Shown piece after piece: positions 1 through 64,000 of a DNA stretch of 64,000 nucleotides. How positions within the stretch are numbered: the first letter of the stretch is position 1; every line of letters starts with the position of its first letter. Under the pieces are notes generated by a model, which was not told the DNA's origin, ran no database searches, and was given only the letters and a program-made list of their open reading frames with translations. The stretch comes from Desulfuromonadales bacterium (GTDB lineage: Bacteria > Desulfobacterota > Desulfuromonadia > Desulfuromonadales > BM103). The DNA lies in NCBI GenBank assembly GCA_027065695.1, contig JAMONP010000044.1, forward strand, positions 1 through 64,000, in the 5' to 3' direction. The position numbers and the translations under genes are program-made.

Positions 1-1049
1 GATATGGAATTTCTCCAGCATTTCTTTGATGTACTCTTCCTTGTAGGTGTCAGAGCGCACGATAAAGAGGCCGAGATAAGCTTTGGCCATACTGCGGATC
101 GGGTCGTTGGCATCAAAGTCGGGGAAGATCCAGCTACTGCAATAGGTTGAAACCAGTACGCTGGTCTGTAATTTGGCGAAGAGTTCGGAATGTTGACGCA
201 ACCGACCCCAGACCGGCATCCCTTCCCAGTAGATGCGATGTTTCTCGTCATCAACTGCGCCGACCCCGTCAGTGATCCTCTGTTGCAGTTCACTGAGCAG
301 TTGCCGATAGTAATCGACGGCCTGCGGGGTGCCGCGCAAAACCACTGCGGGTCCCATGTGGATGGTGCCGTCGAAGAAACTTAAGGGTGCTGGAGCCGCA
401 GTGGCGGTTTCCAGGACTTGACGCCAGAGTTCGGTACATTCGCGGGAGAGCGCGACAGTCTCGCGCAGTTTCTGCATATCCAGTTTCTGCCCGGCAATCT
501 CTTCCAGGGTTGGGATCAGTGCTTCGATCTGCTGGGTGACGTCATCAATCAGGATGTCGCTGACATCGGTGAAGTTTTTCGGTGATGTGATGCCGATGCA
601 GGGAACATCCAGCTCTTTTGCATACCAGGAAAACCAGTCCTGAACATCGCGACACTGATTAGTGTTGTAGACCAGCACATCTGGGCGGGGTGGACCATCA
701 ATGCCAGGGTAGCCCTTGGCGAGGGGGGAGACCCCCTTCAGGTAAGCGCCGATGTCGGCGGTCAGATAAGAACAGATATCCGGAGAATAACCGATGGTGT
801 TGGCTTCGGGAATCAGTTCGGTGGCCATGCGCGTGGCACCGAGCATGGCGGCATGGTTTTCCGGAAAGTGTACCGCAAAGCCCATTGCCCTGAGCAATTC
901 CGCCGGGCCGACACTGGTGCACCAAGCGACCTTGCGGTCCTCTGATTTGTCTGCGTCATTCAGATCGTAGAAGTAGTCGGACATGATTTTCATCATTTGT
1001 CCGGTTACTGCGATCTTCTTTCTTTGCGGTTGCTTCTCTTGAGCCATGA
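1..1049 (-). CDS. 2-hydroxyacyl-CoA dehydratase / benzoyl-CoA reductase family subunit (3' end outside window)
   Basis: Reading leftwards from ATG at 1049, 349 codons stay open to the window edge, so the C-terminus is missing. GGAGGA lies directly upstream of the ATG (1053-1059). Three cysteines typical of the HgdB/BcrB/BcrC [4Fe-4S] subunits are visible in WCTSVGPAELL (Cys43), DICSY (Cys92) and NQCRD (Cys132). Family members are radical dehydratase or ATP-dependent aromatic ring reductase subunits that receive one electron from an ASKHA-type activator. The next gene on the same strand encodes such an activator. A partner subunit would be expected beyond the left edge. I cannot tell a 2-hydroxyacyl-CoA dehydratase from a class I-like benzoyl-CoA reductase subunit; the neighbouring benzoyl-CoA genes make an aromatic substrate plausible. 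Confidence 0.8.
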
Positions 1050-1123
1050 CTCCTCCAGAAAATAATTAAGGATCCCGGAAATTGCCAAGATATCCTATTC
1101 GATTTCGATGGTTCGATTTCGAT

Positions 1124-1246
1124 TGTAGGGGCTAAGCAAGGTCCATCTGCTTCGCCCGTTTTTGACGCCCGCTCTTGATCTCCGCCACAACAAGTGCTCC
1201 GTGACAACAAGGGCGAAGCAGGTAAAGCGTTTGCTTAGCCCCTACA
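1124..1246. repeat. Nested palindromic intergenic repeat
   Basis: The outer arms TGTAGGGGCTAAGCAA (1124-1139) and its exact reverse complement (1231-1246) form a 16 bp perfect inverted repeat. Inner arms CTGCTTCGCCC (1147-1157) and its complement (1211-1221) nest within it. The element sits between the activator gene and the dehydratase-family gene. The TGTAGGGG start recurs in the repeats near 2094-2115 and 7567-7591, so this is probably a dispersed MITE- or REP-like family. Confidence 0.75.
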
Positions 1247-1251
1247 GTAAT

Positions 1252-2040
1252 TTATGCCTTGTCGGCTGCCTCCAAGGCATAGAGAGCCGCGCCAAGGGCG
1301 CCGGAAAGTTGCGGAAATTCGGCAATTAACACCGGGCGACCGATCATCTCCTCAGTCATCTCTACCAGATAGGGATTGTGGGCAACCACCCCGCCGCTTA
1401 ATACTACTTTTTCGGTCAGGGCATCCATCTCCAGGACCCTTTGAATCATTGAATAGAAGATGCCTTTAATGATGTCGGCGACCGGCTTACCGTGCCTGAT
1501 GTTCTCTAAAACCTCGGTAGCTGAGAAGACCGTGCAGTAGCTGCCAAGCTTGATCATTTCTGTCGCCTGGCTGGCCAGATTGTTCATCTCGCCAAGAGGG
1601 ATATCGAGGCGGCTCGACATCTCCTCGAGAAAGGCTCCGGTTCCGGCAGCGCATTTGCGGTTCATTTTGAAGCTGTCGCGTTGTCCTTTGGCGTTGAGCT
1701 TGATGATCTTGTTGTCCTGACCGCCGATGTCAATGATTGTGATCGCTTCAGAAAAACTAAAGTAGCAGCCTTTGGCGTGGCAGCCAATTTCGGTTTTGAC
1801 CTTTTCGGTGACAAAGGCGACGTTGTTGCGACCGTAACCGGTGGCGACTGCATCGACAATGTCATTTCGGTTAGCGTCGGCCTGTTTCAGAGAAGCATCC
1901 AGGCAGAAGGCTGCGGTTGCGGCAAAATCGATTCCAGATTTCTTTGCCGCATGGCCGAGCAGGGCACCGTGTTGATCAATAACCGCCACTTTGGTGCGTG
2001 ATGCTCCCATATCAAGTCCGACATAAACCGCTTGTGCCAT
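1252..2040 (-). CDS. CoA-substrate-specific enzyme activase (BcrA/BadF/HgdC-type ATPase)
   Basis: This encodes an ASKHA-fold ATPase of about 262 residues, the usual length for HgdC-type activators. The phosphate-binding start VGLDMGASRTKVAV, a central DIGGQDNKIIK and two cysteine motifs, KCAAGTGAFLE and SYCTVFSATEV, are present; in this family these cysteines hold a [4Fe-4S] cluster between two monomers. It uses ATP hydrolysis to drive low-potential electron transfer to a dehydratase or ring reductase. I chose ATG at 2040 (MAQAVYVGLD) because GAGG lies about 9 bp upstream; the longer frame to 2103 runs through a dispersed repeat and is unlikely to be native coding sequence. It probably activates the product of the adjacent 1-1049 gene. 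Confidence 0.88.
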   Translation of the reverse strand: MAQAVYVGLDMGASRTKVAVIDQHGALLGHAAKKSGIDFAATAAFCLDASLKQADANRNDIVDAVATGYGRNNVAFVTEKVKTEIGCHAKGCYFSFSEAITIIDIGGQDNKIIKLNAKGQRDSFKMNRKCAAGTGAFLEEMSSRLDIPLGEMNNLASQATEMIKLGSYCTVFSATEVLENIRHGKPVADIIKGIFYSMIQRVLEMDALTEKVVLSGGVVAHNPYLVEMTEEMIGRPVLIAEFPQLSGALGAALYALEAADKA

Positions 2041-2052
2041 TTGGTTTGCCTC

Positions 2053-2115
2053 GGGCGCGGCAAGCAGCGCCCCCCTGTTTTGTGAATTGCTTAGGCGCGG
2101 CAAGCAGCGCCCCTA
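2053..2115. repeat. Two direct copies of a GC-rich dispersed repeat
   Basis: GGCGCGGCAAGCAGCGCC occurs twice in the same orientation, near 2054-2071 and 2095-2112, and the second copy continues into CCTAC. The same unit recurs inverted at 7515-7591. The copies lie just upstream of the chosen activase start. Confidence 0.7.
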
Positions 2116-2136
2116 CGTGTTAATAAATGAAAATTG

Positions 2137-2988
2137 CTAGTAACGAGCGGCTTCCGATTCAATTGTTCTGACCAGGTTGACCAGTCGGGGGCCGATGTCG
2201 TCTTCGAGCATATGCTGGCGTAGCACAAATGACGGTGCTGCACAGTTAAAGGTCAATAATCGGCTTCCGGCAATTGGTAGCATCGGTACGCCAATGGCGT
2301 TAACGTCGCTGCGCCAGTCACCGATAGACAGGCAGAAGCCCCGTTCGTGATAATCACGCAAAGCCTGTTCGATGCCGGCTTTATGTTTTGGCCAGTTGTC
2401 GGGGTCTCGTTGGCGGATGTTATTCATCAGTTGCTCTCGCTCGTTCTCCGGCAGGCCGCAAAGCAGGGCTCGACCCATGGCGGTTGTGGCGATGGGAACC
2501 AGGGTGCCCGGTTCGCGTCGTAAGGAAACGGTAGCATCAGTGCTGTGTCGCCCATCGAGATAAACCATGCCGAGACGATCGCGGGTGCCGACCGAAACCA
2601 CGGTGTGTGAATAGTCCGCCAGTTCCTGCATCAGTGGGCGAGCTATCTTGAGTACGTCCATATTGGTCAGTAGTGAGAAACCGAGCGAGAGAACCCCGGT
2701 GCCGAGCTGGTACTTACCCAGCTTTTCATCGTGATAAAGATAACCCATGCGGGTCAGAGTGTAAGTCAGGCGGGAAACGGTTGGTTTCGGCAGTCCGGTG
2801 CGCTCAGCGATGTCCTGATTTCCCAGGTGACGATCTCTGGGCCTGAAGCAGCGCAGAACTTCCAGTCCACGAGCCAGGGCAGTCACAAATTGACGGTCCT
2901 TACTGTTTTCCCCGAGGGGGTCAAGTCCGTCCATTGCGATCAGCTCTGCCTTGCTGCCCCTATTGTCCAATGCCGTGTTGTCGTTCAT
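2137..2988 (-). CDS. IclR-family transcriptional regulator
   Basis: This encodes a 283-residue protein with an N-terminal winged helix-turn-helix (NQDIAERTGLPKPTVSRL, about residues 57-75) and a C-terminal GAF-like effector domain containing GTRDRLGMVYLDGR and RALLCGLPENER. IclR proteins sense small aromatic or organic acids or their CoA esters. The gene is divergent from the 3446-12779 benzoyl-CoA operon, and two near-identical palindromes lie in the shared intergenic region. It is therefore the best candidate local regulator of that operon and of itself. The first about 35 residues precede the HTH domain and are not conserved in typical family members. Whether it activates or represses cannot be read from the sequence. 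Confidence 0.88.
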   Translation of the reverse strand: MNDNTALDNRGSKAELIAMDGLDPLGENSKDRQFVTALARGLEVLRCFRPRDRHLGNQDIAERTGLPKPTVSRLTYTLTRMGYLYHDEKLGKYQLGTGVLSLGFSLLTNMDVLKIARPLMQELADYSHTVVSVGTRDRLGMVYLDGRHSTDATVSLRREPGTLVPIATTAMGRALLCGLPENEREQLMNNIRQRDPDNWPKHKAGIEQALRDYHERGFCLSIGDWRSDVNAIGVPMLPIAGSRLLTFNCAAPSFVLRQHMLEDDIGPRLVNLVRTIESEAARY

Positions 2989-3069
2989 AAGATTCTCGCT
3001 CCAAGGTCTAATGTCTATCGAAAAGGTGTGGCGGTGTCAAGGCATAAAACAATGTTTCTTGAAAATCAA

Positions 3070-3084
3070 TTTCGCATTGCGGAA
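3070..3084. promoter_or_regulatory. Probable IclR operator 1
   Basis: TTTCGCATTGCGGAA is an imperfect 15 bp palindrome of the form TTYCGCNWTGCGRAA. It lies 82 bp upstream of the IclR start and is matched almost exactly by the site at 3280. IclR-family operators commonly have this symmetry. Binding by the adjacent IclR protein is inferred. Confidence 0.5.
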
Positions 3085-3279
3085 CTTGATTTTGCCGAGT
3101 TGCCGTGGTCAGTTGTTTTTAAATCGTTGTTTTCAAATGTTTATTAAGAAATATTATTGTTTGTTGATTCGTGATAACAGTATGTTGAGAGCTTCAAAAG
3201 AAACATTTCGTTTTTATTTGCAGAAAAATATTTACAAGGACAGGCTTGTCGGCTAAGATTCGTAAATAGCGGAATGTAG

Positions 3280-3294
3280 TTTCGCTTTGCGGAA
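3280..3294. promoter_or_regulatory. Probable IclR operator 2
   Basis: TTTCGCTTTGCGGAA differs from the 3070 site at one base and lies about 150 bp upstream of the first gene of the benzoyl-CoA operon. Two copies flanking a divergent promoter region suggest control of both directions. Confidence 0.5.
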
Positions 3295-3389
3295 CAAAAG
3301 GTGACGGCTTGTGAAGACTTTGTAACAGGCCGAAAGCTGTTGGGCCTGCATCAGCAGGATGGTCTCTTGGTGTTATAGCTATTGTTAAC

Positions 3390-3420
3390 ACCTGAATTCA
3401 GTGGTTTTGCTGATTCAGGT
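3390..3420 (+). promoter_or_regulatory. Hairpin in 5' leader of the benzoyl-CoA operon
   Basis: ACCTGAATTCAG and CTGATTCAGGT can pair into a stem of about 11 bp with one bulged base. It ends 25 bp before the ATG at 3446 and is not followed by a T-run, so it is not an obvious terminator. It may be a leader structure or an operator. Confidence 0.4.
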
Positions 3421-3445
3421 ACCACTTTAAAAAGAGGGTAAACGA

Positions 3446-5461
3446 ATGAAACCGATTACTACTGTAGGCGTTGTTGGTGCAGGAACTATGGGCTCTGCGA
3501 TTGCTCAGCACTTTATAATGAAGGGTCTGCCGGTTATTCTTGTTGACCAGAAGCAGGAGTTTCTGGATCGGGGGGTTGGTTATATCCGTGAATCCCTGGG
3601 GGAAGCCTTAGAGCGTCGGCTGATCGATCAAGAGGCTTTTGACCAGATCCTTGGTCGATTGCAATGCACCACCGAGCAGGCAGAATTAGCTAAGGCCGAT
3701 CTGGTGGTCGAGGCAATTTTCGAAAATCTTGAGGTCAAGAAGGGACTCTTCGCTGAACTGGAGAAGGTGGTTGGTGCTGACTGTATTCTCGCCAGCAATA
3801 CCTCCTCGTTCCTGATCAGTGAAATCGCTGCTGACTTGCAGACACCCGAGCGGGTGGTTGGCGTTCATTATTTCTACCATGCGGCCAAGAATAAACTGGT
3901 CGAACTGATCCCGGGTGAAAAATCCTCCCCTGAGATCGTCACCGCTCTGGAAAATTTCTACGCTTTTTATGACAAGACCCCGATCCTGGTCAAGGATGCT
4001 CCGGGATTTGCTGTCAACCGTTTTTTCGTGCCCTGGTTGAATGAGGGGGCCCGGCTTTATGAAGAAGGCTTCGGTAGTATTGCCTTCATCGATCAGGTCG
4101 CCTGTGAGGTCTTCGGTGTTGGTATGGGGCCTTTCGCCCTGATGAATGCGACTGGTGTGCCGATAGCCATGCATGCTGCCGATGGCCTGGCCAGTGAGTT
4201 GAACGCTTTTTATGCCCCGGCGAAGATTCTTTGCCAGCAAGTCGAGGCTGAGCAGGACTGGAATGTTGAAGATACCTTGTCTCTCAATAACGGTTCTGAT
4301 CAGGCTGACGTTGTCAGCCGACGCCTGATTGGTGCCACCCTCGGGGTTGCTGCGCAAATGGTTGATGAAGGTGTGGTTGATGCGACCTCCGCTGATCTGG
4401 GGGCACGCTCCGGTTTGCGCTGGCCGATGGGGCCCTTCGAACTGCTTGAAAAGTTGGGTGCTGGAAAAGTCAAAGAGATGGTCGAAAGTGTTTTCTCCAC
4501 CTGGGACATCTCGCTGCCGGCATGTTTGGTCGATTCGGCCAAAGCACAAAATTTGCATCTCAACTGGGTGACCACCGAGGTTGTCGGTGACGCCGGTTTT
4601 ATTATTTTCGATCTCCCTGATCGCATGAACCCTCTCGGTGAACAGGTGATGAGTCAGCTTGATCGCTCTGTTGAGGAACTCAATGCTCGCAGTGACATCA
4701 GTAAGATTTTTATTCATGGCAAGGGTAAGGCTTTTATTGCTGGCGCTGACATCAAATTTTTTGTTGATGCCATCGCCGCTGATAACCTGCCGCGGATTCA
4801 GGCTTTTACCGAGTTCGGACAGCAGGTGCTGAACAAAATCAGCGCCTCGGACAAGACCACTTACGCTTATCTCGATGGCTTGGCGCTTGGTGGTGGCCTG
4901 GAACTCGCTCTGGCCTGCGATTATCGTATCGGCACACGTAAGTCGGTGCTGGCTTTTCCTGAAACCGGCATTGGCATTTACCCCGGTCTCGGCGGCACTC
5001 AACGTACCAGTCGCCTGATCGGCGTCGCTCGCACCAAGCAGCTGGTCGCCAGCGGTCAGTTTATCAATGCTAAAAAAGCTTATGCTCTGGGTCTGGTTGA
5101 TATCATCATCGATCCGGTCTTTGACTGGCGGGAACTGGCTGAGGTATCCCTCGACAAGGCCCAGGCCGGTCGCGTAGAAGAGACTCCGGAAGAACTTGAG
5201 TTCGCTGCATTCGATGGTGATTTCAACCATCCACTTCTGGCTCGCGAGGGTTTTGAAAGACAGGCCAAGGGCATCACTCGTAAGGCACCGGTGGCCTTGA
5301 AGACAGCCATGAGCCTGATTGACCAGGGCTCCGGCCTGGATCTCCAGGATGCTTTGCAACTGGAGCTTGATGGCTTGAAAACTATTTTCGCCACTCAAGA
5401 TGCCCGGATTGGGCTAGAAAGTATTCTAAGTGGTAAAAAACCGAACTATACAGGTAAATAA
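3446..5461 (+). CDS. Fused 3-hydroxyacyl-CoA dehydrogenase / enoyl-CoA hydratase
   Basis: This encodes a 671-residue bifunctional beta-oxidation enzyme. The N-terminal NAD-binding fold starts VGVVGAGTMGSAIAQ. Two 3HCDH C-terminal segments follow (KDAPGFAVNRFF and the RWPMGPFELLEKLG region). The C-terminal crotonase domain (about residues 390-671) has GKAFIAGADIKFF, LALGGGLELALACD and PETGIGIYPGLGGTQR, which carry the oxyanion-hole glycines and both catalytic glutamates. The dehydrogenase precedes the hydratase, the reverse of E. coli FadB. In this operon it probably hydrates and oxidises dicarboxylic intermediates such as pimeloyl-CoA derivatives made after ring cleavage. AGAGGG precedes the ATG. 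It is the first gene of the run. Confidence 0.9.
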   Translation: MKPITTVGVVGAGTMGSAIAQHFIMKGLPVILVDQKQEFLDRGVGYIRESLGEALERRLIDQEAFDQILGRLQCTTEQAELAKADLVVEAIFENLEVKKGLFAELEKVVGADCILASNTSSFLISEIAADLQTPERVVGVHYFYHAAKNKLVELIPGEKSSPEIVTALENFYAFYDKTPILVKDAPGFAVNRFFVPWLNEGARLYEEGFGSIAFIDQVACEVFGVGMGPFALMNATGVPIAMHAADGLASELNAFYAPAKILCQQVEAEQDWNVEDTLSLNNGSDQADVVSRRLIGATLGVAAQMVDEGVVDATSADLGARSGLRWPMGPFELLEKLGAGKVKEMVESVFSTWDISLPACLVDSAKAQNLHLNWVTTEVVGDAGFIIFDLPDRMNPLGEQVMSQLDRSVEELNARSDISKIFIHGKGKAFIAGADIKFFVDAIAADNLPRIQAFTEFGQQVLNKISASDKTTYAYLDGLALGGGLELALACDYRIGTRKSVLAFPETGIGIYPGLGGTQRTSRLIGVARTKQLVASGQFINAKKAYALGLVDIIIDPVFDWRELAEVSLDKAQAGRVEETPEELEFAAFDGDFNHPLLAREGFERQAKGITRKAPVALKTAMSLIDQGSGLDLQDALQLELDGLKTIFATQDARIGLESILSGKKPNYTGK

Positions 5462-5474
5462 TTAAGGAGCAGTT

Positions 5475-6740
5475 ATGAAAGCAAGCGTACAGGGATTTCA
5501 GGATAAACAGGCCGGTAGCGGCGCTCTTTTTGAGGATATCTATCTGCTCGAAGGGAAACGGACTCCCTTTGGTAAATACACCGGCAGCCTTTCAACGGTT
5601 TCGCCGACTGATCTGGGAATTCTAGCCAGTCGTGCTGCAATTGAAGCTTCCGGTGTGTCGGCCGGGGACATTGATCAGACTATTGTAGCCAATATCGGTC
5701 AGGCCAGTACCGACAGTTTCTTTTTGCCGCGCCACATTGCTCTTTACAGTGGTGCGCCGCTTGAAAGTACGGCATTCCTGACCCAGCGAATCTGTGGTTC
5801 CGGAATCGAGTTGCTGGGGCAAGCTGCGGAGCAGATTGCTCTCGGTAAGGCTAATCTGGTGCTTGGTTGTGGAACCGACACCATGAGTCGTTTCCCTCTC
5901 GTCTCTTATACTGCTCGTCAGGGTTTCCAGTTGGGACGGCCGGAGTTTGCCGATGTCCTCTGGGAGGCCTTGAACGATACAGCAGCAGTCCCCATGGGTT
6001 GTACGGCCGATAATCTGGCCAAAGAATATGCTCTGACACGGGAAGATGTCGATGCCTTCGCCATGCGTAGTCAACAGCGATATGCCAGCGCCCAGGCCGC
6101 CGACTTTTTCCAGCAGGAAATTGTCCCGGTGGAGGCTAAAGGATTGCTGGAAATGGCTGATTATAAGCCGCGCAAGTATCGTCTGAACAGCCGTGAGGCG
6201 ATCAGCGCCGATGAGCATCCTCGTCTGGCCACCATGGAGCAGCTGGCTAAGCTGCCATGTGTCTTCACAAAAGAGGGCCCGACCACTGCTGGTAGCGCCT
6301 CGGGTATTGTCGATGGCGCGGCGGCGTTATTGGTTGCCTCTGGCGATTATGTCCGCGCCAATGGTTTGAAACCACTGGGCAAGATCCGTGGCTTTGCTTC
6401 TTCTGGTGTGCGGCCTGACATTATGGGGATCGGACCGGTTCCGTCAATCCGCCTGCTGCTTACGCAGATGGGGCTTGGGCATGGCGATATTGATCGCTTT
6501 GAAATCAACGAAGCCTTCTCAGCTCAGTGTTTAGCTGTAGCAAAAGCTCTGGATCTGGATCAGGATAAACTCAATATTAATGGTGGTGCTATTGCCATTG
6601 GGCATCCACTGGGAGCGACTGGTGTACGCCTGGCCCTGACCTGCCTGAAAACCCTGCAGCGCGATAACAAGCAATTGGGAATTGCCTCTGCCTGTATCGG
6701 TGGTGGACAGGGTATTGCCATGGTCGTGGAGGCTTGCTGA
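5475..6740 (+). CDS. Thiolase (acetyl-CoA C-acyltransferase)
   Basis: This encodes a 421-residue thiolase. The nucleophilic cysteine lies in TQRICGSGIELLG (Cys107), and the C-terminal motifs NGGAIAIGHPLGATG (catalytic His) and ACIGGGQG (second Cys) are intact. The N-terminus is about 20 residues longer than usual. It starts 13 bp after the fused dehydrogenase/hydratase, with AAGGAG upstream, and overlaps the next gene by one base. Its likely role is thiolytic cleavage of a 3-oxoacyl-CoA, such as 3-oxopimeloyl-CoA, to glutaryl-CoA and acetyl-CoA. Substrate specificity is inferred from context only. Confidence 0.9.
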   Translation: MKASVQGFQDKQAGSGALFEDIYLLEGKRTPFGKYTGSLSTVSPTDLGILASRAAIEASGVSAGDIDQTIVANIGQASTDSFFLPRHIALYSGAPLESTAFLTQRICGSGIELLGQAAEQIALGKANLVLGCGTDTMSRFPLVSYTARQGFQLGRPEFADVLWEALNDTAAVPMGCTADNLAKEYALTREDVDAFAMRSQQRYASAQAADFFQQEIVPVEAKGLLEMADYKPRKYRLNSREAISADEHPRLATMEQLAKLPCVFTKEGPTTAGSASGIVDGAAALLVASGDYVRANGLKPLGKIRGFASSGVRPDIMGIGPVPSIRLLLTQMGLGHGDIDRFEINEAFSAQCLAVAKALDLDQDKLNINGGAIAIGHPLGATGVRLALTCLKTLQRDNKQLGIASACIGGGQGIAMVVEAC

Positions 6741-7507
6741 TGAACGTTGCCGAACAGGAGGACCGGAATCGGGTGGTCGTTATCACCGGAGCCGGACAGG
6801 GGATTGGTGCAGCTATAGCCCATCGCTTTGCCGACCGAGGGGCAAGATTAGCCTTGGTTGATGTCAATAAAGAGCACTTGCGTCAACTGGCCAGCAGTCT
6901 TGAGGGGTCCGGCTGTGAGGTCTTGCCGATTGTCACTGATGTCTCTGACAAAGAGCAGGTACAGCAGATGGTCGCTCAGGTTATTAAAAACTTTGGCGGT
7001 GTTGATGTGCTGGTTAACAATGCCGGTATCATCCGTGACAATCTGATTAAAAATATCTCCGAGCAGGATTGGGATCAGGTTCTGAACGTCAATCTCAAAG
7101 GGGCCTTCCTCTGTTGTCAGGCCGTCTTTCCCACTCTGAAGGCCCAACAGTCCGGCAAAATTGTAAATATTGTCTCGCGTGCCTGGCTCGGCAGTATCGG
7201 TCAGGCTAACTATACCGCCAGCAAGGGCGGACTGGTCAGTCTGACTCGTTCTCTGGCGCTCGAATTTGCTCGCTTCCAGATCAATGTTAATGCTGTGGCA
7301 CCGGGACTGATTGATACGCCGATGACCCAGGGGATGCCAGCTGAGGGTCGCGAACGACTGATTCGCATGCAGCCGACCGGCAAGATGGGTAAGGTTGAGG
7401 ATATCGCTGCTGCGGTTGCTTTTCTGGCTTCAGGCGACGCTGAATTTATCACCGGTCAGGTGTTACACGTCGATGGTGGTAAAAGCTGCGGTCTGCTGTC
7501 ATTGTGA
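6740..7507 (+). CDS. Short-chain dehydrogenase/reductase (FabG-like)
   Basis: This encodes a classical SDR of about 255 residues. The NAD(P)-binding TGAGQGIGAAIAHRFA, the NNAGI motif and the catalytic segment IGQANYTASKGG (Tyr-x3-Lys) are present. The start is ATG at 6740, overlapping the thiolase stop as TGATG, with GGAGG at 6728-6732; an in-frame TTG at 6734 is less likely. In the operon it could act on a 3-hydroxyacyl-CoA or a cyclic hydroxy-CoA intermediate. The family is broad and the substrate is unknown. A dispersed repeat follows its stop codon. Confidence 0.87.
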   Translation: MNVAEQEDRNRVVVITGAGQGIGAAIAHRFADRGARLALVDVNKEHLRQLASSLEGSGCEVLPIVTDVSDKEQVQQMVAQVIKNFGGVDVLVNNAGIIRDNLIKNISEQDWDQVLNVNLKGAFLCCQAVFPTLKAQQSGKIVNIVSRAWLGSIGQANYTASKGGLVSLTRSLALEFARFQINVNAVAPGLIDTPMTQGMPAEGRERLIRMQPTGKMGKVEDIAAAVAFLASGDAEFITGQVLHVDGGKSCGLLSL

Positions 7508-7514
7508 TTATTAA

Positions 7515-7591
7515 GGGCGCGGCAAGCAGCGTCCCCGCAAAACAAGATCCATTGGCATTGATTAACTGTAGGGGTGCCGCTTGCTGCGCCC
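7515..7591. repeat. Inverted pair of the GC-rich dispersed repeat
   Basis: The unit GGCGCGGCAAGCAGCGTCC (about 7516-7534) is followed 32 bp later by the opposite-strand copy, TGTAGGGGTGCCGCTTGC continuing into TGCGCCC (7567-7591). Together they can form a long hairpin between the SDR and second thiolase genes. It is the same family as at 2053-2115. Confidence 0.7.
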
Positions 7592-7625
7592 GATTTGACG
7601 ATGTATGATTATGCAAAGGACAAGC

Positions 7626-8771
7626 ATGAACGTTTATCTAGTCGAAGCAAAGAGGACTGCCATTGGCAGGGCCCATCCCGATAAGGGCCTGTTCCGTGAG
7701 GCGCGGGCGGACGAAATGCTCGCGGCCCTGATGCGTGGACTGCTTGATGGGTTGCCCGCTGGCGAAGCACTCACTCCGGCCATTGATGATATCTATATCG
7801 GTTGTGTCGGGCAGCATCTGGAGCAGGGCAAGAATATCGCCAGGCTCTCTTCTCTGCTAGCCGGTCTTCCGGATTCCGTGCCCGGCGTCACCATTAATCG
7901 CCTCTGCGCGTCCAGTCTGCAAGCTTTCAACTTTGCTGTATCCACTATCGCCACCGGCAACGCCGATCTGCTGCTGGCCGGTGGTGTCGAGCACATGACT
8001 CATGTGCCGATGCAGGCGGCCACCGATTATCATCAGGGCCTGCTGGCCCGCTACGAGTTCCCATTCAATAATATGGGGCTGACTGCCGAAACGGTTGCTC
8101 AGGTCTACGCAGTCAGCCGCTCGGCACAGGACGGTTTTGCCGTGGAGAGCCATCGCAAGGCGGTCGCCGCTCAGGAAATCGGATATTTCAGTAAAGAGAT
8201 CCTGCCGATTCCTGCCGGTGGTTCTCTTGTCGATCAGGATCAGGCCCCTCGGCCTGGGACCAGTATCGCCGGTCTGGCAGAATTAAAAACAATCTTTATG
8301 GAAAACGGTACTGTGACGGCTGGCAACAGTTCACCCCTCAATGATGGTGCCAGCTTGACCCTGCTGGCCTCTGCTGCCGCCTGCGAGCAGTTCAACTTGC
8401 AACGCAGAGCACGAGTGGTTGATTTTGCTGTTGTTGGTCTCGACCCTTGCCAGATGGGCATGGGACCGGTTCCGGCAATCCGCAAGCTGATGCAGAAAAC
8501 CGGACTCTCAGTTGCCGATATCGACCTGTTTGAATTGAATGAGGCGTTCGCCAGCCAGGCGATTGCCTGTATCAATGAATTGCAACTCCCGAGTGATAAG
8601 GTCAACCCCTGGGGAGGTGCCATTGCCCTTGGTCACCCACTGGGGAGTACCGGAACCCGTTTGATCACGACTCTGCTCAATGGTCTGGAAAGTGCTGGTG
8701 GCAGATACGGAATTGCCTCGCTATGTATTGGCCATGGTCAGGGCATGGCGACTCTGATTGAAAGACTTTAA
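7626..8771 (+). CDS. Thiolase (acetyl-CoA acetyltransferase family)
   Basis: This is a second thiolase, about 381 residues, and a divergent paralog of the 5475 gene. The catalytic Cys is in TINRLCASSLQAF, the His in GGAIALGHPLGSTG, and the C-terminal Cys in SLCIGHGQG, where His replaces the usual second Gly. The start MNVYLVEAKRT at 7626 is preferred because AAGGA lies 6 bp upstream; the longer frame from 7605 adds seven atypical residues. A dispersed repeat separates it from the SDR, so it may have altered expression, but the strand and pathway logic continue. It may cleave a different chain length, for example acetoacetyl-CoA after glutaryl-CoA oxidation. Confidence 0.88.
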   Translation: MNVYLVEAKRTAIGRAHPDKGLFREARADEMLAALMRGLLDGLPAGEALTPAIDDIYIGCVGQHLEQGKNIARLSSLLAGLPDSVPGVTINRLCASSLQAFNFAVSTIATGNADLLLAGGVEHMTHVPMQAATDYHQGLLARYEFPFNNMGLTAETVAQVYAVSRSAQDGFAVESHRKAVAAQEIGYFSKEILPIPAGGSLVDQDQAPRPGTSIAGLAELKTIFMENGTVTAGNSSPLNDGASLTLLASAAACEQFNLQRRARVVDFAVVGLDPCQMGMGPVPAIRKLMQKTGLSVADIDLFELNEAFASQAIACINELQLPSDKVNPWGGAIALGHPLGSTGTRLITTLLNGLESAGGRYGIASLCIGHGQGMATLIERL

Positions 8772-8806
8772 GAACTTTTGGAAACTAATTCACAGGAGAA
8801 AATACT

Positions 8807-9871
8807 ATGTCAATTGCTGCTTATCGTTGGATGATGAATGGAGTGAATGAACCGTTGACTCGCCAGGAGTTTGACGCTCAGCCTGAAGCGAACGAGGTGG
8901 TTGTCGAGGTCGCTGGATGTGGGGTTTGTCATACTGATCTGGGTTTCTTTTATGATGGCGTACGGACCAATTCGGAGCTGCCTCTCGCTCTTGGGCATGA
9001 AATCAGCGGCCGTGTGGTGGCTGCCGGTGACGGCGTCGGCAAATGGCTGAACCAGGCAGTGATCATTCCGGCAGTGATGCCCTGTGGCGAATGTGACTTA
9101 TGCAAGCGCGGCAAAGGTACAATTTGTCGCAGTCAGCAGATGCCTGGTAACGATATTCAGGGTGGTTTCGCCAGCCATATTGTGGTGCCCGCCCGCGACC
9201 TGTGCCCGGTTGATGAGAAGCGATTGAGTGCCGCTGGGCTGGAACTTGCTGATGTCTCGGTTGTTGCTGATGCAGTGACCACCCCCTATCAGGCGGTCCA
9301 TCAGGCAGGCGTAACCGAAGGCAGCCTGGCAATTATCATCGGCGTCGGCGGGGTTGGCGGTTATTGCGTGCAGATGGCCAAAGCTTTTGGCGCAACAGTT
9401 GTCGCTATCGATATTGACCAGGGCAAACTGGATAATATTGCCGAACATGGTGCAGCGATTACCTTCAATGCCCGTGAGATTGGCGGTCGCGACCTGAAAA
9501 AAGCGATCGGTGCTTTTGCCAGAGAAAACGGCCTGCCGAGTACCGAGTGGTTCATCTTTGAATGTTCCGGCAGCAAGCCGGGGCAGGAATCAGCCTACGG
9601 TCTGATGGTTCATGGTGCAACCTTGAGTGTGGTCGGTTTCACCATGGAGAAAGTCGATATCAGGCTTTCTAACCTGATGGCCTTTCATGCCCGTGCGCTG
9701 GGTAACTGGGGTTGCTTGCCGGAGTACTACCCGGCAGCTCTCGATCTGGTGCTGGATGGCAAGATCAATCTCAAAGACTTTGTTGAACAGAAACCGCTGG
9801 ACGAGATTAACGCTGTTTTTTATGCTGTGCATCAACAGAAAATGCAGCGTCGCGCCATTCTGGTCCCTTAA
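8807..9871 (+). CDS. bamQ: 6-hydroxycyclohex-1-ene-1-carbonyl-CoA dehydrogenase
   Basis: This encodes a 354-residue zinc-dependent medium-chain dehydrogenase. The catalytic zinc region is [16 protein letters not shown] followed by [10 protein letters not shown]. The structural zinc loop [15 protein letters not shown] has four cysteines, and the NAD fold contains [15 protein letters not shown]. The GFFYDGVRT context and the immediate neighbours BamA and BamR identify it as the benzoyl-CoA pathway enzyme (Had in Thauera/Azoarcus, BamQ in Geobacter). It oxidises the hydrated dienoyl-CoA product to 6-oxocyclohex-1-ene-1-carbonyl-CoA using NAD+. A good ribosome site, AGGAG, lies 10 bp upstream. 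Confidence 0.92.
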
Positions 9872-9909
9872 CGTATAATATTCCAATCGATTCGCAAGGA
9901 GAGTACACC

Positions 9910-11049
9910 ATGGCAACAACAGATCAAATCATTACCGCAACCGCACCTGCTGAGCTCATCGATCACAACCTGATTGGTCAGGATATCGAGAGTCTCTGTG
10001 ATGGTATGGTCCAATATGAAAAACGTCCGGCCAAACGTCGTGACGGTTCCGTGATCGAGGGGCTCTATAACGCCTGGATCATCTTCAATAATCCCAAGCA
10101 GTTCAACTCCTACACCACCGACATGGTCAAGGCCACTATCCTGGCATTCCGTCGAGCTTCAGTTGATCGTGAAGTCAACGCTGTGGTCTTTACCGCGGTT
10201 GGCGACAAAGCTTTCTGTACCGGCGGCAACACCAAAGAGTATGCGGAGTATTATGCTGGCAACCCGCAGGAGTATCGCCAGTACATGCGTCTGTTCAATG
10301 ACATGGTCTCGGCGATTCTCGATTGTGACAAACCAGTGGTCTGCCGGGTTAATGGTATGCGCATTGGTGGCGGTCAGGAAATCGGTATGGCTTGCGATTT
10401 CACCATCTCTCATGACCTCGCCAACTTCGGCCAGGCTGGTCCCAAGCACGGCTCGGCGGCCATCGGCGGCGCGACTGATTTTCTGCCGGTGCTGATCGGT
10501 TGCGAGCAGGCGATGGTCTCCGGAACTCTTTGTGAACCCTTCTCGGCCCACAAGGCTGCCCGTCTTGGGATTATTGCCGATGTGGTTCCCGCACTGAAGA
10601 TCGATGGTAAATTTGTCGCCAACCCAACTGTAATAACTGATCAGATGTTTGACGAATACGGTCGCATCATTCTTGGCGAATTCCGTAGCGGCAGCGCTTT
10701 TAAAGAAGGTCGTGAGCTGATCAAATCCGGTACGATTGATCTGAGTATGCTCGACGAAAAGGTCGAGGAACTCTGTGCCAAACTGATCGAAACCTTCCCC
10801 GAATGCATGGCCAAGAGTCTTGAAGAATTGCGTAAGCCAAAGCTTCAGGCCTGGAATCAGAACAAGGAAAATTCCCGTGCATGGCTGGCACTTAACATGA
10901 TGAACGAAGCACGTACCGGCTTCCGTGCTTTCAACGAAGGCAACAAAGAGACCGGCCGTGAAATCGATTTTGTCAAGCTGCGTCAGGGTCTGGCCAAAGG
11001 AGTTCCCTGGACTGAAGAGCTGATCGAAAGTCTGATGCCGGGTAAATAG
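9910..11049 (+). CDS. bamA: 6-oxocyclohex-1-ene-1-carbonyl-CoA hydrolase (ring opening)
   Basis: This encodes a 379-residue crotonase-superfamily protein, matching the length of BamA/Oah. Recognisable segments are DGMVQYEKRPAKRRDGSVI, FNNPKQFNSYTTDMVKA, VFTAVGDKAFCTGGN and NGMRIGGGQEIGMACDF. BamA adds water and hydrolytically cleaves the ring C-C bond to give 3-hydroxypimeloyl-CoA. It is the standard functional marker for anaerobic aromatic degradation. AAGGAGA precedes the ATG. It lies between the dehydrogenase and hydratase genes of the same pathway. Confidence 0.95.
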   Translation: MATTDQIITATAPAELIDHNLIGQDIESLCDGMVQYEKRPAKRRDGSVIEGLYNAWIIFNNPKQFNSYTTDMVKATILAFRRASVDREVNAVVFTAVGDKAFCTGGNTKEYAEYYAGNPQEYRQYMRLFNDMVSAILDCDKPVVCRVNGMRIGGGQEIGMACDFTISHDLANFGQAGPKHGSAAIGGATDFLPVLIGCEQAMVSGTLCEPFSAHKAARLGIIADVVPALKIDGKFVANPTVITDQMFDEYGRIILGEFRSGSAFKEGRELIKSGTIDLSMLDEKVEELCAKLIETFPECMAKSLEELRKPKLQAWNQNKENSRAWLALNMMNEARTGFRAFNEGNKETGREIDFVKLRQGLAKGVPWTEELIESLMPGK

Positions 11050-11051
11050 AT

Positions 11052-11099
11052 AAATCCCCCCCTCGCCCCCCTTTGCTAAAGGGGGATTGAGGGGGATTT
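11052..11099. repeat. Palindromic dispersed repeat (AAATCCCCC type)
   Basis: The sequence begins AAATCCCCCCCTCGCCCCCC and ends in near-complementary G-rich sequence closing with GGGGGATTT, with a short CTTTGCTAAAG centre. Such elements are common as dispersed intergenic repeats in many proteobacterial-type genomes. It can form a strong hairpin between bamA and bamR and might modulate mRNA stability. Confidence 0.75.
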
Positions 11100-11126
11100 C
11101 AACAGAACAAGAAAAGGATAAACTTT

Positions 11127-11897
11127 ATGAGTGATAGTCCATTGAAAGTCTGGCTTGACCGCGATGGTACCCTGCTGCGTTTACGTCTTGCACAGCCCAA
11201 GGCCAACATCGTTGATGCTACCATGATTGCCGCTCTTGATGCTGCACTGGCCGAGTATCGGGAAGCCAAAGATCTGCAGGCAGTATTGCTCGATCATGAA
11301 GGCCCACATTTCAGTTTCGGAGCCAGTGTTGCCGAGCATATGCCGGATCAGTGTGCAGAGATGCTCAAATCCTTGCATGCTCTGGTGCGTAGCATGATTA
11401 ACTTCCCCTTGCCACTACTGGTGGCGATCAAGGGGCAGTGTTTAGGCGGTGGCTTGGAAGTTGCTGCTGCGGGTAGCATGTTGTTTGCTGCCGAAGACGC
11501 CAAGCTCGGTCAGCCGGAAATCAAACTGGCGGTCTTTGCCCCGGCAGCAAGTTGCTTCCTGCCCGAGCGGATAGGACAGGCCAAAGCTGAAGACCTGCTT
11601 CTCTCCGGGCGCAGTATGGGTGCGGAAGAAGCTTTGACAACCGGGTTGGTCGATAGCGTCACTGAAGATCCGGAAGTCGCCGCCCTGGCATATTTTGATA
11701 AATATCTGGCACCGAGCAGTGCCAGTACCCTGCGTTTTGCGGTTTTGGCTGCACGGGATGAGTTCCGACAGCGAGTCATTGCCAAGCTGGAACGAGTGGA
11801 AAAGCTCTATCTGGAGGAGCTGATGAAGACCCACGATGCCGTTGAGGGTTTGACTGCTTTTGTCGAGAAACGGCAAGCAAAATGGGAGAATCGCTGA
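11127..11897 (+). CDS. bamR: Cyclohexa-1,5-diene-1-carbonyl-CoA hydratase
   Basis: This encodes a 256-residue crotonase-family hydratase. The oxyanion-hole segments are HFSFGASVAEHMP and IKGQCLGGGLEVAAAGSMLF, followed by KLGQPEIKLAVFAPAASC. The ASVAEHMP and APAAS signatures and its position after BamQ and BamA point to the dienoyl-CoA hydratase Dch/BamR, which hydrates the product of benzoyl-CoA reductase to 6-hydroxycyclohex-1-ene-1-carbonyl-CoA. AAAAGG lies upstream of the ATG. Its stop codon is followed immediately by the TTG start of the next gene. Confidence 0.92.
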   Translation: MSDSPLKVWLDRDGTLLRLRLAQPKANIVDATMIAALDAALAEYREAKDLQAVLLDHEGPHFSFGASVAEHMPDQCAEMLKSLHALVRSMINFPLPLLVAIKGQCLGGGLEVAAAGSMLFAAEDAKLGQPEIKLAVFAPAASCFLPERIGQAKAEDLLLSGRSMGAEEALTTGLVDSVTEDPEVAALAYFDKYLAPSSASTLRFAVLAARDEFRQRVIAKLERVEKLYLEELMKTHDAVEGLTAFVEKRQAKWENR

Positions 11898-12779
11898 TTG
11901 GGAAAGTCTGGCAGCCAAGAAATTATAGACGTCCACTGCCATTGTTTTGCCGGACTGGGTCAGGCTGAGAGAGTTTCTCACGGCCTGGCTCGGTTGCGCA
12001 ATGCTGGTGTACGTCATCTGGCTGTCATGGGGCTGATCAATACCGGCCTCAATGAACAAGACATTTGGAAGCTTATCCCTCCTGAGGGATTTGACAACCT
12101 AGGCGATCCGCTTTTCTACGAGGCGGATGATCTTCTGGCCTTTGCGCGTCAGAACGGTGGCATGCTTTTCCCTATGGTTGATACGCGCTGTCTGGATATA
12201 CGCGATCTGGCCGAAGATGTGTCGAGTCTTTTACAGGGATATATCAAGCAGGGCTTCAGGGGGATCAAAGGCCTCTACCTGGCTGATAGCGGCAACGACC
12301 TGGGCATCGGCAATGTCCCCGACACCTTCGGTATCACTCCGGAGCAGTATCATCAGCGTGAATGGCAGATCTTTGCGTATGCTGAGGCCAACGACCTGCC
12401 GGTCCTGTATCACATGGATGCCAGTCGTTACGGCGATGTGATGCAGGCCATCCTCGACGATTTTCCTCTCTTGAGAATCAATTTCCCCCATTTTGGCATC
12501 GGTCGAAAAGCCTTTCGCCAAATCCTTGACCGTTATCCTAACGTTTTTACTGACATCGCCTACCTGTTGCCGCATATCCAGAACAACCCCGAGAGTTACT
12601 CTCGCTTTATCAGCCATTATCCTGATCGGGTTTGTTTCGGCACCGACGCACTCATATATCAGCCGGAAATTGTCCTCGATTACATTGAGCTGGTGAGGTC
12701 GTTGAAATTGCCTGAGGAGATTGAAACCATGGTCTTCTCGGATAATCCGCGCAGGTTTCTTGGCTTAGGTGCCGGTTAG
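11898..12779 (+). CDS. Amidohydrolase-superfamily (TIM-barrel) protein
   Basis: This encodes about 293 residues beginning at TTG 11898, directly abutting the BamR stop, with GGGAGA 8 bp upstream. The N-terminal IIDVHCHCFAG carries the HxH metal-binding pair; later segments include YHMDASRYGDV, INFPHFGIG and FGTDALIYQP, which resemble the remaining His/Asp ligands of amidohydrolase-2 decarboxylases and hydrolases. The family includes lactonases, decarboxylases and C-C hydrolases. Its function in a benzoyl-CoA operon is unknown; it could salvage a dead-end lactone or hydrolyse a side product. Co-transcription with bamR is very likely from the zero spacing. Confidence 0.75.
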   Translation: MGKSGSQEIIDVHCHCFAGLGQAERVSHGLARLRNAGVRHLAVMGLINTGLNEQDIWKLIPPEGFDNLGDPLFYEADDLLAFARQNGGMLFPMVDTRCLDIRDLAEDVSSLLQGYIKQGFRGIKGLYLADSGNDLGIGNVPDTFGITPEQYHQREWQIFAYAEANDLPVLYHMDASRYGDVMQAILDDFPLLRINFPHFGIGRKAFRQILDRYPNVFTDIAYLLPHIQNNPESYSRFISHYPDRVCFGTDALIYQPEIVLDYIELVRSLKLPEEIETMVFSDNPRRFLGLGAG

Positions 12780-12848
12780 GGAGCAATGTTGGGTCTTCTA
12801 TAAAATTCGTTGTGAGGGTTATTTTTGAGTAGATAGCCTGGTGTGCTG

Positions 12849-13775
12849 TTAAGATGATTGCTCCTTTTGTCTGAGTTTCTCAACAAAAGCCCAGTTGAGC
12901 TGTTCAGCACGAAGGACAAAACTCCCTTTATCGCTATCAGAATTGTTGCTAATCAATGCTTTGCAGTAAGCTGGTATTTCTTCCTGACCTGTTTCAGTGA
13001 TTTTTCGCAGGACATCTTCTGGAGACACATTCGACGGCATTTTTTCCATGAAGATGCGGGCAGCAGAGGGGTGGGAGACGAAGTCCTCTGAACCGGAGAG
13101 AATTATCCCATAGAGAAACTCCACATCTCTCCCCATGTCCACCGGGTTATTGGTCACGATCATGACTACCTCGTCATGGGTTTCGGACACAGTCTCCAAA
13201 ACAAAGTGCAGGTTGGAGCGAACCGGGAAAATAGTTCCTTTGTAGCCGATGAGTTTGTTGTCTCGAACACTTTTGACCGTAACGCGCAGGAAAGGATGAC
13301 ACTCGTCTTCGATGCAGACGAGTGTCATGTTGATTTTATCCACATTGTTAATTGAATAGTTGTAAAGAATGTAGTTGCCACCGATCTTTTCCAATATGCG
13401 CTTGGTGTGTGAAGATGAAAAACGGGAGAATACTGAGAGTTTGAGGTTCCCGGCCTGGCGACCTTCGATTAGCTTATAAAAGATCGCCCGTTCACGGTCG
13501 GGGATGGCATGTATGCGGCATAAAATTTCCACATATTCGTTAAGATCAGAGTACATGTCGGCCATGCTTAGTCCGAGTGCACGGCAAAAAAGATCGAGTT
13601 TCGCTTTGCTTGGTCGACCTTTGCCCGTTTTCCAGGTCTCCAGTGTGACAGAAGTCAGGTTTCCCCCGAGACGGCCCTGAATGATGCTGATTAACTCTCG
13701 CATGGGAATGACCATCAGAGAGAATTGTACTTTCGCTCCAAACTCCTGAATATCCATCAAGCCAACGTTAGCCAT
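12849..13775 (-). CDS. HTH-type regulator of unknown specificity
   Basis: This encodes a 308-residue protein with an AGGAG site just upstream of ATG at 13775. Residues about 25-70 resemble a lambda-repressor-like HTH (NLTSVTLETWKTGKGRPSKA, then LFCRALGLSMADMYSDL). The remaining about 230 residues are not a domain I recognise; they are mixed alpha/beta with FPVRSNLHFVLETVSE and EFLYGIILSGSEDF, and could be an effector-binding or oligomerisation region. It is transcribed divergently from tryptophanase, so it may regulate the aromatic amino acid cluster. The C-terminus is rich in charged residues. No signal peptide or membrane segment is visible. Confidence 0.6.
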   Translation of the reverse strand: MANVGLMDIQEFGAKVQFSLMVIPMRELISIIQGRLGGNLTSVTLETWKTGKGRPSKAKLDLFCRALGLSMADMYSDLNEYVEILCRIHAIPDRERAIFYKLIEGRQAGNLKLSVFSRFSSSHTKRILEKIGGNYILYNYSINNVDKINMTLVCIEDECHPFLRVTVKSVRDNKLIGYKGTIFPVRSNLHFVLETVSETHDEVVMIVTNNPVDMGRDVEFLYGIILSGSEDFVSHPSAARIFMEKMPSNVSPEDVLRKITETGQEEIPAYCKALISNNSDSDKGSFVLRAEQLNWAFVEKLRQKEQSS

Positions 13776-14076
13776 CTGTCTCCTGTTCGTATTGTCTGGC
13801 AGCGCATCAAGAAAACGGTGTTATTCTGGCAAATATCTCTACTTTAATACTTGATTTTTTAATAATACCATTGCAAATTTTTTTTTGCAAAGTTTTGAAA
13901 GCCCCCGCAAAGGCATGATAAGTTATTGAAATTAAACATCATTTGGTTGACATAAGCGTTCTTCACTGCTAAACATTTATTAAAATAGTCAATATGTTGG
14001 TCAGAAGGTGCTATATCATTTATCTGCTGGCCTTTAAAGATAATAACAAAACACTTTTCTAGCGAGGCGCTTCAAT
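13776..14076. other. Divergent intergenic region upstream of tryptophanase
   Basis: This 301 bp stretch is AT-rich and holds a probable promoter (13947-13975). No Trp-containing leader peptide like E. coli tnaC was found. No other structured element was recognised. Confidence 0.5.
13947..13975 (+). promoter_or_regulatory. Candidate sigma-70 promoter for tryptophanase
   Basis: A perfect -35 hexamer TTGACA (13947-13952) is followed after 17 bp by TAAACA (13970-13975), a weak -10 with only partial identity to TATAAT. It lies about 100 bp upstream of the tryptophanase start. Confidence 0.4.
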
Positions 14077-15486
14077 ATGAAAAATGTACATCTGGCCGAA
14101 CCGTTCAAGATTAAAATGGTCGAACCTATCAGTATGATCTCTCGAGAGAAAAGGGAGCAGGCTCTGGCCGAAGCCGGGTACAACCCCTTCTCTCTTAGGG
14201 CTAAAGACGTCTATATTGACCTGCTCACTGATAGCGGTACTGGTGCCATGAGTGATAATCAGTGGGCCGGGCTAATGTTGGGTGACGAGTCTTATGCCGG
14301 AAGTAGTAACTTCTATCACCTTAAAGAATCGGTAGCTGATATTTTTGGCTATAAATACACCATTCCTACCCATCAGGGGCGCGGCGCAGAACAAGTTCTC
14401 TTCCCTCAACTGATCAAAGAAGGACAGTACGTTCTCGGCAATATGCATTTCGATACCACTAAGGCTCATATTGAGATGCCTGGTGGTCGTGCTCGCAATT
14501 TTGTTATCGATGCCGCTTATGACACCACTACCTATCATCCTTTCAAGGGCAACTTTGATGTTAAAAAGATGGAGCTCTTCATTGAAGAGGTCGGTGCCGC
14601 CGAGGTTGCTTTCATCCTTATCACGGTAACCTGTAACTCATCAGGCGGGCAGCCTGTGTCGATTGCGAACATCAAGGCTGTTCATGCCTGCGCAAAAAAA
14701 TACGGTATTCGTCTCTTCTTCGACTCCGCTCGTTACGCAGAAAACGCTTACTTTATTCAACAGCGTGAAGAAGGCTACAGCGACAAATCAGTCAGGGAAA
14801 TCGTTCGCGAAATGTACTCTTATGGTGATGGCACTACGGTAAGTGCCAAGAAGGATCCGTTGGTTAATATTGGCGGTCTCCTCCTGTTCAAAGACGATGA
14901 AGAATTATTCCGAATTTGCCAGGCTATGGTTGTCCCCCTGGAAGGCTTCCCCACCTATGGCGGAATGGCCGGACGTGATATGGAGTGCCTGGCCCGGGGG
15001 CTACAAGAAAGTGTCGATGAGGATTTCCTGGCATATCGTATCTCTCAGGTCAGTTATCTTGGTGGCCGGTTACGTGACGCCGGAGTGCCCATTCAATACC
15101 CCACTGGCGGTCATGCTGTTTTCGTAGATGCTGGTAAAATGATGCCCCATATCCCCAAAGGGCAATTCCCTGCCCACGCCCTGGCGAATGAACTTTACAT
15201 CGAAAGTGGTGTCCGTGGTGTGGAGATTGGTTCCCTGCTTTTGGGCCGCGACCCGGAGACTGGTGAACAACAGGACTCGCCCATGGAGTTGCTGCGGTTG
15301 ACCATCCCACGCCGTGTTTACACGATGAATCATATGGATGTTATCGCCGAAGCTCTCATCGCCATTCAGGGACGTGCGAGAGAGATTAAAGGGCTTGAGT
15401 TCACCTATGAGCCTACAATCCTACGTCACTTTACCGCACGGTTGAAACCAATTGAGACAGAACCGTTAACATCTAAAGTGGCCTGA
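14077..15486 (+). CDS. tnaA: Tryptophanase
   Basis: This encodes a 469-residue PLP-dependent lyase of the tryptophanase/tyrosine phenol-lyase family (E. coli TnaA is 471). [25 protein letters not shown] and the Schiff-base lysine segment [12 protein letters not shown] are clear. Two discriminating positions favour tryptophanase over tyrosine phenol-lyase: [12 protein letters not shown], where TPL has MERG with a substrate-binding Arg, and LRHFTARLK, with His where TPL has Phe. It cleaves tryptophan to indole, pyruvate and ammonia. Initiation uses GAGGCG upstream of ATG. It heads a cluster with a TRAP importer, an aminotransferase and an indolepyruvate oxidoreductase. Confidence 0.9.
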
Positions 15487-15645
15487 AGCTCAAATGGCAA
15501 AGAGCATGGCTGCTTGTCTCGAAAGGGTAGCCTTTTGAATTCCATACCCATAATTGTGAACCATGCAACCGAAGGCATCAGTGCCTCGCGCAATTGGTTC
15601 CGTGACTTGGCGTCGGAGGTGTCGTCGCCCATAGGAGAAGATGCT

Positions 15646-16671
15646 ATGTTCAAAAGAATCGGTATGCACGTGCTTTTGGGAGCTTTTGCCGTTGCCATGC
15701 TGGCGAGCGGTGCCTGGGCAGGGTCCGTAATTGAGCTGACCTATGCCAACTTCCCCCCGCCGAAAACCTTCCCCAGTGTCCAAATGGAGCGCTGGGTCTC
15801 TGAAGTAGAAGCCCGCACGGACGGCAAGGTGAACGTCAAGACCTTTCCTGGCGGTACGCTGCTCAAGGCCAAAGCGATGATGGATGGTGTGATGGACGGT
15901 GTCGCCGACATCGGCTGTGTCGCTTTTCCTTACCAACCGGGGCGATTCCAACTACTTGCCGGAGTTGACTTGCCAATAGGTTTCCCCAATTCCACAGTGG
16001 CGAATGCTGTTCTGTGGGATCTCTACAAGAAGTATGATCCCGCCTCGCTCAAAGGGGTCAAGGTCCTAGCACTCTTCACTGCACCTCCAGCCTCTATCAT
16101 GTCCAAAGACCCAATCCGTAAAATGTCAGACTTGGCGGGGTATGAACTTCGTGCTACCGGAGCAGGGGTTGCCCCGTTGAAGATTCTCGGCGCGGTACCG
16201 GTCTCCATGCCTATGCCCGCAACGGTCGAGGCTCTGCAAAAAGGCGTAGTTAAAGGCATCCTCTCTTCCACCGACATTCTGATGGATTTTAAATTCGCCG
16301 AACAGGTCTCCTACACAACCCGTTCCGATCTTCAGACTACCTCCTTTGGTGTCCTCATGAATCTGGATAAGTGGAATGCTTTGCCCGCAGATGTGAAAAA
16401 GGTCTTTGAAGACCTGTCACGGGAGCATTCCATGTGGACAGGCTCCTACGTAGACGACCACGGCAAGGAATCAATCGAGTGGTCGAAGCTGAATTACAAT
16501 CACGAGTATATCGAGCTGGCGGCCGATGAGTATGCAAAGTGGCACAGCTTGATGCAGCCCATCACCGACAAATGGCTGAAGAAGACCGCTGATAAGGGCC
16601 TGCCTGCCCAGGCATTCCTCGATGATCTTCTGAAGCTCAAGGTCAAGTATGAAACGGAATTAGTCAACTAA
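15646..16671 (+). CDS. dctP: TRAP transporter substrate-binding protein DctP
   Basis: This encodes about 341 residues from ATG 15646, chosen because AGGAGAAG lies just upstream and the translated start MFKRIGMHVLLGAFAVAMLA is a signal peptide ending near AWAG. The mature protein has the DctP pattern: ERWVSEVEARTDGKVNVKTF, LRATGAGVAPLKILGAVPV and the YTTRSDLQT region. It captures an organic acid in the periplasm for DctQM. Its position between tryptophanase and an aromatic aminotransferase suggests an aromatic or amino acid-derived carboxylate, but the ligand cannot be read from sequence. Confidence 0.9.
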   Translation: MFKRIGMHVLLGAFAVAMLASGAWAGSVIELTYANFPPPKTFPSVQMERWVSEVEARTDGKVNVKTFPGGTLLKAKAMMDGVMDGVADIGCVAFPYQPGRFQLLAGVDLPIGFPNSTVANAVLWDLYKKYDPASLKGVKVLALFTAPPASIMSKDPIRKMSDLAGYELRATGAGVAPLKILGAVPVSMPMPATVEALQKGVVKGILSSTDILMDFKFAEQVSYTTRSDLQTTSFGVLMNLDKWNALPADVKKVFEDLSREHSMWTGSYVDDHGKESIEWSKLNYNHEYIELAADEYAKWHSLMQPITDKWLKKTADKGLPAQAFLDDLLKLKVKYETELVN

Positions 16672-16690
16672 GCGGTTCGCAGTCACAGCT

Positions 16691-16729
16691 GGGGACTTTC
16701 GCGCTGTGCGAAGGTCCTCAGTATTTTTT
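16691..16729 (+). terminator. Hairpin with T-run between dctP and dctQ (attenuator-like)
   Basis: GGGGACTTTCGC (16691-16702) pairs with GCGAAGGTCCTC (16708-16719) around a short loop, followed by a T-rich run ending near 16729. It resembles a partial intrinsic terminator and would allow more binding protein than membrane subunits to be made. Confidence 0.6.
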
Positions 16730-16743
16730 AAGGGAGATGTCTA

Positions 16744-17232
16744 ATGAATTCAGTGGCTCGTTTCGTGGGTGGGCTCAATCGCATCTTCATGTGGGGGGCG
16801 TGTATTGTACTGTGCGCCACCATGATGATGGCTGTTGTCAACATGATCGGCCGCCCTCTGAAAATGCCCATACAGGGCTCCTTCGAACTAATGGGGTTAG
16901 GCGGGGCACTGATCGTCGCCCTGACGCTGGGCTATTCTCAGGAGAGTCGAACCCACATATCGGTAGATATCCTGTTCAATTACTTACCCACCCGCTTGAA
17001 GGCTGTCTGCATTGCGACGGGTGATCTGATCTGTTCCGCCTTCTTCGGAATTGCGGCGTGGCAGATGGCCCGCTTCGGTTTCAAGCTCTACACCACCGGT
17101 GAAGTCTCAGAAACCCTGGGACTACCCGTTTATCCGGTTGTGTTCGCAGTGGCTGCAGGTTTGGCGGGGCTCGCTCTGACTCAATTGATTACGGTACTGG
17201 CGGCAAAGAGAGGTTTTGAATGGAGCCGATAA
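16744..17232 (+). CDS. dctQ: TRAP transporter small permease DctQ
   Basis: This encodes 162 residues with four predicted transmembrane helices (about 14-36, 50-68, 88-110 and 128-150) and the DctQ-like segment GSFELMGLGGALIVALTLGY. AGGGAGA precedes ATG. It overlaps dctM by 13 bp, indicating translational coupling. With DctP and DctM it forms a Na+-coupled tripartite importer. Confidence 0.87.
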   Translation: MNSVARFVGGLNRIFMWGACIVLCATMMMAVVNMIGRPLKMPIQGSFELMGLGGALIVALTLGYSQESRTHISVDILFNYLPTRLKAVCIATGDLICSAFFGIAAWQMARFGFKLYTTGEVSETLGLPVYPVVFAVAAGLAGLALTQLITVLAAKRGFEWSR

Positions 17233-18524
17233 CAATCGGGCTGCTAGGCCTTGTAGCGTTGATGGTCATCCTCTTCTGCACCAACATGCCAGTGGGCTTC
17301 GCTATGGCACTGGTGGGTTTCTGTGGCTTTGCGGCCGTGGTCAATCCTCAGGCAGCCATGAGTTCTATGACCTCTTCGCTCTGGGAGGTCTTTTCCTCCT
17401 ACGGGCTAACAGTCATCCCCTTTTTCATCTTTATGGGCAATATCTGCTTCAATGCCGGAGTAAGTAATCGGCTCTACAAGGCCGCTTACACCTGGATTGG
17501 TCATGTCAGAGGGGGGATCAGTATGGCTACCGTCCTGGCTTGTGCCGGGTTTGCCGCCATCTGCGGATCTAATGCTGCGACGGCGGCTACTATGAGTGCG
17601 GTAGCACTACCAGAGATGAAGAAATTCAACTACCATCCGTCGCTTGCCACCGGTTCGGTTGCTTGCGGTGCGACACTGGGGGTAGTTATACCTCCCAGCG
17701 TGGTGTTAATCGTTATAGGTCTCTCTACAGGGGAGTCCATTGCCAAACTTTTCTTTGCCGCCCTGATTCCGGGGCTGCTCCTGACATCGCTGTTTATTCT
17801 GACAATCTGGCTGCTTTGTTTGCGTAATCCCGAACTGGGACCGAAGGGACCGAAAACGACCTTCAAAGAGAAACTGCGCAGCCTGCCGGGCTCCATCGAG
17901 ATGCTGACGCTCTTCGCGCTCATCATGTCCGGTCTTTTTCTCGGCTGGTTCACCGCGACTGAAGCAGGTGCGGCAGGCGCTTTTTTCTCCATCATCATCA
18001 GCGTGGTGGGCAAACACTTGACCTGGAAGAAGTTTCTCGCCGCGCTACGGGACTCGGTTAAGATGAGCTGCATGATTATGATGATCGTGGGTGGCGCGGT
18101 GGTCTTTGGGCGATTCCTTACGGTGACCAGGCTACCCTTCGAGGTGGCCGACTGGGTTGCTTCACTCCCCATCCCCGGTGTAGTGGTCCTGTTGCTGATG
18201 TTGGCTCTCTACACACTAGGTGGGGCTTTGATGGACGCGCTGGGTCTGTTGATGATCACAATCCCGATATTTTTCCCCGTCGCACTTCGCTTGGGATACG
18301 ATCCATTATGGTTTGCTGTCATCATTACGGTGATTACCACCATGGGTGCCGTGACCCCGCCTGTGGGAGTTAATACTTATATTGTCGCTGCTATGGCACC
18401 GGATGTGGAAATCGGCACAGTCTTTCGTGGCGTGAGCTGGTTTCTCATCGCCTTCGTTGTGTGCGTGGCTCTTATGATAATGTTTCCCGCCATGGCCACT
18501 TGGTTGCCCGCACTTCTCTCTTGA
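17220..18524 (+). CDS. dctM: TRAP transporter large permease DctM
   Basis: This encodes a 434-residue, multi-spanning membrane protein. Characteristic segments include CTNMPVGFAMALVGFCGF, ICGSNAATAATMSAVALPEM, CGATLGVVIPPSVVLIVIG and MGAVTPPVGVNTYIVAAMAP. It is the main transport subunit. The start overlaps the end of dctQ. It is followed after 39 bp by the aminotransferase gene, so importer and catabolic enzymes are probably one transcript. Confidence 0.92.
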   Translation: MEPITIGLLGLVALMVILFCTNMPVGFAMALVGFCGFAAVVNPQAAMSSMTSSLWEVFSSYGLTVIPFFIFMGNICFNAGVSNRLYKAAYTWIGHVRGGISMATVLACAGFAAICGSNAATAATMSAVALPEMKKFNYHPSLATGSVACGATLGVVIPPSVVLIVIGLSTGESIAKLFFAALIPGLLLTSLFILTIWLLCLRNPELGPKGPKTTFKEKLRSLPGSIEMLTLFALIMSGLFLGWFTATEAGAAGAFFSIIISVVGKHLTWKKFLAALRDSVKMSCMIMMIVGGAVVFGRFLTVTRLPFEVADWVASLPIPGVVVLLLMLALYTLGGALMDALGLLMITIPIFFPVALRLGYDPLWFAVIITVITTMGAVTPPVGVNTYIVAAMAPDVEIGTVFRGVSWFLIAFVVCVALMIMFPAMATWLPALLS

Positions 18525-18563
18525 CGGAAAACCGATCCGCAAAACTATCCAAAGGAATGACTG

Positions 18564-19748
18564 ATGAGCATAGCAGGTAAGATTCAAAAGAGCATCGAGG
18601 ATTCTTCATGGATTCGCAAGATGTTCGAGGAAGGAGCAAATCTCAGCCGGATCCATGGTGCAGAAAATGTCTTCGATTTCACCATAGGCAACCCGTCCGT
18701 CGAGCCTCCCGCTGCATTTCGAGAGGAACTACTCAGGATCGCCAATAATCCGCAGCCCGGTATGCACCGCTATATGAATAATGCCGGCTATGAGGAGACC
18801 CGTAGCGCCGTTGCCGAGGTTCTCTCTGAGCGTTCGCCTGAAACCGTAGGTCCGGAACACGTCGTTATGACTTGCGGTGCCGGTGGCGGACTTAACGTTG
18901 TCTTGAAAACGATCCTCAATCCAGGAGATAAGGTCCTTATCCTCGCCCCCTTCTTTGTCGAGTACAAGTTTTACGTCGATAATCATGGTGGCGCAACCAA
19001 GGTCGTGTGGACTGATCGGGAAACCTTTCAGCTCGATCTAGACGCCATCGAGGCTGCTATCGATCCCTTGACCTGTTGCCTCATCATCAACTCTCCGAAC
19101 AACCCGACGGGAGTTATCTATCCAGAATCAGCTCTCAAAGCTCTGGGAGAGTTGCTGCGACGTAAGGAAAAGGAGCTGGGACGCACCATTTTCCTGATAT
19201 CGGATGAGCCCTATGCCAAGATCAGTTACGAAGACACCCCGATGCCAGCCATCTTCAATTTTGTGACTAATTCAGTGATCGTTACCTCCCATTCGAAAGA
19301 CCTGGCCCTGCCTGGTGAACGTATCGGCTACTTGGCTGCTAACCCGGCAATGGATCAGGTCGGGCAGTTTATGGCCGGTACCGTTTTCTGCAACCGGGTG
19401 CTCGGTTTTTGCAATGCTCCGGCCTTGGCGCAAAGGTTGGTGACGAACCTTCAACGGGAAAGCGTTGATATCGAAGAATATCGGAGCAAGCGCGATTTAC
19501 TTTATGAACATCTGACCGCTCTCGGCTTCCAAATGATAAAACCTGGGGGCGCTTTCTACCTGTTTCCCAAGTCTCCTATCGAAGACGATGTTGAATTTGT
19601 ACACATGGCCCAGAAATACAATCTGCTCCTGGTCCCCGGTACCGGCTTCGGCGCACCCGGATTCTTCCGAATTACTTACTGCATTGATGAAAAGATTATT
19701 CACCGTAGTCTGATGGCTTGGGAAAAGCTCGCCAAAGAAGTTTTTTAG
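18564..19748 (+). CDS. Class I/II PLP-dependent aminotransferase
   Basis: This encodes a 394-residue fold-type I aminotransferase. It has FDFTIGNPSVEPPA, GAGGGLNVVLKTILNPGD, the INSPNNPTGVIYP loop and the Schiff-base lysine in TSHSKDLALPGERIGYL. AAAGGA precedes ATG. The next gene is an indolepyruvate oxidoreductase, so the likely reaction is transamination of aromatic amino acids to arylpyruvates. The general family is clear; substrate preference is inferred from neighbours. Confidence 0.87.
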   Translation: MSIAGKIQKSIEDSSWIRKMFEEGANLSRIHGAENVFDFTIGNPSVEPPAAFREELLRIANNPQPGMHRYMNNAGYEETRSAVAEVLSERSPETVGPEHVVMTCGAGGGLNVVLKTILNPGDKVLILAPFFVEYKFYVDNHGGATKVVWTDRETFQLDLDAIEAAIDPLTCCLIINSPNNPTGVIYPESALKALGELLRRKEKELGRTIFLISDEPYAKISYEDTPMPAIFNFVTNSVIVTSHSKDLALPGERIGYLAANPAMDQVGQFMAGTVFCNRVLGFCNAPALAQRLVTNLQRESVDIEEYRSKRDLLYEHLTALGFQMIKPGGAFYLFPKSPIEDDVEFVHMAQKYNLLLVPGTGFGAPGFFRITYCIDEKIIHRSLMAWEKLAKEVF

Positions 19749-19829
19749 ACAGATTCTGCAATATTCAATTAAGTGGAGTCCTTTATGGGGTCGTTCCAGG
19801 CTTAAATTAATTAAGGAGAGAATATTATT

Positions 19830-22355
19830 ATGTCAAAGTTTGAGAAGATGGTTGATGCTCCCGCAGGCAGCAAATTCATCCTGCAGGGCAACCAGGCTTT
19901 CGCTCTCGGTGTCATGCATGCCGGATACCACTGTGCCGATGGCTATCCAGGTACGCCAAGCACCGAAATCATCGATAAGTCTCTGGCAACAGTTCAGGAT
20001 CGAATCAGCGTTGGCTGGTCGGTCAATGAAGCCGTCGCGGTTGCGGTTGGCGTCGGTCGCGCCATTGCCGGAGATGACACCCTGATAACTATGAAAACCC
20101 CCGGCGCCCTGCAAGCTGGCGATACGATTACGACAGCGGCCTTCTACAAGGCCCCTGCTGGCGCACTGGTGTTGTTGGTCGCATCGGATTATGCCCCTTC
20201 AAGCACTCAGCACATAATCGATCTGAAATATTTATTTGCATCATCAAGAATACCGGTGCTTGAGCCGCGTAATCATCAGGAAATGTACGAGCTACCGAGA
20301 TATGCCGCTGACATTAGCAGGAAATTCAATACGCCTGTCGTTGTCCTGGCAAACGGAATCCTGTGCCATTCGGAAGCTCTGATCGAAACCGGAGAGAGTC
20401 GAACGGTTGAAAGAAAAGAAGTCCCAAGCGACCTGAAAGCCTGGATGGGGATGCCGTTCCTGGCCAGGATAAATTACGATCACGCGACAACGGAAAGAAT
20501 CCCTCGGCTTGCTCAGTGGCTGGAATCATCCGACCTTGTGGACGAGACCGAAGGAGAGGATGATTGGTCGATCATTGTCGGCGGAGCAAGCAGCATCGTT
20601 GTTGAAGAGGCACTCAATACCCTGGGAAGCAAGCCTTCTATCTTGTCACTGGCAGCACTCTATCCCATGCCGGAAGAGACAATAACGAGTTTCTGTTCGA
20701 AAACGAAAGGAAAGATCCTGGTTTTTGAAGATGGCGACAAATTTCTGGAAGAAAAGATCAGGCTCCTCGGGATTGAGGTTGTCACTAAAGGGAAATACAG
20801 CACCATCACTGACTGGACCCCTGAAACCGTCATTGATCACATAGCAAAAAATGTGGACAGTGTGAAATTTAAACGTACAGAAAGCAAAAAGCTGGCAATT
20901 CAGCCGGTTATGAGGCCGCCGGCCATTTGTCCCGGGTGTCCCTACCGGGCCTTCGGTATGACCGTCGATAAGTTAAGAAAAAAGGGCAAGATATTCTCCA
21001 GCTTTGGTGACATTGGCTGTTCCACACTTCTTTATTTCCTTAATGCTATCGACACCTGTCTCTGCATGGGCGCATCTGATGCTATGAGGCAGGGTTTTGT
21101 CCTTTCCCGTCCGGAATATGCCGCGAAAACGATCTCTTTGCTCGGCGATTCATGCGAGTGCCACTCGGGGCTTGACGCAACCAGAAATGCCGTATTTAGA
21201 AATACCCCTGGGGTGAAAATTGTTCTGGATAACAGAATTACCGCGATGACCGGTGGGCAGCCAGCGCCGAGTTCTCCCTCAAACCTGGCTGGCGTTCCTA
21301 ATAGATTCAATCTCATAAAGGCTCTAGAAGCTGAGCAGGCGCGGGTTGTCGCTGTTGATTCTTACGACATCATTGCTGTTGAAAAAGCGCTTATCGAGGC
21401 CCTTGATTTGGCGGAAAACGGCGAATTTTCGATTCTGGTGCTCGAGGGGGCCTGTATCAACGAGGTTGCAGGCAAGAAGAAAGTCCGAGATCTGACGGTG
21501 AATGACGATCTGTGCAAAAGCTGTGGTATTTGCAATATGTGTTCTGGTATTGAGACGGATGAAGAGAAAAATCCTCACTTTACCAACCTCTGTACAAACT
21601 GTGCTGGAGGCGATCAGGTCTGCATGCAGCTGTGCCCCTTCGGTGCCATTGAGGCGATGACCGAAGCAGACGTAAAGAAAACCGAAGAATCCCTGCCCGC
21701 TCTTAAGGCAACAGCAGATTCTCAAAAGGCAATTATGGATAGTCGCCAGTTGCCCGCATCCTTGAGACTTGCCATCAGGGGTATCGGCGGCCAGGGCAAC
21801 CTGTTCTTTGGCAAGATCCTGGCAGACATGATGCTTAACACGCCTTATGCCGAAAAACATATCGTTAAGGGTGACACTCACGGCATGGCGCAGCTTGGAG
21901 GGCCGGTCATCTCAACCTTCAGTTGTGGTGAGGTGTATTCGTCTGTTCTGGCACCTGGTTCTGCTGATGTCCTGGTGGTTATGGAGATGAGCGAGGTTCT
22001 AAGACCCGGATTCCTGGAACTCTTGAAACCTGGTGGGACAATTATTTTCAATACGTTCAGAGTCCTTCCGCCGAAGATCAGACAAGAGGATTATCCGGAA
22101 CTGGCCGACATTGAGAAGGCTCTGGATGGATACAAGGTCATAACTATCGACGCAAACAAGGTTGCTTACGACTTAAACGATAAGACCGGAAAGACGGCCA
22201 ACGTTGTTGTTCTTGGGCTGCTTTCGACGGTTGAGCCCTTCAATCAGATACCCGAAGAGGTCTGGCTGAATTCTCTTATGAGCCATTCTCCTAATGATTA
22301 TGTAAAATCTGCAAATCAGATAGCTTTTAAGGGGGGGGTGAGCCATGATCAATAG
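19830..22355 (+). CDS. Fused indolepyruvate:ferredoxin oxidoreductase (alpha-ferredoxin-gamma)
   Basis: This encodes 841 residues. The N-terminal half matches IorA: GNQAFALGVMHAGYH, DGYPGTPSTEII, then CPGCPYRAFG and GDIGCSTLLYF in the thiamine-diphosphate domain. A ferredoxin-like insert follows at about 570-615 (CKSCGICNMC and CTNCAGGDQVCMQLCP). The C-terminal about 190 residues match the IorB/gamma domain (LAIRGIGGQGNLFFGKILAD). IOR oxidatively decarboxylates arylpyruvates to aryl-acetyl-CoA with reduction of ferredoxin; it is usually encoded as separate iorA and iorB genes, so this is a fusion. AAGGAG precedes ATG. It overlaps the next gene by 11 bp. Confidence 0.88.
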   Translation: MSKFEKMVDAPAGSKFILQGNQAFALGVMHAGYHCADGYPGTPSTEIIDKSLATVQDRISVGWSVNEAVAVAVGVGRAIAGDDTLITMKTPGALQAGDTITTAAFYKAPAGALVLLVASDYAPSSTQHIIDLKYLFASSRIPVLEPRNHQEMYELPRYAADISRKFNTPVVVLANGILCHSEALIETGESRTVERKEVPSDLKAWMGMPFLARINYDHATTERIPRLAQWLESSDLVDETEGEDDWSIIVGGASSIVVEEALNTLGSKPSILSLAALYPMPEETITSFCSKTKGKILVFEDGDKFLEEKIRLLGIEVVTKGKYSTITDWTPETVIDHIAKNVDSVKFKRTESKKLAIQPVMRPPAICPGCPYRAFGMTVDKLRKKGKIFSSFGDIGCSTLLYFLNAIDTCLCMGASDAMRQGFVLSRPEYAAKTISLLGDSCECHSGLDATRNAVFRNTPGVKIVLDNRITAMTGGQPAPSSPSNLAGVPNRFNLIKALEAEQARVVAVDSYDIIAVEKALIEALDLAENGEFSILVLEGACINEVAGKKKVRDLTVNDDLCKSCGICNMCSGIETDEEKNPHFTNLCTNCAGGDQVCMQLCPFGAIEAMTEADVKKTEESLPALKATADSQKAIMDSRQLPASLRLAIRGIGGQGNLFFGKILADMMLNTPYAEKHIVKGDTHGMAQLGGPVISTFSCGEVYSSVLAPGSADVLVVMEMSEVLRPGFLELLKPGGTIIFNTFRVLPPKIRQEDYPELADIEKALDGYKVITIDANKVAYDLNDKTGKTANVVVLGLLSTVEPFNQIPEEVWLNSLMSHSPNDYVKSANQIAFKGGVSHDQ

Positions 22356-24399
22356 GCAATTGGTCAATCCAAATTCCATCGTTATTGTCGGTGGTTCAAA
22401 CGATAAGTCGAAGGTCGGTGGCGCACTCATCAAGAATCTGACCGAACACAATTTCAAGGGAACGATTTACACCGTAAATCCGAAAGAAGCCAAAGTCCAG
22501 GGATTCCCATGCTTTAAAACCGTAGCGGATATGCCCATAGTCGAGATGGCGATCATCTGTATTGCTGCCGCCTATGTTAAGGCAACTGTCGAAGAGCTTG
22601 CAAAGAACAAAAACTGTAAAGCGTTCATAATCCTTTCCGCAGGATTCTCCGAAATGGGTGCTGAAGGGCACAAGTTCCAGGACGAGATTCTCGAAATAAT
22701 CAACCAGAACGATGGCTCCCTTATCGGACCAAATTGTATAGGTGTTCTTACCCAACACTATGCTGGCATCTTTGCCGGTCCCATTCCCAAGCTTGATCCG
22801 AAAGGGTGCGACTTTGTCTGTGCCTCCGGGGCGACCGCTGCATGGATCGTCGAAAAGGGGATGTTGATGGGTCTTTCCTTCTCAAGTATGTTCACCGTGG
22901 GCAACTCCGCCCAAGTTGGTGTTGAGGATGTGATCCAATACTGGGATGAAACTTTCGATCCGCAGACCAGCTCAAAAATTAAACTCTTCTACATCGAAAG
23001 TGTCAGCCAGCCCAAGAAGCTTCTCAAGCACGCCGCGTCCCTTATCAGAAAGGGGTGCAAAATCGCTGCAATTAAATCCGGTAGCTCCGAGGCTGGAAGC
23101 CGTGCCGTGACTTCTCACACCGGTGCCCTGGCGAGCCCTGACAGAGCGGTGGATGCCCTTTTTAGAAAAGCCGGCATTGTAAGGTGCCATGGCAAAGAAG
23201 ACCTTGTCACGACGGCCGCGATTTTCTGCCTGCCTGAGCTAAAAGGCAAAAGAATCGCGATAATTACCCAGGCTGGCGGCCCCGGAGTGATGTTGACGGA
23301 CGCCCTTGAAGAAGGAGGACTACAGGTTCCTAATCTTGAAGGCCCTGATGCCGAAGAGTTATTGACCAAACTCTTCCCCGGGTCAAGCGTTACCAACCCC
23401 ATAGATTTTATGGCCACAGGAACGCCTGAGCACGTGGCCCACGCCATTGACGCTGTGAACAACCAGTTCGACAATGTTGACGGCATGGCAGTGATCTTTG
23501 GCTCTACCGGACTGACCGATATTACTGAAGCCTTAGACGTTATTTCTGAGAAAACTCAAGCGTCCAAGAAGCCCATATATACGATTCTTCCTTCCGTCGT
23601 TACCGCAAAGAAAGAAGCGGATTCCTTCCATGAGTTGGGGAATGTATCCTTTTCCGACGAAGTGCTTTTCGCTAGAGCCCTTGCAGCCGTCACCAAAACC
23701 CCGAAGCCAGCGGAACAGGTTGAACTTCCAGTGATTGATAAAACAGCCGTCAGAAGCATTATCGATGGCTGCGAAGCAGGATACCTCACTCCTGAAAAGG
23801 TGCAGGCACTTCTCGACGCAGCAGGTATAGACAGAGCCGGTGAGGCTGTGGTTACCAGTAAAGAAGATGCCGTGAAGCAGGCTTTAGGGCTCGGCTTCCC
23901 TGTCGTCATGAAGGTTGTGGGTCCTGTTCACAAGTCTGATGTTGGCGGTGTCGTACTCAACATAACAGATGCGGAAACTGTGGAAAATGAGTTTGAAAGA
24001 ATGGTCAAGATCGCAGACACAACTGCGATTCTTATTCAACCGATGCTTTCCGGCACCGAACTTTTCGTTGGCACCAACTACGAAGAAAAATTTGGCCATA
24101 TGGTTCTCTGCGGTCTTGGTGGTGTTTTTGTTGAAATTTTAAAAGACACTGCCGCAGAGCTGTCTCCTGTCAGTGAAAACCAGGCCGCCGAGATGATAAA
24201 GTCCCTTAAATCATACAAGATTATTCAGGGCACAAGGGGACAGGACGGGGTCGACGAACAGCGGTTTGCCGAAACGGTCACAAGGCTTTCTGCGCTTTGT
24301 GAGGCCGCTCCTGAAATCAAAGAACTCGATCTTAATCCCCTGCTTGGATCAATGAACAGGGTGGTCGCGGTGGATTCAAGAATAAGAATCGAGAAGTAA
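22345..24399 (+). CDS. ADP-forming acyl-CoA synthetase (fused alpha-beta)
   Basis: This encodes 684 residues. The N-terminal CoA-binding domain starts SIVIVGGSNDKSKVGG; the ligase domain contains the phospho-histidine region TSHTGALASPDRAVDA (His258); the C-terminal ATP-grasp domain has PVVMKVVGPVHKSDVGGVV. Such enzymes convert acyl-CoA, ADP and phosphate to acid and ATP. Coupled to the preceding IOR it would harvest ATP from aryl-acetyl-CoA, as described for archaeal peptide fermenters. The ATG lies within the end of the previous gene, so translation is coupled. Use of phenylacetyl- or indoleacetyl-CoA is inferred from context. Confidence 0.87.
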   Translation: MINRQLVNPNSIVIVGGSNDKSKVGGALIKNLTEHNFKGTIYTVNPKEAKVQGFPCFKTVADMPIVEMAIICIAAAYVKATVEELAKNKNCKAFIILSAGFSEMGAEGHKFQDEILEIINQNDGSLIGPNCIGVLTQHYAGIFAGPIPKLDPKGCDFVCASGATAAWIVEKGMLMGLSFSSMFTVGNSAQVGVEDVIQYWDETFDPQTSSKIKLFYIESVSQPKKLLKHAASLIRKGCKIAAIKSGSSEAGSRAVTSHTGALASPDRAVDALFRKAGIVRCHGKEDLVTTAAIFCLPELKGKRIAIITQAGGPGVMLTDALEEGGLQVPNLEGPDAEELLTKLFPGSSVTNPIDFMATGTPEHVAHAIDAVNNQFDNVDGMAVIFGSTGLTDITEALDVISEKTQASKKPIYTILPSVVTAKKEADSFHELGNVSFSDEVLFARALAAVTKTPKPAEQVELPVIDKTAVRSIIDGCEAGYLTPEKVQALLDAAGIDRAGEAVVTSKEDAVKQALGLGFPVVMKVVGPVHKSDVGGVVLNITDAETVENEFERMVKIADTTAILIQPMLSGTELFVGTNYEEKFGHMVLCGLGGVFVEILKDTAAELSPVSENQAAEMIKSLKSYKIIQGTRGQDGVDEQRFAETVTRLSALCEAAPEIKELDLNPLLGSMNRVVAVDSRIRIEK

Positions 24400-24524
24400 G
24401 AGCAGCAACAACGACCTTGACAGTCGTCAGCGAAGTGTCCAATTATTAGCTCAATGAACCATTTGAGTGTTTGACCTTCGGTTTGCATATATGCATATTT
24501 ACAATGAGTTAAGAGCGCAGTCTT

Positions 24525-26660
24525 ATGGTCCGGAAAATCTGGGGTAACAAACGGCTGACCTTCAAACTCTTCATCTGCGCCGTGGTTCTTTTCCTGGTAC
24601 CTATTGGTGTGATATCCAATCTTACCTTTCGCCACCTACGCACAATCAAGGAGGCTTCACTCCAGGAGACCCGAAGTGCGCTAATCACTTCACAGATTGA
24701 TTTTCTGAAAAGCCACCTGACTCAAAAAGCGGAAAAAATAGCCACCGAATTCTCCAATATCCGGGACCAGGTTCATTTGCTTGGTTCTTTGTCCCAGGCT
24801 ATTTTGGAAAACCCGACCCATTTTTTGTACAGAAACGGTAGCTCTTACCAGTTGAATGAAGAGGGCGATTACGTCAATCCAATCGATGATGGCAACTCAA
24901 GCCTGTATGTTCCCAGGCACCTGCCCTCTTTGGATTCATTGATTGCTGCAATGGAGAGCTTCGACATTGAGAATTCGGCCCTGTATGTTCCCAGGTATGG
25001 TTCATCCCTTGATTCCTTGATTGCCGCAACTGAAAGCCTCGACATTATTCTGAAGCCTTTGGTGGAGTTGGAGCCACAGGTGATCCTCGGATGGTTCATT
25101 CATAGGGACCAGATCAGCCGCACCTACCCGTGGCGGGACTTCAAACGTCTTCCCCGGTACCCGGAGATGACCTCCTGGCCATTCTATTACCTCTCAGATC
25201 CGGAGCACAATCCCTCGAGAAAAGAAGTCTTTACTCCTGTTTACATCGACCCTTTGACAAAGCATAGTATGATTTCCTGCCTGTCGCCTGTTTTTGTCAA
25301 TGGCGAGCACATGGCCACTGTTGCGGTTGATATCACAGTAGAGGCCTTGCTTCAGGAGATAAGCCAGGTGCGTTTAAGCGACGGTTCCAGTTCGCTGCTC
25401 CTGTCGAGTGACGAGATTATTGCAGCCTCAGACAATCTGCCACTCGCTGCCCTTGGTCTGGATCCAGCGCGTCCTGCTTATGGGCAGACCATTGTCCTTG
25501 AGAACCTTTCTGAAACAGGTAAGGAAGTGGTGGGGCCAAAACTGGCGAAAATTGGTGTAGACTTCATTGAAACCGATGACTTGAGAGCTTTTGTCGGATA
25601 TGCCGAAGTGCAACCCCTGGGCTGGCGGTTGTTCCTTCTGGTTCCGGAAGATGATCTGCTTGGCCCTGTAGATGAGAAGGCTCAAGCAATATTTTCAGAG
25701 GCCGAGCGAATTCGTGGAAACTTTGTTCATTTCCTGATTTTTGCCATAATTGCGATGGCGAGCCTCGGCTATGTAGTGGTGGCCCACCAGTCTCGGGGGC
25801 TTCGCACCCTCTTGGGAGGAATTCGGGAATTCGGCAGTGGCAATCTCTCCCACAGGGTGAATGAAGAAGGAACTGAGTTCGGCGAGCTTGGCCAGGCCCT
25901 CAACTCCATGGCAGAGAGCCTTCTCACACAAAACAGGGCGCTTGAGAAAGCTTATACCGAGGTGGAGCAAGGGCGTAAGCTTACAGCTGTAGGTCGTCTG
26001 GCTGCCGGTGTTGCCCACGAGGTCAATAACCCATTGGCGACAATTTCCACCTACACTCAGATGCTGCTGCGACGTTCGGATCTGCCCGGCGATGCCTCCG
26101 ACAATCTACAAAAGGTGATGGAAGAAATTAACAGAATACAGATGAAGCTTCGTAATCTTCTGGATCTCTCCCGGCTTCAGAGCTTTGTCAAAACCAGAGT
26201 AAATCCAAATGTACTGGTGCGAGATGTCGTTGAGATGGCCAAGCATGAAGCACACGCTCTCGGGGTGGAGTTGCACTTGTCCATAAATGAAAAACACCGG
26301 GAGTGTTATCTCGACCAGTCGGGCTTCAAACAGGTATTATGGAACCTTTTAGGTAACGCAATCGCTTCTCAGGATGAGGGAGGTAAAGTTCGGATTCAGA
26401 CTTGGTTCGTCTTTTCTGAAGCAGAGGAATCATCTTTTATCCTCGAGGTGGAAGATGAGGGCTCAGGAATTGCAGAAGATTTGTTGCCCTATATTTTCGA
26501 CCCATTTTTTACCACCAAAGAGGTGGGAAAGGGGACAGGGCTCGGGCTTGCAGTTGTAAGTAGTATTGTTGAGGGCCATAATGGCAATATCGAGGTTCAG
26601 AACCTGAGTCCCAGGGGCTGCAGATTTCGTGTTGTGTTTCCTGTAGGAGAGAAAGAATGA
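24525..26660 (+). CDS. Membrane-bound sensor histidine kinase
   Basis: This encodes 711 residues. One transmembrane helix at about 15-33 and another at about 395-415 enclose a large periplasmic Cache-like sensor; a HAMP segment, a HisKA dimerisation domain (AAGVAHEVNNPLATI, His498) and an HATPase domain (WNLLGNAIASQDEGG, VEDEGSGI, GTGLGLAVVSS) follow. The sensor contains two nearly identical 26-residue units at about 123-174 (LYVPRHLPSLDSLIAAMES and LYVPRYGSSLDSLIAATES). The stop overlaps the ATG of the response regulator by 4 bp. It probably senses an extracellular substrate for the downstream envelope and amine genes. The ribosome site is weak. Confidence 0.9.
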   Translation: MVRKIWGNKRLTFKLFICAVVLFLVPIGVISNLTFRHLRTIKEASLQETRSALITSQIDFLKSHLTQKAEKIATEFSNIRDQVHLLGSLSQAILENPTHFLYRNGSSYQLNEEGDYVNPIDDGNSSLYVPRHLPSLDSLIAAMESFDIENSALYVPRYGSSLDSLIAATESLDIILKPLVELEPQVILGWFIHRDQISRTYPWRDFKRLPRYPEMTSWPFYYLSDPEHNPSRKEVFTPVYIDPLTKHSMISCLSPVFVNGEHMATVAVDITVEALLQEISQVRLSDGSSSLLLSSDEIIAASDNLPLAALGLDPARPAYGQTIVLENLSETGKEVVGPKLAKIGVDFIETDDLRAFVGYAEVQPLGWRLFLLVPEDDLLGPVDEKAQAIFSEAERIRGNFVHFLIFAIIAMASLGYVVVAHQSRGLRTLLGGIREFGSGNLSHRVNEEGTEFGELGQALNSMAESLLTQNRALEKAYTEVEQGRKLTAVGRLAAGVAHEVNNPLATISTYTQMLLRRSDLPGDASDNLQKVMEEINRIQMKLRNLLDLSRLQSFVKTRVNPNVLVRDVVEMAKHEAHALGVELHLSINEKHRECYLDQSGFKQVLWNLLGNAIASQDEGGKVRIQTWFVFSEAEESSFILEVEDEGSGIAEDLLPYIFDPFFTTKEVGKGTGLGLAVVSSIVEGHNGNIEVQNLSPRGCRFRVVFPVGEKE

Positions 26661-28048
26661 CCACTGTTTTATGCCCTCGTGTCTTGGTTGTCGATGATGA
26701 TCAGGCCCTGCTTGAAGCTCTGCTTCAGGCCGTGGAACTGATGGGCTACGAAGCTCTTGGTGAATGTGACCCATTACAGGGCCTGGAACTAGTTGGTAGC
26801 TGGGATCCGGATGTGGCTATTTTTGATCTCAAGATGCCAGGGCTGAATGGGCTGGAGTTGTTGCAGAGAGCACTTCAGGTGCAGCCTGAATTGCCAGTTC
26901 TGCTTCTTACCGCTCACGCCACTATTGAGACTGCAGTTCAGGCTGTGCGCGAGGGAGCCTATGATTTCCTGGAAAAACCCTTCGATCTGAATAAAATTGA
27001 ATTAACTCTGCAAAAGGCGCTGGATTACCTGGGGCAAAGGCGTCGTTACCGTTTGCTTGCTGAAACTACTGGTCGTAAAGGGGAGTTTGAAGGGATTATT
27101 GGAGAAAGTGTCGCGATCCAAAAGGTACTTGAAGCCGTGTCAGCTGTGGCGGACACAGATTCGACAGTCATGATAACCGGTGAAAGCGGAACCGGCAAAG
27201 AGTTGGTCGCTCGGGCTGTGCATGCCTCGGGAGGGCGGCAGGCAAAACCGTTTGTCACAGTGGATTGTGCTTCCATCCCCGACTCTTTGCTGGAGAGTGA
27301 ACTGTTTGGCCATGTCAAAGGGGCCTTTACTGGCGCCTATCGAGAGCGGGCAGGATATTTCGAAGCAGCGGCCGATGGCACGGTTTTCCTCGATGAAATT
27401 GGCGAAATTCCCCAGGTGCTTCAGAAAAAACTGTTACGAATCTTACAGGAAAAAACTTTTACACGTGTGGGAGAGACGCGGCAACGACGCACCGAAGCAC
27501 GGGTCGTGTCGGCGACCAACCGGGATCTTGAAAAATGGGTGGAGGAGGGAGGCTTTCGAGAGGATCTTTACTACCGACTCAGGGTAATCGAAATACAGGT
27601 TCCTCCTCTACGTGAACGGTCAGAGGATGTCCCTTTGTTGGTTCGTCATTATCTCGGTCGATTAAACCGAAAGTTGAATCGCGAGGTTCGTGGAATAACT
27701 CCTGAGGCTATGGAGGTTCTTCAGAATTACTCCTGGCCTGGGAACATTCGGGAGTTGGTTCACCTGCTTGAGCAACTCATGACGTTTCATAATCTCCAGG
27801 TCCTTGGTTTGTCTCACTTGCCCCATTATTTACACAACGAATCAGTCCCTGTTTTGCCTTCAGAGACCTATGTTACTCTCAAGGAAAAGCTGTTAGATGA
27901 CGCTGGCTTCGAGTATTTTCAGAAACTGATGAGTCACTATCACGGTAATATTACCAGGATGGCTGAGCATGCAGGCCTTAACCGGCGGCATCTTCACCGG
28001 CTTCTTCTGAAGTTAGGGCTAGATCCATCTCTGTATCGACACATGTGA
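26657..28048 (+). CDS. Sigma-54-dependent response regulator (NtrC family)
   Basis: This encodes 463 residues. The receiver domain has VVDDDQALLEALL and the phospho-acceptor Asp57 in AIFDLKMPGLNG. The AAA+ domain has Walker A GESGTGKELVARAVH, the sigma-54 contact loop GAFTGA and Walker B TVFLDEIGEIP. The C-terminal Fis-type HTH reads HGNITRMAEHAGLNRRHLHR. It acts as an enhancer-binding activator together with the upstream kinase. Two 18 bp palindromes 34 bp apart lie downstream in the next intergenic region, a good candidate for its enhancer site. Confidence 0.92.
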   Translation: MTTVLCPRVLVVDDDQALLEALLQAVELMGYEALGECDPLQGLELVGSWDPDVAIFDLKMPGLNGLELLQRALQVQPELPVLLLTAHATIETAVQAVREGAYDFLEKPFDLNKIELTLQKALDYLGQRRRYRLLAETTGRKGEFEGIIGESVAIQKVLEAVSAVADTDSTVMITGESGTGKELVARAVHASGGRQAKPFVTVDCASIPDSLLESELFGHVKGAFTGAYRERAGYFEAAADGTVFLDEIGEIPQVLQKKLLRILQEKTFTRVGETRQRRTEARVVSATNRDLEKWVEEGGFREDLYYRLRVIEIQVPPLRERSEDVPLLVRHYLGRLNRKLNREVRGITPEAMEVLQNYSWPGNIRELVHLLEQLMTFHNLQVLGLSHLPHYLHNESVPVLPSETYVTLKEKLLDDAGFEYFQKLMSHYHGNITRMAEHAGLNRRHLHRLLLKLGLDPSLYRHM

Positions 28049-28228
28049 GACCTTTTAGTCCCACCCTGTTCGGTTGTTAATTATGGCAATCATTTTAATC
28101 AACTGCTAGTTTCTGCTTGACTTCCCTTTAGTTTAGCGCAGAGATGGGCCATTATTGACCCCAATCTTGATAAATTCTCTAGGATATACCCGCTCGGGTG
28201 AATTCCTCTTCCTGGTTCCCTTTTCCGC

Positions 28229-28280
28229 TGAGACATTTATGTCGCATCAATTTTGTTTGTATTGAGACAAACATGTCTCT
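28229..28280. promoter_or_regulatory. Paired palindromes, candidate enhancer site
   Basis: TGAGACATTTATGTCGCA (28229-28246) and TGAGACAAACATGTCTCT (28263-28280) share TGAGACA-N3-ATGTC-N-C and are 34 bp apart, near three DNA turns. This is the usual layout of an upstream activating sequence for a sigma-54 activator; the gene for one ends 180 bp upstream. Confidence 0.55.
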
Positions 28281-28409
28281 TTTGTGGTCAACGTTCACGG
28301 CTTGTTCCTGTATATTGTAACGTCGTTTTAGATTAGATAAGTATAATATGCTTTTAAATCAATATCTTGCCGGGCAAATAAGGAGTAAGCATGGTTATTG
28401 TCTTATAAA

Positions 28410-28425
28410 TGGAACGATGTTTGAT
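28410..28425 (+). promoter_or_regulatory. Possible sigma-54 promoter
   Basis: TGGAACGATGTTTGAT matches the -24/-12 consensus TGGCACGNNNNTTGCW except for two bases, one of them the normally conserved C of the -12 GC. It lies 130-180 bp downstream of the palindrome pair, a normal enhancer distance. The match is suggestive only. Confidence 0.35.
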
Positions 28426-28672
28426 GTAGAGCTATGCGAGGTTTATCCGCCAGGTTTAATCCTGACGGTCAAGTGTGTCAGGGCGAAGTTAAGTCTATAA
28501 GCTTCTGACACTATTGATTGACGTGTTTAAGTGCATTTCTGTTGACAGTTATTGAGATTAACATTCGACCAATAAGGAGCAAGTAGTGGGACACTCGGCA
28601 AACGGGAGAACTTGAAACAAGCGAAGCCGTTAGTTTCTATGGGATGAAAATTTAAAAACTAAGGAGTTATTG

Positions 28673-30307
28673 ATGAGCATCACGAAATGTAAAATGAGAT
28701 TTTTATTGTCCGGCAAAGCCTGTGTTGTTCTTGCGGGTATGGTCCTCTTTTTCGCCTCCCCGGTAATGGCGTTTACCTTCTCGTCTGGAGAGCTGGAAGG
28801 TGGCCTGGATATCACCCTTGGCTATGCCACTGCCTACAGCACAGAAAAGGGCAACACGAAGAATGGTGTCAACAATAAACATTTTGATGCCCCCAACTAT
28901 AAAAGTGATGAAACCTATAGAGGTAGGGGAATCGTTGCACAGGTCTGGAAGGTCATGGGTGAGCTGGATCTTGTCTACAAGGATTACGGCTTCAAGTCCA
29001 CTGCGAGCTTCACCTACGATACTGAGATCATGGATAAGCAGCGCGATTACGACTTTGATCACGATGGTAAAAAAGATGGTTGGAGTGATGATGCTAAGGA
29101 TGCCTCAGGTCGGGTCTTCAACCTCCTTGATGCTTATGCTTACGGTGTTTTTATGGATGATTCGCTGGACATTCGAGTTGGTCGCCAAGTCATCAACTGG
29201 GGTGAAGGACTGGTTTTTATGGAAGGTGTCTCAGTGCAGGTGCCGTTCAACATCAACAATCTGGTTTTGCCTGGTTCCGAACTGAAGGAAGCTTACATAG
29301 GGTTGGGCGCTGTTCGTGCACAGTATGCAGCGACCGACAACATCTCTTTTGACGCCTACTGGCAGTGGGAGTGGGAGAAAAACATGTTCCCTGGTACCGG
29401 TACCTTTTACGGCGACGATATCCTTGCGTCCCCTGGTGCGGAAGAGGAGACTTTTGCCTGGACAGGAGGGGCTTTTGGCTTTGAAGATCGCGATGGAGAT
29501 ACCGACGAAACCAACCAATGGGGTATCTCCGCCACCAGCTATATCGGTAACTCTGAATATGGTATTTACTATTCTCGTTACAACGATGCCATGCCGTCAG
29601 TCGGTTTTGATCTGAATAAGGGCAATGTTTTTGTGACTTATGCTGAAAACCAGGACATGTTTGGTATCAGCATGTCTACTTCTGTTGCAGCTCTTGGTGG
29701 CTGGACAATAAACAGCGAACTTTCTTATCGCCCAAACCGCAGGATCAGTACCGTTATCTTTGGTGGACCTAACGGAATTGGCCTTGACGACGATGGTAAA
29801 TACTGGACAGAGGCAGACACCTGGAATGCCTCGACCTACGGTTTCTGGCTAGGCAAAGCTTTCATCGGTGGAATTGATTCCCAGTTCGCCTTCATCCAGA
29901 TTGGCGTCGATATCATGGACTACGACGGCGATATGTCGGATTTACAGCCCATGCTGGTTGACCACGATGCTGCAGCTGACAGAGGGGATGGCGTTTATGA
30001 GGTTGTCAGCTCTGATGAAGAAGTATCGACTACAGCCTGGGGCATTGCTGCTGAATGGGATGCGACCTGGCAGTCAGTCATGCCGGCCATCGATGTCACC
30101 CTGGCCCTCTTTGCACAGTATGATTTTGCTGGCAACTCTCACTTAACAGGTAATTTCTCCGAAGGACGTTTGCTCAGTTCCATCGGACTCAGCTCTGTCA
30201 TCCATAACGATTGGGAGACCGGATTAAGTTATGCTCGCACCGATTACAGCGATAGTAATTACGAAGTTCAAAATACTGTCAACTTCAACGTTAACTATAA
30301 ATTTTAA
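28673..30307 (+). CDS. DUF1302 family outer-membrane protein
   Basis: This encodes 544 residues from ATG 28673, with AAGGAG 6 bp upstream. A signal peptide covers about the first 35 residues, ending near VMAF. The rest has alternating hydrophobic and polar strands, many aromatic residues, and ends NFNVNYKF with a terminal Phe, as expected for an outer-membrane beta-barrel. Segments such as GELEGGLDITLGYATAY and DIRVGRQVINWGEGLVF are typical of DUF1302. The family's biochemical role is not firmly known; members co-occur with DUF1329, YCF48-like and RND proteins and are suspected to handle hydrophobic substrates across the outer membrane. Confidence 0.82.
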   Translation: MSITKCKMRFLLSGKACVVLAGMVLFFASPVMAFTFSSGELEGGLDITLGYATAYSTEKGNTKNGVNNKHFDAPNYKSDETYRGRGIVAQVWKVMGELDLVYKDYGFKSTASFTYDTEIMDKQRDYDFDHDGKKDGWSDDAKDASGRVFNLLDAYAYGVFMDDSLDIRVGRQVINWGEGLVFMEGVSVQVPFNINNLVLPGSELKEAYIGLGAVRAQYAATDNISFDAYWQWEWEKNMFPGTGTFYGDDILASPGAEEETFAWTGGAFGFEDRDGDTDETNQWGISATSYIGNSEYGIYYSRYNDAMPSVGFDLNKGNVFVTYAENQDMFGISMSTSVAALGGWTINSELSYRPNRRISTVIFGGPNGIGLDDDGKYWTEADTWNASTYGFWLGKAFIGGIDSQFAFIQIGVDIMDYDGDMSDLQPMLVDHDAAADRGDGVYEVVSSDEEVSTTAWGIAAEWDATWQSVMPAIDVTLALFAQYDFAGNSHLTGNFSEGRLLSSIGLSSVIHNDWETGLSYARTDYSDSNYEVQNTVNFNVNYKF

Positions 30308-30353
30308 ATCGACTTAAAGCCGACAAGACTTTTAGAAATAAGGAGTTCGAAGA

Positions 30354-31712
30354 ATGATGAAAAAGACAATTGCTGCAATAAGCTGTCTGGCGGTTCTGGC
30401 TGCTGCGAGCCTTGCGTCTGCCACTGTGTCGGCCGAAGAGGCCGCCCGCCTGGGTAAGGATCTCACGCCGATGGGTGCTGAAATGGCAGGTAATGCTGAT
30501 GGCACGATTCCGGCCTGGACGGGTGGCTACACTACGCCCTTCCCTGGCTGGAAAGAGGGTGATGCCCGCCCCGACCCTTATGCCGGTGACAAAAAGCTGT
30601 TTACGATAACCAAAGAGAATATGGCCAAATACGCCGACAAGATCCCGGAAGCTTCCAAGGCGATGCTCATGGCGTACCCTGATGAATTCAGGATGCATGT
30701 CTACCCGACGCGACGCAGCGCCGGTTTCCCTCAGTGGTATTATGACAACATCAAAAAAGCCGCTACCGATGTTAAACTGAATGCTGACGGCAACGGCGTC
30801 ACCGGTGCACACGCCACAATCCCTTTCCCGATCCCGCAAAATGGCAAAGAGGTCATCTGGAACCACATGCTGCGCTTCCAGGGTTATACCCGCACTATGG
30901 TGTTCTCGGAAAACACCATGTACAAGGGTGGTGCCGACCTGCTAACGACCTTGGCCAATCAGGTATACTATCCTTACTTCGATGCCAATGTTAGCGAAGC
31001 CGACAAGAAAGAGGGCACCCTCTATAAGTACTCCTCTACCACGCTTACACCTTCCCGCGACGCAGGCGAGGGCCTGCTGGTTATAGATAACATTGATCCA
31101 GCTAAAGTTCCCCGCAAGGCCTGGCTTTATGATCCAGCCGAGCGTCGTGTTCGTCGCTTGCCGAATCTTGACTATGATACCCCTGACCGCCCCGAAAACG
31201 TAATCGATGATTATGACCTTTATAGTGGCTCGCCAGAGCGGTATGACTTCAAGATTGTCGGCAAAAAAGAGTTTTACGTCCCCTATAACAACAATACAGT
31301 CAACTCTAATGAGCGCTCCATCAAGGAAGACTGGGGCGACTGGATGCTCAACTCTGATCTGATTCGTTACGAATTGCACCGGGTCTGGGTGGTTGAGGCT
31401 ACTGTTACCAAGGGACAGCGTCATGTCTATGCCAAACGAGTCTTCTATATTGACGAGGACTCCTGGACGATTCTGGTTACAGACAAGTATGACGGCAGCG
31501 GTAACCTGTGGCGTGTAGGCTACTATTATCCATTGACTGCTCCTGAAGTGCCAATGTTCGGTGGTGGTTTTGTTGCTCATTATGACCTCAAAACCTCTGG
31601 CAGTTACACGATTTACGCCCCGAATGGTATGAAGAAATCAGCCAGTTACACTAAAGAGCCGGAATCATCGAAATTCTTCACCCCGGCAGCACTTAGAAGG
31701 CGTGGTCGCTAA
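30354..31712 (+). CDS. DUF1329 family periplasmic protein
   Basis: This encodes 452 residues with a signal peptide (cleavage near VSAEE) and the family's recognisable features: AARLGKDLTPMGAEMAGN, IPAWTGG, VYPTRRSAGFPQWYYDN and a C-terminal LolA-like half with YAKRVFYIDEDSWTI. AAGGAG precedes ATG. The fold is expected to bind a lipophilic ligand. It belongs to the four-gene DUF1302/DUF1329/YCF48/RND group and ends before a strong intrinsic terminator. Confidence 0.83.
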   Translation: MMKKTIAAISCLAVLAAASLASATVSAEEAARLGKDLTPMGAEMAGNADGTIPAWTGGYTTPFPGWKEGDARPDPYAGDKKLFTITKENMAKYADKIPEASKAMLMAYPDEFRMHVYPTRRSAGFPQWYYDNIKKAATDVKLNADGNGVTGAHATIPFPIPQNGKEVIWNHMLRFQGYTRTMVFSENTMYKGGADLLTTLANQVYYPYFDANVSEADKKEGTLYKYSSTTLTPSRDAGEGLLVIDNIDPAKVPRKAWLYDPAERRVRRLPNLDYDTPDRPENVIDDYDLYSGSPERYDFKIVGKKEFYVPYNNNTVNSNERSIKEDWGDWMLNSDLIRYELHRVWVVEATVTKGQRHVYAKRVFYIDEDSWTILVTDKYDGSGNLWRVGYYYPLTAPEVPMFGGGFVAHYDLKTSGSYTIYAPNGMKKSASYTKEPESSKFFTPAALRRRGR

Positions 31713-31730
31713 GAGAGAAACGCCATAGAA

Positions 31731-31770
31731 AACACCCTGGTTTTTTTGACAGAGCCAGGGTGTTTTTTTT
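31731..31770 (+). terminator. Intrinsic terminator after DUF1329 gene
   Basis: AACACCCTGG (31731-31740) and CCAGGGTGTT (31755-31764) form a perfect 10 bp stem around a 14-base loop, followed directly by a run of T. It may terminate or attenuate transcription before the YCF48-like gene. Confidence 0.85.
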
Positions 31771-31836
31771 CTCAGATACTGGTAAAAAACGTAAATTTAG
31801 TTGTGACATATGGCTGTTGGATGCAAAGGAATTCGG

Positions 31837-32847
31837 ATGGAAATGACAGGAAGAATAAGTTACTGGTTTAGCGCGACACTGGTCGTGCTAATGACTCTCT
31901 TTAGCCCTTCTTCTGCGCAAGCTGTATACAAAGACGTTATTGAGATGGCGGCTGTGAAGGTGGATACAGTGCGTACTTCGCTTGCTCTGGATGTTGCCAG
32001 AGCAGGTGATCGTCTGGTGGTCGTCGGTGAACGTGGTCATATCATCTACTCAGATAATAATGGCGAGAGCTGGACACAGGCTGATGTGAAGACGCGCAGC
32101 CAACTCAACGCAGTCGACTTTATTAATAACAAGTTGGGCTGGGCTGTAGGTGAAGATGCAGTGATCGTACACACCACAGACGGCGGCAATAGCTGGACAC
32201 GTCAGTTTGACGATCGTGATGCCGACATGCGCGGACCGCTGCTTGATGTGGTTTTCTTGAGTGAAAAAGAAGGGTTTGCTGTCGGTGTCTTTAACAAGAT
32301 GTTTAAAACTACCGATGGCGGCGTCACCTGGAACAATTGGTCCGAACATGTTGACAATCTCGACGAGTGGCATCTTTTTAATATTACTGTCTCGGCGGAT
32401 GGGGTCCTCTACATAGGTTCAGAACAGGGCCTTATCTTTAAATCCGCAGATAGGGGTGAAACTTTTGTCCCGATACAAACGGACCACGTCGGTAGTTTTC
32501 CTGGCGTCATAGCCCGTAAGGGAGAGGACGGTTATGACCGTGTTATTGCTTTTGGCCCTGGTGGTGTCGTCTGGGTAAGTAGTGACAGTGCTGAGACATG
32601 GACGAAACTGGAGAGTGAAAGTCTTGCTGGTCTTCTGGGAGGTGCCTGGCTACCTGATGGTTCGGCAGTGGTCGTGGGTCATGAAGGTATGTTGCTGCGT
32701 ATTGACAGCATGCTTGAAGTGGTTAGTTCTCATCCCAACAAGAGCGGGCTGCCTTTTAGTGCGGTGTTGCCTGTAAGTGAAAAGCGGTTGGTCCTGGTTG
32801 GTTTTGGTGGCCCTAAAGCTGTAGCTATTCCACAAACGGTCCAATGA
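31837..32847 (+). CDS. YCF48/BNR-repeat beta-propeller protein
   Basis: This encodes about 336 residues from ATG 31837, chosen for AAAGGA 6 bp upstream; an in-frame ATG at 31810 is less likely. An N-terminal signal peptide ends near SAQA. Repeated units such as YSDNNGESWTQADV, HTTDGGNSWTRQF, KTTDGGVTWNNW and KSADRGETF mark sialidase-type propeller repeats. It is part of the conserved cluster with DUF1302, DUF1329 and an RND transporter, where it may scaffold a cell-envelope complex. Its ligand is unknown. Confidence 0.85.
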   Translation: MEMTGRISYWFSATLVVLMTLFSPSSAQAVYKDVIEMAAVKVDTVRTSLALDVARAGDRLVVVGERGHIIYSDNNGESWTQADVKTRSQLNAVDFINNKLGWAVGEDAVIVHTTDGGNSWTRQFDDRDADMRGPLLDVVFLSEKEGFAVGVFNKMFKTTDGGVTWNNWSEHVDNLDEWHLFNITVSADGVLYIGSEQGLIFKSADRGETFVPIQTDHVGSFPGVIARKGEDGYDRVIAFGPGGVVWVSSDSAETWTKLESESLAGLLGGAWLPDGSAVVVGHEGMLLRIDSMLEVVSSHPNKSGLPFSAVLPVSEKRLVLVGFGGPKAVAIPQTVQ

Positions 32848-32872
32848 GTTGAGGGGCAAAAAGGTTTAGATA

Positions 32873-35200
32873 ATGATGAATCCGATAAAGTTTAACTGGT
32901 ATGAAACTGCTATTTTTAAATACAGGGGTGTGATCCTCGCCCTGAGTGTTATCGTGACACTTTTTTTCGCTTATCAAGCTCTTCAGGTGCGTCCTGACAC
33001 GCGACTTGAAAGACTTATTCCAGGAAGTCACGAGTTTGTACAAAATGCGCGTGAGTTTCTTGGTGCCGAACAAGTTGGCGGATCAAGCGTCGTGCGCGTC
33101 GCCGTGGAACGCACCGATGGCGACACGATCTTTGACTACAAATACCTGCTGACCCTGCAGAAGATAAGCGATGAGCTTTCTCTCCTTGAGGGGGTTGACA
33201 CGGGCAGTCTCAATTCTCTTTGGGCTCCAGGGATGCTCTGGTTCGCTGTAACGCCTGAGGGTTTCAGCAGCGGTCGGGTGATCGAGAATAATAACTTTGC
33301 CGATACTCCCGAGTCGATGGCAGAGATAAAAGTTAACGCTTTTCGAGCTGGTATCGTCGGCAGTTATGTCTCCGAAAACTTTAAAGCCACGATGATCGAC
33401 TTTTCCGTATTGCCGATAAGTCCCAAGACGCGCCAGCCGCTTGATATGGATGCTTTTAATACGAAGCTGGAAGAAGTGCGATCCAGATACAACGATCAGG
33501 GTGTTAGCCTCCATATCATAGGTGATGTCAAAAAGGTTGCTGACCTGGTGGGCGGGTTTGGCAAAATTGGTCTTTTCTTTCTCTGCGCAATTCTCATTAC
33601 CGCGCTGCTGCTTTATCAATATTCGCGAGGATACAAGGCGACAATCGTGCCTCTCGCTTGCTCACTAGTCGCCGTGGTATGGCAACTGGGCGTGCTCAAC
33701 CTGATGGGCCAAGGGCTTGGGATATTCTCCGTGCTGGTGCCCTTCTTGATTTTTGCCATTGCTGTCAGTCACGCTGTCCAGGTTATCAATGTGATTGCCC
33801 ACGAAGTCGGTAATGGCGAAACTAGGCTTGTCGCCGCAAAGCGTGCTTTCCATCATCTGCACAAACCTGGGCTGGTGGCTCTTTTGAGCGATGGTATCGG
33901 TTTTGCCATGCTCTTTATCATCGACATTGGTGCGATTAAAGATCTGGCGATGGTCGCCTCTGTCGGCGTCGCTGTTGTCATTTTTACCAACCTGGTGCTG
34001 CTGCCGATCATTATGAGTTACGTGGGTATCTCACAAAGCAGTGTTGAGCATGCACAAAGTAAACTCACCGATAAATCAGCACTATGGGATGGAATTGCTT
34101 GCTTCGCAAAGACGAAGATGGCGTGGCCGGCGCTCGTCGTGGCGGTTGGTTTGCTGGTCATAGGTTTAATCGCTGGCAAGGATCTGAAGATCGGCGACCT
34201 CGACAAAGGGGCTCCCGAGCTGCGTGCCGATTCAGTCTACAACATTGACAATACCTTCATCACCAGCACTTTTTCCACCTCTACCGATCTAATGAGCATC
34301 TTTGTGGGTACCCCCAGCGGGGAGTGCGAAACTTTCAAGGTTATGGATCTGATCGACCGTCTCGGCTGGGAGCTGCAAAACACAGAAGGGGTGCAATCGG
34401 TTTCCTCACCTGTCTCGGTCGCCAAGGACAGTCGTTTCTTCGGTAACGAAGGGAATCCTAAGTTTTGGGCGTTGCCACGTGATGAAAGGGTTCTGGCCAG
34501 AGCTATTGCCATGACCGGATACGCTATGAACACGAATAGTCTTGAATGCAATATGCAACAGATTGATCTGCAATTGGCCGATCACAAACAGGGCACCTTG
34601 CAGAGAGTTACCGCAGAGGTGCGCGCGTTTGCAGCCGACAATGACGACGCTGACCTCTGGTTCCGTTTGGGTAACGGTAACGCTGCTTTTGAAGCGGCAA
34701 CCAACGAAGTCATAACCGCAGCACAATTTAAGATACTGCTCTATATCTACGGTGTCGTGGTGCTCATGGTGCTCATTACCTTCAGGTCTATAAAGGCCGC
34801 ACTCTGCATAATCCTGCCGCTGGTGCTTACCTCGGTCCTGGCTAATGGCCTGATGGCTATGCTTGGCATCGGCGTGAAGGTGGCAACACTACCAGTTATC
34901 GCACTTGGTGTAGGGGTAGGGGTTGACTACGGCATATATATTTACAGCCGTTTGACCTCCTTTATTGCCCAAGGGCATTCTTTGGAGCTCGCTTATGTCG
35001 AGACGTTGAAGACAACCGGAAAGGCAGTGTTTTTTACTGGAATCACCTTGGCCGTGGGGGTTGCCACCTGGTACTTCTCACCAATCAAGTTTCAGGCTGA
35101 TATGGGCATACTTTTAACCTTCATGTTCCTCTGGAACATGCTGGGCGCACTTTTGCTCTTGCCTGCACTGGCCAGATTTTTGAGAGTGGGGAGCAAGTAA
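32873..35200 (+). CDS. RND/MMPL-superfamily transporter
   Basis: This encodes 775 residues. A transmembrane helix at about 18-36 is followed by a periplasmic loop to about 220, then a five-helix bundle, a second large loop (about 450-620) and a second five-helix bundle, the two-fold RND layout. The lipid-exporter-like segments VPFLIFAIAVSHAVQVIN and VIALGVGVGVDYGIYIYSR are clear. No periplasmic adaptor gene is adjacent. With DUF1302 and DUF1329 partners it likely moves a hydrophobic compound between membranes. Direction and substrate are unknown. Confidence 0.87.
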   Translation: MMNPIKFNWYETAIFKYRGVILALSVIVTLFFAYQALQVRPDTRLERLIPGSHEFVQNAREFLGAEQVGGSSVVRVAVERTDGDTIFDYKYLLTLQKISDELSLLEGVDTGSLNSLWAPGMLWFAVTPEGFSSGRVIENNNFADTPESMAEIKVNAFRAGIVGSYVSENFKATMIDFSVLPISPKTRQPLDMDAFNTKLEEVRSRYNDQGVSLHIIGDVKKVADLVGGFGKIGLFFLCAILITALLLYQYSRGYKATIVPLACSLVAVVWQLGVLNLMGQGLGIFSVLVPFLIFAIAVSHAVQVINVIAHEVGNGETRLVAAKRAFHHLHKPGLVALLSDGIGFAMLFIIDIGAIKDLAMVASVGVAVVIFTNLVLLPIIMSYVGISQSSVEHAQSKLTDKSALWDGIACFAKTKMAWPALVVAVGLLVIGLIAGKDLKIGDLDKGAPELRADSVYNIDNTFITSTFSTSTDLMSIFVGTPSGECETFKVMDLIDRLGWELQNTEGVQSVSSPVSVAKDSRFFGNEGNPKFWALPRDERVLARAIAMTGYAMNTNSLECNMQQIDLQLADHKQGTLQRVTAEVRAFAADNDDADLWFRLGNGNAAFEAATNEVITAAQFKILLYIYGVVVLMVLITFRSIKAALCIILPLVLTSVLANGLMAMLGIGVKVATLPVIALGVGVGVDYGIYIYSRLTSFIAQGHSLELAYVETLKTTGKAVFFTGITLAVGVATWYFSPIKFQADMGILLTFMFLWNMLGALLLLPALARFLRVGSK

Positions 35201-35265
35201 TGGTGATTAAGAATTTCACCGTCTACAGATTAAGATAACGATCAACAAACAGGAGAATAAAGCTT

Positions 35266-36828
35266 ATGAGGAAAAAGATAATTACCCTGATGGCAATGTT
35301 TCTGTCGATGGTGGTTCTGGCCCCTGGGGTTATGGCCTTCAGCAAAGATTCTTTGACCTGGACAAAGTGTACCGGATGTCATGAGCCCAAAGAAGGAAAA
35401 ATACCCAGGGTTGAGGAGCTCCGCACAACGCCAGAGGAATGGGTGGTCATTGTCGATCGTATGGCTCGACTGCATGGTATGGATTTGGAGCCGGGTGAGA
35501 TGAATCTGCTCATCAAGGAGCTTTGCACGACTCAAGGGCTCACCTCCGAGGAAGCCGAGAAGGTTAAATATCTCGATTTGTACAACAATCCGCAAAATGT
35601 GGAGACACCTCAAGCAGGTGATCCCGAGAAACTGTTTGTGACCTGTGTGCGTTGTCACAGCGCGGGGAAAATCTATTCCTATCGGATGACCGAGTCGGCT
35701 TGGGCCAAAGTTCGCGATATGCACCTCTACATAACTCCGACCGTCATTGGTCAGATGAGGGAAATGAAATGGATTCCCGAGGCTGATGCCATCTTGTCAC
35801 AACTAGCCAAAAGTCAGGCTTACGGTGGACCTCTGAAGCCATCTAATGCTTCACTTGTCGGCTCGTGGTTTATTCTGGGATATGAACCTGGTAAGGGGAA
35901 TTACCAGGGACAGGTATCCATTGAGAACGGTTTAAACGGGGATTATGACATTGTTGGTTCCCTGGAGTATGCTGATGGCAGTTCCGAGAGTTTCAGCGGC
36001 GATGCCTCTCTTTACGGTGGGACCGCTTTCCGCACCAACTCCAGTCGCAACGGTTTCAAAACCGCTGGCGCATTTATTTTTGCTGATGGCATTCTGAGAG
36101 GCCAGCATAGTTTCCCAGCCCCCGCTTTCCGCACGTCCACCAGCACCTGGTATCTCCAGAACGACAAGCCGCAGGTCTTGAGGGTGAGCCCCGGTTATCT
36201 GGTTAGTGGCGAAACCATGACCCTGATTGTGGAAGGTCTTAACCTGCCACAGGTGAAGGTAGCTGACATCAGTGTGACAGGCAAAACCGTTAAGGTTCTC
36301 TCCGCAACCAGGAAAGATGCCAATACCATCGCAGTGAAAGTCAGCTATAGCGGCAAGGGTACGTCACAAGCTGAGCTTAGCGTCAAGGGTCTTGCTGCCG
36401 GCACACTGAATTTGGTCTCCCAGATAGACTATATCACGATCACCCCGGAACTGGGACGTGCCAGAGTCGACGGTGGGCCGAACTTCCCCTCAGAAGGGGT
36501 GCAGTTTGATGTCATCGCCTATTCCAAAGGGACTAACGCCAAAGACTCTGCAGATGATGTAATGCTGGGGCCGGTTACTGCCGAATTCAGTTTGAGTGAA
36601 CTGGTCACCCGGCCTGGTGACGACGATCTGCTTTGGATGGGCGGCATCTCGGAAAAGGGTAATTATCTTCCCTCCGGTGACTATGGTCCTCTTCCTGCCA
36701 GAGAATTTCAGGGCGAAGGGACAGGTTTGGTTAAGGTCAAGGCTGAATATAAACGTGGTGATCGTCACTACACCGCAGAAGCCAGGTTGGTGGCCACCGT
36801 ACCCGATTATATCCCCAGGATAAAATAA
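35266..36828 (+). CDS. qhpA: Quinohemoprotein amine dehydrogenase alpha subunit (diheme)
   Basis: This encodes 520 residues with a signal peptide (about 1-24) and two c-type heme motifs, CTGCH (Cys35-His39) and CVRCH (Cys127-His131), in the N-terminal third. The remainder is beta-rich (WFILGYEPGKGNYQGQVSI, RVSPGYLVSGETMTLIVEG) as in the three C-terminal domains of QHNDH alpha. It passes electrons from the CTQ cofactor of the gamma subunit to an external acceptor in the periplasm. It is followed after 2 bp by qhpD. Export of heme c proteins and amine oxidation in the periplasm are known for the family; the physiological acceptor in this anaerobe is not visible. Confidence 0.92.
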   Translation: MRKKIITLMAMFLSMVVLAPGVMAFSKDSLTWTKCTGCHEPKEGKIPRVEELRTTPEEWVVIVDRMARLHGMDLEPGEMNLLIKELCTTQGLTSEEAEKVKYLDLYNNPQNVETPQAGDPEKLFVTCVRCHSAGKIYSYRMTESAWAKVRDMHLYITPTVIGQMREMKWIPEADAILSQLAKSQAYGGPLKPSNASLVGSWFILGYEPGKGNYQGQVSIENGLNGDYDIVGSLEYADGSSESFSGDASLYGGTAFRTNSSRNGFKTAGAFIFADGILRGQHSFPAPAFRTSTSTWYLQNDKPQVLRVSPGYLVSGETMTLIVEGLNLPQVKVADISVTGKTVKVLSATRKDANTIAVKVSYSGKGTSQAELSVKGLAAGTLNLVSQIDYITITPELGRARVDGGPNFPSEGVQFDVIAYSKGTNAKDSADDVMLGPVTAEFSLSELVTRPGDDDLLWMGGISEKGNYLPSGDYGPLPAREFQGEGTGLVKVKAEYKRGDRHYTAEARLVATVPDYIPRIK

Positions 36829-36830
36829 CC

Positions 36831-38222
36831 ATGAATCACCTGTGGGCAGATCATCGAATTTTTCCAGTCGACGATGGTGCAATCCTCTTCGGGGTAGATC
36901 ACGCAAGTCTGTTTTTTATAGATATACAGACTCGTGAGGTTCTCCAGCGTTTGGGAACACGTCCACTTCTGGATATCAATGAGACAAGCTCGCAAGATCA
37001 GGAGATCCTTGTCGGCTTGCAAGATGCCCGGTTTTTGTTGCCGGAAAGCGTTGCGGGACAAGCTGTCACCGAACCTTTACATCCGCAGGATATACCTCTG
37101 GGCACAATGGTTCTGGAAGTGGCTCAGGACTGTAATCTGCGCTGCAAGTACTGTTACGCTGAAGGGGGGGCCTACGGAGGAACTCCGCGCCTGCTTACCC
37201 AGCAAATGGCTCGCAAAGCCGTTCGCCTCCTGATCAATGAGGCGGGCGACCGTGAGAGCGTCACCCTGGTTCTGTTTGGTGGTGAGCCGTTGCTGAACAT
37301 GCCTGCGATCGAAGCCGCGGTCGAAGAGGCGGTCCTCGGGGAAAAAGAGACGGGAAAAAGAGTTCAAATATCTCTGACGACCAATGGCACACTCCTGAAA
37401 CCGGAGATCATCAGCTTTTTACAACGACATCGGGTAGGTGTTGCCATCAGCCTTGATGGGCCTCCCGATTTGCATGATGCCAACCGTCCCGATGTTTCCG
37501 GGCAAGGAAGCTACGCCAAAATTCTGCCGAAGCTACAGGGGTTGTTTCATAATAACCCCGCTCCAGTTGCCGCACGGGTGACCCTGGTTCCGGACCAGTG
37601 GGGACGCATTGAGGAGGTTTACGACCATCTGATGGGGCTTGGGTTTCATGAGGTTGGGATTGCACCTGCCAGCCCGGTTACTAGCGAACTGCTCCCCAGT
37701 CTCGAGCAGGAAGAGATGCTCCTCAAAGGATTTGCCACTATGGCTCGTCGTTTTAAGGAAGAGGCTGATAAGGGCCAAATTCTGCCGTTCAGTAATCTCC
37801 TTGATCTTCTCGGCCGGCTGCATCTGGGCCAGACCAAGGCTGTTGCCTGCGGAGCCGGTTTTGGCTATCTGGCGGTCGACGCTGAGGGGAACTTCTTTCC
37901 TTGTCACAGGTTGGCCGGCGAGGAAGTTTTTCATGTCGGAAACCTCGATAGTGGAGCCGACGTGAAAAAAATCGAGGAGAGCCTGACAATTCTCACCGAA
38001 GGAAAAGAACAAATGTGCTCGGATTGCTGGGCCAGAACTCTCTGTGCTGGTGGCTGCCACTACGAAAACCACCTCAGGGAGAGCAAACTGGGGTTGCCGC
38101 CGGGCAGCAGCTGTAATTTTATCCGCAACTGGCTGCAGCTTGGTATCGAACTTTATGCTGAATTACGTAGCACAGGTGCCAACCGTTTACTTGAACGCTT
38201 AGAGAAACGAGCCGCCTGTTAA
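36831..38222 (+). CDS. qhpD: Radical SAM/SPASM maturase for QHNDH gamma subunit
   Basis: This encodes 463 residues. The radical SAM motif CNLRCKYCYAEGG (Cys101, Cys105, Cys108) and the C-terminal SPASM-type cysteines in MCSDCWARTLCAGGCHYEN are intact. The N-terminal about 90 residues resemble a peptide-recognition domain. QhpD forms the Cys-to-Asp/Glu thioether cross-links within the gamma subunit. The gene sits between the alpha and gamma subunit genes, the same order as in Paracoccus. Its substrate at 38258 keeps all cross-link positions. Confidence 0.93.
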   Translation: MNHLWADHRIFPVDDGAILFGVDHASLFFIDIQTREVLQRLGTRPLLDINETSSQDQEILVGLQDARFLLPESVAGQAVTEPLHPQDIPLGTMVLEVAQDCNLRCKYCYAEGGAYGGTPRLLTQQMARKAVRLLINEAGDRESVTLVLFGGEPLLNMPAIEAAVEEAVLGEKETGKRVQISLTTNGTLLKPEIISFLQRHRVGVAISLDGPPDLHDANRPDVSGQGSYAKILPKLQGLFHNNPAPVAARVTLVPDQWGRIEEVYDHLMGLGFHEVGIAPASPVTSELLPSLEQEEMLLKGFATMARRFKEEADKGQILPFSNLLDLLGRLHLGQTKAVACGAGFGYLAVDAEGNFFPCHRLAGEEVFHVGNLDSGADVKKIEESLTILTEGKEQMCSDCWARTLCAGGCHYENHLRESKLGLPPGSSCNFIRNWLQLGIELYAELRSTGANRLLERLEKRAAC

Positions 38223-38257
38223 CTGATTTTCAACATTTTTCTAGAAAGGTAGAACTC

Positions 38258-38587
38258 ATGGATAAGAAAAAACGGATCGAGGCCTTGAATCAGAAAGCTA
38301 TGGCCATAGAAGCTTTGGCTGCGGGGGAAAAAAAGAACGTAGAGGCTCTCGCTGAGGGTGGTCCTCTGAATATGCCGGTCGGTTGTACAACCATCTTTGA
38401 TACCGGCTGGGAAACCAACCCGCGTTCGACCTATCCTGTCAGCAACTGTCAATCGTCAGCCCGTGATTTTCACGGTTGTGCAGGGGATTGCTGGTGGCCG
38501 GCACAGGTTCCGGATGGGCTCACCAATAATCCAGATTTTGATGTGGCTTGTCCCAATGTCGCCCGAGACTGGCGTATACTGAAATAG
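38258..38587 (+). CDS. qhpC: Quinohemoprotein amine dehydrogenase gamma subunit (CTQ-bearing)
   Basis: This encodes 109 residues: a leader of roughly 30-38 residues, then the cross-linked core. By spacing comparison with Paracoccus gamma, Cys43-Glu52 (9 apart), Cys64-Asp70 (6) and Cys78-Asp86 (8) are the thioether pairs. Cys74-Trp80 (6) in HGCAGDCWWPAQV would form cysteine tryptophylquinone. All four spacings equal the known ones. CTQ is the catalytic quinone that oxidises primary amines to aldehydes. An extra Cys98 is present. The leader is expected to be removed by QhpE after QhpD modification. Confidence 0.95.
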   Translation: MDKKKRIEALNQKAMAIEALAAGEKKNVEALAEGGPLNMPVGCTTIFDTGWETNPRSTYPVSNCQSSARDFHGCAGDCWWPAQVPDGLTNNPDFDVACPNVARDWRILK

Positions 38588-38660
38588 CGCAGGTGTGACC
38601 GCTTGGCGGTTCAGACCACAGGTGCAATACCGCTTTCTTATCGAATAACAGGAGTCATTC

Positions 38661-39671
38661 ATGATTGTCAAAAAGTATGTTTTCCCGGCACTATTACTGC
38701 TTTGTATTCTGGTGGTCAGTGCGCGGGTTGAAGCCAAGGACCTGATATTTCACATGGGAAACGAAATGATTCAGGTCATCGATGCTGATACCGATGAAAT
38801 AACCAATATCCCCATTAAAGGTGCCTCCCGCGACTCGGTCTTCTCTGCCGACAAGAAGTTTCTCTACGTGACTGGCTCCCGCAGAGTTATTCACACGCTT
38901 GATTTGGAAAAAATGCAGATTGTCAACAGCATTAAAGTCGAAGAAAAGGGCTGGGAACGTTTCATCTACGGGCTTGTTGTCAGCCAGGACGGCAAAACCG
39001 GTTATGTCAATGTTTTCTCCCGCCGCACCGAGGCTGGCGAGGTGGTCATAGATCAACCAGAGATCCTGCAGATCGATCTTAAAAACGGAAAAATCCTGCG
39101 TAGTATGGAAATTCCCTTCGGCGTAGCAAGTTTGTGCCTGGTCGAGAATGACACAAAATTGTACGCCCTCGGTCAAGATATTTACACCATAGATGTCGCG
39201 AAAAAACAAATGAAGATCGTCGATACGATCTCCATGTTCGATCGGGGCATCAATATGCTGGCGCTATGGCACTACACTGCGGAGAACGATGGTGTATGGC
39301 TTTCTCCCTACTACTCCGCCGAGGGGATGGGTTTGTTGAGTATCGATACTAAAACCGGCAAGGTCACCGAGACCATGATTAAGGGTGAGCCACCATTTGC
39401 TTACAATGCCATTTATTCTCCTGATAAAACCAAGGCCTACGCGATTATGGATGAAGTGGCCATTATCGATCTGAAAACCAAAACCTACACCAAGATCGTG
39501 CCGATTAGTGAAGGAACATGCTATGGCATTATTCCGACCTCTGATGGCAAGAAACTCTACGCCGGGGCAGGGGGATCGACGATTACGGTATTCGATGTCG
39601 AAACCATGCGGCCTATCAAGGTGTTACAGATGGAAACCGATGGCATGGGGATGCGCAGGTTGACCTTGTAG
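38661..39671 (+). CDS. qhpB: Quinohemoprotein amine dehydrogenase beta subunit
   Basis: This encodes 336 residues with a signal peptide ending near ARVEA, followed by repeated beta-propeller blades: FSADKKFLYVTGSRRVIHTLD, VSQDGKTGYVNVFSR, YSPDKTKAYAIMDEVAIIDL and PTSDGKKLYAGAGGSTITVF. The seven-bladed beta subunit holds the gamma subunit and forms part of the active-site cavity. AACAGGAG lies upstream of ATG. It follows the gamma gene as in the Paracoccus order A-D-C-B. Confidence 0.9.
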   Translation: MIVKKYVFPALLLLCILVVSARVEAKDLIFHMGNEMIQVIDADTDEITNIPIKGASRDSVFSADKKFLYVTGSRRVIHTLDLEKMQIVNSIKVEEKGWERFIYGLVVSQDGKTGYVNVFSRRTEAGEVVIDQPEILQIDLKNGKILRSMEIPFGVASLCLVENDTKLYALGQDIYTIDVAKKQMKIVDTISMFDRGINMLALWHYTAENDGVWLSPYYSAEGMGLLSIDTKTGKVTETMIKGEPPFAYNAIYSPDKTKAYAIMDEVAIIDLKTKTYTKIVPISEGTCYGIIPTSDGKKLYAGAGGSTITVFDVETMRPIKVLQMETDGMGMRRLTL

Positions 39672-39745
39672 TCACCTGACAATGCGATATCTGGAAGTTT
39701 GAACCAAACCTCCAGAGTGCGCCCCTTGGGTATGGAAAGTCGGAT

Positions 39746-40570
39746 ATGGAATACGCTGTACGTCTATTGAACCCCGGGCCTTTGCCGAAGGATCCCCGTC
39801 GTTTATGCCCGGTAACCTGGAGAAAGTTACTGCCGGACGGACCCTTGACTGCGCTCTATTTTGGATCCGAATTCTGTCAGGATCTTATCCCTGACATCAA
39901 AGAGGCAGAAGAGTTCTGTGCTCTGGCGAAAGATACTGGGCTCGAAGCGGTTCTTCTGACTCCGGTGGTCAGATCAGACGGGCTTTCTCTGCTCCAGGAA
40001 TTAGTCACCGAGCTTAAAAATCGGGGCTGGTCACTGACTGTTGTCTTCAACGATCTCGGGGTGCTGCGGATGCTGAATAATGATCATCCGCAGGGTAAAC
40101 GGCAAGCTGGGCGACTGATTAATCGCGCACTCAGGGATCCTCGTCTTGCCGAGCAACCCCAGGAATCGCAAATTGGGGAGACTGCCAGGGGAGGGCAGAT
40201 ACGTGCCCTTCTGCAACGCTTCGGTGTTGCCGGTCTGGAAACCGACCCCGATTTGGAGGGCAGTTATCTCGGTAATGGTGAGGCCGAGTTGCTGCGTGTT
40301 TTACATCTCCCCTACATTTTTGCAACCTCGGGCCGCAATTGCCTGTTCAAGGCTGAGGCACAGCAAGAGCATCAAAATTTCGCCAAGAACCTTAGCCGCA
40401 CCTGTCGGGTGCCCTGTCGTCAACGAGGCTACTCGGTGGATAGGTCCGATCTCGATCATCCCCTCTGGCGGGCAGGAAACACTCTTTTCTACGAAGCAAC
40501 TCAGGCGTTGGTTGAAGCGCACCTGGGTCGGGCAGACAGAATCGTTATCCATGAAAGTCCGATGTCATGA
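39746..40570 (+). CDS. UbiV-like U32-family Fe-S protein in the amine dehydrogenase operon
   Basis: This encodes 274 residues with no signal peptide. I see UbiV-like features: LTALYFGSEFC (Cys44, compare the early Cys of UbiV in a YLGEAVC context), FNDLGVLRML (compare SDLGVVNM), and a late cluster RNC (Cys199), then CRVPC (Cys220, Cys224). The order Cys44 / Cys199 / Cys220-x3-Cys224 parallels the four [4Fe-4S] ligands of UbiV. UbiU-UbiV carry out O2-independent hydroxylation in ubiquinone synthesis. The gene overlaps the UbiU-like gene as ATGA and lies where qhpG, the O2-dependent Trp hydroxylase, would be expected. Assignment rests on pattern reading and needs a profile search. Confidence 0.65.
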   Translation: MEYAVRLLNPGPLPKDPRRLCPVTWRKLLPDGPLTALYFGSEFCQDLIPDIKEAEEFCALAKDTGLEAVLLTPVVRSDGLSLLQELVTELKNRGWSLTVVFNDLGVLRMLNNDHPQGKRQAGRLINRALRDPRLAEQPQESQIGETARGGQIRALLQRFGVAGLETDPDLEGSYLGNGEAELLRVLHLPYIFATSGRNCLFKAEAQQEHQNFAKNLSRTCRVPCRQRGYSVDRSDLDHPLWRAGNTLFYEATQALVEAHLGRADRIVIHESPMS

Positions 40571-41535
40571 AACTCCTGGCGCCTTTAAAAAATTCTGCAG
40601 AAGTGGAACCTCTGTTGGTGGCCGGAGCCGAGGAGTTTTACTGTGGTCTGACGCCAGCCGCCTGGCAGAGACACTTCAATCAGAACTGGGTCAATCGCCG
40701 TGCGCAGGGCTCAGCCGGAGTAGCCGATTTTGCCGATCTTCAGCAGATTCTGGTTCGTGCGGCAGGTCACCCAGTTTATCTGACCCTCAATGCGCCTTTT
40801 TACCCGGCGGCAGCGCTGGAGATGCTTGTCAAGTTCAGTGCCAGAGTTCTAGAAGAGGGCGTCGCCGGGCTGATTGTCGCTGACCTTGATCTTCTGCTTA
40901 CGTTGGTCGAGGCCGGAATGGCCACTAAAATTCATCTTTCAAGTCTGGCCACCTGTACCAATTCTGGTGCTGCTGCCTTCTTTCAAGAGTTGGGAGTTTC
41001 ACGGGTTATTCTTCCGCGCCATATGACTCTGGATGAAATCGAAGCGAGTCTTGTCCCCGGATTGGAATTCGAGGTTTTTCTGTTGAATGACGGTTGTGTC
41101 TTTGAAGAAGGCCTCTGTGCGACCACCCATGCCGCCGGGGTTTTCTGCCTGAATGATGGCGAGGAAACTCAGGGGATTTCAGAGCAAACACGGGAAGGCT
41201 ACGAATTCTGGAAATGGACCCTGAACCATTGCGGATGCAAAACCAGCCGCGGCTATCCGGTCGGACCCTGTGGATTATGTGCCTTGCCACGGTTACTTCA
41301 GGCTGGTGTCAAAAGCCTCAAAGTTGTTGGCCGCGAAGCGTCTCTAGCCAGGAAAGAGGCCTCGGTTCGTCTGGCATCAATGGCGCTGAACCTGGCTCTT
41401 AGTGGTGCCTCTGCTGAGGAAATCCGCACGGCCGTGATTGAACTTCGGGGGGGGGCTTCTCTCTGTCAAGACGCTCACCTCTGTTACTACCCCGATGTTT
41501 GGCACAAGCAGGAATCCGCGGAGGTCCTATGCTGA
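40567..41535 (+). CDS. UbiU-like U32-family Fe-S protein in the amine dehydrogenase operon
   Basis: This encodes 322 residues. The U32 (peptidase-U32/collagenase-like) N-terminus is clear: LLAPLKNSAEVEPLLVAGAEEFYCGL, with LTLNAPFYP, LIVADLDLL, LSSLATCTNSGAAAFF and RVILPRHMTLDEI following. Cys177-x6-Cys184 in DGCVFEEGLC reproduces the first cluster pair of UbiU. Cys194, Cys222/224 and Cys235/238 (GPCGLC) supply further ligands. SLKVVGREAS matches the conserved KIEGR region. U32 proteins do O2-independent hydroxylations on quinone precursors, tRNA and rRNA. Overlapping starts with both neighbours show tight coupling to the Qhp genes. Likely partner of the 39746 product. Confidence 0.78.
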   Translation: MKLLAPLKNSAEVEPLLVAGAEEFYCGLTPAAWQRHFNQNWVNRRAQGSAGVADFADLQQILVRAAGHPVYLTLNAPFYPAAALEMLVKFSARVLEEGVAGLIVADLDLLLTLVEAGMATKIHLSSLATCTNSGAAAFFQELGVSRVILPRHMTLDEIEASLVPGLEFEVFLLNDGCVFEEGLCATTHAAGVFCLNDGEETQGISEQTREGYEFWKWTLNHCGCKTSRGYPVGPCGLCALPRLLQAGVKSLKVVGREASLARKEASVRLASMALNLALSGASAEEIRTAVIELRGGASLCQDAHLCYYPDVWHKQESAEVLC

Positions 41536-43277
41536 ATGCGGTGAAACCTTTTGTCAGGCACCTGCGAGGCAAGAAAGGACTTCTAGCGGCCGTTTTTTTT
41601 CTGGGGCTGGCAGGGTCAGCGGCGTCTCTGGCGACACCCCTCATTGGCAAAAGCTTTATCGATGCGGTGGTGGATCGAGGGGATTATGCCATCGTGCCGC
41701 GTATTGCTGCGCTGTTGTTGGGGTTGGCAGTAGCCGATATGCTGCTGGGAACGCTGACTCGGGTGGTCCATGCTAAACTTTCGGCTGCGGTCCTGGTGGA
41801 GATCAGGGCGCGGCTTTTCGCTCACTGTCTCAATGCTCCCCTGGAAACACTGGAGAGATTTCGCCATGGTGATCTGCTGAGCCGGTTTGGTGCCGATGTC
41901 TCGAAGATCCAGACGTTGCTTGTTGACGGCGCACTCGGGTTTATTCAGAACCTGATCTTTTTGATAGTAGCGGCGGTGATATTACTCAACCTATCTATGC
42001 CCCTGGCTCTTTGGAGTTTCTTGGGGATTGTCGTCGCGTTAGTGATTACCTCTGCTTTCAAACAGCCGATTGAATCGGGAACCAGAGATCTCCGCGAGGT
42101 AATGGCCGGACTCTCCCACTTCCTTTCCGAACGGTTAGGAGCTTTGCGTGCTGTGCGTTTACATGCTGTCCAGCAAGAGGAACAGCAACGTTTCGGCCAG
42201 CGCAATGCCGAGTTTGTGCACAAGATGCTGAGATTTCAGGTCCTGGATGCAACCGCTACGGGTTTGCCTGGGATTATACTGACGGCAAACTTGGCCTGGA
42301 TATATTTATTGGGTGGAGGGTTGCTGGAGAATGGGGAGATCAGCCTGGGCACTTTCGTGGCCTTCATTCTTTATCAAGGACGGCTTTATGGCCCTGCCCG
42401 GGGTCTCTTGGGATTGGTGCGAAATCTTCAGGAGGTACGGGTGAGCCTGGAACGGGTCACCGAGGTGCTCGGCAACGAAGGCGAAACCTGCGGGCAGGAA
42501 AAAGCCACCGGCAGATATGACGATGGGCTTCTGGTCGAAGATGTTTCTTTTGCCTATCCAGGGGCTCCTCCGCTGTTACAGGGACTAAACCTCCAGATTG
42601 ATTTCGGGCAGCGGGTGGCTATTTTCGGTACCTCAGGAGCGGGTAAGTCCACTCTGATACAGGTCCTTTTTGGACTGCGACGTCCACAGCAGGGGCGAGT
42701 GCTACGCGGCGACAAAACTCTCGGTTACGCAGGCAGCGACCCGTTTTTGCTGCATGCTTCAGTTGAGGAAAACCTGCGCTACGGCAATCCTCATGCAAGT
42801 ATCGATGCCATAGCTGCCGCCGCGCGCATAGCTGCGGCCGATAATTTTATCGAGGAGTTGCCACAGGGTTATCAGACAATCATAGGTGGCCGGGGGCAAG
42901 TCCTTTCCGATGGGCAACGACAGAGATTGGGGATTGCCAGGCTGGTTCTGAATCGGCCCGATATTCTGGTTTTTGACGAAGCCTTTTCAGCACTTGATCC
43001 CGAGACCGAGGCACTGGTTCGACGAAACTTATGGGCTTATTTTCAGACGCAGATCATCTTGGTGGTGACTCATCGACTTGGGGGCTTAAACGAGTTTGAT
43101 AGCCTTTGTTTTCTGCAGAACGGGAAACTTCGTCGGCTTGACGAGAAGGAGCTCATCGCAGCTCTTGGGTCTATTCCTCCTTGTGAAACAGGGGCCAGGG
43201 ATAGCGGAAAAGTTAATTCTACCGTCGCTCAGACACATATCCTCCACGCCCTGGAACCGCAAAGGAGGTCGGCATGA
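41529..43277 (+). CDS. qhpF: ABC transporter (permease-ATPase fusion), QhpF type
   Basis: This encodes 582 residues from ATG 41529, preceded by GGAGG and overlapping the UbiU-like stop. The N-terminal half has six hydrophobic segments; the C-terminal half has Walker A GTSGAGKSTLIQ, signature LSDGQRQRLGIARL, Walker B ILVFDEAFSALD and the H-loop VTHRL. In Paracoccus QhpF moves the modified gamma subunit to the periplasm, since it lacks a normal signal peptide. The same role fits here, where the gamma protein also has no Sec signal. The ATGA overlap with qhpE supports co-expression. Confidence 0.88.
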   Translation: MLNAVKPFVRHLRGKKGLLAAVFFLGLAGSAASLATPLIGKSFIDAVVDRGDYAIVPRIAALLLGLAVADMLLGTLTRVVHAKLSAAVLVEIRARLFAHCLNAPLETLERFRHGDLLSRFGADVSKIQTLLVDGALGFIQNLIFLIVAAVILLNLSMPLALWSFLGIVVALVITSAFKQPIESGTRDLREVMAGLSHFLSERLGALRAVRLHAVQQEEQQRFGQRNAEFVHKMLRFQVLDATATGLPGIILTANLAWIYLLGGGLLENGEISLGTFVAFILYQGRLYGPARGLLGLVRNLQEVRVSLERVTEVLGNEGETCGQEKATGRYDDGLLVEDVSFAYPGAPPLLQGLNLQIDFGQRVAIFGTSGAGKSTLIQVLFGLRRPQQGRVLRGDKTLGYAGSDPFLLHASVEENLRYGNPHASIDAIAAAARIAAADNFIEELPQGYQTIIGGRGQVLSDGQRQRLGIARLVLNRPDILVFDEAFSALDPETEALVRRNLWAYFQTQIILVVTHRLGGLNEFDSLCFLQNGKLRRLDEKELIAALGSIPPCETGARDSGKVNSTVAQTHILHALEPQRRSA

Positions 43278-43918
43278 ATAGGTTGTTGACTTCTGAAATC
43301 GATGGGTCTTTTCGGATTGGGATTATCGATACCGGGGTGAATCCCTGGCATTCTCATGTGCTGGGGCGGGTTAGTGGCCTTCGCATTTTTTCTGATGCAG
43401 AGGGGAGAATCAAGGAGGATGAGGATTTTCGGGATCTGGTTGGCCACGGTACGGCCGTAGCTGGAATCCTGCGTCAGGGTATGCCTAATGCGGAACTCTT
43501 CGTTGTCCGGGTTTTTGATGAGGAGCTAAGGTCATTCCCCTCGCTGGTCGCCCGCGCGCTGCTACGGGCAGCTGCTGAGGAATGCAGTATCATCAACCTT
43601 AGTTTGGGGATGTCTGCGGGCCCAGGCTCTGAGTTACTTGAAAAGGTTTGTCGTGAAGTCATCGATGCTGGTGTTGTTCTGGTTGCGTCGGGACATCCTG
43701 AGAGGCCAGGGCTGCTTCCTGCGTCGTTCTCTGGAGTGCATGGCGTAATCGCCGCTGATCATTTGGTTCCGGGGGAGGTTGAAGTCAGTCAGAATGGAGA
43801 CTATCGGTATTCAGCTTCGGGTCGGCCACGTGAACTACATGAATTACCGGGACCTAACCTGTGGGGCAATTCTTTTGCCTGCGCTCGGGTCAGTCTCGAT
43901 TTTGCCATAAAAACTTAA
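43274..43918 (+). CDS. qhpE: Subtilisin-like protease QhpE
   Basis: This is a short 214-residue subtilase with the complete triad: Asp19 in IGIIDTGVNPW, His58 in VGHGTAVAGIL and Ser200 in GNSFACARV. No signal peptide or prodomain is seen, consistent with a cytoplasmic processing enzyme. In Paracoccus QhpE removes the gamma-subunit leader after QhpD modification. It starts within the qhpF stop codon and is followed after 22 bp by an aldehyde oxidoreductase gene, probably in the same transcript. Confidence 0.9.
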   Translation: MNRLLTSEIDGSFRIGIIDTGVNPWHSHVLGRVSGLRIFSDAEGRIKEDEDFRDLVGHGTAVAGILRQGMPNAELFVVRVFDEELRSFPSLVARALLRAAAEECSIINLSLGMSAGPGSELLEKVCREVIDAGVVLVASGHPERPGLLPASFSGVHGVIAADHLVPGEVEVSQNGDYRYSASGRPRELHELPGPNLWGNSFACARVSLDFAIKT

Positions 43919-43940
43919 TTGACACACGAAAGGATAACTC

Positions 43941-45662
43941 ATGAAGCAACTGCTGCGCATCAACATGAAGACTCAAACGATAGTTAATGAAATCGTCGGT
44001 CAGGAATTTGCACATTTTGGCGGGCGAAGCTTGATCGCCAAAATTCTCAACCAGGAGATGGACGCTAAGGCCGATCCCCTGGGCCCAGAGAATAAACTCA
44101 TTGTTTGCCCAGGACTTTTCGTCGATACCGTGGCACCTTGCTCCGGGCGGATCTCAGTAGGTGGAAAAAGTCCTCTGACCAAGACAATTAAAGAGTCCAA
44201 TGCTGGTGGGACCATGGCTAAAAGGATGGCTGCATTGGATCTGCACGGCCTTGTCTTAGAGGACCAACCACAACAGGACGAGTGGTTTGTATTGGTGGTC
44301 GATGCCTCAGGAGTCGAGTTTCTGTCGGCCCAACCTTACCTCGGCATGAATAACTATCAACTTGGTGAAGAGTTGAGGAAGGAAATGGGCAGCGAAATTT
44401 CTATTGCCTCGGTTGGTCTGGCCGGAGAACGGCGTTATCTGAATGCTTCTATTCAATTTACCGATCTCGATGGACACCCTTCTCGGTCAGCTGCTCGGGG
44501 TGGACTAGGGGCCTTGATGGGCTCCAAAGGTGTGAAAGCGATTGTTTTTAAAGATGTAAAGAAAGCTGCTTGGGAGTATGCGGATAAGGATCGTTTTGCT
44601 GCTGCCAACAAAGCTTTTGGCAAAGCCCTGCTGGCACACCCCTTCTCAGGGCAAGGTTTGCCAGCTTTGGGAACCGCTCTACTGGTTAATGTGACTAATG
44701 AGATGGGTATTTTGCCGACACATAATTTCAGCAAGGGACGCTGGGAACACGCCGAGGAGACCAGTGGAGAACGGATTGCCGAATTGCAGGCCGAACGCGG
44801 TGGCAAGATGTCTCATATTTGTGAGCGCGGTTGTCTGGTGAGGTGCTCTCAGGTTTACAATGACAAGAACGGCAAATATTTAACCTCGGGGTTCGAGTAC
44901 GAAACCATCGGGTTATTTGGAGCAAATTGCGGGATTCGGGATATCGATGCCATCGCTCAGCTGGATAGACTCTGTGATGACCTGGGAGTTGACACCATGG
45001 ATACCGCCTGTGCTCTTAGCCTGTGTATGGAAGCAGGTCTGATCGAGTTTGGCGATGCCGAAGGTGCTTTGCGCCTTGGCCAGGAAATATTAGACGGAAC
45101 CGAACTGGGCAGGGTGCTTGGCAATGGCACAGAAGCCACCGGCCAGCATCTTGGATCCACGCGCATACCTACTGTCAAAGGACAGGCCATGGCAGCCTAT
45201 GATCCTCGGGGTCTTAAGGGGCTCGGAGTGACCTACGCGACAAGCCCTATGGGGGCTGATCATACGGCGGGCAACTCTATCGGCGACCATTCACTTGATG
45301 GAACCTGCAAGGACGGCCAGGTCGATCTTTCGAGGAACCTCCAGGTTATCATGACTGTCTTCGATACTTTGGGCATGTGTATTTTTTCTGGCATGTGTTG
45401 CGAGGAGCCAGAAGCCCTTGGGCATCTGATTGATATGGCGGCTGGCAAGTTTGGTGGTGATTGGGATGTTGATCGACTCATGGGCCTCGGAGTGCAGTCA
45501 CTGATTCTCGAGAAGCAGTTCAATAAGGCGGCTGGTTTTACCGAAAAAGATGACCGTCTGCCGGAGTTTATGTACACAGAGGTTCTGGAGTCGGTTGATG
45601 CCAGCTTTGATATCTCAGACGAGGAACTGGCAAAGACCCTTTCGTTTGGGGCGCCTGAATAA
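43941..45662 (+). CDS. aor: Tungsten aldehyde:ferredoxin oxidoreductase family protein
   Basis: This encodes 573 residues of the AOR family. The N-terminal segment FAHFGGRSLIAKIL and VCPGLFVDTVAPCSGR resemble the tungstopterin-binding domain. RSAARGGLGALMGSKGVKAIV is the family signature. The cluster cysteines lie in CERGCLVRC plus a later Cys. It would oxidise aldehydes to acids with ferredoxin as acceptor. Directly after the amine dehydrogenase operon (AAGGA start, 22 bp gap), it suits removal of the aldehyde product. The paralog BamB at 48699 shares the fold but is longer and has different neighbours. Confidence 0.9.
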   Translation: MKQLLRINMKTQTIVNEIVGQEFAHFGGRSLIAKILNQEMDAKADPLGPENKLIVCPGLFVDTVAPCSGRISVGGKSPLTKTIKESNAGGTMAKRMAALDLHGLVLEDQPQQDEWFVLVVDASGVEFLSAQPYLGMNNYQLGEELRKEMGSEISIASVGLAGERRYLNASIQFTDLDGHPSRSAARGGLGALMGSKGVKAIVFKDVKKAAWEYADKDRFAAANKAFGKALLAHPFSGQGLPALGTALLVNVTNEMGILPTHNFSKGRWEHAEETSGERIAELQAERGGKMSHICERGCLVRCSQVYNDKNGKYLTSGFEYETIGLFGANCGIRDIDAIAQLDRLCDDLGVDTMDTACALSLCMEAGLIEFGDAEGALRLGQEILDGTELGRVLGNGTEATGQHLGSTRIPTVKGQAMAAYDPRGLKGLGVTYATSPMGADHTAGNSIGDHSLDGTCKDGQVDLSRNLQVIMTVFDTLGMCIFSGMCCEEPEALGHLIDMAAGKFGGDWDVDRLMGLGVQSLILEKQFNKAAGFTEKDDRLPEFMYTEVLESVDASFDISDEELAKTLSFGAPE

Positions 45663-45694
45663 AAGCCATACCTCGGCAGAGGACACAACGCATT

Positions 45695-45919
45695 ATGATG
45701 ATTACCGTCAAGCTTTTTGCCAGCTTAAGGATCGGTCGATTCAAACAAGAACAAAGGGAATGCCCGGATGGCACGACATGCGGGCAGATCGTTGCCGATA
45801 TAGGAGTTCGAGGCGAAGAACTTGGTATGGTTCTCGTTAACGGGCACCACACTTCCCTGGAAAAAGCATTGCATGACGGGGACAGCCTCGCCATCTTCCC
45901 CTTGCTTGGTGGAGGTTGA
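45695..45919 (+). CDS. MoaD/ThiS-like sulfur-carrier protein
   Basis: This encodes 74 residues with the beta-grasp start MITVKLFASLR and a C-terminus LLGGG ending in diglycine, the site adenylated and thiocarboxylated in MoaD proteins. Such AOR-linked MoaD homologs serve pterin cofactor (tungstopterin) synthesis or sulfur insertion. It lies between AOR and a ThiF/MoeB-like activating enzyme and ends 1 bp before the GTG of the latter. Confidence 0.85.
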   Translation: MMITVKLFASLRIGRFKQEQRECPDGTTCGQIVADIGVRGEELGMVLVNGHHTSLEKALHDGDSLAIFPLLGGG

Positions 45920-45920
45920 G

Positions 45921-46739
45921 GTGGCGCAAATTCTTGATTTTTTGCGCAAAAAATCGCATGACGGTCTAATTGATTTGATAGCTCAGGAAGAAACCGCGCA
46001 AACCTTCGGGGTGAGTTTCTCCAGGGTCGAACGTATTGCACTGGAAAATGATCTTCTCCCCACGCGTTATCAAAGAAACTGTCAACTGATCTCATGTTGT
46101 CAGCAGTTGCAACTTTTCAGTAGTGTGGTTGCAGTTGTCGGTTGCGGGGGGCTGGGTGGTTATATTATCGAAGAACTGGCGCGGCTGGGCGTTGGACACC
46201 TCCTGGCTATTGATCCCGACATATTTGAGGAGAGTAACCTCAATCGTCAGATCCTTTCCAGCATCTCTACTATCGGCAGGGTCAAGGTGGTGGTGGCGGC
46301 AGAGCGGGTGGCACAGATCAATCCCGCAGTGACACTTAGCCCCATAGCAGAGGCTTTCGCACTGGATACCGGGAAGAGGTTGCTTGATGGGGCACACTTG
46401 GTAGTGGACGGTTTGGACAGCATTCCAACTCGCTTGGAATTGGCCGCAGTTTGTCGTGAGGCCGAAATCCCACTTATTCACGGTGCTGTCGCCGGTTGGT
46501 ATGGGCAGATCACCACCCAGTTTCCCGGCGATGGCACCTTGGAATCTCTCTACTCGGGGGAGGTCCGCAGTCGAGGAATCGAAAAGGAGCTTGGTAATCC
46601 TTCATTCACTCCGGCAGTGGTGGCCAGTTTAGAGGTGGCAGAAGTCTGTAAGGTTCTGCTTAACCAAGGCAAGCTGCTTCGAGGTCGACAGCTCTGTATT
46701 AACTTGCTTGATATGGAGATCGAAGAGATCCCATTTTAA
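45921..46739 (+). CDS. ThiF/MoeB/HesA-family adenylyltransferase (E1-like)
   Basis: This encodes about 272 residues from GTG 45921, chosen for GGAGG 5 bp upstream; the upstream open frame overlaps the MoaD gene and is not needed. After an N-terminal extension of about 60 residues comes the nucleotide fold VVAVVGCGGLGGYIIEELA and DPDIFEESNLNRQIL with the conserved Arg. The usual CxxC zinc pairs of MoeB are not seen. It likely activates the C-terminal Gly of the preceding MoaD-like protein for tungstopterin synthesis serving the adjacent AOR. Confidence 0.85.
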   Translation: MAQILDFLRKKSHDGLIDLIAQEETAQTFGVSFSRVERIALENDLLPTRYQRNCQLISCCQQLQLFSSVVAVVGCGGLGGYIIEELARLGVGHLLAIDPDIFEESNLNRQILSSISTIGRVKVVVAAERVAQINPAVTLSPIAEAFALDTGKRLLDGAHLVVDGLDSIPTRLELAAVCREAEIPLIHGAVAGWYGQITTQFPGDGTLESLYSGEVRSRGIEKELGNPSFTPAVVASLEVAEVCKVLLNQGKLLRGRQLCINLLDMEIEEIPF

Positions 46740-46757
46740 AAAGCAAAGCGTAGTTTG

Positions 46758-46826
46758 CCACGGGGCGGTAGTTGCCTCCTTCTCGACTATTGGAACCCTC
46801 TCTTCTCCAACGTCGCCGCCCCGTGG
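46758..46826. repeat. Spaced perfect inverted repeat
   Basis: CCACGGGGCGG (46758-46768) and its exact complement CCGCCCCGTGG (46816-46826) flank 47 bp containing C/T-rich sequence. It lies 19 bp after the ThiF-like stop. There is no strong T-run, so a terminator is uncertain. It may be a folded RNA element or a dispersed repeat. Confidence 0.55.
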
Positions 46827-46991
46827 TGTTCTTTATAGTTAAGAGGTCTTGCTGTGGCTTGGGATTGACACGGCTTTGGTCATGATGTAGAAGAAAGTAA
46901 TAGCTGCTTATGAGCCATATCATTGGTGCCGTTTGTTGCCAGCAGATTCCTATTATTTCAGACTCTTGCTATTACTAAAAGGAGATAAACG

Positions 46992-47582
46992 ATGTCGGAG
47001 CAAAGCCTTAAAATTGGAGAGAAAGTCAAGAGCCTGAGGGCCAGGAAAGAGATGTCCATAGAGGATGTCTCCAAAGAATCCGGGATACCTGAAACGACTA
47101 TCACCGGAATTGAAGATCATTCGATCTCTCCGCCTTTAGGGAATATTATCAGTCTGGCAAAAGTTTTCCAGGTTACATTGGGAGATTTTTTTGAAGACAG
47201 CGCCGATTCGCCTTTCTGTATCGTCAGGAGTGATGACAGAAAAACTGTGCCCCGGTTTAGTTCAACCGGCGGCAAATCTGCCGGCTACAGTTATGAGTCC
47301 CTTGGACACCAGAAGCAGAATAGACAAATGGAACCTTTTCTTGTAACCCTAACTCCTGCTGGAGCCTCTCATGTTGAACCAAACCAGCATGACGGCGAAG
47401 AAATTATTTTTGTATTGGAAGGACAGGTTGAAGTAAAGCTTGCAGAACATACGGACATTTTGAACCCTGGTGATTCTATCTACTATGATTCAAATTTACC
47501 GCATGTTGTCTCCTGTTATGGCGACAATCAGGCAACAATTCTTGCCGTGATTTATGCTAAAAAAGAAATGCTGATATTCTAG
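46992..47582 (+). CDS. XRE-cupin transcriptional regulator
   Basis: This encodes 196 residues: an N-terminal lambda-type HTH (KVKSLRARKEMSIEDVSKES, about 12-60) and a C-terminal cupin (SHVEPNQHDGEEIIFVLEG and LNPGDSIYYDSNLPHVV). AAGGAG precedes ATG. The cupin probably binds a small effector. It lies between the AOR cluster and the TetR gene, converging with the latter. Possible targets are the neighbouring AOR or Bam genes; a 16 bp palindrome at 48454 is unassigned. Confidence 0.87.
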   Translation: MSEQSLKIGEKVKSLRARKEMSIEDVSKESGIPETTITGIEDHSISPPLGNIISLAKVFQVTLGDFFEDSADSPFCIVRSDDRKTVPRFSSTGGKSAGYSYESLGHQKQNRQMEPFLVTLTPAGASHVEPNQHDGEEIIFVLEGQVEVKLAEHTDILNPGDSIYYDSNLPHVVSCYGDNQATILAVIYAKKEMLIF

Positions 47583-47670
47583 GAGTCTGTCGGACAGGTC
47601 ATTGGTAGTCCGCCCGTTTTTTATCTCAGGCTATGACCAGAGGCCTGGTTTGCTCAGTCTGAATCAAAGG

Positions 47671-48315
47671 TCAGGCAGTCGCTTCATCGTTGTTGACCAC
47701 TGTAAGAAAAATTTGATTTGCAAGCTGATCAAGATCAAGCCGTCCACCTTTTTTGAACCAGCGGATTGAAAAGAAGGTTGTGTCGGAGATTAAATGAGTT
47801 AAAACGAGTGGGTCAGTTTTTACAAGCCTTTGTTTTTTACATTCTATTAGTAAGTCCTGGAGGGCCTTTATAATTCCTTCGTTGTAGATTTTTGTGAACT
47901 CTTTCCTGTGGTCATTGGTGAGGTGTCTGGCGTCTCTGTTGAGTACGCTCCACGAAGCAGAAAATACTTCATCTTCATGGACAACCTCAATTAATACTCT
48001 AATGGTATTACGTAACTGTTCTTTGCAATTGATTCCCTGCTCGATACTCTTTTTTATTTTTCCTGAAGTTATTAGTGAGGCACTTTTTAATATTATAAAA
48101 AGGATTTCTTCTTTTGTGCTGAAATGATGGAATAAACTTCCAGACTTTATTCCCGTTCTTTCGGCAATTTGCCTGACCGTAGTTGAGCTATAACCGTTTT
48201 CACTGAAAAGCGCTGTTGCTTCTCTGAGTATAATGTCGTAACGATCCTTATTATGCTTAGTCATGGCCTGTGTCCCGATAAAAATCTTGTCGAAAAAGCT
48301 CGTGGACTTTTCCAT
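47671..48315 (-). CDS. TetR-family transcriptional regulator
   Basis: This encodes about 214 residues. The N-terminal HTH reads ILREATALFSENGYSSTTV followed by RQIAERTGIKSGSLFHHF, classic for TetR/AcrR and close to regulators of acyl-CoA metabolism. ATG 48315 is chosen because AGGG lies 8 bp upstream; GTG 48324 and ATG 48264 are alternatives, the last giving the most typical N-terminal length. It is divergent from bamB, and matching palindromes lie near its own start and at the predicted bamB start site, so it probably represses both and responds to an aromatic acyl-CoA. Confidence 0.87.
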   Translation of the reverse strand: MEKSTSFFDKIFIGTQAMTKHNKDRYDIILREATALFSENGYSSTTVRQIAERTGIKSGSLFHHFSTKEEILFIILKSASLITSGKIKKSIEQGINCKEQLRNTIRVLIEVVHEDEVFSASWSVLNRDARHLTNDHRKEFTKIYNEGIIKALQDLLIECKKQRLVKTDPLVLTHLISDTTFFSIRWFKKGGRLDLDQLANQIFLTVVNNDEATA

Positions 48316-48337
48316 TGGATGCACCCTGTCAATACAA

Positions 48338-48351
48338 ACCTAGCGCTTGCT
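48338..48351. promoter_or_regulatory. Probable TetR operator near its own gene
   Basis: ACCTAGCGCTTGCT shares ACC-N-AGCGCT-Y-G with the 48564 site. It lies about 25 bp upstream of the chosen TetR start, suited to autorepression. Confidence 0.45.
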
Positions 48352-48453
48352 AAACAATATAAGTCAAGCATCATCATGTAAAGACTTTTGTGTAAACTGC
48401 CTGCCATTCAGCGTATGAGCCTTCAAATTTGTCCCATCATTGGCACAGTGGCT

Positions 48454-48469
48454 CAAGTTGCTCAACTTG
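48454..48469. promoter_or_regulatory. Perfect 16 bp palindrome upstream of bamB
   Basis: CAAGTTG-CT-CAACTTG is a perfect inverted repeat in the tetR-bamB intergenic region, distinct from the TetR-type sites. It could bind a second regulator such as the XRE-cupin protein. Confidence 0.4.
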
Positions 48470-48528
48470 CTGTAATATAGAAGCTGTTGTGCGCTCGTAA
48501 ACGTTGCTTGTTTTTTATGGAAAAATGT

Positions 48529-48557
48529 TTGCAAAACAGTGTATTATCAAGTAGGAT
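48529..48557 (+). promoter_or_regulatory. Candidate promoter for the bam operon
   Basis: TTGCAA (48529-48534) and TAGGAT (48552-48557) are 17 bp apart; each matches 4 of 6 consensus bases. The predicted start would be near 48564, exactly where a TetR-type palindrome begins, which strengthens the call. Confidence 0.4.
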
Positions 48558-48563
48558 TACAAA

Positions 48564-48577
48564 ACCAAGCGCTCGGT
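48564..48577. promoter_or_regulatory. Probable TetR operator at bam transcription start
   Basis: ACCAAGCGCTCGGT is a near-perfect palindrome (12 of 14 positions symmetric) just after the candidate -10 of the bam promoter. Binding here would block initiation. Confidence 0.5.
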
Positions 48578-48698
48578 ATGTTTCGTTGGCAAGACTGGTT
48601 GTATGATTTTGATGTCTTGTCGGATTGTAGTTGGCTGGCTTCAGGTGGCGCTTAAAGTGGGCAGAAAGCCCGAAGAACCGTAAATAAGGGGATGCATA

Positions 48699-50675
48699 AT
48701 GAGGTACGCAGAGACAGGCTTCAATTTAGAGATCGATCTATCCCGGGGAAACATTGAGAAAGTTGCAACCGATCCACGAGACACCGAGCTTTATCTTGGC
48801 GGTTTGGGAACCAATACCAAGATCCTCTGGGACAGGGTTCCTCCTGAGACAAAACCTTTTTCTCCGGATAATCTTTTGATCTTCGGCACCGGTCTTTTAT
48901 GCGGTACACCGGCGACCGGTTGTAACCGTACCATTGTCTCCACTATTTCCCCTCAGTCCGAGTTGATGGCTTTTTCGATGATGGGGGGGTTCTGGGCGCC
49001 GGAGTTGAAGTATGCCGGTTATGACAAAGTGGTTCTTCGCGGCAAGTCGCCCGATCTGGTTTATTTGTGGATTAACAACGACAAGGTAGAGATACGTGAC
49101 GCCTCTCATTTACGAGGTAAGGGTGCAATTGAAACTGCAGAACTTATCAAGCAGGAGTTGAATGAGCCGAAAGCTCAGGTGGCTGCTATCGGCATGGCTG
49201 GTGAAAACCGGGTCTATTATGCGTCCATTGAGCAGGGCAGATCCAGTGCCAGTCGCGGTGGTATCGGTGCTGTTATGGGCGACAAAGGGGTAAAAGCGAT
49301 CGTTGTGCGCGGCACAAATGATATTAATGTTGCTCAGCCGGCTGAATACATGGAGCTTTGCAGCGAGGTGCTGGATTATATAAAAAAACGGGAAAGCAAT
49401 CCCATCCCTGGGGTCATGCCCATTTTAGCCGGACTAGGATCTCCGCAAGAGATGAAGGTCCATGATGAAAAATGGCATACTGAGAATTTCATGTGGGGGA
49501 ATTCCCGTGTCCGCAAAAGAGATTATTGGAATGAAGAAATAGAGAAAGATTGGACAGAGACGATGGAAAAGGCTCGCACCCGGCTGGTCAGTTGCTTTAA
49601 CTGTCCGATGGAATGCGGAGCCACGATTTCCATGCCAGGGCTGCCCACCTACATGATGAAATGCTTCACCAAGCTGACCTATACCATGGGTGCCTTTTCG
49701 GATCTGGATTTTGGTTTGAGAATTGCCCAAAAAGCCACAGAATATGGGGTAGATGGGTTTTCCGCCCCGCAGGTTATGGCCTTTGCTCTGGAGCTTCTGG
49801 AAAACGGTATTTTGACGGATAAGGATTTTCCTGACATGCCGGAAGACAGTGAAGGTCGGTTCTTCTATCTGCTTGACAAGATTGTCCGGCGGGAAGGGAT
49901 TGGCGATGTCCTGGCCAACGGCACACATTGGGCGGCCAAAGAGATTGGTAACGGCGCAGAAGCCTATGCGCATAATAATATCAAGAAAACCGAGCAGTTA
50001 CCTTTAAAACTCTCAATGCTGAATCCGGTTTATTTTCTTATGTATTCGACCGGTGAAAAAATTAACATCACACAGATCGAAGGGCAATTCCCTCAGGCGC
50101 CATTTGCGACCAAAGAGGAGCGAGAAGCATTTGTCTCGGATTGGATCCAGGTTCCTGATGAGAAGTTCAAGCAAATTTTGCTGGATTGGGAATTCCGTGG
50201 AGACAACTCAAACCCCTATTACCCAACCGTTGAAATGTCCTGCGATATCGTCGATTGGCAAGAGACGATGCACTATATCGATGATGCTCTAGGTCAGTGT
50301 GCCGGGTTGTCATCATTTCCTCTCAAGCCTCCATATCATATCCACAATTACCCCAAATTTATCTCAGCGGGGGCCGGGATCGACATGGACAAAGACAAGC
50401 TTACACAAGCGGCCAAGCGCTATCGGACTTTAGTAAGAGCCGTCAACATAAGTAGAGGCATGCGTCGTAAAGATGAGAAGCCGCCTGAGAATCATTGGAA
50501 GAAAAGGTTCCCAGAACTTGAAGAGCAGCTTTTAGATGGCTATTACAAATTCAAGGGCTGGAATAAAGATGGTATCCCGACGGAAGAGTCCTTACATGAA
50601 TTGGGTTTGGGTTATGTAAGTGATGCCTTTATCGAGCGAGGAATCTTGACCGAGGGTGAAGACGCTTCTGTCTAA
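48699..50675 (+). CDS. bamB: Class II benzoyl-CoA reductase active-site subunit BamB
   Basis: This encodes 658 residues of the AOR fold, the length expected for BamB. The family signature SSASRGGIGAVMGDKGVKAIV and the cluster ligands SCFNCPMEC plus a later Cys (MMKC) are present; the N-terminal part LGTNTKILWDRVP contacts tungstopterin in the family. BamB carries the W-bis-pterin site that reduces benzoyl-CoA to cyclohexa-1,5-diene-1-carbonyl-CoA without ATP hydrolysis. AAGGGG precedes ATG. The following genes encode all the other Bam subunits in Geobacter order, which makes the assignment firm. Confidence 0.93.
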   Translation: MRYAETGFNLEIDLSRGNIEKVATDPRDTELYLGGLGTNTKILWDRVPPETKPFSPDNLLIFGTGLLCGTPATGCNRTIVSTISPQSELMAFSMMGGFWAPELKYAGYDKVVLRGKSPDLVYLWINNDKVEIRDASHLRGKGAIETAELIKQELNEPKAQVAAIGMAGENRVYYASIEQGRSSASRGGIGAVMGDKGVKAIVVRGTNDINVAQPAEYMELCSEVLDYIKKRESNPIPGVMPILAGLGSPQEMKVHDEKWHTENFMWGNSRVRKRDYWNEEIEKDWTETMEKARTRLVSCFNCPMECGATISMPGLPTYMMKCFTKLTYTMGAFSDLDFGLRIAQKATEYGVDGFSAPQVMAFALELLENGILTDKDFPDMPEDSEGRFFYLLDKIVRREGIGDVLANGTHWAAKEIGNGAEAYAHNNIKKTEQLPLKLSMLNPVYFLMYSTGEKINITQIEGQFPQAPFATKEEREAFVSDWIQVPDEKFKQILLDWEFRGDNSNPYYPTVEMSCDIVDWQETMHYIDDALGQCAGLSSFPLKPPYHIHNYPKFISAGAGIDMDKDKLTQAAKRYRTLVRAVNISRGMRRKDEKPPENHWKKRFPELEEQLLDGYYKFKGWNKDGIPTEESLHELGLGYVSDAFIERGILTEGEDASV

Positions 50676-50745
50676 AAGGGCTTCGGTAGCGACTAAAAGA
50701 GGCTTCGGTAGCAACGTGAGGAAACTTAGACGGAGGATGTGAATC

Positions 50746-51282
50746 TTGAAGAAAACGAAAACTATAAAGACAATAAAAGTTGATATCAGTAAATGCAACG
50801 GTTGCCGGGCCTGCGAGGTTATCTGCTCCTCTTTTCACGCTACACCAAAGTATAGCAGTAATAATCCAGAGAGATCACGTATCCGGGTGACTCGTGAGCC
50901 TCTTCGAGATGTCTATGTTCCTGTCTACGCAGGTGAATATACGGTTGCCGAGTGTGCCGGCAGGGATAAATACATCATCGACGGCAAGGAATATGACGAG
51001 TGCGCTTTTTGTAGAGCGTCTTGCCCGTCCCGGGATCTGTTCAAAGAACCTGACTCCGGACTGCCACTCAAGTGTGATATGTGTGAAGGTGAAGATGAGC
51101 CCTTGTGTGTCAAGTGGTGCCACGCTGACGCTCTGATTTACGAAGAGCGGGAAGTGGCGGTGGACACGGCAGAAGAGCTGGAGGGGGAGGTTGAGGTTGG
51201 CCTGGAATCGTTAATCAACAGGCATGGCATTGAGAAGGTCGCTGACATCGTCGCGCAGATTTCCAAAGATTCAAAACGCTAA
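50746..51282 (+). CDS. bamC: Benzoyl-CoA reductase electron-transfer subunit BamC
   Basis: This encodes 178 residues starting at TTG 50746; GGAGG at 50732-50736 supports this start, since the nearby ATG is followed by a stop. It is a polyferredoxin with CNGCRACEVIC, CAFCRASC and CDMCEGEDEPLCVKWC, giving probably three [4Fe-4S] clusters. BamC forms the active BamBC unit. The 70 bp gap after bamB holds a short direct repeat GGCTTCGGTAGC. Confidence 0.9.
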   Translation: MKKTKTIKTIKVDISKCNGCRACEVICSSFHATPKYSSNNPERSRIRVTREPLRDVYVPVYAGEYTVAECAGRDKYIIDGKEYDECAFCRASCPSRDLFKEPDSGLPLKCDMCEGEDEPLCVKWCHADALIYEEREVAVDTAEELEGEVEVGLESLINRHGIEKVADIVAQISKDSKR

Positions 51283-51340
51283 GCTGAACCTGAACCTGTC
51301 TATTCACGGATTCAGGTAGAAATAAAGGATAGGTCATATC

Positions 51341-52492
51341 GTGGAAACTGTAGCCCCCGAAAAAGAAATAATCGAGGTCATCAAAGAGAACGGTGGTGAT
51401 TCGTTCAAGTATTGTTACCAATGCGGATTGTGTGATGCTGTTTGCCCGTGGAATCGGGTTCGGCAGTTCAGTATGCGCAAGCTGATTCGCCAGGCGACCT
51501 TCGGTTTGACTGAGATCGACCAGGAAGAGATGTGGCGTTGCACGACCTGTAAAACCTGCGTCGAGCGTTGTCCCAGGGGCGTGGACCAGATCGAAGCAGG
51601 GGTGTCCTTGCGTAAACTCGCCGCAGAATATGACGTTTTTCCGGGCCATGTTGCTCCCATCACCAACGTTGTGGCCAATCTGACCTCGGAAGGCAACTCT
51701 CTGGGCGGCGAAAGAGAAAAGCGGACAGAGTGGGCCAAGGGCCTGCCGGTCAAAGCCTTTACCGAGGAGATGGAAGTCTTATATTTCACCGGCTGTTATT
51801 TAAGCTATGACCCGAGAATGCGAGAGGTTGCCGCTGCCACGGCCAAGATTCTGAACAAGGCCGGTGTCGATTTCGGGGTTCTGGGTTCTAAGGAAAGCTG
51901 TTGTGGTGAAAGCATCCGCAAGACCGGGCACGAGGATTTATTCAAGCGCCTGGCCAAGGATAACATCAAGGCTTTTATCGACGCAGGGGTGAAGAAAGTG
52001 ATTGTTTCTTCCCCTCACTGTTACCATTCCTTCAAAAACGAATATCCCGAGTTCATGGTGAATTTCGAGGTGGTCTTTATCACCGAGTTTATTGCTGAAC
52101 TTATCAATGACGGTCGGCTGAAGCTTTCTGGGGAGTATGCCAGGAAAGTCACCTATCATGATCCCTGTTACCTGGGACGTCATAACGGCATCTACGATGC
52201 TCCCCGAGAGGTTCTGCAAAAAGTCCCCGGCCTGGAATTGAGTGAGATGGCCGATTCGCGGGAGAAAAGTCTCTGTTGTGGTGGCGGTGGCGGTCGCATC
52301 TGGATGGAGACGCCGAAGGAAGACAGGTTCGCTGATCTCAGGGTGAGGCAAGCAATTAATGTTGGCGCCGAAGTTCTGGTGACGTCCTGTCCATATTGCA
52401 TCACGAACTTTACCGATAGTTGCCTGGGCCTGGATGATAGCGAAGTCCTGGAAATTAAGGATATTACCGAAATCATCCAAGCTGTGCTTTAG
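51341..52492 (+). CDS. bamD: HdrBC-like subunit BamD
   Basis: This encodes 383 residues from GTG, with AAAGGA upstream. The N-terminal part has two [4Fe-4S] motifs (YQCGLCDAVCPWN and CTTCKTCVERCPRG), like HdrC. The C-terminal part has two CCG-type domains (CYLSYDPR with SCCGES, and CYLGRHNG with CCGGGGGR), like HdrB/HdrD. In the Bam complex it is proposed to link electron transfer between BamBC and the flavin-containing BamE. It overlaps bamE's GTG by one base. Confidence 0.9.
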   Translation: METVAPEKEIIEVIKENGGDSFKYCYQCGLCDAVCPWNRVRQFSMRKLIRQATFGLTEIDQEEMWRCTTCKTCVERCPRGVDQIEAGVSLRKLAAEYDVFPGHVAPITNVVANLTSEGNSLGGEREKRTEWAKGLPVKAFTEEMEVLYFTGCYLSYDPRMREVAAATAKILNKAGVDFGVLGSKESCCGESIRKTGHEDLFKRLAKDNIKAFIDAGVKKVIVSSPHCYHSFKNEYPEFMVNFEVVFITEFIAELINDGRLKLSGEYARKVTYHDPCYLGRHNGIYDAPREVLQKVPGLELSEMADSREKSLCCGGGGGRIWMETPKEDRFADLRVRQAINVGAEVLVTSCPYCITNFTDSCLGLDDSEVLEIKDITEIIQAVL

Positions 52493-52509
52493 TGAAAAAG
52501 GACGAGTTG

Positions 52510-55500
52510 ATGGCAAGCAATCCAGTCGAAATAGAAATTGATACTTCCGTAGACAACAATATTGGCGATGTTCTAGTTGTTGGTGGCGGAATAAGTGGTA
52601 TTCAGGGCGCCCTCGATCTTGCTAATTCCGGTTTTCGGGTTTTCCTGGTCGATAAGTCGCCCGCGTTAGGCGGCAAGATGTCTCAGCTGGACAAGACTTT
52701 TCCCAGCAATGACTGTTCCATGTGTATCGAGTCGCCCAAGTTTATCGAATGTACGCGGCATCCCAATATCGAGATTATGACCTATACCGAAGTCGATCGC
52801 ATCGAAGGCGAAGCGGGCGATTTCACGGTGACGCTGATTAAAAAGCCTCGCTACGTGATTGAGGAGAAATGCACCGGCTGTAACATCTGTGTGGACTATT
52901 GCCCGGTGAAAATCCCCGACCCATTTAATCAGAATCTCTCAGAGAGCAAGGCTGTTCACATTCACTTTTCTCAAGCGGTTCCGCTGGTCACTTATGTGGA
53001 TCCTGAAACCTGCTTGTACCTCAAAGAGGAAAAATGCTCGATTTGCGTCGGTGTTTGCAAGACCAATGCGATTGATCTCCATCAGAAGCCAGAAACGGTT
53101 GAAGTGGAGGTTGGAGCGATCCTGCTCTCTCCAGGCTTTGAAACCTTTGATCCGAAACTTCGCAATGACTTTGGTTACGGTATCATGGAGAACGTCGTCA
53201 CCAGCCTCGATTTCGAACGTATCCTGTGTTCCACAGGTCCCTACGAAGGTGAGGTAAGGCGTCCATCCGACAATCAGCATCCTAAAAAGATCGCCTGGAT
53301 CCAGTGCGTTGGTTCACGACAGGTTATTCCCGGCGGCAACAGCTACTGTTCGGCGGTTTGCTGCACCTATACCCAAAAACAAGTGATTCTGGCCAAAGAC
53401 CATGATGCTGATCTCGACGCGACAATTTTCCATAACGATATCCGCGCCTACGGCAAGGATTTTGAGCGTTTTTACCAGCGTGCGGAAAAATTGTCAGACG
53501 TCAGTTTTATAAGAAGTTATGTGACCGTCGGCAAAGAGATCGAAGAGAGTAAGAACGTCACCATTAGATACTCTACTCTTGAGGATGGTGTCAAAGAAGA
53601 GGAATTCGACATGGTTGTGCTCTCGGTCGGTTTGAATCCGCCCAAAGATGTTGAGGGTTTGGCCAAAACCTTCGCTATTGAACTCAACGAGCACGGTTTC
53701 TGTAAAACTGACCCGAGAAGTCCGATCAAAACCACCCGCGAGGGGGTTTTTGTCAGTGGCACCTTCCAGGGGCCGATGGATATCCCCGAATCAGTGGTGA
53801 CCGCCAGTGGTGCCGAGGCTCTTTGCGGTGAGCTGCTCAATTATCGACGCGATAAGTTGAGCCGGGAAAGAGTCTATCCGCCGGAGCGGGACGTTTCTGA
53901 AGAAGAACTCAAGATCGGGGTTGTCGTTTGTCACTGTGGTGCCAATATTGGTCGAGTGGTTGATATTCCTGCCTTGGTTGAATACTCCTCCACCCTGGAG
54001 GGTGTGTCCTGGGCCGGTGAGAATCTGTTTGCCTGTTCCACGGAAAACGCCCAGCAGATTGCCGATGCGATCAAGGCAAAAGGACTTAACCGCGTGGTGT
54101 TGGCAGCCTGTACCCCAAGAACCCATGAGCCGCTGTTTCGAGATACCTGCCGTGAGGCGGGCATTAATCAGTATTTTTTCGAAATGGCAAATATCCGCGA
54201 ACATTGTTCCTGGGTTCACTCCAAAGATAAGGAAGCCGCCACCCAGAAGGCCAAAGATATTGTTCGCATGGCTGTAGCCCGCGCTGCTCATTTAGAGCCG
54301 TTGCAGGAATTTGAGCTACCGGTTAACAAGGCGGCGTTAGTGGTCGGTGGAGGTTTGGCCGGTATGACCAGTGCTTTGAGCATGGCTGAGCAGGGTTTTG
54401 AAGTCTCCCTGGTCGAAAAGAATGCAGACCTTGGCGGTATGTCCAGGAGAATCAGTTACACCCTGGAAGGGATGGATGTTCAACAACATTTGAGCTCTCT
54501 CGTCCGCAAGATTTATCAGCATCCTTTGATCCATGTCTCACATAATGCCACCATCACAGATGTCTCCGGTTATATAGGAAATTTCGTTACGACCGTCAGT
54601 TCTGAAGGACAGGTCAAAGAGATTCCTCACGGCATCGCTATCCTTGCGACCGGCGCACAGGAACATAAACCCAGCGAATACCTGTATGGTCAGGACGATC
54701 GGGTGATCACCCAGCTTGAGCTGGAAGGCGAGATCGCCAACGGCAACGAGAAAGTGACTGGCACCCAAAGCCTGGTGATGATTCAGTGTGTCGGTTGTCG
54801 TCAGGAGGACAAGAACTACTGTAGTCGCGTCTGTTGCGGCCAGGCCGTCAAAAATGCCCTGAAGCTCAAAGAGCTTAATGCCGAAATGGATATCCATATC
54901 CTCTTCCGGGACATGCGCTCCTATGGCTTCAAAGAAGACTATTACCGCGAGGCGGCAGAGCGGGATATCAAGTTTATCCGCTTTGATCCGGCGAACAAGC
55001 CTGAGGTCACAACCGGTAAGGAAGAGGGTCGTGACGTTCTGAAAATCACACTCCCCGATCTGGTTCTTGGCCAGAAACTCGAATTGTCTGCCGATCTGCT
55101 GACCTTGTCTGCCGCGGTTGATCCGGCCGAAAGTGCTAAAGATATTGCTGGCTTATTCAAGGTTTCGTTTAATCCGGACGGATTCTTTCAGGAAGCACAT
55201 GTTAAATTGCGACCGGTCGACTTTGCCGCGGATGGCGTTTTTCTCTGTGGTAGTGCCCAATATCCCAAACATATAAGCGAAACCATCAGCCAGGCTTACG
55301 GTGCTGCGGGTCGTGCCATCTCCATTCTTGCGGGAGATTCGGTTACCGCCTCCGGGGCCGTGTGTGATGTTGATGAGAATAACTGCATCGCCTGTGGAGC
55401 TTGTATTACCGCCTGTACTTATGACGCCATATCGTTTGTTGATACACCGCAGGGCAAAAAAGCCAGGGTTGAATCGATTCTCTGTAAAGGTGATGGCCTT

Positions 55501-55599
55501 TGTAACGCAAAGTGTCCGACCCAGGCGATTTTCCTGAAACATTATACCGATGATGAGATATTCGCCCAGATTGACCAGGCGATTCCGGCCAGTAAATAG
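52510..55599 (+). CDS. bamE: HdrA-like flavoprotein BamE
   Basis: This encodes about 1029 residues from ATG 52510 (AAGGACGA upstream; a GTG at 52492 would add six). It contains two HdrA-like halves: FAD-binding VVGGGISGIQGALDLA and later VVGGGLAGMTSALSMAEQG, each followed by HdrA-type cysteines (DCSMCIESPKFIEC, WIQCVGSRQ, MIQCVGCRQ). Ferredoxin motifs occur at CTGCNICVDYC and at the C-terminus (CIACGACITAC and CKGDGLCNAKC). In Hdr systems this is the flavin-based electron bifurcation centre; the same role is proposed for BamE. A dispersed repeat follows before bamF. Confidence 0.92.
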   Translation: MASNPVEIEIDTSVDNNIGDVLVVGGGISGIQGALDLANSGFRVFLVDKSPALGGKMSQLDKTFPSNDCSMCIESPKFIECTRHPNIEIMTYTEVDRIEGEAGDFTVTLIKKPRYVIEEKCTGCNICVDYCPVKIPDPFNQNLSESKAVHIHFSQAVPLVTYVDPETCLYLKEEKCSICVGVCKTNAIDLHQKPETVEVEVGAILLSPGFETFDPKLRNDFGYGIMENVVTSLDFERILCSTGPYEGEVRRPSDNQHPKKIAWIQCVGSRQVIPGGNSYCSAVCCTYTQKQVILAKDHDADLDATIFHNDIRAYGKDFERFYQRAEKLSDVSFIRSYVTVGKEIEESKNVTIRYSTLEDGVKEEEFDMVVLSVGLNPPKDVEGLAKTFAIELNEHGFCKTDPRSPIKTTREGVFVSGTFQGPMDIPESVVTASGAEALCGELLNYRRDKLSRERVYPPERDVSEEELKIGVVVCHCGANIGRVVDIPALVEYSSTLEGVSWAGENLFACSTENAQQIADAIKAKGLNRVVLAACTPRTHEPLFRDTCREAGINQYFFEMANIREHCSWVHSKDKEAATQKAKDIVRMAVARAAHLEPLQEFELPVNKAALVVGGGLAGMTSALSMAEQGFEVSLVEKNADLGGMSRRISYTLEGMDVQQHLSSLVRKIYQHPLIHVSHNATITDVSGYIGNFVTTVSSEGQVKEIPHGIAILATGAQEHKPSEYLYGQDDRVITQLELEGEIANGNEKVTGTQSLVMIQCVGCRQEDKNYCSRVCCGQAVKNALKLKELNAEMDIHILFRDMRSYGFKEDYYREAAERDIKFIRFDPANKPEVTTGKEEGRDVLKITLPDLVLGQKLELSADLLTLSAAVDPAESAKDIAGLFKVSFNPDGFFQEAHVKLRPVDFAADGVFLCGSAQYPKHISETISQAYGAAGRAISILAGDSVTASGAVCDVDENNCIACGACITACTYDAISFVDTPQGKKARVESILCKGDGLCNAKCPTQAIFLKHYTDDEIFAQIDQAIPASK

Positions 55600-55617
55600 G
55601 CCGCAAATAAACGGTTC

Positions 55618-55776
55618 TATAACCCAAAAAAGATTTAACGCAGAGGCGCTAAGAGCGCAGAGGAAAAGTTCTTAAATCTCAGGAAAACGTCTCAATCACA
55701 GTCATTACTTTCTGCGTCTCCGCGTCTTTGCGTTAGTTAATTGCTTAAGTATTATTTTGCTTTTGTTTGGGTTATA
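55618..55776. repeat. Palindromic dispersed repeat inside the bam operon
   Basis: Outer arms TATAACCCAAA (55618-55628) and its exact complement (55766-55776) enclose imperfect arms containing TTAACGCAGAGGCGC and TCTGCGTCTCCGCGTCTTTG. The CGCAGAGGCGC / GCGTCTCCGCG type of element is a familiar dispersed repeat in deltaproteobacterial genomes. It lies wholly between bamE and bamF. Confidence 0.75.
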
Positions 55777-55835
55777 AGTTCGTAAATAAAACAGGGGTTA
55801 CCCTGAACAGAGGTTACTTTGGAGAGGAGATAAGC

Positions 55836-56606
55836 ATGTCTACGGGATTTGATGAGTTTAAGCCCAACGTCATCGGTTTTTTGTGCACCTGGTGAGCGTA
55901 CGCGGCTGCGGACCTGTCTGGAGTTTCCAGACTACAATACACAAGTGAAACCAAGATTATCCGGGTTATGTGCTCTGGCCGAGTTGACTTATCGTTTGTC
56001 CTGCGTGCTTTTACGAATGGCGCGGACGGGGTCTATATCGGCGGTTGTTGGCCGGGCGAATGCCATTATGTGACCGAAGGCAATTATGACACCTTGTTCA
56101 ATATGCATCTCGGGCGGAAGCTTTTGGAACATGTTGGACTGAATCCCTTAAGGTTAAGGCTCGAATGGACGGCTTCCTCTGAGGGAACGCGTTATGCTGA
56201 AGTAATGAACGACTTTGGCAAGCAGTTAAAAAGTTTCGGCCCTCTCGGTGCTGGCGAAGGCCTTGATGAGAGCACTTTGAAACTCAAGCTGGAAGCGGTC
56301 ACAAAACTGATCCCATATATCAAGCTGGTAGAACGGGAGCGGTTGCGTATGCGTTTTGACAAGTCTGAGAAGTATGATGAGTATTTCGCCAGTGACGAGT
56401 TTGCCCGACTCTTTGATGAGTTAGTGGTGGATAAACTGGCCGTTAGCGAAATCATGCTTCTGCTTCAGGGACAACCTCTTCCCGCCAAGGAAATCGCCCA
56501 GGGGCTCGGACTCACCCCGGCGGCTGTTTCAAGATATCTCAACAGCTCATCGGAGCGTGGCTTGGTCCGGTATGACGAGGAACTGAAACGCTACGCGCTG
56601 GCCTGA
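55836..56606 (+). CDS. bamF: Selenocysteine-containing MvhD-like subunit BamF (UGA readthrough)
   Basis: This encodes 256 residues when the in-frame TGA at 55893-55895 is read as selenocysteine 20. The start is ATG 55836 with GGAGAGGAG upstream. The segment GFLCTWUAYAAADL reproduces the MvhD motif CxxWC with Sec for the last Cys; MCSGRVD and GGCWPGECHY supply the other cluster ligands. A hairpin suited to a bacterial SECIS lies about 20 nt after the UGA. BamF of Geobacter metallireducens is a known selenoprotein. After the MvhD domain (about 140 residues) comes a C-terminal region with a winged-helix-like end (AKEIAQGLGLTPAAVSRYLN). It would pass electrons to BamE. Confidence 0.92.
55916..55932 (+). 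promoter_or_regulatory. Candidate SECIS hairpin of bamF
   Basis: GTCTGG and CCAGAC form a perfect 6 bp stem with loop AGTTT, beginning 21 nt after the UGA codon at 55893. Bacterial SECIS elements lie just after the UGA and carry a G-U in the apical loop, as here. Confidence 0.65.
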
Positions 56607-56671
56607 GAGGTTGTGGGTTTTGAGCAAGAACTTATTTTGATTTAGTTTGCAGAGCGACAAGGAAGACAACC

Positions 56672-57124
56672 ATGGATAGCGGGAAAATTGATCAGATCAT
56701 TAACAAACACAATGCCGATGCCGGTTCGTTGATCCAGATATTATTGGAGATCCAGAACGAAAACAATTGGTTGCCCAAGGAGGCTCTCACCAGGGTCAGT
56801 GAAACTCTGGCTGTCCCCATGAGCCGTATCCGACATATCACCACTTTTTACAAAACTTTCAGTCTGGTTCCCCGTGGTCGTCATGAGGTTCATGTGTGTA
56901 CCGGCACGGCCTGTCATGTTCGTGGTGCGGAGAGGGTCCTTGAGGCGGTTGAGGGCGTGACCGGAGTCAATGCTGGCGAGACGGACCCGGATTTGAACTT
57001 CAGTGTTGAGACGGTCGGCTGCATCGGTTGCTGTGCATTGGGACCGGTGGTGGTGGTCGATGGCGAATATCATGGCAATATATTACCCGCCGAGATAACA
57101 AAAGTCTTGCAAGACAAAAAGTAA
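56672..57124 (+). CDS. bamG: NuoE-like [2Fe-2S] subunit BamG
   Basis: This encodes 150 residues of the thioredoxin-like [2Fe-2S] family. Ligands are CTGTACHVRG (Cys-x4-Cys) and GCIGCCALGP. The N-terminal helical region (SLIQILLEIQNENNWLPKEAL) is typical of NuoE/HoxE. With BamH and BamI it forms a module that connects NAD(H) to the complex. It precedes bamH by 10 bp. Confidence 0.92.
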   Translation: MDSGKIDQIINKHNADAGSLIQILLEIQNENNWLPKEALTRVSETLAVPMSRIRHITTFYKTFSLVPRGRHEVHVCTGTACHVRGAERVLEAVEGVTGVNAGETDPDLNFSVETVGCIGCCALGPVVVVDGEYHGNILPAEITKVLQDKK

Positions 57125-57134
57125 GGATAAGTTT

Positions 57135-59045
57135 ATGCCAAGGATAAATTCCTGTGCCGAACTGGAAGAGTTAAGACAAGAAATCCTCTCCCAACGGGAT
57201 CCAAATAAACCCTGTATTGCCATCTGCACCGGGTCCGGTTGTATCGCACTCGGTGCGGCTGATGTGGTCACTGCCTTTAAAGATGAAATTAAAGAGCAGG
57301 GGCTGGACATTAAGATCGATATCAGGGAAACCGGTTGTCCGGGTTTCTGTGAAAGAGGACCTTTGTTGGTTATCTATCCGGAAGAGACCTGTTATCTGCG
57401 GGTGAAGCCGGAGGATGTAAAAGAGATTATCACTGAAACCGTGCTTGGCAAAAAAGTGATCGACCGATTGCTTTATATCGATCCCGAGACCGATGAGAAG
57501 GCTGTTAAGGAATCTGAGATACCCTTTTACAAGAATCAGATGCGCCTCTTGATCGGTGATAATATCAAGATCGATCCAAATAGTATTGAGGACTATCTCG
57601 CTATTGGTGGTTACTCTGCTTTGGCCAAAGCCCTTTTTGAAGAAGGGCCTGAGAAAATCATAGCGTCGGTCAAAGAGTCCGGTCTGAGAGGCCGCGGTGG
57701 CGGCGGATTCCCGGCCGGTCTTAAGTGGGAATTTACCCGTAAGACTTCGGCGGAAACCAAGTATGTGATTGTCAACGCCGACGAGGGTGACCCCGGGGCT
57801 TTTATGGACAGGGCACTGCTCGAAGGTAACCCCCACGCAGTTCTTGAAGGGCTCCTCATCGGGGCTTATGCCATTGGCGCACGGGAGGGCTATTTTTATG
57901 TGCGCGAGGAATACCCTCTGGCCGTAGAGAATGTGACAAAAGCTCTCAAGCAGGCGGAAGAGTATGGTTTTTTAGGTAAAAACATTCTTGGTTCAGACTT
58001 TAATTTCACGGTTCAAATACATCAAGGTGCCGGTGCTTTTGTTTGTGGTGAGGAAACCGCACTGATCATGTCTCTTGAAGGCCATGTCGGTGAACCAAAA
58101 CCGCGGCCACCTTTTCCAGCAGTTAAAGGCCTTTGGGGCAAGCCGACAAATATAAATAACGTGGAAACCTGGGCCAATATCCCCTTAATTATCAATCAGG
58201 GCGCGGACGCCTTTGCCTCGGTTGGTACGGAAGGTAGTAAGGGCACCAAGATCTTTGCCCTGGTTGGCAAGGTCAAAAATACCGGTCTTGTAGAAGTCCC
58301 CATGGGGATTACTTTGCGGGATATTGTCTATAAAATAGGTGGTGGACTGCCCGGAGGTAAAAAGTTCAAGGCTGTTCAGACCGGAGGACCCGCAGGTGGC
58401 TGCATGCCTGAGAGCTTGCTGGATATGGAAGTCGATTTTGATCAACTCACCAAGGCTGGCTCAATGATGGGCTCAGGTGGTATGATTGTTCTCGATGAAG
58501 ATACCTGTATGGTTGATTTTGCCAGGTATTTTCTCAACTTCCTGGCTGATGAATCCTGTGGCAAATGTGTTCCCTGTCGCGAAGGTGTTAAACAAATGCT
58601 CAACATTCTGACGAATATAACTTTAGGCAAGGGCAAACCGGGTGATCTCGAGCTCTTGGAAGAACTGGCCGAGGTTGCCGGAAGTTCTGCCCTTTGTACC
58701 TTAGGTAAAGGTGCTCCCAACCCGGCCTTAAGTACGTTGAGTCATTTCAGGGATGAGTACGAGGCGCACATCAACGAGGGAAGGTGTGCGGCGCTCTCCT
58801 GCAAAGAGTTGATCGCGTTCTATATCGATCCGGCGAAATGCAAGGCTTGCGGAGCCTGTATTAAAGACTGTGCTCCAGAAGCAATCACAGGTGGCAAAAA
58901 GGTGATTCATGTCATCGACCAGGAGAAATGCACCAAGTGCGGATCCTGCCTTGAAGCTTGCCCCGCAGCCTTTGGTGCGGTGAGTAAGATGTCTGGTGAG
59001 CCTGTTCCTGCGGCACTCCCCGAAGAATCAAGAAATCTAGGATGA
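57135..59045 (+). CDS. bamH: NuoF-like NADH/FMN subunit BamH
   Basis: This encodes 636 residues. An N-terminal [2Fe-2S] thioredoxin-like domain (TGSGCIALGA, TGCPGFCERGP) is followed by the NADH/FMN-binding region (LRGRGGGGFPAGLKWEF, NADEGDPGAFMDR), the [4Fe-4S] motif SCGKCVPCREG and a C-terminal ferredoxin pair (CKACGACIKDCAPEAI and CTKCGSCLEACP). It is the probable NADH-linked entry or exit site of the Bam complex. AAGGATAAG precedes ATG. Confidence 0.93.
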   Translation: MPRINSCAELEELRQEILSQRDPNKPCIAICTGSGCIALGAADVVTAFKDEIKEQGLDIKIDIRETGCPGFCERGPLLVIYPEETCYLRVKPEDVKEIITETVLGKKVIDRLLYIDPETDEKAVKESEIPFYKNQMRLLIGDNIKIDPNSIEDYLAIGGYSALAKALFEEGPEKIIASVKESGLRGRGGGGFPAGLKWEFTRKTSAETKYVIVNADEGDPGAFMDRALLEGNPHAVLEGLLIGAYAIGAREGYFYVREEYPLAVENVTKALKQAEEYGFLGKNILGSDFNFTVQIHQGAGAFVCGEETALIMSLEGHVGEPKPRPPFPAVKGLWGKPTNINNVETWANIPLIINQGADAFASVGTEGSKGTKIFALVGKVKNTGLVEVPMGITLRDIVYKIGGGLPGGKKFKAVQTGGPAGGCMPESLLDMEVDFDQLTKAGSMMGSGGMIVLDEDTCMVDFARYFLNFLADESCGKCVPCREGVKQMLNILTNITLGKGKPGDLELLEELAEVAGSSALCTLGKGAPNPALSTLSHFRDEYEAHINEGRCAALSCKELIAFYIDPAKCKACGACIKDCAPEAITGGKKVIHVIDQEKCTKCGSCLEACPAAFGAVSKMSGEPVPAALPEESRNLG

Positions 59046-59070
59046 TAACCAGGATGAGGAAGTAAATAAC

Positions 59071-59691
59071 ATGAGCGAAATCCTCTTGCAGATTGATGGA
59101 AAAGAAGTTGCCGCCGAGGAAGGAACGACCATTCTTGTGGCCGCACAAAGCGTGGGAGTTTCTATCCCGACTCTTTGTCTCCATGAGAAACTGGAGCCTT
59201 ATGGCGGGTGCCGGGTTTGCTCCGTAGAAGTGGAATCACGCGGCAGATCGAGTGTTGTTGCCGCCTGTCTTTATCCTGTTGAGAAAGATCTGGTGGTCAC
59301 AACCAGAACCGAGAAACTGGATAGAATCCGCAAATCGCTATTGGAAATGATGCTGGCTCATGCTCCGGATTCTGAGCCGCTGCTGGAATTGGCCGAAGAG
59401 TATGGAGCCGATAAGGATCGCTTTGAAAAAGAAGCTTCATTTTGCATTCATTGCGGACTCTGTGTAAGATACTGTACAGAGGTAAAAAAGGCGAACGCTC
59501 TCGGATTTATCAACAGGGGGGCGAAAAAAGAGATCAGCTTCATTCCTGAGATCGCCTCAAAAGAGTGCTGGGACTGCAAGGAATGTTTCGAACTCTGCCC
59601 GACTTCAGCGTTACAGGCAGCGTTTGTTTTAATTGAGGCTCTGACGGCTCCTCCGCAACCAACCACAAAAAGCTGTCACAGCTGCGGATAA
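59071..59691 (+). CDS. bamI: NuoG-like Fe-S subunit BamI
   Basis: This encodes 206 residues resembling the N-terminus of NuoG/HoxU. The [2Fe-2S] ligands are in CLHEKLEPYGGCRVC with a further Cys in VVAACLYP. The [4Fe-4S] motifs are CIHCGLCVRYC and CWDCKECFELCP. The molybdopterin-like domain of full NuoG is absent, as expected for BamI. The C-terminus ends in a CHSCG tail. It is the last recognised subunit of the operon. Confidence 0.9.
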   Translation: MSEILLQIDGKEVAAEEGTTILVAAQSVGVSIPTLCLHEKLEPYGGCRVCSVEVESRGRSSVVAACLYPVEKDLVVTTRTEKLDRIRKSLLEMMLAHAPDSEPLLELAEEYGADKDRFEKEASFCIHCGLCVRYCTEVKKANALGFINRGAKKEISFIPEIASKECWDCKECFELCPTSALQAAFVLIEALTAPPQPTTKSCHSCG

Positions 59692-59721
59692 ACGATATCC
59701 GGGGCCAGAAAATGGCGACTG

Positions 59722-60507
59722 ATGGAAGCACCATCCACACGAAAAATCATCCGCGTCGTGCAGGGGCAAAGCGAACAGGCGGAGCGCAGAGTTGTTGAAG
59801 AATATCCGCTGCGTTTGAGAGTCAACGAACGTGAGTTGGCGACCCTGGTTTGTTCACCGCACCAGCTCAATTTTCTACTGGTCGGTTTTTTCCGCTTGCA
59901 GGGATTCATTGACAGCCTTGACGATATCCTCTCTATGGGGGTTTGTAGCGAATATGGCTTGGCTGAACTTCGTCTTCGCACTGAATTGCCGGAACGACTG
60001 CAACCAACTCTGACTTCCGGTTGTGGTACCGGAATCTCCTACAACCTGCCGCAAAATTTACTCAATCCCGCTCAGCAACGTCCTCGCAGTTACCGCAGCG
60101 AAGAACTGTTTCGCTTGATGAAAGAGCTGAACAATTTGACGGAACAGTATCGTAGCCACGGCGGCATCCATTCTGCGGCTATCGGTGATGCTGACGGTTT
60201 GCTGCTCCATGCCGAGGATATCGGTCGCCACAACACCCTCGATCGGCTTGCCGGTGAAGCTCTGTTCAAAGGCATAGACGCGCAAGATAAGATGCTGGTC
60301 ACCTCCGGGAGGATCTCTTCTGAGATGGTTGCCAAGGCGGCACGGCTCGGTGTCGGCCTGATGGCTTCGCGCACCTCGCCAACCGATAGGGCCATCGAAC
60401 TCTGCGAGCAGGCCGGGATTACCATGGTTGGTTACCTGCGTGGCAACAGCATGGAAATTTATAGCCATCCGCAACAGCTTGCTTGTCCTCCCCTGAAAGG
60501 TCTTTAG
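59722..60507 (+). CDS. fdhD: FdhD-type sulfurtransferase / Mo-W cofactor accessory protein
   Basis: This encodes 261 residues. Family motifs are TSGCGTGISYN, GGIHSAAIGDADG, HAEDIGRHNTLDRLAG and VTSGRISSEMVAKAA. FdhD transfers sulfur to the pterin cofactor of formate dehydrogenases. The active loop here has CGTG in place of the common CGxCG, keeping only one cysteine. The location after bamI, with no formate dehydrogenase in view, suggests it could sulfurate the tungsten cofactor of BamB; this is inference. The ribosome site upstream of ATG is weak. Confidence 0.87.
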   Translation: MEAPSTRKIIRVVQGQSEQAERRVVEEYPLRLRVNERELATLVCSPHQLNFLLVGFFRLQGFIDSLDDILSMGVCSEYGLAELRLRTELPERLQPTLTSGCGTGISYNLPQNLLNPAQQRPRSYRSEELFRLMKELNNLTEQYRSHGGIHSAAIGDADGLLLHAEDIGRHNTLDRLAGEALFKGIDAQDKMLVTSGRISSEMVAKAARLGVGLMASRTSPTDRAIELCEQAGITMVGYLRGNSMEIYSHPQQLACPPLKGL

Positions 60508-60512
60508 ATCGT

Positions 60513-62279
60513 ATGACAAACGAGGGACTGGTTAAAGGTGGAGAGTTCCTACTGCGCGAAGCTGTGGGGAGAACTCAGTTTACGCCAGAGGATTTCACCT
60601 CGGAACAGCGACAGATAGCTGAGACTACGGAAGCTTTTGTTGACAACGAGATTTTTCCTGATCTGGAACAAATGGAAGAACAGGATTTCCCTCTGCTCAT
60701 TGAGAAACTGCGTAGTTGTGCCAAGCTAGGCCTGTTTCTGGTTGATATCCCGGAGAAGTTTGGTGGCCTGGAGTTGGATAAGTCGACCAGCATGCTGGTT
60801 GCGGAAAAGCTTGGGCCAACGGGTTCTTTTGCTATCACTTCCAGTGGCCAGACTGGTATTGGCTCACTTCCTCTGGTCTATTACGGCACTGCGCAGCAGA
60901 AGCAAAAGTACCTGGAAAAGCTTACCAGTGGTGAATGGATCGCCTCCTACTGTTTGACTGAGCCCGACTGCGGCAGCGATCCCTTGAGTTCCAGAACCAC
61001 CGCGACCCTTACCGAAGACGGTTCCAGCTATCTCCTCAATGGCGTCAAACAGTTCATCACTAACGCGGCTTTTGCTGACCTGTTCACCGTCTTTGCCAAA
61101 ATCGATGGCCAGCATTTTTCAGCGTTTCTGGTCGAACGGAGTATGGCCGGACTTTCGATTGGCAACGAAGAAAAGAAAATGGGACTCAAGGGGACCTCAA
61201 CCGCCCAGGTGGTCTTGGCAAATGTCCGTGTGCCGGTTGAAAACCTGCTTGGTGAAGTTGGTAAAGGCCATAAGATTGCTTTCAATGTTCTCAATATTGG
61301 TCGTCTGAAGCTCGCTGCTACTGTGACCGGAGCGGCTAAGGCCGCCTTTGCTGAGGCTGTAAACTACGCTGTCGAGCGTAAACAGTTCGGGCAGACTCTG
61401 GCAAGCTTCGGTGCCATTCGCGAGAAGCTTGCCGACATGCTCGGCGATCTGTTTGCTGCTGAATCGCTTCTTTACCGGACCTCCGGGCTGCTCGATGAGC
61501 GGATCGAGACCCTTGATCGGGATGACGATAATTATTACGAACATTATCAGAAAGCAATCGAAGAATATGCTGGTGAGTGTGCTATTGCTAAGGTCTTTTG
61601 TAGTAACACCTTAGCCCATGTGGCTGATGAAGCGTTGCAGATACACGGCGGTTACGGCTACATCAGAGACTACCCGGTCGAACGCATCTACCGGGACGAG
61701 CGGGTCAATCGAATCTTCGAAGGGACTAACGAGATCAACCGGCTGCTGATTCCGGGCTTGTTGTTGCGTCGAGCCGACAGTGGCGCTCTGGACCTCTGGA
61801 GTCTGGTCAAGGCTGTGCAGGGGAAATTTCAATCAGGCGATATCAAAGATGTTGGTGATAATACTTTATTCGGGACTGAACTCTCACAGCTGGCTACGCA
61901 GAAAAAACTTTTTCTACTGCTGCTGGGTGCCTTGGGTGAGAACCGCAGCGAACAAGAAATCCTGCTTGCTCTGGGAGACATGATTATCAGCCTCTTTGCT
62001 CTAGAAAGCAGTATACTGCGTACCTCTAAAATATTTTCCACTGTCAGTGAACGACAAAAAAGATTGTTGCAGGCGGTGGTCAAGGTCACGACGTTTACAG
62101 GTGTTGACCGTTTCCAGTCTGCCGCCATGCGCTGTGCCACTTACGGAGTTCATGGGGCGAATCTGGTTGCCCTGCAGAAAACCATTACCAGCCTTTGTGC
62201 TTACCCCGCAATCGGGTTGCTGAAGGCTAAGCAGCAGCTGGCTGAGGCCGCAGCTGAATCAGGGTCCTACCCGTTCTGA
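60513..62279 (+). CDS. Acyl-CoA dehydrogenase (long form)
   Basis: This encodes about 588 residues from ATG 60513; an in-frame TTG at 60483 overlaps fdhD and is less likely. The flavin and substrate motifs CLTEPDCGSDPLSS, NGVKQFITNAAFAD and the C-terminal IHGGYGYIRDYPVERIYRD and IFEGTNEINR are intact. The extra about 190 C-terminal residues place it with the VLCAD-like long acyl-CoA dehydrogenases. It may dehydrogenate an arylpropionyl- or dicarboxyl-CoA. The next gene encodes an aromatic acid-CoA ligase, which supports an aromatic side-chain substrate. Confidence 0.87.
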   Translation: MTNEGLVKGGEFLLREAVGRTQFTPEDFTSEQRQIAETTEAFVDNEIFPDLEQMEEQDFPLLIEKLRSCAKLGLFLVDIPEKFGGLELDKSTSMLVAEKLGPTGSFAITSSGQTGIGSLPLVYYGTAQQKQKYLEKLTSGEWIASYCLTEPDCGSDPLSSRTTATLTEDGSSYLLNGVKQFITNAAFADLFTVFAKIDGQHFSAFLVERSMAGLSIGNEEKKMGLKGTSTAQVVLANVRVPVENLLGEVGKGHKIAFNVLNIGRLKLAATVTGAAKAAFAEAVNYAVERKQFGQTLASFGAIREKLADMLGDLFAAESLLYRTSGLLDERIETLDRDDDNYYEHYQKAIEEYAGECAIAKVFCSNTLAHVADEALQIHGGYGYIRDYPVERIYRDERVNRIFEGTNEINRLLIPGLLLRRADSGALDLWSLVKAVQGKFQSGDIKDVGDNTLFGTELSQLATQKKLFLLLLGALGENRSEQEILLALGDMIISLFALESSILRTSKIFSTVSERQKRLLQAVVKVTTFTGVDRFQSAAMRCATYGVHGANLVALQKTITSLCAYPAIGLLKAKQQLAEAAAESGSYPF

Positions 62280-62314
62280 TCTGGCCTGTCGTTATTAATG
62301 TGAGGAGGTAAACC

Positions 62315-64000
62315 ATGAACTCTGTTGAATTTGCAGCTCTTGATTTTGCCCCGGCCCAGATCTCCATTGAGGGTTCCCCTGAAAGCGGTTTTATCTTCTC
62401 ATCCGCTACTCCCCTGCAATCTTATCGAGAGAATCTTGGCCAGATGCTACGGCATTGGGCCGAGCAGACCCCCGAAAACATTTTCCTCGGTGAGCGACAA
62501 ACTGATGGTAACTGGCGACGACTGACTTATGCTGAAGTCAATCGACAAGCAGATGCCATTGCTCAGGCTTTAATTGATAAAAGACTGGGGCCCTATCGAC
62601 CGGTGATGATACTCTCCGGCAACTCCATCGACCATGCCCTGCTGATGCTCGGTTGTTTTATTGCTGGCGTGCCGGTGGTACCGGTCTCAGTCCCTTATTC
62701 GCTGCTGAGCAAGGACCACCTCAAGCTCCGTTTCATCTTTGAAGAAATTTGCCCGGGGATGATCTTCGTTGCTGATGGCGATCTGTTTGCTGCGGCCCTG
62801 TCCAACCTCGATCTTGTCGGGGTTGAGGTGGTGGTCGGGCAGGGCGAGCTTACAGAGATTCCGACCACAATTTTTGCCGACCTGATTGAAACTCCAGTTA
62901 AAGATGCTGTCGACCGTGCGCTTGCGCAGGTTGGTGCAGAAACCGTCGCCAAGATCCTTTATACTTCTGGATCAACCGGGCAGTCCAAGGGGGTCATCAA
63001 TACCCACGGCATGCTTTGCGCCAACCAGCAGATGCTGGCACAGGTCTGGCCGTTTATTGCCCAGACACCACCCGTATTGGTAGACTGGCTGCCTTGGAAC
63101 CATACCTTTGGTGGCAACCACAATTTCAACATGGTGCTCAATCAGGGCGGAACTCTCTACATAGATGGCGGCAAGCCGGCACCGGGACTGGTGGAGCAGA
63201 CGGTAAAGAATCTGGCTGAGATTTCACCGACCATCTATTTCAATGTACCGGTCGGTTACGCCATGTTGCTGCCACATCTCGAAGAAAATGAGACCCTGCG
63301 TAATAATTTCTTCAAGAACCTGCAGCTGATCTTCTATGCCGGAGCTGCTTTGCCTCAGGATTTATGGGAACGTCTGGAAAAGGTAGCGATTCTGGCCACC
63401 GGCAAGAAAGTAATTATGACTTCATCCTGGGGCTCGACTGAAACTTCACCGCTGGCTACCGCAGCGCACTTTCCTTTGGAAAAAGCCGGGGTTATCGGCA
63501 TCCCCTGTCCTGGCGTATCTATGAAAATGATCCCGAATGGTGACAGCTACGAGTTGCGTGTCAAAGGGCCCAACGTGACCCCAGGTTATTTTCGCCGACC
63601 TGATTTGACTGCGGCTGCATTCGATGAGGACGGTTATTACCTGATTGGTGATGCCGGTCGTTTTGTTGATCCTGACGATCCGAGCAAAGGAATTTCTTTT
63701 GATGGCCGGGTCGCTGAAGATTTCAAGCTGACAAGTGGGACCTGGGTTCGGGCCGGTCTATTGCGGGTAGCCGTAATGGCTGCCGTAGCACCGGTTTTGC
63801 AGTTTGCTCTGCTGACAGGTCATGATCGGGAGTATGTTGGTCTTCTCGGTTGGCCGAATCTTGCGGCCTGTAAAAGTCTTTGTAAGGATCTTGATGAGGA
63901 TGTTTCGCTGGAGGTTTTGTTCCGGCATCCAGATATGGTAGCATATCTTCGACGGGCGTTGACCAAATTCAATTCTGAGCAGCAGGGGACAGCAACCCGG
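62315..64000 (+). CDS. Feruloyl-CoA synthase-like AMP-binding ligase (3' end outside window)
   Basis: From ATG 62315, with GAGGAGG upstream, 562 codons run to the window edge without a stop, so the C-terminus is missing or very nearly so. The AMP-binding signature YTSGSTGQSKGV, the WLPWNHTFGGNHNFN segment and TSSWGSTETSP are clear; these match feruloyl-CoA synthase and related aryl-CoA ligases. It would convert a hydroxycinnamate or related aromatic acid to its CoA ester using ATP. It starts 35 bp after the acyl-CoA dehydrogenase gene, likely in one transcript. Confidence 0.85.
   Translation, partial: MNSVEFAALDFAPAQISIEGSPESGFIFSSATPLQSYRENLGQMLRHWAEQTPENIFLGERQTDGNWRRLTYAEVNRQADAIAQALIDKRLGPYRPVMILSGNSIDHALLMLGCFIAGVPVVPVSVPYSLLSKDHLKLRFIFEEICPGMIFVADGDLFAAALSNLDLVGVEVVVGQGELTEIPTTIFADLIETPVKDAVDRALAQVGAETVAKILYTSGSTGQSKGVINTHGMLCANQQMLAQVWPFIAQTPPVLVDWLPWNHTFGGNHNFNMVLNQGGTLYIDGGKPAPGLVEQTVKNLAEISPTIYFNVPVGYAMLLPHLEENETLRNNFFKNLQLIFYAGAALPQDLWERLEKVAILATGKKVIMTSSWGSTETSPLATAAHFPLEKAGVIGIPCPGVSMKMIPNGDSYELRVKGPNVTPGYFRRPDLTAAAFDEDGYYLIGDAGRFVDPDDPSKGISFDGRVAEDFKLTSGTWVRAGLLRVAVMAAVAPVLQFALLTGHDREYVGLLGWPNLAACKSLCKDLDEDVSLEVLFRHPDMVAYLRRALTKFNSEQQGTATR

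Follow-up and report, generated by a model that had tools for sequence, protein, structure and literature searches.

An in-frame UGA, probably read as selenocysteine, in the MvhD-like bamF gene of a Desulfuromonadales benzoyl-CoA reductase cluster

The benzoyl-CoA reductase complex of Geobacter metallireducens contains selenocysteine (Sec), and Geobacter BamF is among the known selenoproteins. The title of a 2011 paper names W/Se-containing class II benzoyl-CoA reductases. With selenium in this benzene-ring-reducing enzyme class already known, the bamF gene described here confirms what is known. No statement of BamF as a Geobacter selenoprotein was found in the literature passages searched. 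The passage available on G. metallireducens BamBCDEFGHI gives bamB to bamF as Gmet_2087 to Gmet_2083, a gene order common to the present locus, and annotates bamF as 'hydrogenase, delta subunit; HTH mo', which matches the two-domain make-up found here (PMC1924859). No difference in kind is seen between the present bamF and that of G. metallireducens; the sequence is new, and the G. metallireducens gene lies outside the 43 loci compared below.

The FrhD/MvhD/VhuD proteins are listed as a selenoprotein family with the motif CxxU in a passage of one survey (PMC13188914) and without a motif in a passage of another (PMC9312934); the word BamF is absent from both texts. The MvhD/VhuD/FrhD selenoproteins (PF02662) have both the domain and the Sec position in common with the present BamF, which carries in addition a C-terminal region of ∼120 residues with a helix-turn-helix match, whereas the solved MvhD chains matched are 129–141 residues long. 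According to the same passage of the first survey, Sec-containing hydrogenase subunits occur in sulfate reducers and methanogens only (PMC13188914), while many of the 42 UGA loci found here are labelled Geobacter or Geobacteraceae. In the benzoate degrader Desulfococcus multivorans, the excerpt available describes a UGA in mvhD and in bamE (PMC5109826). The bam enzyme cluster of that species likewise contains a UGA, but in BamE; unlike D. multivorans, the present cluster has its UGA in BamF and none in BamE. A putative HdrA-MvhD fusion would explain this difference. A 2026 paper, in the portion available, predicts that BamF of Geotalea daltonii binds selenite and reports bamF1 transcripts raised 11-fold with 2.5x selenite and 19-fold with molybdenum, and bamF2 transcripts not raised by selenite (PMC13119186).

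The window, that is, the whole stretch of 64,000 nucleotides analysed, carries a cluster whose gene order and domains correspond to bamB to bamI, the names of the last three subunits being approximate. Another aromatic acyl-CoA is possible as the substrate of the encoded complex. The genes are as follows.

48699..50675, forward strand: bamB-like gene of the aldehyde:ferredoxin oxidoreductase family (PF02730/PF01314), named by order and domain
50746..51282, forward strand: bamC-like ferredoxin subunit, named by order (weak Fer4-type matches, all under their cut-offs)
51341..52492, forward strand: bamD-like gene with CCG and ferredoxin domains (PF02754, 3.8e-40)
52492..55599, forward strand: bamE-like HdrA homologue without an in-frame UGA (NF040770, 947 bits, under the cut-off of 1100)
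55836..56606, forward strand: bamF, read through one UGA, with a FlpD/MvhD domain and a C-terminal helix-turn-helix-like domain (PF02662, PF09339, PF01022)
56672..57124, forward strand: NuoE-like 2Fe-2S thioredoxin-fold subunit of the bamG to bamI group (PF01257, 5e-48)
57135..59045, forward strand: NuoF-like (bamH-like) subunit (PF01512, 1.4e-46)
59071..59691, forward strand: HoxU/NuoG-N-like subunit of the bamG to bamI group (PF13510, 1.8e-18)

Within and around bamF, three further features matter to the argument.

55893..55895, forward strand: UGA at codon 20, probable Sec codon in the motif CTWU (TGA in orthologues, Cys at the aligned position in MvhD and paralogues)
55916..55932, forward strand: bacterial SECIS-like hairpin with a 7-bp stem (55916–55922 paired with 55926–55932) and a GUU loop; core CUGGA-GUU-UCCAG at 55918–55930
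55968..56606, forward strand: open reading frame called under table 11, 212 residues, lacking 44 residues of bamF

The most probable reading, to which a probability of about 0.92 is assigned, is that bamF encodes an MvhD-like electron-transfer subunit of an ATP-independent (class II) benzoyl-CoA reductase in which UGA at codon 20 is decoded as Sec by way of the hairpin. SelB and Sec-tRNA would bind the hairpin 20 nt downstream and insert Sec at codon 20, where it would replace the second Cys of the MvhD-domain motif CxWC. By homology with the MvhD-HdrA pair, this domain would pass electrons to or from the HdrA-like BamE, and Sec may have a role in that transfer. A sequence-only reading of the locus had proposed that UGA encodes Sec in this MvhD protein of BamF type, and comparative tests support it through the TGA codon, the Cys paralogues and the synonymous sites of the hairpin. 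The strong evidence lies in these comparisons (TGA in 42 of 43 loci, invariant synonymous sites and dN/dS) rather than in the fold of the single sequence.

The frame comprises 256 codons, with codon 20 as its single in-frame TGA and a stop at 56604–56606. This bears out the frame of the sequence-only reading, which ran from 55836 through one TGA at 55893 to 56606, as well as the strong start it placed at 55836; a purine-rich ggagaggag lies a few bases upstream of that ATG. As it also foresaw, an annotation that stops at UGA forfeits the first 44 residues including the motif, for table 11 yields 55968–56606 alone. Under that table, the loss of the N-terminal residues and the redox motif would make the subunit seem defective. 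Its placing of the UGA at a Cys of the MvhD motif also stands, with the spelling CxxWC corrected to C-x-W-U (CxxU; CTWU).

When the TGA is treated as a residue, the match to PF02662 (FlpD, methyl-viologen-reducing hydrogenase delta subunit) spans residues 12–135 (1.7e-44, 151.2 bits against a cut-off of 22.3) and hence begins upstream of it. In three alignments with solved MvhD proteins, the Sec codon falls on the second Cys of CNWC. In MvhD, the motif that corresponds to that around codon 20 forms part of the iron-sulphur site. A structure predicted from nine orthologues, in which Cys stood for Sec, has a mean pLDDT of 74 and falls under 50 at residues 27–36. It gives four structure matches below an E value of 0.001, all of them MvhD chains, the best PDB entries by fold being 5odh_D and 5odc_D; the model places the residue of codon 20 in the opening turn of its first helix. 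The C-terminal region is kept in all nine aligned orthologues. In the window protein, which alone was scanned here, it has PF09339 (5.3e-07) and PF01022 (6.3e-06) matches within residues 204–248, so that this electron-transfer subunit has a helix-turn-helix match (56445–56582) towards its C terminus.

Conservation of the UGA was followed in two overlapping sets, several contigs being common to both as judged by their length and identity. A search of 40 genomes, including that of the window, gave matches in 14. All nine long bamF orthologues have exactly one internal TGA. The six short FlpD matches, found in five of the genomes, have no internal TGA; these Cys paralogues (one match partial) carry TGC or TGT at the Sec position in every case. 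Genome contigs were also scanned for two peptide patterns, VIGFLCTW and QY[ST][TS]ETKI, which flank and exclude both the Sec codon and the hairpin and favour close relatives; this recovered 43 loci. TGA occupies the Sec codon in 42, including two from Geotalea toluenoxydans with further stops downstream in the frame read; the one other locus has TGC and is a distant Chloroflexi FlpD of 48% identity (L108). Close homologues lacking both UGA and Cys, which would have spoken against the sequence-only reading, number none among the 43. The loci with UGA are labelled Geobacter, Geobacteraceae, Desulfuromonadales, Deltaproteobacteria and, once, Latescibacterota. The last (L104, on a contig labelled Candidatus Latescibacterota) has both the UGA and an identical hairpin core, and represents a transfer or a misbinned contig. 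No relatives were found among viral contigs, and plasmids gave one distant match, from Ilyobacter. These comparisons establish the frame, the conserved UGA, its equivalence to Cys, the conserved hairpin sequence and the gene cluster. UGA and a common hairpin core go together in 42 of the 43 loci found, whereas the short paralogues have Cys. This suggests that the electron-transfer site favours selenium, an idea that bears on the energetics of benzene-ring reduction and can be put to the test.

A bacterial SECIS is a hairpin just downstream of the UGA with a short loop in which G comes first. The bamF hairpin begins 20 nt after the UGA and has a GUU loop and invariant synonymous sites. The perfect stem claimed by the sequence-only reading is thus present, with 7 bp at 20 nt in place of the 6 bp at 21 nt it gave. 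The stem is more than a chance occurrence: across the ten genes from 48699 to 62279, perfect stems of at least 7 bp at comparable spacing follow 19 of 3951 codon positions. The core, CTGGAGTTTCCAG, is identical in 45 of 46 sequences, the exception being the Chloroflexi FlpD. Codon entropies were calculated for 43 sequences (the window, 40 loci, and L038 and L040; the two G. toluenoxydans loci and the Chloroflexi one were left out). Codons 29–31 (GGA-GTT-TCC) do not vary across the 43, and no other column comes as low in entropy among the 75 amino-acid-conserved four- and six-fold codon columns, for which the median is 1.57 bits. The six Cys paralogue matches read GCG GGG AC(C/G) AGC at the hairpin site, unlike bamF. 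Only the inner five pairs are common to relatives; the sixth is non-standard in 6 of 13 aligned sequences and, in a wider set, in 27 of 45 (26 G-A and one G-G), being otherwise U-A or U-G. No compensatory changes occur in the stem among the aligned relatives, and covariation lends no support to the pairing because the core never varies. The single-sequence fold of the region is unremarkable (z −1.22, with 25 of 200 shuffles folding equally well or better), and the window has no Rfam match at gathering thresholds. Nucleotide-level constraint appears to act at the site required for a bacterial SECIS, and the hairpin is the candidate for that element.

Selective constraint on the protein extends to both sides of the TGA. 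Whole-gene dN/dS, computable for five of the six relatives tried (not L087), is 0.073 (L066), 0.075 (L067), 0.125 (L069), 0.121 (L070) and 0.079 (L078); these are rough values, dS being 1 or more throughout. Against L067, L069, L070 and L078, the ratio is 0.035–0.10 for codons 2–19 and 0.08–0.12 for codons 21–256; codons 2–19 show zero synonymous change against L066 and hence give no ratio. In those four relatives, codons 2–19 are constrained at least as strongly as the rest.

The machinery for Sec was also sought in the genome of the window (G000), whose assembly totals 3.39 Mb over 108 contigs and has a completeness rating of 99.95%. The sequence-only reading had named the presence of selA, selB, selC and selD as a check, which is borne out for selC, accompanied by yedF, and not for the other three genes. 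A genome devoid of Sec machinery, which would have spoken against that reading, is seen in part; the shortfall is taken as an assembly gap rather than a refutation. The tRNA-Sec gene (selC) scores 71.7 bits against a cut-off of 47 and is called SeC with anticodon tca by ARAGORN. It lies directly downstream of yedF, whose product is above its own cut-off, and both genes seem intact. Among 14 control genomes, 5 likewise exceed the cut-off of the Rfam tRNA-Sec model, against 1 to 2 for the selA, selB and selD models; the match is therefore weak by itself, and weight falls on the ARAGORN result and on the adjoining yedF. In model searches of the contigs, selA, selB and selD are absent from the assembly. 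There is no selA match whatever; the best selB match is EF-Tu, a fragment resembling selB at the opposite end of the selC contig (C1) is likewise the start of an EF-Tu gene, and the two best selD matches look ThiL- and HypE-like by eye.

The absence of these genes raises the most serious alternative, under which all three are truly gone from the species, perhaps through an insertion or deletion beside selC. The UGA would then end translation, leaving a truncated BamF or one begun anew at 55968. The high completeness rating speaks for such a loss, as does the want of another UGA gene in the three families searched in this genome. Here bamF is the sole FlpD match, and TGA occurs in none of three peroxiredoxin-family and none of six formate-dehydrogenase-alpha matches, two of the latter being pieces of one frame and one being above its cut-off. 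The proportion of peroxiredoxin-family matches with TGA is 5/10 in G001, 3/8 in G002, 2/7 in G003, 4/9 in G006 and 4/8 in G012, and 0/3 in G010, a genome that has selA. A codon-usage scan for more UGA genes covered 0.92 Mb, made up of the window and stretches of G000, and yielded 95 candidates; as bamF is not among the 45 listed, the scan speaks neither for nor against.

The surroundings of selC bear on the same question. In G010, yedF and selC are followed in turn by an integrase-like gene, several others, the gene at 2381–3127, one more gene, an AhpD-like gene and selA; the gene at 2381–3127 lies ∼0.85 kb from selA. On contig C1 of G000, yedF and selC are followed by the counterpart of that gene, and homology to G010 ends 140 bases before the contig end. 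The frame of the gene that follows selC there is broken by a TAA (L121, 2215–3028); this, with the end of homology, may mark a mobile element or deletion junction, and the arrangement also suits a loss. An insertion element at the contig end is unproven; the end sequence matches itself alone within its own genome and nothing among plasmids. In G010 (contig C255, L117), selC seems to be the target of an integrated element (7044–9598): its neighbour looks integrase-like by eye, and ∼35 bases from the 3' end of the tRNA recur as a near-copy ∼2.4 kb away. Directly upstream of selA on the same contig lies a small frame that is AhpD-like by eye (1565–1837, reverse strand) and contains an in-frame TGA (CQPU).

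Against a loss stand the seemingly intact selC and yedF, the constraint on both sides of the UGA and the unchanged hairpin. Moreover, selA is present in 38 of the 40 genomes, the two without it being G000 and a genome that is 59% complete. In six same-genus relatives examined, selA, selB and selD adjoin each other (models confirmed on one), and the G000 contig ends near the place where they would be expected. At 3.39 Mb, G000 is also smaller than five same-genus genomes of at least 97% completeness (3.8 to 4.0 Mb). The missing genes are therefore likely an assembly gap, with real loss as the alternative, because selA is so widespread and the selC contig breaks near the position expected from one relative; the evidence fits a gap and is short of proof. 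The DNA of the selABD contig of G003 has three matches in G000, each confined to the initial 938 bases of that contig, where the frame looks etfA-like by eye, and genes near selA in G010 have no match in the G000 stretches searched, which cover part of the genome. The selD genes of the six same-genus relatives (L050–L055) each have an in-frame TGA near the start (TSGU).

A loss is thus improbable, though it keeps a small share. It would mean that selC, yedF, the UGA-containing bamF and its hairpin have outlasted selA, selB and selD, in a lineage midway through losing Sec or with UGA decoded by another route, a combination that seems equally improbable. If Sec has indeed been lost, the benzoyl-CoA reductase cluster would be about to be re-coded or silenced. 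The Sec reading of bamF is preferred, and under it selA, selB and selD would be present in the organism outside the assembled contigs.

The two other explanations carry almost no weight. A TGA that replaces a Cys codon through sequencing error, or that disables the gene as a pseudogene, has in its favour the single base that separates TGA from a Cys codon, but TGA recurs in nearly all of the loci and in many assemblies; its conservation rules out sequencing error as the source, and the explanation as a whole is exceedingly improbable. Translation from the ATG that exists at 55968, with the upstream part untranslated, deserves as little credence, since conservation at the protein level spans the UGA including the CTWU motif and codons 2–19 are no less constrained than the rest against four relatives.

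Two other genes in the window may be recorded. A second aldehyde:ferredoxin oxidoreductase gene lies at 43941–46739, adjoining a ThiF-family gene, and a quinohemoprotein amine dehydrogenase alpha-subunit-like gene lies at 35266–36828.
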